Virus record (IMG/VR): IMGVR_UViG_3300031251_000380
Location: 1-27,064 of that record
Source: a virus
Length of the DNA stretch: 27,064 bases
Reading direction: 5' to 3' (one strand)
Shown: positions 1-27,064 of the stretch, piece by piece
Position numbering within the stretch: position 1 is the first letter of the stretch
Layout: each line of letters opens with the position of its first letter
Notes under the pieces: generated by a model
Databases searched by the model: none
What the model was told of the DNA's origin: nothing
Seen by the model: the letters and a program-made list of their open reading frames with translations, nothing else
Position numbers and translations under genes: made by a program

Positions 1-33
1 AGCCCTAATAATAACAACACCAACAAATCTTGA
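1..33 (+). CDS. Possible C-terminal end of an upstream gene (partial)
   Basis: Frame 1 is open from the window edge to a TGA at 31-33 and encodes ten residues rich in asparagine, the kind of low-complexity tail often seen on phage structural proteins. A second frame stays open to a stop at 34-36, so the frame cannot be decided from this window alone. The stop overlaps the -35 box of the promoter at 30-58. Very low information; listed only because a gene from the left probably ends here. Confidence 0.25.
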   Translation, partial: SPNNNNTNKS

Positions 34-58
34 CTAATAAACCCCACTATAGTATATT
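30..58 (+). promoter_or_regulatory. Candidate sigma70-type promoter
   Basis: TTGACT (30-35) is separated by exactly 17 nt from TATATT (53-58), close to the host housekeeping consensus. Transcription would start near position 65, essentially at the ATG of the first small ORF, so that ORF would have almost no leader, while the second ORF (204) would be translated from an internal Shine-Dalgarno site. Seen: boxes and spacing. Inferred: activity. Confidence 0.5.
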
Positions 59-64
59 TAAAGC

Positions 65-202
65 ATGATTCGACTATATAGAATTAGACACTATCTAGGA
101 ACCTACCAAGTATATAACAGCCTAACTGGTGCTATTCAATCAGCTTGGAGAACGGCTCTAGAAGCTAACGAAGTAGCTAATAGATTAAACAGGAGATCTT
201 AA
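65..202 (+). CDS. Small basic protein, 45 aa, unknown
   Basis: The reading frame runs from ATG at 65 to TAA at 200-202. The product is basic, with many Arg residues and aromatic residues in its first 20 positions and an amphipathic Ala/Glu/Asn-rich second half. There is no clear Shine-Dalgarno site before the ATG, and an in-frame stop lies immediately upstream (59-61), so 65 is the only plausible start. The end of the ORF contains the AGGAG that serves the next gene, so the two would be translated in series. I do not recognise a family; it could be a non-coding stretch by chance, but tight packing against the next gene favours a real gene. Confidence 0.45.
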   Translation: MIRLYRIRHYLGTYQVYNSLTGAIQSAWRTALEANEVANRLNRRS

Positions 203-203
203 T

Positions 204-299
204 ATGCGTATACCAAATGTAAGTGATATAGCCTTTGCAGTCTTAGTTTGGGGTTGTGTATTAGTCTGTCAGATTATCGATTTCTTTGTTGTACATTAA
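204..299 (+). CDS. Single-pass membrane mini-protein, 31 aa
   Basis: ATG at 204 is preceded by AGGAG at 191-195 with an 8-nt spacer, a good ribosome site, and the ORF ends at TAA 297-299. After a short polar N-terminus, residues 9-29 form one hydrophobic stretch (Ala, Val, Leu, Trp, Ile, Phe), consistent with one transmembrane helix. It is one nucleotide away from the preceding 45-aa ORF. Function unknown; membrane mini-proteins of this size are common in phages, including small holins and host-membrane modulators, but nothing here identifies it as either. The strong ribosome site is the main reason to believe it. Confidence 0.55.
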   Translation: MRIPNVSDIAFAVLVWGCVLVCQIIDFFVVH

Positions 300-316
300 T
301 TTAGTTGTATCTAATA

Positions 317-331
317 GGACACATAGACAAG
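317..331 (+). promoter_or_regulatory. Repeated late-promoter candidate, copy 1
   Basis: GGACACATAGACAAG, sharing 14 of 15 positions with copies at 7711 and 13279 (only position 6 varies). It lies 111 nt before the ATG of the 442 gene. If ATAG marks the start as in T7-family promoters, +1 would be G326. A hairpin (CTGAG/CTCAG with a 6-nt loop, 340-355) follows. The resemblance to SP6/K11 promoter cores (ACACTATAG) is loose and is inference. Confidence 0.55.
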
Positions 332-441
332 GATGTAAGCTGAGAATATCCTCAGACTACTCCCGGCTAAGAGGTCCTAGGTATTATCCGGTGAAAGGGC
401 GCTATATGCTTCCCTAGTACTAGGATAACAAAGGATATAAC
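326..441 (+). promoter_or_regulatory. Long structured 5' leader of the 442 gene
   Basis: Between the motif at 317-331 and the ATG at 442 there is no ORF but several inverted repeats: CTGAG/CTCAG (340-355); CCGG/CCGG (363-366 with 388-391); TCCTAG/CTAGGA (375-380 with 420-425); and TTATCC/GGATAA (384-389 with 423-428). The last two share the same right arm, so they exclude each other. The Shine-Dalgarno AAAGGA (430-435) sits just 3' of that arm. This looks like a leader for mRNA stability or translational control; the fold is not computed. Confidence 0.4.
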
Positions 442-1167
442 ATGGCAAATAGAAATTTCGCTAACTCTCGTATGTACACTGGGCACGTAATGCCCGTTCT
501 CTTAGATTGTAACTTCATCGTAGACTCTTCAAACGGTAATGGACTTGGGATTAGATCTCTCAAAGGACCATACATTCAGAACGTATTCATGCATACTTCT
601 GCAACTCCTGGACTTGGAAACTCAAATCCTTCAACTCCTGGAATCTCTGTAACAAATCCAAATCCAGCTTCTGGAACTATTGTAATCCAATTTCAAGACA
701 ACTATAGCCGACTTTACACAGGCGGAAACGCTATCGTATCTCCAGTAGGATCTTCTCTCAAAGTCGATGCTAGTGACGCTGCTCTTACCATCGGCGTCCC
801 TTATATTATCACCATCTTAGGAGATGCTACAGCAGCTGATTGGTTAGCTCTTGGAGTTCCAGCAGGTTTAACCCCCGCAGTTGGACTAGCTTTCATTGCT
901 AAAGCAACTGGATCAGGTGTCGCTTCTATATCTCGAGTAGCTCCAACCGCAGCTGCTGGATCAGCAGTTATGTCAATTGAAACCGTTGGAGACAGCGATC
1001 AAGCTTTAGCTCCCGCTCAACCTCTTAACTTTCCCCAAGGCTTCGGCGGACAAATTATTCTTCAATGCAGAAATTCATCCGGTGCTTTAGCAGCTCCTGC
1101 TGATGGATCTGTAATCAGCCTTAGCTTCCTATTAAGCAATAGTTCTGTTCAAATAGCTGGCGAGTAA
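442..1167 (+). CDS. Abundant virion structural protein (capsid-associated, decoration-like)
   Basis: A 241-aa protein with AAAGGA 6 nt before the ATG. It is rich in Gly, Ala, Ser and Pro with many alternating hydrophobic residues, so predicted mostly beta, and has no signal peptide or membrane helix. The N-terminal region (residues 1-50, with Asn-Arg-Asn-Phe, His-Val-Met-Pro and Gly-Leu-Gly-Ile-Arg-Ser segments) and the C-terminal Leu-Ser-Asn-Ser-Ser ending match a phage protein type that I have seen beside capsid genes in many uncharacterised phages; that is recollection, not a search. Its own candidate promoter and long leader upstream and strong intrinsic terminator downstream make it a one-gene transcription unit, as expected for a very abundant virion component. 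It could be a decoration/cement protein, a head fibre or, less likely given 241 aa, the major capsid protein. Confidence 0.7.
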   Translation: MANRNFANSRMYTGHVMPVLLDCNFIVDSSNGNGLGIRSLKGPYIQNVFMHTSATPGLGNSNPSTPGISVTNPNPASGTIVIQFQDNYSRLYTGGNAIVSPVGSSLKVDASDAALTIGVPYIITILGDATAADWLALGVPAGLTPAVGLAFIAKATGSGVASISRVAPTAAAGSAVMSIETVGDSDQALAPAQPLNFPQGFGGQIILQCRNSSGALAAPADGSVISLSFLLSNSSVQIAGE

Positions 1168-1186
1168 TCGTCTAGCGTTAATATAT

Positions 1187-1231
1187 TGGCTCGGTAGAAC
1201 GTATAAACAGTGGATCTACCGAGCCACTTTT
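1187..1231 (+). terminator. Strong intrinsic terminator after the 442 gene
   Basis: A perfect 12-bp inverted repeat (1187-1198 with 1215-1226: TGGCTCGGTAGA and its complement) encloses a 16-nt loop and is followed by C then TTTT (1228-1231). It lies 20 nt after the stop codon and immediately before the AGGAG (1232-1236) of the next gene. The position recalls the T7 T-phi terminator after the capsid gene. The T-tract is short, so partial read-through into the tail genes is likely. Confidence 0.85.
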
Positions 1232-1241
1232 AGGAGCTTAA

Positions 1242-2300
1242 ATGGCTGCACCTAGCACCCCAGTAAATTTTTACGTTCAGCAGGGCAATCGACAAGTCTT
1301 TTTGAGCTGGGATATTTCAGCAGGCGCAACTTCGTACTTAATACAACGAAGTTTAGATAATGTAAACTTCACTGCTTTAGCTACTGTCACTAACAACAGT
1401 TACTTAGATATAGCTGTAACAGCAGGTGTTCAATACTTCTATAACCTTGCGGCTTCTAATGGCACTGTTAGCCCTTATACACCTTCTCAAGGCATTATAC
1501 CTACCCCTACAGCTGAAATGAGCTTAGGTCAGTTAAGACTCATGTCTCAACAACGTGCGGATAGAGTTGGATCTAACTTTGTAACCCTACCTGAGTGGAA
1601 TACTTTCATTAATCAGGCCATGTACGAACTCTACGATCTACTAGTTACAGCAGACGAAGAATACTTCATAGCAACTCCCGCTCAATGGCCATCACAACCT
1701 AATAACAACAATCAAACCTATTTATATCCTCTCCCTGATGGTGTTACGTCTTTTAGCAACGGTATCAACGGAACTCCAGGATACATAGCACCACCTTTCT
1801 ATAAGATGAAGGGTGTTGATCTATCGCTTAATACGGCAAATAATGCTTGGGTAACTATAAACAAGTTTAATTTCATGGATAGAAACAAGTTTGTTTATCC
1901 TAATACTGCATCAACCATCTACGGTGTCTTTAACCTACAATATCGTGTCTTAGGAAACAACATAGAGCTAATCCCTACACCTTCGGCAGGTCAAAACCTA
2001 CGTATATGGTATATTCCTAGACTTCCTCAATTGTTATTAGATACAGATTTAACTTCCACCGGTATTTCAGGTTGGAATCAATATATCATCGTTAGAGCTG
2101 CTAAGTATGCACTAGATAAAGAAGAATCTGATACAACTAAATTAGATCAAGAACTTGTATTCCTTAAACAACGAATCGAAGAAACCGCAGATAATCGAGA
2201 TATGGGTCAACCTGATAGAGTTACAGACATAAGACAAAATGGTCAATGGGGCTCTATGAGTGGCGGCTATGGTAACGGAGGTCCAATTGGTGGTTTCTAG
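1242..2300 (+). CDS. Head-to-tail adaptor-like virion protein with N-terminal Fn3 domain
   Basis: 352 aa, AGGAG 5 nt before the ATG. Residues about 4-88 have the fibronectin type III pattern (Pro-x-x-Pro-x-x-Phe start, Leu-Ser-Trp-Asp core strand, Tyr-x-Ile-Gln-Arg-Ser, Tyr-Phe-Tyr-Asn-Leu strand). From residue 92 the protein changes to an alpha/beta region with an Asn-Gln-Ala-Met-Tyr-Glu-Leu-Tyr-Asp-Leu-Leu helix and a later Leu-Arg-Ile-Trp-Tyr-Ile-Pro strand. I associate this pattern with phage proteins coded next to head-tail connector genes. It is followed by a charged C-terminal helix (about 285-320) and a Gly-rich tail. Role inferred: virion adaptor between portal and tail, with Fn3 exposed for adhesion. 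The adaptor identity is moderate; the Fn3 call is good. Confidence 0.7.
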   Translation: MAAPSTPVNFYVQQGNRQVFLSWDISAGATSYLIQRSLDNVNFTALATVTNNSYLDIAVTAGVQYFYNLAASNGTVSPYTPSQGIIPTPTAEMSLGQLRLMSQQRADRVGSNFVTLPEWNTFINQAMYELYDLLVTADEEYFIATPAQWPSQPNNNNQTYLYPLPDGVTSFSNGINGTPGYIAPPFYKMKGVDLSLNTANNAWVTINKFNFMDRNKFVYPNTASTIYGVFNLQYRVLGNNIELIPTPSAGQNLRIWYIPRLPQLLLDTDLTSTGISGWNQYIIVRAAKYALDKEESDTTKLDQELVFLKQRIEETADNRDMGQPDRVTDIRQNGQWGSMSGGYGNGGPIGGF

Positions 2301-2301
2301 T

Positions 2302-2478
2302 ATGATTAAAAATATAATTTTCAGTTTCTTAATAGCTTGTTTAGCCTTGGTGTCTATACATCTTGGCTATTTCATAGGTCATGAAGATGGGTTTGAAATA
2401 GGTAAACGAGTGGGTGCCATAGAAGCAATGCTCCATAAAGGGGGATCTTGTTTCCTACATAATGGGAGAGCTGAATAA
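2302..2478 (+). CDS. Small membrane-anchored protein, 58 aa
   Basis: The ORF is open from 2260, but the better start is the ATG at 2302, one nucleotide after the TAG of the preceding gene; the longer version would overlap that gene's Gly-rich end. From 2302, residues 2-24 form a Lys-Asn leader followed by a hydrophobic helix (Ile, Phe, Leu, Ala, Cys, Val), suited to a membrane anchor or signal. The C-terminal half is soluble with a Gly-His-Glu-Asp-Gly-Phe segment. Its stop overlaps the ATG of the next gene (TAATG), indicating translational coupling. Function unknown; its position among virion genes does not by itself make it structural. Confidence 0.6.
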   Translation: MIKNIIFSFLIACLALVSIHLGYFIGHEDGFEIGKRVGAIEAMLHKGGSCFLHNGRAE

Positions 2479-2774
2479 TGAGTCTGCCGACCTTTAAAGA
2501 TCCGAATACGAATATGATGCTTATGCAGTCTTCGTGGTCTTCACAGCTTAACCCCGTTCTCGGTAATCCGTTGACTAACCCAACGTTACTGAAGAATGTG
2601 TCTTTAAAGACAGGTGCTAATGTCATTAATCATACTTTAGGGTCAACTCCTATCGGATGGATAGTGACAGATATTAATGCTGTAGCTTCAATATATAGGT
2701 CAGCAGCTTTCAACTCTTTAACTTTAACTTTAACAAGTTCGGCACCCTGCGTGGTGTCACTGGCGGTCTTTTAG
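2478..2774 (+). CDS. Small virion-associated protein, 98 aa, unknown
   Basis: Start and previous stop overlap by one base (TAATG). The protein has a Lys-x-Val-x-Leu-Lys-x-Gly-x-Asn-x-Ile-x-His-x-Leu-Gly core (residues about 39-55) followed by Pro-Ile-Gly-Trp-Ile-Val and a Ser/Thr-rich C-terminus ending in Val-Phe. I have seen similar roughly 100-residue proteins in tail modules of many phages, always without assigned function; this is recollection. The composition predicts a compact beta-sandwich. A role in the tail or fibre base is inferred only from the neighbours: the collar fibre follows after one base. Confidence 0.7.
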   Translation: MSLPTFKDPNTNMMLMQSSWSSQLNPVLGNPLTNPTLLKNVSLKTGANVINHTLGSTPIGWIVTDINAVASIYRSAAFNSLTLTLTSSAPCVVSLAVF

Positions 2775-2775
2775 T

Positions 2776-3897
2776 ATGTCATACACCTTAACTCCAAACA
2801 TGAATTTAGTGGTTCCAGGCGTAGGCACAGAAGCCGGACCACAGTATGCAACTGATATTAATAGCTCTTTAGCCATTATTGATGGTCATAACCACAGCAT
2901 AGGCAGCGGAGTTCAAATTACACCAAATGGATTGAACATCAATGCTTCATTACCAATGAATGGTAATTATTTAACCTCGACTGGATCTATAACATTTACG
3001 TCTCAAGTTACTCCTATTGCAGCTGCAAATAATCTATATGAAGTTGTTAACGATCTATGGTTTACCAATGGGTCTGGTTTACCCATACAGATTACAAATG
3101 GATCTGGAATCAATGTAACTTCTAGTGGTATAGCCTCAGGAACCGCCTCAGCATCCTTCGTTGGTGGAGTCTTAGTGGTAAATTCAGCCGCAAATACACC
3201 CGCCGCTATTCAAGGTGGACCAATTAGCATCGGTAACATCATCGCTAGTTCCAACTTTATTACTTTACAAGCTCCAAATGCGTTAGGATCAAATCAATCT
3301 ATAACTTTACCTCAAACTCCTTCTGTTGCTAGCGTCGTAACCATGGATACCAGCGGTAACATGGCGACTGCAAATGCTACTGGATTTTCATTACCCGCAG
3401 GCATGATGGCTCCTTATGGGGGGGCCGTGACACCTAGTGGATGGCTATTATGTAACGGTGCTGCAGTCTCTAGAACGGTTTATGCTAATTTATTTGCAGC
3501 TATTGGAACCGGGTGGGGATCTGGAGATGGATCTACTACATTTAATATACCGCAAACACAAGGGGTGTTCCTCCGAGGTGTCGATAACGGTCAAATGAAT
3601 GACCCCGACACTTTAACTCGTACGGCGATACAACCTGGCGGTAACTCTGGAGATAACGTGGGATCTTATCAGGGATGGCAAATTCAATCCCATAATCATA
3701 CTCTCTCCGATCCAACACATCATCATACCTACGCAGCTCCAAACGGGGGCTCTGGTGGGGGATCTGCTAGCGGAACAACAGGACAAGCACCTGCCACTAA
3801 TACTTCAAGCTCAGCAACTGGTATTACTATTGCTGCAACCGGTGGTAACCAAACCAATCCAAACAACGTTTATGTGAATTATATCATAAAGACTTAA
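2776..3897 (+). CDS. Tail fibre with C-terminal phage tail-collar domain
   Basis: 373 aa. Residues 1-50 (Leu-Thr-Pro-Asn-Met-Asn-Leu start, Asp-Gly-His-Asn-His near 36-41) form the attachment-type N-terminus, and residues 60-200 are a Ser/Thr/Asn-rich shaft. The collar domain begins near residue 208, with Gly-Met-Met-Ala-Pro-Tyr-Gly-Gly, Pro-Ser-Gly-Trp-Leu-Leu-Cys-Asn-Gly-Ala and Phe-Asn-Ile-Pro, the hallmarks of the family that includes T4 gp12. It is followed by a His cluster (SHNHTLSDPTHHHTY, about 304-318) typical of metal-binding short-fibre tips, then a Gly/Ser/Thr-rich tip. Likely trimeric receptor-binding protein. It lies between the adaptor-like gene and the nozzle-like gene and contains a G7 tract (3418-3424) at the start of the collar domain. 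Confidence 0.85.
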   Translation: MSYTLTPNMNLVVPGVGTEAGPQYATDINSSLAIIDGHNHSIGSGVQITPNGLNINASLPMNGNYLTSTGSITFTSQVTPIAAANNLYEVVNDLWFTNGSGLPIQITNGSGINVTSSGIASGTASASFVGGVLVVNSAANTPAAIQGGPISIGNIIASSNFITLQAPNALGSNQSITLPQTPSVASVVTMDTSGNMATANATGFSLPAGMMAPYGGAVTPSGWLLCNGAAVSRTVYANLFAAIGTGWGSGDGSTTFNIPQTQGVFLRGVDNGQMNDPDTLTRTAIQPGGNSGDNVGSYQGWQIQSHNHTLSDPTHHHTYAAPNGGSGGGSASGTTGQAPATNTSSSATGITIAATGGNQTNPNNVYVNYIIKT

Positions 3898-3904
3898 AGG
3901 ATTT

Positions 3905-6900
3905 ATGTTACAAAAACAAGCTATAGACATCAGCTTTGCTCAAGGTCTCGATTTAAAAACAGATCCATTCCGAGTTCAACCTGGAAAGTTTTTAGCATTG
4001 CAGAATTCTATCTTTGACAAAGGTGGACAATTACAAAAACGTAATGGTTTTAAAGCTTTATCTCCCTTACCAAGTCAATCAGCTTCATATTTAACCACCT
4101 TCAACGGTAATCTAACCGCTTTAGGTACAACTCTTGAATCGTATTCCTCAGGTAATGCAACTTGGATAGATAAAGGTCCCATTCTTCCGGTTGACTTAGC
4201 TACACTACCAGTAGTGAGAAATGGGTATTATCAGTCTCAAGCAGATTCAGTCGTAGCGGCGAATGGGTTAGCATGCGTGGCTTATACGGAGTATACCCCC
4301 GTAAGCGGAGTATTAACACCGACTCATAAATATATAGTTATTGATTCTATAACCGGACAAAATATAGTTGCCCCCACATTAATACCTAATGCAGATGCAA
4401 CCTATGGAACTCCAAGAGTATTTTTATTAGGAAATTACTTCATTATTCTATATACATCTCATACATCAGGCTACAATTTACAGTATATAGCTGTAGGCGT
4501 CACAACCCCCACTAATGTGAGTCTTCCTACGACAGTTGCAGTAAATTATACGCCAACTGCAGATCTTTCTTTTGATGGTACAGTCGTTAACGATACGTTA
4601 TATATTGGTTATAATACCACCTCTGGTGGACAATCAATAAAGGTTACTTCTTTATCACAATCCCTGATAATGAGTGCAACTCGTACCTATGCTGGTTCTA
4701 AAGCTACATCTATAAGCGTTACAGCCGATAATACAACACTACCAAATCCAATTATTTACATATCGTTTTATGATTCCGTATCTACCAACGGCCATGTATT
4801 AGCAGTTTACTTTGATTTATCTTTAGCTTTAGCCCCCACACAATTTATAACTGGCGAAGCGGTAGTTAATTTAACCTCTGTGGCTCAAAACGGTATTTGC
4901 ACTGTATTCTATGAAGTTGCTAATACATATAGCTATGGATCTAATTTAGAAACTAATTACGTAAAAACTAACACTATTACGTTCTTAGGTGTTGTCGGTA
5001 CATCTTCTATAATTCGAAGGTCTGTTGGATTAGCGTCTAAAGCCTTCTTATATAACTCCAATCCATATGTCTTAACAATCTATAGTTCAGACTATCAACC
5101 GACTTATTTTTTATTAGATAATGACGGAACTATAATATCTAAGTTAGCCTACTCAAACGGTGGACAGTATTATACAACAGGACTACCTAATACAACCTTA
5201 ATCGGAAACTCTGTAACACTACCTTATCTGTATAAAGATCAGATTCAAGCTGCTAATAAGACTCAAGGTATTGCGGATTCAGCTGGTGTCTATGCTCAAT
5301 TAGGCGTCAACCTAGTAACCTTTAACTTTCAACCTTCAGCAGTTGTAACTTCCGAAATAGGCAGTAATCTAAACTATACTGGTGGATACTTATCTATGTA
5401 CGATGGGGTTAAACCTGTTGAACAAGGGTTTTTCCTTTGGCCAGATAATATTGGTATATCCAGTACGACCCTATCTCCAGTTACAAGCGGTGGCACAACA
5501 GTTGTGGGATCTACTACAATCTCAGGTATTAGCACAACAGGTATTTATATAGGCGACGGTATATCTGGAACTGGTATACCCACAGGTGCATTAGTTGCTG
5601 AAATATTACCATCAACCATTATAATGGATATGCCAGCAACCGCCGCTGGTACGAATTCTTTCTCTTTTACAAGTTCTTTAACTGCCCAACAATATTTTTA
5701 TCAAGTTACGTATGAATGGACTGACAACCAAGGTAATTTGTTTAGAAGTGCCCCATCAATACCCGTCGGTATTGATGTATCAACCGATAATGCTGTAATC
5801 TTAAACATTCCCACACTTCGGCTTACTTATAAAACTAATGTAAGTATTGTAGTTTATAGATGGTCAACAGCACAGCAAAACTATTACCAAGTGACATCTA
5901 TAACTTCACCGTTATTAAATGACCCTACTGTGGATTCGATTACCTTCACAGATACAAATAGTGATGCAAATATCTTAGGTAATAACCTAATCTATACAAC
6001 TGGGGGGGTCATAGAGAATATCGCACCTCCAGCTACCGACTTAATAACCTTATTTAATAATAGATTGTGGTTATTAGATGCAGAAGATCGTAATCTATTG
6101 TGGTTCTCTAAGCAAGTCATAGAAGCAACACCAGTTGAGATGTCAGACTTGTTGACTCTTTATGTTGCTCCTACGACAGCCTCTGAAGGATCTACAGGTC
6201 CTATAACAGCCATATCCCCTATGGACGATAAACTAATTATATTTAAGCAAAATGCTTTAGGGTATATTAATGGTATTGGACCAGATAATACAGGGTCTAA
6301 CAGTCAATATTCTGACTTTAACTTAATTAATTCAGTTGTAGGATGTACTAATCAGAATAGTATCGTCTTCATGCCTCAAGGATTAATGTTCCAATCTAAC
6401 AAAGGAATTTGGTTAGTTGGACGTGACCTATCAACTCAATACATTGGTGCTCCTGTAGAGTCTTTAACCGCAGGAACAACAGTCCTTAGTGCTATCAATG
6501 TACCGGCTACAAATCAGGTTCGCTTTACCCTTACTAGCGGCATTACGTTGATATACGACTACTATTACTCTCAATGGGGCACATTTGTTAATGTACCTGC
6601 GATCTCTTCTACTATCTACCAAGAACTACACACTTTCATAAATAGTTATGGCCAAGTTTTTCAAGAATCAGTAGGTTCTTATCTAGATGGTTCTAATCCT
6701 GTTCTTATGAGTTTCACCACTGGGTGGATGAATTTAGCAGGTGTACAAGGCTTTGAACGTTTTTATCAGATGTATTTATTAGGTCAATACCTATCTCCAT
6801 TTAACCTTAATGTCCAAATTGCGTATGATTATAACCCTTCGCCAATACAAGCAACACTTGTATCACCTAGTCAAACTCCTGTAAGTTGGGGTAGTGATGC

Positions 6901-7150
6901 TCAATGGGGTTCAGGTTCTACTTGGGGCAGCCAAGGCAGCGGTGGTTGGGAAGGTCAAGCTAATGTGTTTGAAGCTAGAGTATTCCCCCAACGACAAAAG
7001 TGTGAAGCTTTCCAGATTACAATCAATGAAGTGTATAATCCAGCAGCCGGCGGAGTTGCAGGTGCAGGCTTAACTCTTACAGGTCTTAATCTTGTTGTTG
7101 GCATGAAACGTGGCTTTAGAACTAGCAAAGCTTCTCGTAACTTCGGCTAA
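3905..7150 (+). CDS. Tail nozzle/hub-type protein (P22 gp10 / T7 gp12-like), 1081 aa
   Basis: AAAGGA precedes the ATG. The N-terminus (Ile-Asp-x-x-x-x-Gln-Gly-Leu-Asp-Leu-Lys-Thr-Asp, then Gly-Gly-x-Leu-x-Lys-Arg-Asn-Gly-Phe by residue 48) is the pattern I associate with the nozzle proteins that close the short tail. The body is beta-rich throughout. An internal insert at about 525-590 has repeated Gly-Thr-Gly-Ile-Pro type turns, an Fn3-like stretch follows at about 595-690, and a Trp/Gly-rich segment (WGSDAQWGSGSTWGS, about 998-1012) precedes a Gln-Arg-Gln-Lys-Cys-Glu-Ala-Phe strand near the end. It is larger than P22 gp10 (about 470 aa) and T7 gp12 (about 790 aa), consistent with inserted domains. 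G7 tract at 6002-6008. Family assignment is from pattern, not a search. Confidence 0.7.
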   Translation: MLQKQAIDISFAQGLDLKTDPFRVQPGKFLALQNSIFDKGGQLQKRNGFKALSPLPSQSASYLTTFNGNLTALGTTLESYSSGNATWIDKGPILPVDLATLPVVRNGYYQSQADSVVAANGLACVAYTEYTPVSGVLTPTHKYIVIDSITGQNIVAPTLIPNADATYGTPRVFLLGNYFIILYTSHTSGYNLQYIAVGVTTPTNVSLPTTVAVNYTPTADLSFDGTVVNDTLYIGYNTTSGGQSIKVTSLSQSLIMSATRTYAGSKATSISVTADNTTLPNPIIYISFYDSVSTNGHVLAVYFDLSLALAPTQFITGEAVVNLTSVAQNGICTVFYEVANTYSYGSNLETNYVKTNTITFLGVVGTSSIIRRSVGLASKAFLYNSNPYVLTIYSSDYQPTYFLLDNDGTIISKLAYSNGGQYYTTGLPNTTLIGNSVTLPYLYKDQIQAANKTQGIADSAGVYAQLGVNLVTFNFQPSAVVTSEIGSNLNYTGGYLSMYDGVKPVEQGFFLWPDNIGISSTTLSPVTSGGTTVVGSTTISGISTTGIYIGDGISGTGIPTGALVAEILPSTIIMDMPATAAGTNSFSFTSSLTAQQYFYQVTYEWTDNQGNLFRSAPSIPVGIDVSTDNAVILNIPTLRLTYKTNVSIVVYRWSTAQQNYYQVTSITSPLLNDPTVDSITFTDTNSDANILGNNLIYTTGGVIENIAPPATDLITLFNNRLWLLDAEDRNLLWFSKQVIEATPVEMSDLLTLYVAPTTASEGSTGPITAISPMDDKLIIFKQNALGYINGIGPDNTGSNSQYSDFNLINSVVGCTNQNSIVFMPQGLMFQSNKGIWLVGRDLSTQYIGAPVESLTAGTTVLSAINVPATNQVRFTLTSGITLIYDYYYSQWGTFVNVPAISSTIYQELHTFINSYGQVFQESVGSYLDGSNPVLMSFTTGWMNLAGVQGFERFYQMYLLGQYLSPFNLNVQIAYDYNPSPIQATLVSPSQTPVSWGSDAQWGSGSTWGSQGSGGWEGQANVFEARVFPQRQKCEAFQITINEVYNPAAGGVAGAGLTLTGLNLVVGMKRGFRTSKASRNFG

Positions 7151-7181
7151 AATTGACACAAAAACTAGATCGTGGAGACTT

Positions 7182-7322
7182 ATGGTAAATTTAATTGACA
7201 CCAAGTTCCAACTTGCGCTAACATATCCTCAGTGGATTCTTTATTTAGAAGATGATTCTAATGTTGAGCAACTACTACAGTATTTGTTAGAAATCCGTAG
7301 TGAACAAGGAGAAATATGCTAG
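7182..7322 (+). CDS. Small acidic protein, 46 aa, unknown
   Basis: The frame is open from 7110, but the first 24 codons would overlap the end of the nozzle gene. ATG at 7182 is preceded by GGAG (7174-7177) and gives a clean start 31 nt after the previous stop. The product has a Trp-Ile-Leu-Tyr-Leu-Glu-Asp-Asp segment and an amphipathic Leu/Glu/Gln-rich helix. Its last codons contain the AAGGAG for the next gene, and its stop (TAG in ATGCTAG) overlaps that gene's start, so it is translationally coupled to the GNAT-like gene. No recognised family. Confidence 0.55.
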   Translation: MVNLIDTKFQLALTYPQWILYLEDDSNVEQLLQYLLEIRSEQGEIC

Positions 7323-7711
7323 TTATACCTATTGAAAGTCATGTTGGTCCTCAAGTTCGTGGAATGATTCAACTTTTAGAATCAAGAAATATGTCACCTG
7401 GTTTGATTAATGACCTACCTGTATTCGGTCTAATTGCATACGACAATGGCGAACCTGTAGCTGCTGGTTTTCTTCGTGATATTGAAGGACCGTATGCAAT
7501 GCTTGATAGTTACATAACTAATCCTAATGCTCCTGCTAAAGTAAGAAATAGAGCATTAAACTTGATTACAGATAAGTTAATCAAGGTTGCAAGATTAAAC
7601 GATAAAGTTAAACTACTTGCATTTACTGCAGATCTTCATACTCATTGGAGATCTTTAGAACATGGATTTACGTACTTACCCCATACTTTCTCAGCAATAA
7701 CACTTAAATAG
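7316..7711 (+). CDS. GNAT-like acetyltransferase-fold protein, 131 aa
   Basis: AAGGAG precedes the ATG. The order of segments fits a small GNAT fold: an N-terminal beta-alpha unit, a Phe-Gly-Leu-Ile-Ala-Tyr-Asp-Asn-Gly-Glu-Pro-Val-Ala-Ala-Gly-Phe hairpin (about 37-52), a strand ending Leu-Asp-Ser-Tyr-Ile-Thr (about 62-67), a long helix beginning at Pro-Ala-Lys-Val-Arg-Asn-Arg-Ala, a central strand and a Gly-Phe-Thr-Tyr-Leu-Pro-His C-terminus. The acetyl-CoA pyrophosphate loop (Arg/Gln-x-x-Gly-x-Gly/Ala) is not canonical here (Lys-Val-Arg-Asn-Arg-Ala), so catalysis is uncertain. Related proteins occur among virion genes of other phages, where the role is unclear. It lies directly before the ejection-protein block. 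Confidence 0.6.
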   Translation: MLVIPIESHVGPQVRGMIQLLESRNMSPGLINDLPVFGLIAYDNGEPVAAGFLRDIEGPYAMLDSYITNPNAPAKVRNRALNLITDKLIKVARLNDKVKLLAFTADLHTHWRSLEHGFTYLPHTFSAITLK

Positions 7712-7725
7712 GACATATAGACAAG
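7711..7725 (+). promoter_or_regulatory. Repeated late-promoter candidate, copy 2
   Basis: GGACATATAGACAAG begins exactly where the GNAT-like gene ends (its TAG is 7709-7711) and lies 45 nt before the ATG of the first ejection-protein gene. A 5-bp hairpin, AGACG-ATTATA-CGTCT (7731-7746), follows. Both match the arrangement at 317 and 13279. This is one of the few intergenic gaps on the plus strand, which supports a regulatory role. Confidence 0.6.
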
Positions 7726-7730
7726 ATTAG

Positions 7731-7746
7731 AGACGATTATACGTCT
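7731..7746 (+). promoter_or_regulatory. 5' hairpin downstream of promoter candidate copy 2
   Basis: AGACG and CGTCT enclose a 6-nt loop; flanking AT bases may lengthen the stem. It would lie at about +12 to +27 of the proposed transcript, before the AGGAG of the 7771 gene. There is no T-run, so it is not a terminator. Confidence 0.45.
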
Positions 7747-7770
7747 TAAACCTTATCTATAGGAGCGTCC

Positions 7771-8868
7771 ATGCCATTCCTAGCCCCCCTAATACCTGCT
7801 ATTGCAGGCGGAATAGCTTCTGCTGCTGCAGGTGCTGGAGTAAATGCATTAACTAAAGGTGCTCAATCTACTCCAGGCCAAGTTAATCTTAACGATGATG
7901 CAACTCAAGCTGGGATGGGAAATCAAGCTCAGCTTGCTAATGCACTACAAAGTGCAGGCGGCGTATCTAACGAGCAATCAGTTTACAATCAACAACAACA
8001 ATTAGCTAACCAACTTGGTCAAATGTCTCAAGGCGCCGGTCCTAATCCTGCTTTAGCTCAATTGGCTCAAACCACAGGGCAAAATGTTTCTAACCAAGCA
8101 GCATTAATGGCTGGACAACGTGGAGCAGGCTCGAATGCAGGTCTTATAGCAAGACAGGCGGGACAACAAGGCGCTGCAACTGAGCAACAAGCAGTAGGAC
8201 AAGCTGCAACTCTTAGAGCTCAACAGCAATTAAATGCAATCGGTGCGTTACAAGCTCAACAAGGTCAATTAGCCGGATTATCAACTACTCAAGTTAATCA
8301 ACAACAAGCAGCCGCAAATGCTCAGACTCAATCTGCCTTAGCTCAGCAACAACAGCAATTACAACAAGCTCAAGGTGTTAATGATATAGCCCAGAAGCAA
8401 GGTCAACAACAAGCAGGTATTATTGGTCAAATCGGCGGTGGTATTGCATCAGGTCTAGGAACGGCAGTTACTAGCGCTCTTAATTCTCCTTCTACACCAG
8501 CTCCAGCACCGTCAGCCGGCGCTAACTACGCTAATCAATTAGGTCTATCTGCACCTCAGACACTTGCTGAAGGCGGACAAGTACAAACAGGCTTTGATTC
8601 TATTAAAAAAGAAAACTACAAAGGCAAATCTAAAATGGGACGTATGATGTATGCCGGTGGTGGTCAAATCGACATGAAGGTCGGTGGACATGTCCCTGGT
8701 AAAGCTAAGGTCGGGGGGGCTAAAGATAGTTACTCTAACGATACAGTTCCTGCAATCCTCAGTCCAGGGGAGATAGTATTACCAAGATCAGTAACTCAAT
8801 CCGCTAATCCTACAGAAGCTGCAGCTAAATTTGTCGCCTCTATCAAATCAAAGAAAAAGGGGAAATAG
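7771..8868 (+). CDS. Internal/ejection-type virion protein, Gln/Ala/Gly-rich, 365 aa
   Basis: AGGAG precedes the ATG. Residues 1-30 are hydrophobic and small-residue rich (Pro-Phe-Leu-Ala-Pro, Gly-Gly-Ile-Ala-Ser-Ala-Ala-Ala-Gly-Ala), suited to membrane insertion. Residues 50-215 are a Gln/Ala-rich, probably helical region including a Gly-Leu-Ile-Ala-Arg-Gln-Ala segment near 124-130. A Gly-rich hydrophobic stretch follows (216-236), then Ala/Pro linkers and Gly-Gly motifs (AEGGQ 266-270; AGGGQ 295-299). The C-terminus carries the widespread phage motif NDTVPAILSPGEIVLPRS (323-340). Large Gln/Ala-rich proteins placed here are typically injected with the genome, as in P22 (gp7, gp16, gp20) and T7 (gp14-16). 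Role inferred from composition and position. G7 tract at 8713-8719. Confidence 0.65.
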   Translation: MPFLAPLIPAIAGGIASAAAGAGVNALTKGAQSTPGQVNLNDDATQAGMGNQAQLANALQSAGGVSNEQSVYNQQQQLANQLGQMSQGAGPNPALAQLAQTTGQNVSNQAALMAGQRGAGSNAGLIARQAGQQGAATEQQAVGQAATLRAQQQLNAIGALQAQQGQLAGLSTTQVNQQQAAANAQTQSALAQQQQQLQQAQGVNDIAQKQGQQQAGIIGQIGGGIASGLGTAVTSALNSPSTPAPAPSAGANYANQLGLSAPQTLAEGGQVQTGFDSIKKENYKGKSKMGRMMYAGGGQIDMKVGGHVPGKAKVGGAKDSYSNDTVPAILSPGEIVLPRSVTQSANPTEAAAKFVASIKSKKKGK

Positions 8869-8870
8869 CC

Positions 8871-10826
8871 GTGAAGGTTAAAGTAGATCTTTCAAAGTTT
8901 AAACTTAAACATAAAAATGAAACTCATGCTACGTTAGTGCACCCAGACGGCCATGAGGTTAAATTATCAGTTAAAGCTCTTCATCCTATGAACCGAAAGA
9001 ATTTAGATGGTTTAAAGATGGCGGATGGTGGAACAGCTTACGATCCTTTTAAACATCCAGAAGGTCAGGCTCCAAAAGAACCAAGTCATTATTCTAAAGC
9101 AGATGAGAGTGTTGCAGCCGAAGATGATAAGCCTAAAGCTCATAAAGCTCCAGCAGACTCTACAGGATTTACTAGTTCAGCTGAGAAACATCTCGACACA
9201 GATAAAACTAGTAAGCTCAAAGCGTTTGCAAGCGGTGGTGAAATTAACCCTAAACTAGAGCAATCAAGAGTAGATCTATCTAGACTTCAACCTCAAATGA
9301 AACCTGTAGGTGGTGTAAGAGCTGCTGAAGGCGGAGAACTAGAAGTAGAAGAACTTGAACATCCAGTAGCTAAAAATCCTGTAGATTACGAACCAGTTCA
9401 TCAACCAAAAGTAGAGAAATTAGAACATCCCGAACCTAAACATCCTATAAAGTATGAGAAGATGGCTGAAGGTGGAGAAGCAGAACAGTCTTCAGATCAA
9501 CAACCTATTGTTATTAACAATATGCCCCCAGCACCTCAATTAAGTCCAGCTGAAATGGATCAAATGGGGATGCAAGGAATGCCATCTCAACAACCTGCCC
9601 AGCCTAAAGATCAGGGTATGGCAGCTCAACCACAACAACCTCAACAGCCTCAACAGCCTAAAGCTGATAATATGCCTACAACTATGGGTGGTTATCAACA
9701 ACAAGCTGCAGGTATTCAGGGACAAGCTAAGGCCGAATCTAAAGGTCAAGCTGAACAAGCTAAAGTAATGGCTGAACAAGCTGGTGCAGTTAATCAACTA
9801 ATGACTGATCACCAAGCTAAAGTTCAAGAGATTGAAACTGAACGAAAAGCATTGATGCAAGATTATCTAGATGGACATATTGATCCAAATAGATTTATGG
9901 GATCAAAAGATACTACAGGCCGTATCCTTACAGGCATTGGACTTGCATTGGGTGGTCTTGGAGCAGGACTTAACGGTGGATCCAATCAAGCATTAGACTT
10001 CTTAAACAAGCAAATCGATAGAGATATTGATGCTCAAAAAGCTGATTTAGGTAAGAAACATACATTATTAAGTATGAATATGGATCGTCTGAAGGATGAG
10101 AACGCCGCTGTTCAAGTCACCAGAATGCAGATGCAAGATCTAATGTCAGCTAAGATTGGTCAATCAGCAGCTAAAGCGCAAAGTGCTATAGCTAAGTCTC
10201 GAGGTCAACAATTATTAGGTCAATTACAACAACAAACAGCTCCTGTAGTTCAACAAATGGCTGTTCGTGATATGCTGAGTAGTGCTAAACCAGAACAGTT
10301 GCAAAAGATGGATCCTTCACAACTTGTAACCTCAATAGTTCCTCCAGATAAACAAAAAGAAGTTACACACGAAATAGCATTAGCTCAAAATGCTAAAATC
10401 AATAGTGATAATATCTTAAAGCATTTTGATGAAGCTTCTAAAGAGAACACAGTTGCAGGTCGTGTAAGTCGATTAGGCTTCACCCCCCCATCTATTCTCT
10501 CTATGAGATCTATGATGTTACCTCTAATTCATGACTTAGAAGGTCGAGTTAACGAATTCGAACAAAAAACTACTTCAGATTTAGAACCTAAACCAGGTGA
10601 TAAAGCATCCACCATTTCGGCAAAGAAAAAAGCCTTAGTTGAATTTTTAGCTCAAAAGTCTTCCGCTCCAATGGCTAAAAGCTTTGGATTAGACTTAGAA
10701 AAATTTGGCTCTACAGCTAAACCTGGAACATTGACACCTGAGCAAAATCAATACGTTCAATGGGCAAAAGCCAATCCCAACGACCCGCGGTCTAAATTAG
10801 TACTTAAAAAACTTAACGTAGAATAG
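8871..10826 (+). CDS. Internal/ejection-type virion protein, 651 aa
   Basis: The start is GTG at 8871, with AAGGGG (8858-8863) upstream and only two bases after the previous stop. Segments in order: a basic N-terminal beta region (1-45); a disordered region with four Gly-Gly motifs (KMADGG 49-54, FASGGE 119-124, AAEGGE 151-156, KMAEGGEA 197-204) and a tandem LEHP repeat (159-165 and 181-187); a Gln/Pro-rich stretch (about 208-265); helices (280-340); a Gly-rich hydrophobic segment (351-370) able to enter a membrane; and a long alpha region starting Phe-Leu-Asn-Lys-Gln-Ile-Asp-Arg-Asp-Ile-Asp-Ala-Gln-Lys. The last block is recurrent in phage proteins beside tail genes. Likely ejected with DNA; could also be a scaffold-like core protein. 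Contains a C7 tract (10483-10489). Confidence 0.65.
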   Translation: MKVKVDLSKFKLKHKNETHATLVHPDGHEVKLSVKALHPMNRKNLDGLKMADGGTAYDPFKHPEGQAPKEPSHYSKADESVAAEDDKPKAHKAPADSTGFTSSAEKHLDTDKTSKLKAFASGGEINPKLEQSRVDLSRLQPQMKPVGGVRAAEGGELEVEELEHPVAKNPVDYEPVHQPKVEKLEHPEPKHPIKYEKMAEGGEAEQSSDQQPIVINNMPPAPQLSPAEMDQMGMQGMPSQQPAQPKDQGMAAQPQQPQQPQQPKADNMPTTMGGYQQQAAGIQGQAKAESKGQAEQAKVMAEQAGAVNQLMTDHQAKVQEIETERKALMQDYLDGHIDPNRFMGSKDTTGRILTGIGLALGGLGAGLNGGSNQALDFLNKQIDRDIDAQKADLGKKHTLLSMNMDRLKDENAAVQVTRMQMQDLMSAKIGQSAAKAQSAIAKSRGQQLLGQLQQQTAPVVQQMAVRDMLSSAKPEQLQKMDPSQLVTSIVPPDKQKEVTHEIALAQNAKINSDNILKHFDEASKENTVAGRVSRLGFTPPSILSMRSMMLPLIHDLEGRVNEFEQKTTSDLEPKPGDKASTISAKKKALVEFLAQKSSAPMAKSFGLDLEKFGSTAKPGTLTPEQNQYVQWAKANPNDPRSKLVLKKLNVE

Positions 10827-10834
10827 GAATCGGT

Positions 10835-13288
10835 ATGTCCGAGAATACACCTCCTGGACTTGATGAATTCTTAGCTAGTCCAGCCTCTCAAACTGAAGCA
10901 TCGCCTATGGCACCTAAATCAGGTGAACCCGCAGGTTTAGACGCATTCATAGCTCCTGAGGTTCAAGAGGAAAAGTACGGTTCTTTAGGGCAACAAGCTA
11001 TAACAGCTGCAGAAAGCGCTGGAAAGGGCCTTGCTGGCCCGGTAGCACCTCTATTAGAAGAAGCTGCAGGCGTTAATCCAGAAGATATTAGAGCTAGAGC
11101 AGAAGAGAACCCAGCGACAGCATTTGCAGGAGAGGCTGCAGGGTTTGTAGCTCCTGCTTTGGCATCATTTGGTTCAAGTGCTGCAGCTAAAGTAGGATTA
11201 ACAGGTCTTGCAAAAGCTATTCCTACTATATCAAAGTTTACGCAATTAGGCGCTTTAGAAAAGATTAGTGCTAAATTAGCTCCCATAGCCGGTGAAACCT
11301 TAGCCTCTAAAATTGGTTCAGCCGCCGCTAAAGGTGCTATTGAGAACATGTTATTAACTGGTAGTGATGAAGTGTCCAGAATGATACTTCACGATCCAGA
11401 ACAATCTGTACAAAGTGCAGTTGCTGATTTAGGACTCTCCGCTGTATTAGGGGGGGCCTTAGGCGGTGGATTAAAAGGTGCTGGTCATCTTTGGGATGCA
11501 ACTGTAGGTAGCAAAGCTGCTCAATTAGCTGCTGACTTTAAAGGTCGTATTAATGAACATATCCACAATCCTGATCCTGTAGCTGCTATGGGAGAGGAAC
11601 TCGCAACATTGCATAAGAATGTTACTGGGTTAGCGGATGAAGTATATGGTGCATCAGGCCTTAAAGCTAAAGATATTGAAGCTTCAGTACCTCACATGCA
11701 TGAAGGTATTGTAGGACAAATTAATGAAGTTTCCGATAAAGTACAGAAAACATTAGATAAATTAAGTAAAGATGATCATGCTGGGTTGTTAGAAGATGTA
11801 TTCACCAAGTACAAAGAAGCAGTAACAACTGATGAACCTGCTAAGATATTCAATGCTACGCAAGAGTTAAAACAACAACTGCAAGAGTGGGGTCGATTTA
11901 ATAAGGATATAGTTCCACTTAAAGAACGACCTTTTAGAAATGCAGCTAAAGATTTAGCTGCTAATCTGAAAACAAGTTTAGAAGATACTAAGATATGGGG
12001 AAAAGCTGCAGAACGACAATCTTCAATTAATAAAGCTTTTACAGAATACTTACCTGCGCTTAGAGATTTTGAATCTACATTCATGAATAAAGTTGGTGAA
12101 GAAAAGGTTATTAATCCTGGTAAAATCAATACTTATCTGAATCAGTTAGGTAAAGCTAACGCTGAGATTAAACAGGCTAAACTACAAAACTTTATTGATG
12201 CATCAAAGAAGTATCAAAAGGTCATTTCTGACACACATATGAACTTGGGTATGGACGCTCCTGAAATTCATAGTCCTTTAAATGTGACGATGTCCTCTTT
12301 AGAAGAAAAGACTCTCGGCTCTAAACTTGCTGACATGTTCATCCAAAAAGGTTTAACTGATGTCGGTAGTGAAGCTTTAGGAGCTACTATTGGTGGAAGT
12401 ATCGGTCACGCCGCAGGCATTCATAGCGGAGTAGGCGCCTTATTAGGAGCTAAAGCTTTAGGACCTTTCTTTAAATCTATATTACCCGCACTAGCTAAGG
12501 GGTTTATGGATAAACCGGCTGCCTCGATGGGCGTTAAAGCAGCCATTGATCATACAGCTGCAGTAGCTAAAGGTAATGAATTAATTAACAAAGCTACTAA
12601 GAATATCTTTAAACTCGGCGTTGCTGTATTACCAGAGCATGCTAAACCTACAGATAAAGATAGAGAAAAACTTAATAAAAATCTTAGATCTATTCAAGGC
12701 AATCCGGAGCCTATGTTTACAAAGGATGATAAATTGGCACATTATATGCCTCAACAATCATCTGCTCAAGATCAAATGTTCGGTAGTGTTATAAACTATT
12801 TAAATGGAATTAGAACAGATTTAGACCGAAAATCTCCTTTAGATAGTAAACCTGTACCATCCTCTACTCAAAAAGCTGCTTTTAATAACGCTTTAGATAT
12901 AGCTCAACAACCCTTGATTGTACTCGATAAGATCAAGAATGGTACTTTAACGGCTAAAGACATCGAACATATCGGTAGTATGTATCCACAACTTTATAAT
13001 GGTTTAAAAACAAAGTTAATGGAACAGATAACAGAAACCGTTAAAAAACAAGAAGTTATCCCTTATAGAACTAGAATTGGCTTATCCATGTTCTTAGCTG
13101 AACCATTAGATAGTACAATGAATCCTATGTCTATAATGGCAGCACAGACAATTCCTAAGCAAAATCAACCACAACAAGCTCAACAGCCCAAAAAAGGTAC
13201 TAAATCGTCTCCAGCTCTCCAAAAGATGCCAAAATCATACCAAACGTCTAATCAAAGTGTTGAAACGAGACAACAAAGGGACAAATAG
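10835..13288 (+). CDS. Large internal/ejection-type virion protein, 817 aa
   Basis: AGGAA lies before the ATG, 8 nt after the previous stop. The N-terminus has a short repeat, GLDEFLA (8-14) and GLDAFIA (34-40). Residues 50-230 are Ala/Gly-rich amphipathic to hydrophobic helices (for example AVLGGALGGGLKGAG near 203-217). A long charged alpha-helical region of coiled-coil type follows (about 230-500), then another Gly/Ala hydrophobic region (about 510-560) and a Lys/Gln-rich C-terminus. No lytic transglycosylase or peptidase motif is apparent. It is the third and largest member of the ejection-type block, comparable in position to T7 gp16 or P22 gp16/gp20. Its last codons overlap the promoter candidate at 13279. 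G7 tract at 11450-11456. Confidence 0.65.
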   Translation: MSENTPPGLDEFLASPASQTEASPMAPKSGEPAGLDAFIAPEVQEEKYGSLGQQAITAAESAGKGLAGPVAPLLEEAAGVNPEDIRARAEENPATAFAGEAAGFVAPALASFGSSAAAKVGLTGLAKAIPTISKFTQLGALEKISAKLAPIAGETLASKIGSAAAKGAIENMLLTGSDEVSRMILHDPEQSVQSAVADLGLSAVLGGALGGGLKGAGHLWDATVGSKAAQLAADFKGRINEHIHNPDPVAAMGEELATLHKNVTGLADEVYGASGLKAKDIEASVPHMHEGIVGQINEVSDKVQKTLDKLSKDDHAGLLEDVFTKYKEAVTTDEPAKIFNATQELKQQLQEWGRFNKDIVPLKERPFRNAAKDLAANLKTSLEDTKIWGKAAERQSSINKAFTEYLPALRDFESTFMNKVGEEKVINPGKINTYLNQLGKANAEIKQAKLQNFIDASKKYQKVISDTHMNLGMDAPEIHSPLNVTMSSLEEKTLGSKLADMFIQKGLTDVGSEALGATIGGSIGHAAGIHSGVGALLGAKALGPFFKSILPALAKGFMDKPAASMGVKAAIDHTAAVAKGNELINKATKNIFKLGVAVLPEHAKPTDKDREKLNKNLRSIQGNPEPMFTKDDKLAHYMPQQSSAQDQMFGSVINYLNGIRTDLDRKSPLDSKPVPSSTQKAAFNNALDIAQQPLIVLDKIKNGTLTAKDIEHIGSMYPQLYNGLKTKLMEQITETVKKQEVIPYRTRIGLSMFLAEPLDSTMNPMSIMAAQTIPKQNQPQQAQQPKKGTKSSPALQKMPKSYQTSNQSVETRQQRDK

Positions 13289-13293
13289 ACAAG
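13279..13293 (+). promoter_or_regulatory. Repeated late-promoter candidate, copy 3
   Basis: GGACAAATAGACAAG overlaps the end of the 817-aa gene (its TAG is within ATAG) and lies 44 nt before the ATG of the first appendage gene. A 5-bp GACGG/CCGTC hairpin follows at 13305-13319. Same arrangement as copies 1 and 2. It would drive the whole appendage array. Confidence 0.6.
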
Positions 13294-13304
13294 TATGAAG
13301 CCTA

Positions 13305-13319
13305 GACGGAGACCCCGTC
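13305..13319 (+). promoter_or_regulatory. 5' hairpin downstream of promoter candidate copy 3
   Basis: GACGG-AGACC-CCGTC, possibly enclosed by an outer CCTA/TAGG pairing (13301-13304 with 13325-13328) that would partly cover the ribosome site. It lies at about +17 to +31 of the proposed transcript and has no T-run. Confidence 0.45.
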
Positions 13320-13337
13320 GTCCTGTAGGAGGTTAAT

Positions 13338-13727
13338 ATGGCCAGAAAGAATACTTTAGTAACTCAGATAGCCGCTAATCAAAGTCTATCTAGTTCCTTT
13401 ATAAGCGCACCCACTGTAGTGCGTTACCTCGATAACTGTAGTTATCAAATCAACATTAACACCACTAATTCAACTGGAACCTTTGCAGTTCAAGTCAGCA
13501 ATGATTATTACGTTAATGAAGGAAATGATAGTGTTGTAGTTAATCCTGGAAACTGGACATCTTTAACCTTAGCTGGTGGCACTCCTTTTGCAAATGCAGC
13601 AAATGATACAATCGTCATCAACCTTAATCAATTACCTTTTTACGCTGTTCGTATAGCTTATACATCTACAATCGCTGGAACGGGAACTTGCTCTATCTAT
13701 ATTACAGATAAGCAAATCGGAGGATAA
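13338..13727 (+). CDS. Small beta-sandwich appendage protein, 129 aa
   Basis: GGAGG precedes the ATG. Predicted all-beta: Ser-Asn-Asp-Tyr-Tyr strand (about 54-58), Asn-Trp-Thr (about 72-74), a hydrophobic Ile-Val-Ile-Asn-Leu strand and an Arg-Ile-Ala-Tyr-Thr-Ser ... Ala-Gly-Thr-Gly-Thr end. The gene at 17260 has the same order of landmarks (Ser-Asn-Asp, Asn-Trp-Thr, Arg-Val-Val-Phe-Thr-Ser, Val-Ala-Gly-Ser), so the two are paralogues. It is first in the appendage array, directly behind promoter candidate copy 3. It probably forms part of a tail or head fibre; receptor contact is inferred only from context. No exact family assigned. Confidence 0.6.
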   Translation: MARKNTLVTQIAANQSLSSSFISAPTVVRYLDNCSYQININTTNSTGTFAVQVSNDYYVNEGNDSVVVNPGNWTSLTLAGGTPFANAANDTIVINLNQLPFYAVRIAYTSTIAGTGTCSIYITDKQIGG

Positions 13728-13728
13728 T

Positions 13729-14394
13729 ATGCAAAACTACGTTTACCCAAGTTCTAGTAATGTTACAATCACCGGTTCTACAAATGGAACTCCCATCCCA
13801 ACAACAAGCATTGTAGTTGGTGGTGAAAACGCTGGTGGAAATACTGAACCTTTACAACTTGATTCAAGTGGTAACCTATTAGTAGCTGTATCTGGATCTG
13901 CATTACCTGCAGGTGCTGCAACTTCTGCTAATCAAGTTATCGAAAATGGTTATTTACTAAATATTCAAACTTATACAGGAAATACATCAACTTCTTTAGC
14001 TGAAACTGTTGTAGCTAATGGCTCCTCAGCCCCTGGTTATACCCTACAAGTCGGTATAATGAAAGGTGGAGTTACAGAACCAATTACTTCAGGTTCTGCA
14101 ACCTCAGCCAATTCTATACCAGTTGTGATTGCTTCTGATCAAGCAGCTTTACCTCTTCCTACTGGAGCTGCAACTTCTGCTAATCAAACAACTGAAATTA
14201 ATCTTATAACTACAAGGCTTACAGGTTCTTTAGTTCCTACAGCATTCGATGAAATTGATTTAACTTATATTGTTTCTGGAAACGGAACTGGACAAATTGG
14301 AACAGCAGTTTATAAACTAGCTTCAGTAACTGTTAAGACATTAACTTTAACTTATGATAGCTCTAATAGGTTATCTACAGTTGTAGCGAGTTAA
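13729..14394 (+). CDS. Modular appendage protein with ASDQ-type cassette, 221 aa
   Basis: GGAGGA before the ATG; one base separates it from the previous gene. The N-terminal part contains Pro-Ile-Pro-Thr-Thr-Ser-Ile-Val-Val-Gly-Gly (about 22-32), similar to the start of the 20567 gene. Gly-Ala-Ala-Thr-Ser-Ala-Asn-Gln occurs twice (about 63-70 and 145-152), and SIPVVIASDQ lies in between (near 128-137), the same cassette found in the 17978 and 19180 genes. The C-terminal 50 residues form a separate beta domain (Ile-Val-Ser-Gly-Asn-Gly-Thr-Gly-Gln). No enzyme motif. Likely a structural fibre or adhesin component. Confidence 0.6.
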   Translation: MQNYVYPSSSNVTITGSTNGTPIPTTSIVVGGENAGGNTEPLQLDSSGNLLVAVSGSALPAGAATSANQVIENGYLLNIQTYTGNTSTSLAETVVANGSSAPGYTLQVGIMKGGVTEPITSGSATSANSIPVVIASDQAALPLPTGAATSANQTTEINLITTRLTGSLVPTAFDEIDLTYIVSGNGTGQIGTAVYKLASVTVKTLTLTYDSSNRLSTVVAS

Positions 14395-14396
14395 TT

Positions 14397-16673
14397 ATGG
14401 CATTATCATTTAATTTTAATCCATTCACAGGTAACTTCGATCAGATTAGTACAGTAACTATTAATGCTACAGCAAATGGTCTAAGCATTGATTCTAATCA
14501 AGTACTATCATTAGCTTTGTCTTCTACGTCTACGACAGGCGCTCTCAGCTCTACTGATTGGAACACGTTCAACGGTAAACAAGCATCAGGTAACTATATT
14601 ACCGCTTTAACTGGTGATGTTACGGCTACTGGACCTGGATCTGTAGCTGCTACATTGGCGACTGTTAATAGCAATACTGGAAGTTTTGGGTCTTCTACTT
14701 CTATTCCAAGTTTTACAGTCAATGGAAAAGGTTTAATAACTGCAGCATCTGGAAATGTTGTAATTGCTCCGGCAGGAACATTATCTGGTACAACATTAAA
14801 TAGCACCGTGGTGAGTTCGAGCTTAACTTCAGTAGGAACTATTACCTCTGGGACCTGGAATGGTACAACTATTGCTATAGCTAACGGTGGAACAGGTCAG
14901 ACTTCGTTAATTACTACACCAACAGCGTCGACGATTCCAGCATGGGATGCTAATAAGAACTTAAGTGCTAATAACCTGATCGAAGGATATGCTACAACTG
15001 CAACCGCAGCTGGAACCACTACTTTAACAGTTGCATCACCTTATCAACAATATTTCACAGGAACATCAACCCAAACAGTTGTACTACCTGTAACTTCAAC
15101 ACTAGTCTTAGGTCAACAATTCCAGATTATAAATAATAGTACAGGAACTGTAACTGTTGAATCATCCGGTGCTAACGTCATTCAAGCAATGGCAGCAAAT
15201 ACCCAACTAACTGTGACTGTAATTTCTACATCATTAACGACAGCTGCAGCTTGGAACGCAGTATATGTATCTGGTATAGCGGCAGTTATTAATCCGACTC
15301 AACAAAAATTTCTTTCAGGCTCAGGAACTTATACCACTCCCGCAGGTGTTCAATACATCAGAGTCCAAATGGCAGGCGGCGGCGGCGGTGGTGCAGGATC
15401 TGGAACCGCAGCTGGTAGTGCTGCAACATCTGGAGGTAACTCAACTTTTGGAACTTCGTTATTAACAGCTAATGGCGGTGCTTTCGCACCATTTGGAGGT
15501 ATATCTACATCAGGTGGCGTAGGTGGAACGGCAACTCTTAATAGTCCTGCATTTGGTACAGCTACAAAAGGTGGACAAGGCGGAGGAGGTGGATTCTCTA
15601 CCTCAAGTTCAGCTCCAGGAAATGGTATGGGCGGCGCCAATGCCTTTGGTGGCGGTGGAGCTTCTGGTGGATCTGTAAATAATACCGGTGGGGATTCAAC
15701 AGGTAAAGATGCAGTTGCTAATACAGGTGGCGGCGGTGGCGGAGCTGGAGAATATAGTGCTATCAACTCCTACGGTGGTGGGGGTGGTGGAGCTGGAGGA
15801 TACATCGATGCGATTATTCCATCTCCAAGTTCTACTTATAGTTATGCTATAGGCGCTGGTGGTAATAGCGGTGGAGCTGGAACTAATGGTAGTGCCGGCG
15901 GTAATGGTACTGCAGGTATCATAATTGTTACGGAATATTATACTAATTATCAAGTTAGTACAACTACTTCAGTTGCAGCGGGCACGTTCTTAGCAGGACC
16001 GACAAGTGGTAGTAATGGAAATCCTACCTTTAGAGCGTTACAAGCACCTACAATCCAAAAGTTTACCTCTGGATCTGGAACTTATACAACTCCGGCAGGC
16101 GCGTTATACATCAAAGTCCAAATGGTTGGCGGCGGCGGTGGTGGACAAGGATCTGGTTCGGGTGGAGGATTTAGTGGTCTTAGCGGATCTAATACGACCT
16201 TTGGAACTAACACTGCGGGACTAGGCAGCGGTGCTCCGGGCAATGGCGCTGGGGGCGCCGGTGGAACAAATACTTTTTCATTAGGTTTTGGTACATCGAT
16301 TGCTGGAGGCAGCGGAGGTGGAACTGGTGCCCAATCTGCTACTAATATAGCTGTTGAAGGCTCCATGGGTGGAGGAAGTGCGTTCGGGGGGGCAGGCGGC
16401 GGTGGATCAGGCTATAGTACAACATCCGGACAAGCTGCAGCGACTAATTCAGGATCAGGCGGCGGCGGCGGCGGCGGTGCAAATGCTTCCGGTGCATATT
16501 CAGGAGCAGGCGGTGGCGCTGGTGGATACTTAGATTTTATCGTTACATCTCCAAGTTCAACCTACAGCTATGCTGTCGGAACTGGTGGAGCAGGCGGCGC
16601 TGGAGCTTCTGGTGGAGCTTCCGGTGGCGCCGGCGGTTCAGGTCTAATTATTGTTACGGAATATTATCAATAA
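14397..16673 (+). CDS. Tail fibre with two glycine-rich domains, 758 aa
   Basis: ATG lies two bases after the previous stop with a weak ribosome site, so translation is probably coupled. Residues 1-110 are the fibre-type N-terminus (Phe-Asn-Pro-Phe-Thr-Gly-Asn-Phe, later Ser-Thr-Asp-Trp-Asn-Thr-Phe-Asn-Gly-Lys); 110-300 contain a Gly-Thr-Ile-Thr-Ser-Gly-Thr-Trp-Asn-Gly-Thr beta segment common in phage fibres. Two tandem copies of a glycine-rich domain follow (about 302-518 and 552-758). Each opens with Phe-x-Ser-Gly-Ser-Gly-Thr-Tyr-Thr-Thr-Pro-Ala-Gly, runs through poly-Gly sheets, and closes with SPSSTYSYA and Ile-Ile-Val-Thr-Glu-Tyr-Tyr. Glycine-rich adhesin tips that bind receptors (such as the phage S16 adhesin) give a precedent for receptor binding. 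G7 tract at 16386-16392. Confidence 0.8.
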   Translation: MALSFNFNPFTGNFDQISTVTINATANGLSIDSNQVLSLALSSTSTTGALSSTDWNTFNGKQASGNYITALTGDVTATGPGSVAATLATVNSNTGSFGSSTSIPSFTVNGKGLITAASGNVVIAPAGTLSGTTLNSTVVSSSLTSVGTITSGTWNGTTIAIANGGTGQTSLITTPTASTIPAWDANKNLSANNLIEGYATTATAAGTTTLTVASPYQQYFTGTSTQTVVLPVTSTLVLGQQFQIINNSTGTVTVESSGANVIQAMAANTQLTVTVISTSLTTAAAWNAVYVSGIAAVINPTQQKFLSGSGTYTTPAGVQYIRVQMAGGGGGGAGSGTAAGSAATSGGNSTFGTSLLTANGGAFAPFGGISTSGGVGGTATLNSPAFGTATKGGQGGGGGFSTSSSAPGNGMGGANAFGGGGASGGSVNNTGGDSTGKDAVANTGGGGGGAGEYSAINSYGGGGGGAGGYIDAIIPSPSSTYSYAIGAGGNSGGAGTNGSAGGNGTAGIIIVTEYYTNYQVSTTTSVAAGTFLAGPTSGSNGNPTFRALQAPTIQKFTSGSGTYTTPAGALYIKVQMVGGGGGGQGSGSGGGFSGLSGSNTTFGTNTAGLGSGAPGNGAGGAGGTNTFSLGFGTSIAGGSGGGTGAQSATNIAVEGSMGGGSAFGGAGGGGSGYSTTSGQAAATNSGSGGGGGGGANASGAYSGAGGGAGGYLDFIVTSPSSTYSYAVGTGGAGGAGASGGASGGAGGSGLIIVTEYYQ

Positions 16674-16695
16674 TTTTAAATAGTTAGGAATAAAT

Positions 16696-16908
16696 ATGTC
16701 AATTTTAATAGCATTTTTAGTAAGTAAATTTCAATCGTTGATCTTTAAAGCTCAACCAGCAATCGCTATAATCTCACCTATAGCGTCAAAGATTATATCT
16801 TTAGCGCCAATGCCAGTCGGGATCTTGATTGGTTATATCTTTCATGCAGAGATCAAGATTGCATTCGAAGCGATTCACGCTTTGATAAAACTAATTTCAT
16901 TAATTTAA
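16696..16908 (+). CDS. Small hydrophobic protein, 70 aa (possible holin-like)
   Basis: AGGA precedes the ATG. Nearly the whole protein is hydrophobic or amphipathic: residues 1-10, 21-35 (Ala-Ile-Ala-Ile-Ile-Ser-Pro-Ile-Ala) and 38-50 (Met-Pro-Val-Gly-Ile-Leu-Ile-Gly-Tyr-Ile-Phe), then an amphipathic C-terminal helix with His, Lys and Glu. One or two membrane segments are plausible. It stands between two fibre-type genes, an odd place for a lysis gene, so it could instead be a membrane-interacting virion component. Unlike its neighbours it has no beta-sandwich character. Function unknown. Confidence 0.55.
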   Translation: MSILIAFLVSKFQSLIFKAQPAIAIISPIASKIISLAPMPVGILIGYIFHAEIKIAFEAIHALIKLISLI

Positions 16909-16917
16909 GGAGAAAAC

Positions 16918-17250
16918 ATGTCACAAAATATTAAAGCTAATAGGTCAATGCCAGTCGTAGGGTTAGGAACTTTTACACATACTGTATTAAACGCAGGTAT
17001 ATTCTACTGCTCTGCGCAAGCTACAGATGTACCGCCGTCTGGATTGAGCATCGTTATCAATCTAAATGGGAGTCCAGTTGCATCTACGCCTTCGTTAAAT
17101 TCGAATGCTCAAACAATTGGAGTTGATGCTCATATGAACTGCGCATCGAGTGACGTTATTACAGTGGTGATCAGCTCATCAACATCGAATGATGTAAGTC
17201 TTTTAAACGCTGTCAAGACAATGATTCGCCTGGATGGCGGAGCTTTTTAA
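16918..17250 (+). CDS. Small beta-sandwich appendage protein, 110 aa
   Basis: AAGGAG before the ATG. The sequence alternates hydrophobic residues, with Gly-Leu-Gly-Thr-Phe-Thr-His-Thr-Val, Ala-Gly-Ile-Phe-Tyr-Cys-Ser-Ala-Gln-Ala (about 27-36) and SGLSIVINLNGSPV (about 42-55), a layout that I have seen in stand-alone roughly 110-residue proteins inside phage fibre modules. The C-terminus, Met-Ile-Arg-Leu-Asp-Gly-Gly-Ala-Phe, would close the sandwich. It resembles the 21939 gene in size and order of strands but with little residue identity. No catalytic motif; inferred virion appendage. Confidence 0.55.
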   Translation: MSQNIKANRSMPVVGLGTFTHTVLNAGIFYCSAQATDVPPSGLSIVINLNGSPVASTPSLNSNAQTIGVDAHMNCASSDVITVVISSSTSNDVSLLNAVKTMIRLDGGAF

Positions 17251-17259
17251 GGATTAAAT

Positions 17260-17619
17260 ATGAAGAACGTCAGCTGCAATGTACTAAGTGCGTCAGATGC
17301 TACAAGTCAAAATGGAGCTCAGATTGATTCAAATCAACTCGCAGCTGCAAGCTTTCAAGCTATATTTGGTGATAGTAGTGCTGCAGGAACTTTAAAGATT
17401 CAGATGTCGAATGATATTTTCTTAGAAAGTTATCAACCATCTAACTTTACAGTATCTAATTGGACAGACATACCAAGTGCTACATCTACTGTGACTGCAG
17501 GAGCTTCTGCAGTTATAATGTTACCTGAGATTAGTTATCGATGGATGAGAGTGGTATTTACGAGTTCTGTTGCAGGATCTACTACAATTAACGTTCAGAT
17601 GTTTGCACTCGCGATTTAG
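17260..17619 (+). CDS. Small beta-sandwich appendage protein, paralogue of the 13338 gene
   Basis: 119 aa with AAGGA before the ATG. It shares landmarks with the 129-aa protein at 13338: Lys-Ile-Gln-Met-Ser-Asn-Asp (about 46-52), Ser-Asn-Trp-Thr-Asp (about 66-70), a Pro-Glu-Ile-Ser-Tyr-Arg-Trp-Met-Arg-Val-Val-Phe-Thr-Ser strand near 90-103, and Val-Ala-Gly-Ser-Thr-Thr. These occur in the same order with similar spacing, so the two are diverged copies lying 3.5 kb apart within one array. Probably a module of a multi-protein fibre. The partner is not evident from sequence. Confidence 0.6.
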   Translation: MKNVSCNVLSASDATSQNGAQIDSNQLAAASFQAIFGDSSAAGTLKIQMSNDIFLESYQPSNFTVSNWTDIPSATSTVTAGASAVIMLPEISYRWMRVVFTSSVAGSTTINVQMFALAI

Positions 17620-17627
17620 TGTGATTT

Positions 17628-17978
17628 ATGGTGGCTGGAACCTTATTCCCAATATTCTGGATTGACGCCCCAGAAATACTCTATGCGAATGTTACTCCTA
17701 TACCAGGTTCTGGATCTTCTCCGTTACAGGTCGTGGCGGATAGTGGAGTAAGAGTTGCATATGGAGTTCAATGGATTGATACGACAGGGGATTACATAGG
17801 TGTTTACACAGGTTCTAGTGGTAATGAAGTTTTAAGAACTATAATTGGTGGTGGGGTAGTATCTGCAACTCCTGTGGTTATAAGTGCTCATAGTCGAGTT
17901 TCTTTACGATCTATGACTTCAACTGCTATCACTAATGGACAACTAATTATCACGTTTTTAGGTCAGGGGTTAAGCTAA
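17628..17978 (+). CDS. Beta-rich appendage protein, 116 aa
   Basis: A weak ribosome site precedes the ATG. Composition is Gly, Ser, Val and Thr rich with a Trp-Ile-Asp pair repeated at both ends of the first half (Phe-Trp-Ile-Asp near 10-13 and Gln-Trp-Ile-Asp near 48-51). The start is hydrophobic but lacks a basic n-region, so I do not call a signal peptide. The stop overlaps the next ATG by one base (TAATG), so translation is coupled to the 17978 gene. The family is not recognised; context suggests a small fibre module. Confidence 0.5.
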   Translation: MVAGTLFPIFWIDAPEILYANVTPIPGSGSSPLQVVADSGVRVAYGVQWIDTTGDYIGVYTGSSGNEVLRTIIGGGVVSATPVVISAHSRVSLRSMTSTAITNGQLIITFLGQGLS

Positions 17979-18523
17979 TGGCAACTACCACCATCAAGGA
18001 CGGCTTTAATGGCGGTTCTGATAATCAGTTAAAGGTTAACTCTGATGGATCGATTAACGTCAACACGTCTGGTGGCGGTGGTGGATCGAATGTTAATTTA
18101 ATTAGTGTCGGTGGCGCTAGTATAAACTTAGGCCAAACAACTGAAGCAAATTCGTTGCCGGTGGTTATTGCAAGTGATCAATCTCCTATAACCGTTATAT
18201 CTTCAGGTAGTTCGACCGTTTCAGGCACAGTGACGTCGAATACGGCAGGATTAAATGCTTTTCAGACAAGTCAGTATATAATAGGCCTAACTTCGGTTCA
18301 CTTAGCTCCTACCCCGCTAACTAATAGAAGTTCTATTAGTTTAGCAGTAGAAGCAGATCCAAATGTTGCTGTCTATATTGGTAATTCAAGTGCAGTAACA
18401 GTATCAACTGGCTATCCACTTTACAACGGAAGTACAATACAATTAGATTTAACACCTACAGGTAATATTTGGGCTATTACAGCAACTGCTGGTCAAACCA
18501 TAGCAGTACTGGAGATAGCATAA
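17978..18523 (+). CDS. Modular appendage protein with ASDQ cassette and C-terminal YIG domain, 181 aa
   Basis: The start overlaps the previous stop; CAGGGG lies upstream. Residues about 35-75 carry VGGASINLGQTTEANSLPVV followed by IASDQS, nearly the same cassette as in the 19180 gene. Residues about 110-181 form a domain with VAVYIGNSSAVTVSTGYPLY and a closing Ile-Ala-Val-Leu-Glu-Ile-Ala. The same pattern (Tyr-Ile-Gly, Gly-Val-Thr-Thr-Ala-Thr-Gly-Ile-Pro-Ile-Tyr) ends the 456-aa protein at 20567. So this gene combines a cassette shared with one neighbour and a terminal domain shared with another, direct evidence of module exchange. Virion fibre role inferred. Confidence 0.6.
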   Translation: MATTTIKDGFNGGSDNQLKVNSDGSINVNTSGGGGGSNVNLISVGGASINLGQTTEANSLPVVIASDQSPITVISSGSSTVSGTVTSNTAGLNAFQTSQYIIGLTSVHLAPTPLTNRSSISLAVEADPNVAVYIGNSSAVTVSTGYPLYNGSTIQLDLTPTGNIWAITATAGQTIAVLEIA

Positions 18524-18994
18524 ATGGCAAGAATTGGTACCAGTTCAACTGGCGGTAATGTTAACATTCAGGATACGAATGGCAATCCACTTAACAGTGT
18601 TAATGGCGCCTTAAATGTTAATATTGAAGGTGTTAATCCTAATCAGAACTCAGTTTTGATATATAATGCTGAGTCCGCAGTTGCAGTAGGCGTCACGACT
18701 ACAGTAGCAACCTATACAGCACCTGCTTCCCCTACAGTTGCGTGTTTATTGTTAGTATCAGTAGGTGGTACAAATGTTGCACAGTGGACGATTACAAATA
18801 GTAGCAGTGGGATTTATGACCAGAACTACACATCAGCTGCGCAACTAAACGAAGTTTTTACGTTTGAAACAGGATCGTCTATAGTCCCTGGTCAAATAAT
18901 AGGTGCAGGAAACACTATAACGGTGTCTGTAAAACAAGTCGGGACTGGTCCCGGAAATTTTAACGCTCGAGTACAAATATTGGAGATAGGTTAA
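18524..18994 (+). CDS. Modular appendage protein, 156 aa
   Basis: It starts immediately after the previous stop, with GGAGAT upstream. The first 45 residues are a Gly/Asn-rich linker of the type found at the N-termini of the other array proteins (Asn-Gly-Ala-Leu-Asn-Val-Asn-Ile). Residues 50-156 form a beta domain starting Ala-Val-Ala-Val-Gly-Val-Thr-Thr-Thr and ending Asn-Phe-Asn-Ala-Arg-Val-Gln-Ile-Leu-Glu-Ile-Gly; the final Gln-Ile-Leu-Glu-Ile resembles the closing strand of the 17978 protein. No enzyme or metal motif visible. A structural part of the appendage is the best guess. Confidence 0.55.
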   Translation: MARIGTSSTGGNVNIQDTNGNPLNSVNGALNVNIEGVNPNQNSVLIYNAESAVAVGVTTTVATYTAPASPTVACLLLVSVGGTNVAQWTITNSSSGIYDQNYTSAAQLNEVFTFETGSSIVPGQIIGAGNTITVSVKQVGTGPGNFNARVQILEIG

Positions 18995-18995
18995 T

Positions 18996-19175
18996 ATGTT
19001 AGAACAAAAGAAATTAAAAGCGGAGCTTTTAAGAGTCCAAGCTGCTAAGGCAGAAATGGAATACATCATGGAACAGAGGATGGAAGAAATACGACGGCTA
19101 GAAGAGGCCGTTAAGAAACAAGAACTTGCAGAATCTTCACTGCAGGAAAAACTAAATGCCTTAGTAGGAGGATAA
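18996..19175 (+). CDS. Coiled-coil mini-protein, 59 aa
   Basis: ATG one base after the preceding stop, with GGAGATAGG upstream; stop TAA at 19173-19175. The product is almost entirely charged helix, rich in Glu, Lys, Gln, Arg, Leu and Met with hydrophobics at heptad-like spacing (Leu-Lys-Ala-Glu-Leu-Leu ... Met-Glu-Glu-Ile-Arg-Arg-Leu-Glu-Glu-Ala), ending Leu-Val-Gly-Gly. It is the only purely helical protein inside the beta-rich array, so it might be a trimeric or dimeric coiled-coil connector or chaperone for a fibre; that is inference. Its last codons supply the GGAGGA ribosome site for the 19180 gene. A minus-strand reading overlaps it but lacks such support. Confidence 0.7.
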   Translation: MLEQKKLKAELLRVQAAKAEMEYIMEQRMEEIRRLEEAVKKQELAESSLQEKLNALVGG

Positions 19176-19179
19176 ACTA

Positions 19180-20556
19180 ATGAGCGATTTTAACAGTTCC
19201 TTACCGGTCAGGACCGAAAACCCCGGTGACGTAATCGTCAAACTATCAGACGCAACTACGCCAAGTCAACAACAGGCCGTTAACGCGGCCGGATCCGCCC
19301 AGATTGCCGGGCAAGGTATAGCTGGCACCCCCGCCGGCGGAGTGGTATCCGTTCAAGGTGTTAGTGGCGGAACGCCACTACCCATTAGCGGGAGTATCAC
19401 AGTAACAGATCCAGCGGAAGGTCCTGTCGGATCACCCCCGCCTTCTGACGCTATGTATATTGGAGCATTGGTTTCGACTGCTGCCCCTTCATTTAGCTCA
19501 GGAAACATGGAGTCTCTATCGTTAACGTTAGCTGGAGCCGTACGAGTAGATGGGTCAGCAGTGACTCAACCTATCAGTGCTGCAAGCTTACCGCTACCAA
19601 CTGGAGCAGCTACTAATTCTGAATTGATTACGATTAATTCTACTTTAGGATCGCCATTCCAAGCTGGCGGAAGCATCGGAAATACTGCATTTGGTATTTC
19701 TGGTTCTTTGCCCGCTGGTAGTAATGTTATCGGTGCAGTAACTCAATCAGGTGGACCTTGGACTGACAACTTGACTGAAGTTGGTGGTTCTGCCATCTCT
19801 TTGGGTCAAAAAACGATGGCAGCATCTTTGCCTGTTGTTATCGCTTCTGATCAATCGATTCTATTGACAAGTGATAAAGCTGATGGACCAGCGGCTCCGG
19901 GAGCAGCTTCCAGCTTCTCTCTATTATCTGGGGCTATTTATAACAGCTCGCCAATCAGTTTAACGAACGGTCAGCAAGCTTCGTTGCAATCGGATTCAGC
20001 TGGACGTTTATTGGTTGATGGGTCACAAGTGACTCAGCCAGTCAGTGGAACAATTACAGCAAATCAAGGTGGCGCACCTTGGAGCCAGAATATCACTCAG
20101 ATTTCTGGAGCTTCTCCAAGTGCTTCGAACAGTTTACCAGTTGAGATCTCATTAGGATCTTCATTTATAAGCTCTTCAAACCCACTGCCTGTTATTCTTG
20201 ATCCAGCCGGTGCTGGAACTCCGGTCATGGATTTTAAAGATGCTAGTGCGATTGCTGCTGGATCTTCTGATAATCATGACTATACAGTTACAACAGGAAA
20301 AACTCTGCACTTACAGCAGATTGAATCTTCTGCTGCTGGAAAAGCAAAGATGACTCTGGAAATTGAAACTGGCGTTGGAACAAGTGTATTTACGTCTATG
20401 GCAGTTCAATTTAACTCTACTGCAACTCCTGATATGAGTTTGATTATTCAATCTCCTATGTTAGTAGCTGCTGGAGTTAGAGTCCGCGTTGTAATGTTAA
20501 ATAGAGATCTTCAAGCTGATGATCTATATAGTTCAATAATTGGATTTGAAATCTAA
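19180..20556 (+). CDS. Modular appendage/fibre protein with repeated cassettes, 458 aa
   Basis: GGAGGA precedes the ATG. The first 85 residues (Phe-Asn-Ser-Ser-Leu-Pro-Val-Arg-Thr-Glu-Asn, later Gly-Gly-Val-Val-Ser-Val-Gln-Gly-Val) lie in a strikingly GC-rich segment. Then follow VTQPISAASLPLPTGAAT (about 128-145), GGSAISLGQKTMAASLPVV with IASDQS (about 204-228), a DGPAAPGAASSFS block that recurs in the 20567 gene, a second VTQPVSG unit and a Leu-Pro-Val-Glu-Ile unit. Residues about 345-458 are a separate jelly-roll-like domain (Asp-Asn-His-Asp-Tyr-Thr-Val-Thr-Thr-Gly-Lys-Thr-Leu). Together this looks like a repeat shaft with a globular tip. Structural role inferred from modules and position. 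Confidence 0.65.
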   Translation: MSDFNSSLPVRTENPGDVIVKLSDATTPSQQQAVNAAGSAQIAGQGIAGTPAGGVVSVQGVSGGTPLPISGSITVTDPAEGPVGSPPPSDAMYIGALVSTAAPSFSSGNMESLSLTLAGAVRVDGSAVTQPISAASLPLPTGAATNSELITINSTLGSPFQAGGSIGNTAFGISGSLPAGSNVIGAVTQSGGPWTDNLTEVGGSAISLGQKTMAASLPVVIASDQSILLTSDKADGPAAPGAASSFSLLSGAIYNSSPISLTNGQQASLQSDSAGRLLVDGSQVTQPVSGTITANQGGAPWSQNITQISGASPSASNSLPVEISLGSSFISSSNPLPVILDPAGAGTPVMDFKDASAIAAGSSDNHDYTVTTGKTLHLQQIESSAAGKAKMTLEIETGVGTSVFTSMAVQFNSTATPDMSLIIQSPMLVAAGVRVRVVMLNRDLQADDLYSSIIGFEI

Positions 20557-20566
20557 TAGGTGATGT

Positions 20567-21937
20567 ATGGCAGATATAAATTCTAGGTTACCAACACAAG
20601 ATCAGGCAGATGGAACATCTGGGTCTGCCATACCTACCGAAGCTATATTGGTTGGAGGTTCAGACGGAACTAACCTCCAACCTATTTCTACTACATCAAC
20701 TGGGGTAGTTAATACTAAAGATCAATCTGACGGACCTGTAACTCCTGGCACTGTATCAAGTTTTTCACAACTTATAGGTGGTCAATATAATAGCACACAA
20801 TCTGCTCTTACAACTGGTCAACAAGCGGCTTTACAATCAGATGTTCGTGGAAATTTATTAATAGGTTCAGGTTCTGTTGCAATATCTGGTTCTATTGCAG
20901 GAAATGGTAATATATTACTAATCCCCAATGGTGGTATAACAAATATTAATTCTTATTCTGGGATACTAATAGAAATAAGTGGAACTTGGAGTTCAACTTT
21001 AACTCTTACAGGTTCAAATAGTGGTAGTTCATTTTTTACAATTGATGTAATAAATTTATCTAACCCAAATAATGGACCACAATCAACAATTACATCAAAT
21101 GGATTATACTATGCACCGATCGGAGCTACAAATATAGCCTTAACGTCTTCATCATATGTTTCCGGTACGGTACTTTGTTATGCTCAATTACGATCAATTC
21201 CTCCAGCAATACTTAATGCACCATTTAAAACAGACGTGTCTACAACTGGAACTTTAGGCGCATTAAATGCCACTCTACAGTTACCTATAACTGACGTATC
21301 ATCCGCATATGCATTAATCTCAGGAACATGGGCAGGTACTATTCAGTTTCAAGGTAGTGTTAATGGTAGTTCGTACGTTCCATTGGAAGCAGTCCAGGGG
21401 GGACCTACAAATGCTTATACTACTGCTGGGTTTACTACAAATGGTGGCGTAAGACTTGCATTACCTGCTGGTTTTACAAACATCCAAGCTATAATGACAG
21501 CGTATACGTCCGGTACGGCTACTGTTGTTATAAATACTTCATCTGGAGTGTCAAATATTGAAGCGATTCAGCTTAATGCTGCTAATTTAAAAACCACAGC
21601 TTATACTGTTGACGGCTCCGGAAATGCCATCAATTCAATAAATTCGCAACTAGAAACTGCTGATATTATTAACACATCTATATCAAGCGGTAGTATCACT
21701 GTTGGCACTACAGCTGTTGCAGCTAGAGTGGGTGCCTCTAACCTAACAAGTAGAAAACAACTTATGATAGCTCCCGTTACCTATACAATTTATATAGGCG
21801 CTACTTCTGGGGTCACTACAGCTACCGGCATTCCAATATATCCAGGTCAAGTTGTGGCGTTTGCGTATGGCGCTAGTGTTACTCCGTATTTAATAGCTGC
21901 AACTTCTGGCACTGTAAACGTATTCGAAGGAGCTTAA
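20567..21937 (+). CDS. Multi-domain appendage/fibre protein, 456 aa
   Basis: AGGTGA precedes the ATG. Residues 1-105 share N-terminal blocks with the 13729 and 19180 genes (Ile-Asn-Ser-Arg-Leu-Pro-Thr; Ile-Pro-Thr-Glu-Ala-Ile-Leu-Val-Gly-Gly; Asp-Gly-Pro-Val-Thr-Pro-Gly). Two tandem beta-sandwich repeats follow, each with an Ile-Ser-Gly-Thr-Trp core (near 135 and 239), Gly-Ser-x-x-Gly-Ser-Ser and a late strand before a Thr/Ser-rich end. The last 60 residues (Tyr-Thr-Ile-Tyr-Ile-Gly, Thr-Gly-Ile-Pro-Ile-Tyr-Pro-Gly) are paralogous to the end of the 17978 protein. The middle of the gene is very AT-rich, unlike the GC-rich start of its upstream neighbour. Likely fibre component; receptor role unproven. 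Confidence 0.65.
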   Translation: MADINSRLPTQDQADGTSGSAIPTEAILVGGSDGTNLQPISTTSTGVVNTKDQSDGPVTPGTVSSFSQLIGGQYNSTQSALTTGQQAALQSDVRGNLLIGSGSVAISGSIAGNGNILLIPNGGITNINSYSGILIEISGTWSSTLTLTGSNSGSSFFTIDVINLSNPNNGPQSTITSNGLYYAPIGATNIALTSSSYVSGTVLCYAQLRSIPPAILNAPFKTDVSTTGTLGALNATLQLPITDVSSAYALISGTWAGTIQFQGSVNGSSYVPLEAVQGGPTNAYTTAGFTTNGGVRLALPAGFTNIQAIMTAYTSGTATVVINTSSGVSNIEAIQLNAANLKTTAYTVDGSGNAINSINSQLETADIINTSISSGSITVGTTAVAARVGASNLTSRKQLMIAPVTYTIYIGATSGVTTATGIPIYPGQVVAFAYGASVTPYLIAATSGTVNVFEGA

Positions 21938-21938
21938 T

Positions 21939-22361
21939 ATGGCACAAAATGGATACTTTTCTTCATACAGTCCCCCAACAACAGCTACTAACTACACGGT
22001 TACTAGTACTTCAGCTCAGACTTTAACTACTGGTGGAGTTGTTATTGCAACGGTCACGCCTGTAGCCGGAACCTATCTAGTTGTAGCAAGCTGTAGTTTA
22101 ACAGCTTCAAGTGCGGCAGGTAACGTTGCCACGGTTGGTATATTATACAATGGGACGTATCAGACTGGCAGCTTGCATACAGCCACGCCTCAAAGCACAA
22201 ATACGAGTATTATTTATTCTAACGGCTTTCAAGCCATGACAATTGCAACAAATTGTATCTTGACTGTTAATGGTTCTATAGCCGTTACCTTAGCAGGTTA
22301 TACGAATACTGGCACCGTAACAGTTAACCCTTTAGTAATGAATTTAGTGAGGATAGCATAA
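21939..22361 (+). CDS. Small beta-sandwich appendage protein, 140 aa
   Basis: AAGGAG precedes the ATG. After a Tyr/Ser/Pro-rich N-terminus, residues about 20-60 run Val-Thr-Ser-Thr-Ser-Ala-Gln-Thr-Leu-Thr-Thr-Gly then Pro-Val-Ala-Gly-Thr-Tyr-Leu-Val-Val-Ala-Ser-Cys, the general order of C1q/TNF-like jelly rolls in phage fibre tips. Its C-terminus, Met-Asn-Leu-Val-Arg-Ile-Ala, would form the last strand. Comparable in layout to the 16918 protein. It is the last recognisable beta protein of the array. Trimeric tip module is a reasonable but unproven reading. Confidence 0.6.
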   Translation: MAQNGYFSSYSPPTTATNYTVTSTSAQTLTTGGVVIATVTPVAGTYLVVASCSLTASSAAGNVATVGILYNGTYQTGSLHTATPQSTNTSIIYSNGFQAMTIATNCILTVNGSIAVTLAGYTNTGTVTVNPLVMNLVRIA

Positions 22362-22543
22362 TGACTAATGATCAAATCATTGCAGCAATTACAACAGCTT
22401 TACAGACTCAAGATGTAAACGGCGAATACGCTAATGTTATTTTGTTGATGCAGGCGTCTATAATAAATAGCTTAGGTAGTATGCCGCCTGATCAACTGGC
22501 TAATATTTGCACACTTTTAAACATCAACACGAGTGGTTCTTAA
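22361..22543 (+). CDS. Small helical protein, 60 aa, unknown
   Basis: The ATG overlaps the preceding stop (TAATG), with GAGGAT upstream. Predicted helical: Asn-Asp-Gln-Ile-Ile-Ala-Ala-Ile-Thr-Thr-Ala-Leu near the start, then Asn-Val-Ile-Leu-Leu-Met-Gln-Ala and a Pro-Pro-Asp-Gln-Leu-Ala-Asn-Ile-Cys helix. No membrane segment long enough and no known motif. It is coupled to the end of the appendage array and precedes the zinc-ribbon gene; it may be an assembly factor, but there is no evidence for that. Confidence 0.55.
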   Translation: MTNDQIIAAITTALQTQDVNGEYANVILLMQASIINSLGSMPPDQLANICTLLNINTSGS

Positions 22544-22544
22544 T

Positions 22545-22721
22545 ATGAAAAATTTACGTAAACTTATAGCATTTATAAAACGAACCTTTGTCGCCGAATG
22601 CCCAAAGTGCCATAAGCATTTCTACGGTACAGAGAAACATTATCATCAAATAAAAATTAATAATAAACACTACCGAATAATATGTGGTAGATGCCAGGAG
22701 GAACATCAAATTGTAAAGTAA
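22545..22721 (+). CDS. Zinc-ribbon mini-protein, 58 aa
   Basis: A GTG at 22533 would extend the frame by four codons into the previous gene; ATG at 22545, one base after that stop, is the likelier start. A basic amphipathic N-terminus (Lys-Asn-Leu-Arg-Lys-Leu-Ile-Ala-Phe-Ile-Lys-Arg) is followed by two Cys pairs, CPKC (19-22) and CGRC (47-50), with many His residues between. This is the spacing of a small zinc ribbon. Such mini-proteins may bind nucleic acid or host proteins; no target can be read from the sequence. Confidence 0.6.
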   Translation: MKNLRKLIAFIKRTFVAECPKCHKHFYGTEKHYHQIKINNKHYRIICGRCQEEHQIVK

Positions 22722-22724
22722 AAC

Positions 22725-22741
22725 AGTTTATGTTATAAACT
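22725..22741. repeat. Perfect inverted repeat abutting the holin-like start codon
   Basis: AGTTTAT-GTT-ATAAACT ends at the base before the ATG at 22742, and no Shine-Dalgarno site is visible between. On the plus strand it could control initiation of the holin-like gene. On the minus strand the same hairpin is followed by GTTTTACTTT and could be a weak terminator for the opposing operon. The stem is AT-rich, so it is only moderately stable. Confidence 0.5.
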
Positions 22742-22957
22742 ATGGATCATTTAGACAGAATACACGACAAAATAACCAAGATAGAAGTAACCTTAGGCCA
22801 GCAGCACCAAGAACTTAAAGACCACATCCGCAGAACGGCATTGCTTGAGATACAAACTGAGCAATTTAAAAAATTAGTATATAAAATGGATGGTGGGGTT
22901 AAAGTCTTATTCGCTCTTCTCACCATCATCGAGATTATCTCGAAGCTCTGGCATTAG
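22742..22957 (+). CDS. XhlA/holin-like membrane protein, 71 aa
   Basis: Layout matches phage proteins annotated as XhlA or holin-like: an N-terminal acidic/basic coiled coil (Asp-Arg-Ile-His-Asp-Lys-Ile-Thr-Lys-Ile-Glu), then Asp-His-Ile-Arg-Arg-Thr-Ala-Leu-Leu-Glu (27-36), a Val-Tyr-Lys-Met-Asp-Gly-Gly hinge, and one C-terminal membrane helix (about 53-68) ending Lys-Leu-Trp-His. Family role: cytoplasmic-membrane permeabilisation or support of lysis; not proven for this one. No clear ribosome site; the start sits directly after a perfect inverted repeat. Its last 51 bases overlap the minus-strand Cys-rich gene. The lysozyme gene is on the opposite strand. Confidence 0.65.
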   Translation: MDHLDRIHDKITKIEVTLGQQHQELKDHIRRTALLEIQTEQFKKLVYKMDGGVKVLFALLTIIEIISKLWH

Positions 22958-23128
22958 TATAATTCCAGATTTTTCAGGTTTTGGATTAAGCTTACAAGCA
23001 CCACAACTACAACACTTTAGATACAGTGGATTAGTTGGATGCTCATACATCAAAGCTGCATGACATTCAAAACAAACCATCTCTAGATAGGTTGGTTCAA
23101 TGGGCGATTCTTTAGCTTTTCGTTCCAT
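22907..23128 (-). CDS. Cys-rich zinc-finger-like protein, 73 aa
   Basis: A strong GGAGGAGG lies 10 nt before the ATG at 23128, although the gene begins 46 nt inside the end of the HNH gene. Cys residues at 19 and 22 (CFEC) and a second cluster CCSCGAC (39-45) give enough ligands for a zinc-binding knuckle. The rest is polar with an acidic C-terminus. It is the last gene of the minus-strand operon and overlaps the plus-strand holin-like gene by 51 nt at its 3' end. Function unknown; a nucleic-acid-binding or protein-binding role is only a guess. Confidence 0.6.
   Translation of the reverse strand: MERKAKESPIEPTYLEMVCFECHAALMYEHPTNPLYLKCCSCGACKLNPKPEKSGIILMPELRDNLDDGEKSE
22929..22943. repeat. 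Inverted repeat in the convergent overlap
   Basis: TCGAGA-TTA-TCTCGA, a perfect 6-bp stem with a 3-nt loop, lies inside the 51-nt region coding on both strands. There is no T-run on either side, so it is not a classical intrinsic terminator, but it may stall or stabilise RNA ends where the two transcript sets meet. Confidence 0.4.
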
Positions 23129-23442
23129 ATCTTTGAATCCTCCTCCACATTTGGATTGTAGCTTTTAAACGACTGTAAATGTCCAAATACAAGGTGACAG
23201 TCTCTCCCAGAGTGCTCACATAAAGTAATTAAATTGTTAAGATCTAATTCTAACTCTGGATGGCTATGAAATGGCTTTTTATGGTGTACTTGTAATTTAT
23301 CCTTACCACCGCAAACTGCGCAAACACCGTAACTATTAAGGTGTTCTTTACGCACAGTGTGCCAATGGTTTGATCTGATATTCGTTACAGTAGTCTTTCC
23401 TTTTACAACGTCGTGAATATGTCTTAATAGCCTGTGTATCAT
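23083..23442 (-). CDS. HNH endonuclease, 119 aa
   Basis: The ATG overlaps the stop of the 217-aa gene (ATGA). The core shows the HNH pattern with zinc ligands: CAVC (41-44), LQVHHKKPF (50-58, His pair 53-54), Asn 69-70 then ITLC (72-75), and CHLVFGH (82-88). Trp-His-Thr-Val-Arg-Lys-Glu-His near 27-34 is typical of small phage HNH proteins. Such enzymes nick or cut DNA with a metal ion; in tailed phages they may be homing enzymes or may assist packaging beside terminase. Here no terminase is near, and the gene lies in the operon carrying helicase and lysozyme, so a free-standing homing-type nuclease or DNA-processing role is possible. Confidence 0.85.
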   Translation of the reverse strand: MIHRLLRHIHDVVKGKTTVTNIRSNHWHTVRKEHLNSYGVCAVCGGKDKLQVHHKKPFHSHPELELDLNNLITLCEHSGRDCHLVFGHLQSFKSYNPNVEEDSKIWNEKLKNRPLNQPI

Positions 23443-24092
23443 ATGTCAATCCAATATGTTGCATAGGGATTACTATAACTGGGCAAATAATATTGTGCTG
23501 CCACAGCTTTCATAACCTCAGGGGTTCCGTATATTTTAGTTTGTCGCCAATGCCAAAATTTACCTGATAAATTAGCAATCCAAGATTTACGTTTTGTAGC
23601 CTGCCATTGTAACCAATTTAAACGTCTAGAATCAGTATCTGAAATTGGACTACCAATACATGATGTCCCAATAACTAAGGCATTATATATGGCAAATGGA
23701 AACATCAAGAATGATGGTACACCGCGGGCTAATAAATAAGCGTAAACAAGTTGTGGATAGCGCCACATAGGAAAGACTAAGTGAAAATTGACAGCAATAT
23801 CAAATTCTGCATAGCCGGCAAGTACACCGATGTGGTTATCGATTACATCTGGAGATGGATCACCTGGTGCTCTATGTAAACAATGATCTGTCCCAATACA
23901 AGATGATATAAGCTGAGCGTAACGAGTGATGTCTTCATCTGTTAAACCCTCATTACGGTGTAGCATTATATAATATTCAGAGGTAAACATAGTTCCATTA
24001 TCAGAACCACGAAGAGTTCCCGGAGTGATAGGTCTTGGAGCCAATAACCCATTACCATCTATAAATGGTTGAAAGTCACTCTTAATATTCAT
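23439..24092 (-). CDS. Conserved phage protein of unknown function, 217 aa
   Basis: Start and stop overlap neighbours by four bases on both sides (ATGA), so it is fully coupled between the lysozyme and HNH genes. The N-terminus has Arg-Gly-Ser-Asp-Asn-Gly-Thr-Met-Phe-Thr-Ser-Glu-Tyr-Tyr (28-41), followed by HRAPGDPSPDVIDNHIGVLA (about 73-92), a hydrophobic middle, Asp-Thr-Asp-Ser-Arg-Arg-Leu-Asn-Trp-Leu near 152-161, and a C-terminal Met-Lys-Ala-Val-Ala-Ala-Gln-Tyr-Tyr segment ending Tyr-Trp-Ile-Asp-Ile. I recognise this as a recurring uncharacterised phage protein, by memory only. There is no signal peptide. The hydrophobic segment around 119-145 might be membrane-associated or a buried core. 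Many aromatic residues could suit carbohydrate binding, but this is speculation. Confidence 0.6.
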   Translation of the reverse strand: MNIKSDFQPFIDGNGLLAPRPITPGTLRGSDNGTMFTSEYYIMLHRNEGLTDEDITRYAQLISSCIGTDHCLHRAPGDPSPDVIDNHIGVLAGYAEFDIAVNFHLVFPMWRYPQLVYAYLLARGVPSFLMFPFAIYNALVIGTSCIGSPISDTDSRRLNWLQWQATKRKSWIANLSGKFWHWRQTKIYGTPEVMKAVAAQYYLPSYSNPYATYWIDI

Positions 24093-24526
24093 GCCACACC
24101 AGTGAGAAATAGCGCTCTTTCAGCTTCTCTACGTCTAGTCAAACCTTCAGATACCTTACCTCCCGCTTGATTCCACATTAGGAATCGTTCCGCAGCTATT
24201 TCAAAGTTACCTAAATTAATTTGCTTTAATAAACCAGAACCATTGAAGTTACCTAAGCCAATATTATAAGCTAGAGATACTAATGCAGAGAACTGATTTT
24301 CATTAACATCTACGTCTAGTCGATCAGATACGCCCTCTTCGAATCGACCTAAATCTTGTCTTAGCTGATTGTCAGCTTGCTCTCGAGTCCATATTAGGTC
24401 TGGTTTAACTTCTGGACCTGTATGTCCCCAGCCTATAGTCCATATACCGACTATATCTTGGTAAGATTTTAACTTGCAGCTTTCAAACTCTTTTATTAAA
24501 TCTAAACCTAATTCATTGATCTTCAT
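24089..24526 (-). CDS. Endolysin, lysozyme of glycoside hydrolase family 24
   Basis: 145 aa, GGAG before the ATG. The active-site triad of the T4-type lysozyme fold is present with exact family spacing: Glu15 (LIKEFES), Asp24 (YQDIVG) and Thr30 (IWTIGWGHTG, 28-37), equivalent to Glu11, Asp20 and Thr26 of T4 lysozyme. Later Asn-Gln-Phe-Ser-Ala-Leu-Val-Ser-Leu-Ala-Tyr-Asn-Ile-Gly and Gly-Leu-Thr-Arg-Arg-Arg-Glu-Ala-Glu-Arg-Ala-Leu-Phe are characteristic family helices. It cleaves the MurNAc-GlcNAc bond in peptidoglycan. No signal or SAR segment, so a holin is needed for release; the XhlA/holin-like gene at 22742 is on the opposite strand. Coupled to the 217-aa gene downstream. Confidence 0.93.
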   Translation of the reverse strand: MKINELGLDLIKEFESCKLKSYQDIVGIWTIGWGHTGPEVKPDLIWTREQADNQLRQDLGRFEEGVSDRLDVDVNENQFSALVSLAYNIGLGNFNGSGLLKQINLGNFEIAAERFLMWNQAGGKVSEGLTRRREAERALFLTGVA

Positions 24527-24569
24527 AACTACTCCAAAAAGATAAAGCCTTCCTTGGCATCATCTTAAA

Positions 24570-25427
24570 TTATCGTTGAACCATATCTGTAGTTTCGTTG
24601 AATTTTTTACATAATGTTTTTTCTGGATGTTCACTACAAATCTCTGAGATCTGATCTAAAACATCTTTTGTCATAGATGATTGGGGAACTGCTTCTCCTA
24701 CCCGGGTACTTGGTAATACTACGGGTAAACTCTCTAGTTCGTTGAATAAGAATCCTACTACATATTCATGAGGAACTGCTAATCCAAAGCCTAAATCGCT
24801 TGATCCGGCAAAGATAACTGCGCTAATTTTATTATCTTCTCCGTAAACGGCAGACCCTGAAGATCCAGGTTGAATTAGAGCGGATACTTGGATAGCATCA
24901 TAAGTTTGAATAATCGGCATAAGGCCCATAATCGCACATAAGAAAGCGGATTCGGGATTAGACATGTCTGCAGCAGAACATGCTCTTGTTCCAATTACTA
25001 CACTCACGACTCGTTTTGAAGAAAAATGTCCTCGGGTAATAATCGTTGGCGAAAGGTGGGGATGCCCGGATACGGTAACTACATCGAACATCTCAGGTGC
25101 TTCTGGCGAAATCTTAGCAATCGGCCCTGCATTACCTGAAGCTTCAATAAGACATAAATCATGTCTTTTTGATACCTTAAACGCAGATACTACGAATTTT
25201 TGACCGCTAATATTCTTAATTAATCCACCTGCTTTTACTACACCACAGACGTGGGCGTTGGTGAGGATATAGGAATTTTGATCGGTGGTGGCTACAATGG
25301 TGCCGCTTCCACCTGAATTTTCCATTAAATTGGTGATCATAACAGTAGAACGAGGGATAAACTTGTCAGGACTTGTACTACAAGCCATCAGACTTAACAT
25401 TGATAGAACGATAATAATTTTATTCAT
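24570..25427 (-). CDS. Lipoprotein trypsin-like serine protease
   Basis: 285 aa, AGGAG 7 nt before the ATG. The N-terminus is a lipoprotein signal: Lys at 3, hydrophobic 4-13, then lipobox LMAC with Cys16 as the lipidated residue; Ser at +2 suits outer-membrane sorting. The chymotrypsin-fold triad is visible: His59 (TNAHV), Asp90 (RHDLCLIE) and Ser190 (PGSSGSAV, 187-194). Thr/Gly-rich strands (SGGSGTIV near 38-45) and FGLAVPHE near 214-221 match trypsin-like proteases of the DegP/S1 group. No PDZ domain follows; the C-terminal 50 residues are polar with two Cys. Likely acts on surface or periplasmic proteins of the infected cell. Adjacent to helicase upstream and lysozyme downstream. Confidence 0.88.
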   Translation of the reverse strand: MNKIIIVLSMLSLMACSTSPDKFIPRSTVMITNLMENSGGSGTIVATTDQNSYILTNAHVCGVVKAGGLIKNISGQKFVVSAFKVSKRHDLCLIEASGNAGPIAKISPEAPEMFDVVTVSGHPHLSPTIITRGHFSSKRVVSVVIGTRACSAADMSNPESAFLCAIMGLMPIIQTYDAIQVSALIQPGSSGSAVYGEDNKISAVIFAGSSDLGFGLAVPHEYVVGFLFNELESLPVVLPSTRVGEAVPQSSMTKDVLDQISEICSEHPEKTLCKKFNETTDMVQR

Positions 25428-25437
25428 GCTTTTTCTC

Positions 25438-26754
25438 CTATTCTAATAATACAGGTTCTGCACCATAAATGTCACGAATTATTTTACATTGTTCTTTAAA
25501 ATGTGACTTTAACCATTTATGATCATTATTCAGAAATATGATAACTTTACAGCTTTCCTTACCTTTAAATTTACGAATACCCCTACCAATTTGTTGAATT
25601 AGCTGATTTTTAGACTTACCTAAACCAGCGATAATAATAAATTCGGAAGGTTTTGTATCAACACCTTCACCAACTACCCCCGTGGTGCCTACTATAGCTT
25701 TTAATTTACCTTCATTGAAGAACCGGATAATATCTTCTGAGTCGTCTGATTCGCCATTCGCGAATTGCAAACGAGCTAGCTCACTAATTATCTCCCCGTG
25801 CTTTATTTCCTTAACTAATACAAGAGTAGAGATACCGTTAGAACTAAGAGACTGCACAATGCTAGCAACAGTATCGTTAAGACGGTTATTATTAACCACA
25901 AGGGTGTTGTATACTTTAGCCCACGGAAGCCCTTCGTATTGTCCACGACTAACTTTAGATAATGACGACGTATCATAATAATAAAACTCCACAGGAACTA
26001 TATAACCTTTTTCAACTGCTTTGTGGTAATCAATAGAATATATTAACTGACCTGCAATACTCTCTAATAGGATATTTTCTTCTTCTCTTGATCTAAAGGC
26101 AGTACCAGTAAAAAAGAATCGATAATAGATATTTTTCCAAGATGTCTTATTCAATAAGCGATAAGTTTTAGATGCGGAGTGATGTGCTTCATCTATAATC
26201 AACATATCGTAATTATTAGCTTTTTTAAGTTTAGATGAATCTATATTCTCTATAGTTATATTATCTAATTTACCGAAGATGTTAATAAAAGACTCTGTAA
26301 GTTGTTTCTTAAGGGTTAGATTTGGAACTACTATAAGTGTGCGAACTTGCAAGGCATTTACTAATAATGCCATTGATATACTCTTGCCAAAGCCTGTTAC
26401 AGCGCTAATTGTTCCCCTATGAAACTTGACAGCCGAATCTACGATTTCTAATTGTTCAGGATAAGGCTCATAGTCAAACTTAGCCTTAAACATACCAGGT
26501 TTAGATATAGGCTGTTTGCGGGTATCAAGAGTAGCATAGTCGAAGTTGGATAGGTATCGGTGTACATAAGGCAGTAAACCTGTGCTAAAGGTACCTTTCT
26601 TCGTCAATAGGTACCGTTTCTCTGAATGCATACCACCATAGGGGGTGTATTTAGGTGGAAGTTTATACGAAAGTATCTCTTGTAGAGCTTTAGTCTGCTC
26701 TATAGATAACCCTTCAACCTTAGATTCACTGTTGCCTACCTCTAGTTTAATCAT
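25438..26754 (-). CDS. SF2 DNA/RNA helicase, UvsW-like
   Basis: 438 aa from ATG 26754, chosen over ATG 26781 because the 34-aa gene's TAA ends one base before it (TAATATG), a coupled start. Motifs: Q-like YPEQLEIVDSA (98-108), Walker A TGFGKS (120-125), Ia-like Ile-Val-Val-Pro-Asn (141-145), DEAH box (188-191), motif III TGTAF (216-220), motif V VGTTGVVGEGVD (355-366), motif VI QQIGRGIRK (387-395). These are the conserved blocks of superfamily 2 helicases of the type of T4 UvsW, used in replication, recombination or fork remodelling. Walker A has Phe where Ser is usual but retains Gly-Lys-Ser. It lies upstream of the protease gene (10 bp gap) behind the minus-strand promoter. Confidence 0.9.
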   Translation of the reverse strand: MIKLEVGNSESKVEGLSIEQTKALQEILSYKLPPKYTPYGGMHSEKRYLLTKKGTFSTGLLPYVHRYLSNFDYATLDTRKQPISKPGMFKAKFDYEPYPEQLEIVDSAVKFHRGTISAVTGFGKSISMALLVNALQVRTLIVVPNLTLKKQLTESFINIFGKLDNITIENIDSSKLKKANNYDMLIIDEAHHSASKTYRLLNKTSWKNIYYRFFFTGTAFRSREEENILLESIAGQLIYSIDYHKAVEKGYIVPVEFYYYDTSSLSKVSRGQYEGLPWAKVYNTLVVNNNRLNDTVASIVQSLSSNGISTLVLVKEIKHGEIISELARLQFANGESDDSEDIIRFFNEGKLKAIVGTTGVVGEGVDTKPSEFIIIAGLGKSKNQLIQQIGRGIRKFKGKESCKVIIFLNNDHKWLKSHFKEQCKIIRDIYGAEPVLLE

Positions 26755-26755
26755 A

Positions 26756-26860
26756 TTAGTATAAATCGGTGGGGCCACCATGTCTAATTGCTAGTAATAC
26801 TATGAAAAATGATAATATCGTTATTATCACACCTATCCACATAAAATATCTTCTACCCAT
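26756..26860 (-). CDS. Single-pass membrane mini-protein, 34 aa
   Basis: ATG at 26860 has AGGAG (26866-26870) 5 nt upstream and a near-consensus promoter just beyond. After Met-Gly-Arg-Arg-Tyr-Phe, residues 7-25 form one hydrophobic helix (Trp, Ile, Val, Thr, Leu, Phe, Ala), followed by Arg-His-Gly-Gly-Pro-Thr-Asp-Leu-Tyr, a charge pattern with the N-terminus inside. The stop is one base before the helicase ATG, so the two are translationally coupled. Function unknown; the placement as first gene of the operon suggests early expression. Confidence 0.65.
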   Translation of the reverse strand: MGRRYFMWIGVIITILSFFIVLLAIRHGGPTDLY

Positions 26861-26876
26861 AATTACTCCTACCAAT

Positions 26877-26905
26877 AGTATAAGATAAACTTATAAAATC
26901 GCCAA
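26877..26905 (-). promoter_or_regulatory. Sigma70-type promoter of the minus-strand operon
   Basis: Read on the minus strand: TTGGCG (26905-26900), exactly 17 nt, TATACT (26882-26877). Transcription would begin near 26870, at the AGGAG itself, so the leader would be only about 10 nt. It is close to the host consensus and suggests that this operon is read by host RNA polymerase. No phage-type GGACA motif is present here. Confidence 0.65.
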
Positions 26906-27010
26906 GAAAATATTTATTTTATTACACTATTGCTTTTTCTTTAAAAATATGATAATCCTGTAGATATACAGATTATCTATTCAAATTCACTACTTACATC
27001 TTAACTAAAT

Positions 27011-27057
27011 AAAGGGGTTAACACCCCTTTAAAACCCCGAAAATTCTAACGAATTTT
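27011..27057. repeat. Two tandem hairpins with the same TAAC loop
   Basis: AAAGGGGT-TAAC-ACCCCTTT (27011-27030) is followed by AAAATTC-TAAC-GAATTTT (27040-27057). Read on the minus strand the first is followed by ATTTAG, so it may be a weak terminator for a gene to the right. The stretch 26906-27064 has no convincing ORF. Confidence 0.5.
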
Positions 27058-27064
27058 ATGTTAC

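Follow-up and report, generated by a model that had tools for sequence, protein, structure and literature searches.

The question raised by this locus is what a 15-nt element repeated before three late gene blocks does, and what would read it. The stretch analysed here, called the window, is an entire IMG/VR record of 27,064 bp, classed as linear and as a genome fragment of about half a genome, and its source is an uncultured podovirus-like phage.

The window and its related genomes

The window begins between the genes of clusters c7 and c4, and its gene order runs from virion gene 442 through the tail, ejection and appendage genes to an oppositely transcribed set containing the lysozyme and helicase genes. 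Its proteins show no match in cultured phages beyond distant generic helicase or terminase similarity, and a prophage search in GTDB genomes found no host. Protein searches covered 24 and then 80 related IMG/VR loci out of 446 relatives, and 57 related contigs, which may be incomplete, were assembled from the retrieved pieces for comparison. Individual related genomes are labelled here with G and L numbers. The conserved gene order begins with the DNA polymerase (present in the clade of 50-59 kb), c19, c14, c17, terminase c9, c16, c15 and c13, continues with portal c5, scaffold c6, major capsid c7, c4 (window gene 442), c1, c11, c3 and c2, and ends with c21/c22, c8, c12, c10 and c20/c25. The portal, scaffold and capsid labels are a reading from the sequences, partly without a family match. 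The first genes of the three late blocks in the window are:

442..1167, + strand: block B, virion protein of cluster c4; 22 of the 24 first relatives have an orthologue at the same place
7771..8868, + strand: block C, ejection-type protein of cluster c8; 21 of the 24 first relatives have an orthologue
13338..13727, + strand: block D, small appendage/decoration-type protein of cluster c25/c20; 14 of the 24 first relatives have an orthologue

Element copies in the window

A scan of the 27,064-nt window for GGACA(C/T/A)ATAGACAAG found exactly three copies, at 317-331, 7711-7725 and 13279-13293, all on the + strand. The earlier note on this DNA had described these three copies before late gene blocks from the letters alone, and its coordinates and strand are exact. 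A blind search of the window for triples of 15-mers with pairwise identity of at least 14/15 returned this triple and repeats within a 758-aa Gly-rich protein, and no triple of such quality arose in 12 first-order Markov simulations of the window. The note's statement that the window contains no other full copy holds in the motif scan. The sole further match with up to 3 mismatches is at 8662-8676, within the ejection-protein ORF 7771-8868, and not in the lysozyme gene (24089-24526), where the note had wrongly placed the nearest partial match. The overlap of copies 2 and 3 with preceding stop codons, also claimed there, was found as described: the last stop-codon base of ORF 7316-7711 is the first base of copy 2, and the stop codon of ORF 10835-13288, at 13286-13288, is inside copy 3. 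Comparison with relatives extends the conserved unit beyond these 15 nt, to about 22 nt, with roughly the following limits:

315..336, + strand: copy 1 of the late promoter-like element, lying at site B ahead of virion gene 442, with its core at 317-331 and a start inferred near G335; exact match
7709..7731, + strand: copy 2 of the late promoter-like element, lying at site C ahead of ejection-protein gene 7771, with its core at 7711-7725 and a start inferred near A7729/G7730; exact match
13277..13299, + strand: copy 3 of the late promoter-like element, lying at site D ahead of appendage gene 13338, with its core at 13279-13293 and a start inferred near G13297; exact match

Genome-specific elements at fixed sites

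The window 15-mer is carried by almost none of the 57 related contigs; this absence was considered as evidence against function and dropped once genome-specific elements emerged. Many relatives show their own nearly invariant element at four sites: A (after the terminase), B (before c4), C (after tail protein c2) and D (after the ejection proteins, c10), and most genomes show an additional copy inside the scaffold gene. G049 contains AATGAACGAATAGCCTTCTATAG four times and G011 contains AAGACTnnATACCGT four times, while G019 shows GTCTCAATTACACA at sites A, B and D and G062 shows GGCACTATATCC at several sites. The sites orthologous to C and D of the window are likewise occupied by each genome's own element. 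At sites A-D the elements run in one direction only and always lie shortly before a gene start, and several relatives have intrinsic-terminator-like hairpins immediately upstream of site B.

In an automatic search, 22 of the 53 tested genomes show a k-mer common to the site-B leader and the A/C/D leaders at z of at least 3 over shuffles, and in the remaining tested genomes the signal is weak or missing. Scans of 36 genomes gave 95 matches in leaders and 59 elsewhere; three low-information motifs account for 34 of these 59, and several of the remainder are further true-looking sites. Across 82 gene-edge windows, compared with a foreign-element control, there is strong enrichment at the A, B, C and D positions, a result with some circularity, as these positions had served to define the elements, from lists partly curated by eye. 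The scaffold-gene site was not used in the definition.

Replacement between close relatives and the copy inside the scaffold gene

The closest comparisons are those with L082 and L084, whose gene 1242 is 91% identical, and with L085 (82%). In these genomes the gene 442 leader is kept from ATGTAAGCTGAG on, and the leader conserved among close relatives begins at ATGTAAGC (333), straight after the element. The window element itself is replaced by GGTCAATCCGCTAAAT or AGATCAGCGCAGCAATT, which are unrelated to it, and within L082/L084 and L085 the same replacement element is present at site C and also at site D. This wholesale replacement at several sites is best read as that of a phage-specific late promoter, and suggests that the group keeps changing its late-gene "password" without a T7-type RNA polymerase of its own.

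The scaffold gene c6 shows the same behaviour within a coding sequence. In 26 of 34 genomes the best match of the genome's own element lies 700-900 nt upstream of the c6 end, where 28% would be expected from foreign elements (binomial p 8e-9, with genomes counted as independent although they are related), and the mean rank of the own element is 0.19 in c6 against 0.43-0.56 in nine control genes. The peptide encoded at this site varies among genomes in step with the element, which favours selection on DNA.

Footprint and inferred start

With the copies of each genome aligned at the inferred start, identity within a genome is about 0.27 at -50 to -22, mostly 0.7-0.97 at -20 to -6 and about 0.6-0.75 at -5 to +2, with background beyond, which gives a footprint of -20 to +2. 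Between genomes, the positions that vary least are C at -15 (0.61), C at -7 (0.72) and A at -6 (0.62), followed by a T/A-rich stretch from -5 to -1 with T at -1 and a purine at +1 (G 0.62), the -1 and +1 values being influenced by the choice of anchor since the start itself is inferred. At site A the start codon is often just 29-36 nt past the element and a Shine-Dalgarno sequence follows it directly, so that the transcript would have to begin no further downstream than the element's last base; these features, together with the leader stem at site B described below, leave no room for a start far downstream. The earlier note had placed the starts at 326, 7720 and 13288, and those inferred here are about 9 nt further downstream, at about 335, 7729/7730 and 13297.

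Judged by comparison with relatives (position, strand, genome-specific sequence, concerted turnover, the -20 to +2 footprint and the copy inside coding sequence), the element is very probably a phage-specific late promoter, as that note had suggested, and its suggestion is strongly supported.

Leader RNA of gene 442

The leader between copy 1 and gene 442 can form a stem of its own:

335..441, + strand: structured 5' leader RNA of gene 442, in which ATATCCT (346-352) can pair with AGGATAT (432-438)

The 3' strand, AGGATAT (432-438), contains the Shine-Dalgarno sequence of gene 442. The long-range stem is present in all 18 large-clade leaders. A simple longest-helix search recovers the pairing of the 5' part with the Shine-Dalgarno region in 17 of them, having settled on a different helix in G025, and about half of the 18 reach significance individually. 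The stem shows compensatory changes: in a table of 19 leaders, anchored on an invariant CCTC and its GAGG-type partner, the pair adjoining this core is T-A (11), A-T (4) or C-G (2), with 17 of 18 paired, and the two next inner pairs are more variable, being paired in 11 of 19. No Rfam family matches the leader. It is a candidate for a covarying, separate translational-control element that would sequester the Shine-Dalgarno sequence.

What would read the element

The earlier note had predicted a single-subunit RNA polymerase gene elsewhere in the genome, and the searches argue against it. The PF00940 model was found in none of 46 related contigs, several of them of 54-59 kb, and detected the phage T7 control at E = 9.9e-110. 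The closest long relative shows no RNA polymerase among the best 25 Pfam and PHROG families listed per library; the families listed include DNA polymerase A, primase-helicase, RecA/UvsX-like, SbcC-like, endonuclease VII and an Rrf2-type regulator. The complete-looking relatives of 35-38 kb contain no protein big enough for an RNA polymerase outside the structural set, and the large ejection proteins, considered as hidden polymerases, were rejected since they show no match to solved RNA polymerases. The phage, which probably lacks an RNA polymerase of its own, would use the host core RNA polymerase under a phage-encoded specificity factor.

From its position and fold, c14 is inferred to be the best candidate for this factor. 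It encodes a conserved helix-turn-helix protein of about 130 aa, outside this window, which was found in all second-set contigs of 35 kb or more and in those first-set contigs that include the region (by reading frame in G006 and G015). It is always upstream of terminase c9, adjoining c19 and c17/c50. Its C-terminal half, over which AlphaFold models are confident, is helix-turn-helix-like, with weak matches to HTH_23, sigma-70 region 4 and LuxR-type models, all below curated cut-offs. PF08281 (sigma-70 region 4) matches c14 of G002, G019, G055 and G060 with E values of 5e-6 to 2e-3, also below its cut-off. Structure searches return weak matches to DNA-binding folds, including phage and cellular sigma factors, and the best viral fold match, also weak, is a phage sigma factor. 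No sigma region 2 was recognised in c14, and sigma region 4 normally binds farther from the start than this footprint lies. Rank-matrix tests of c14 identity against element similarity over all pairs are not significant, even with an improved element alignment. One triplet of genomes is suggestive of covariation: the elements of G033 and G040 have TATCGCA in common and their c14 similarity is 0.61, while G031 has a different element and a c14 similarity to both of 0.27-0.31, despite 0.87 for the portal and 0.63-0.76 for the flanking c19/c17.

The best explanation, with a probability of roughly 0.55, is a late promoter at which the host RNA polymerase is redirected by a phage factor, with c14 as the leading candidate. 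A compact, start-proximal promoter of about 22 bp (about -20 to +2) would head each late gene block, and transcription would begin at the purine after its T-rich end, at about 335, 7729/7730 and 13297. The phage would supply the specificity factor, and c14, through its sigma-70 region 4-like part, may reprogram the host core enzyme at the element. Given a promoter, c14 is somewhat more probable than other proteins taken together to be its factor. Tentative, and rather doubtful as a whole, is the wider picture in which hundreds of podovirus-like phages would use a miniature sigma-region-4-like protein of about 130 aa and a compact promoter, the pair switching so fast that close relatives have no promoter sequence in common and the scaffold coding sequence has to follow.

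Other explanations

A promoter read by another phage protein or a multi-protein complex, for example c19 or an unrecognised early protein, is unlikely, and it draws on the covariation tests, which do not single out c14, on the inferred nature of its DNA-binding fold and on the presence of c19 and c17 in the same conserved gene cluster. Against this, no conserved helix-turn-helix protein other than c14 was found near the terminase, c14 shows sub-threshold sigma region 4 likeness in its four best cases, and c19 was found in fewer genomes (35 against 43 for c14).

A host promoter, recognised by host sigma-70 or an alternative sigma and varying as the hosts vary, is improbable. The host RNA polymerase is required anyway where the phage has none, and the hosts may be diverse; however, there is no -35 conservation, identity upstream of -22 being background, and no shared -10 hexamer is apparent across genomes. 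Matches to TTGACA, 16-18 nt and TATAAT are no commoner than in shuffles (30 found against 37 expected in the region): they are absent at copies 2 and 3, and one 9-of-12 match overlaps copy 1. Moreover, the elements are unrelated in phages that are 91% identical in the next protein.

A site other than a promoter (a module-boundary recombination linker, or an RNA-processing or antitermination site) would suit the gene-block boundaries and the adjoining structured leaders, but is highly improbable: the elements have a single direction right before gene starts, their conservation ends at +2, they recur inside a coding gene where there is no boundary, and concerted turnover in close relatives is unexpected of a homology linker.

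Least probable of all is a T7-type promoter with its single-subunit RNA polymerase encoded elsewhere in the phage genome, which the half-genome size of the window and the likeness of A-C-A at -8 to -6, the T-rich -5 to -1 and the purine at +1 to T7, SP6 and K11 promoter sequences would favour, and against which stand all the polymerase searches above; the T7/SP6 likeness, which the earlier note had loosely seen in the ATAG core, lies in the architecture.

Comparison with known systems

T7-type promoters extend from about -17 to +6, with an A/T-rich -4 to -1 and G at +1. Anchored on the inferred start, the elements described here would be like those of T7, SP6 and K11 (Autographiviridae) in being compact and start-proximal, with a T/A-rich stretch and then a purine start before late blocks, and in having lineage-specific recognition bases; they differ in that no such polymerase gene was found, the recognition part begins at about -20 and the elements differ far more among close relatives. 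The RinA/ArpU late activators of Gram-positive siphophages are small DNA-binding proteins whose gene is just upstream of the terminase genes, the place where c14, itself a small helix-turn-helix protein, is found. Unlike that system, this group would have several late promoters instead of one and a start-proximal site, and the RinA/ArpU family is absent among the c14 matches listed in PHROGs, Pfam and NCBIfam.

The nearest precedent for switching late promoters appears to be the pair phiEco32 and 7-11, which have late promoters at equivalent genome positions whose sequences differ owing to the divergence of the phage sigma factors (15% identity): phi32_gp36 and SaPh711_gp47, respectively, acting with host core RNA polymerase (PMC8948821). 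The phiEco32 promoters lack a -35 and contain one compact element, 6-8 bp downstream of which transcription starts (PMC8948821). As in phiEco32, a repeated late-specific element without a -35 heads the late gene blocks here. That precedent concerns two phages whose sigma factors can be recognised as such and for which proof by experiment exists, whereas the present case is a sequence comparison of dozens of genomes with unrelated elements, a footprint of about 22 bp, a much smaller and barely sigma-like candidate factor and an intragenic scaffold copy. The HTVC010P-type pelagiphages, such as Polarivirus skadi, are small podoviruses that encode neither an RNA nor a DNA polymerase and are said to rely on those of the host, and only sigma-70 promoters are reported in them, with no switching late element described (PMC10504331). 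The terminase of the present group is distantly similar to theirs, and its other proteins show no match in cultured phages.

Promoter turnover has so far been known from few cultured phage pairs, and here a whole uncultured group would show dozens of switches at fixed positions, one of which runs through a protein-coding sequence, the scaffold gene. The group may thus make testable how a specificity factor and all its promoters change together without loss of function, and on the proposed reading there should be a small specificity factor with which orthogonal promoters could be obtained without a polymerase dedicated to them.

Relatives of the phage

At least 446 related contigs were found in IMG/VR, falling into two size classes of about 35-38 kb and 50-59 kb. 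In searches against cultured phages, neither the tail gene nor the large tail protein gave a match, and the same holds for the capsid protein and for c14 (a helix-turn-helix-like protein of about 130 aa, the candidate specificity factor). No related prophage was found in GTDB genomes.

Leader RNA of gene 442

335-441: structured leader RNA, also present in the leaders of orthologues of gene 442 (cluster c4) of relatives

In the leader of the c4 genes, a UCCUC-type 5' strand pairs with the Shine-Dalgarno region directly upstream of the start codon, and this pairing shows compensatory changes (T-A/A-T/C-G). No Rfam family matches the leader RNA of gene 442.

Additional copies of the late element

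The scaffold gene (cluster c6) of relatives contains, within its coding sequence and 700-900 nt upstream of the gene end, the genome's own late promoter-like element, as in these examples (related contig, position):

G026, 37336
G019, 28501
G055, 15921
G039, 42312
G049, 47258

Two genomes of the small clade show a copy of their own element at or just past the end of the c14 domain, immediately upstream of the packaging genes:

G004, 696
G019, 16736

Additional sites resembling the own element are located in the coding sequence of c38 (SbcC-like) of three genomes, about 400 nt upstream of its end:

G031, 57736
G040, 1562
G053, 49712

Other genes of the window

14397-16673: Gly-rich protein of 758 aa
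23083-26781, minus strand: oppositely transcribed gene cluster

The gene of the Gly-rich protein contains near-exact DNA repeats at 15375, 16128 and 16464. The minus-strand cluster encodes an HNH endonuclease, an unknown protein, a lysozyme, a trypsin-like protease, which carries a lipoprotein-type signal, and a UvsW-like helicase.
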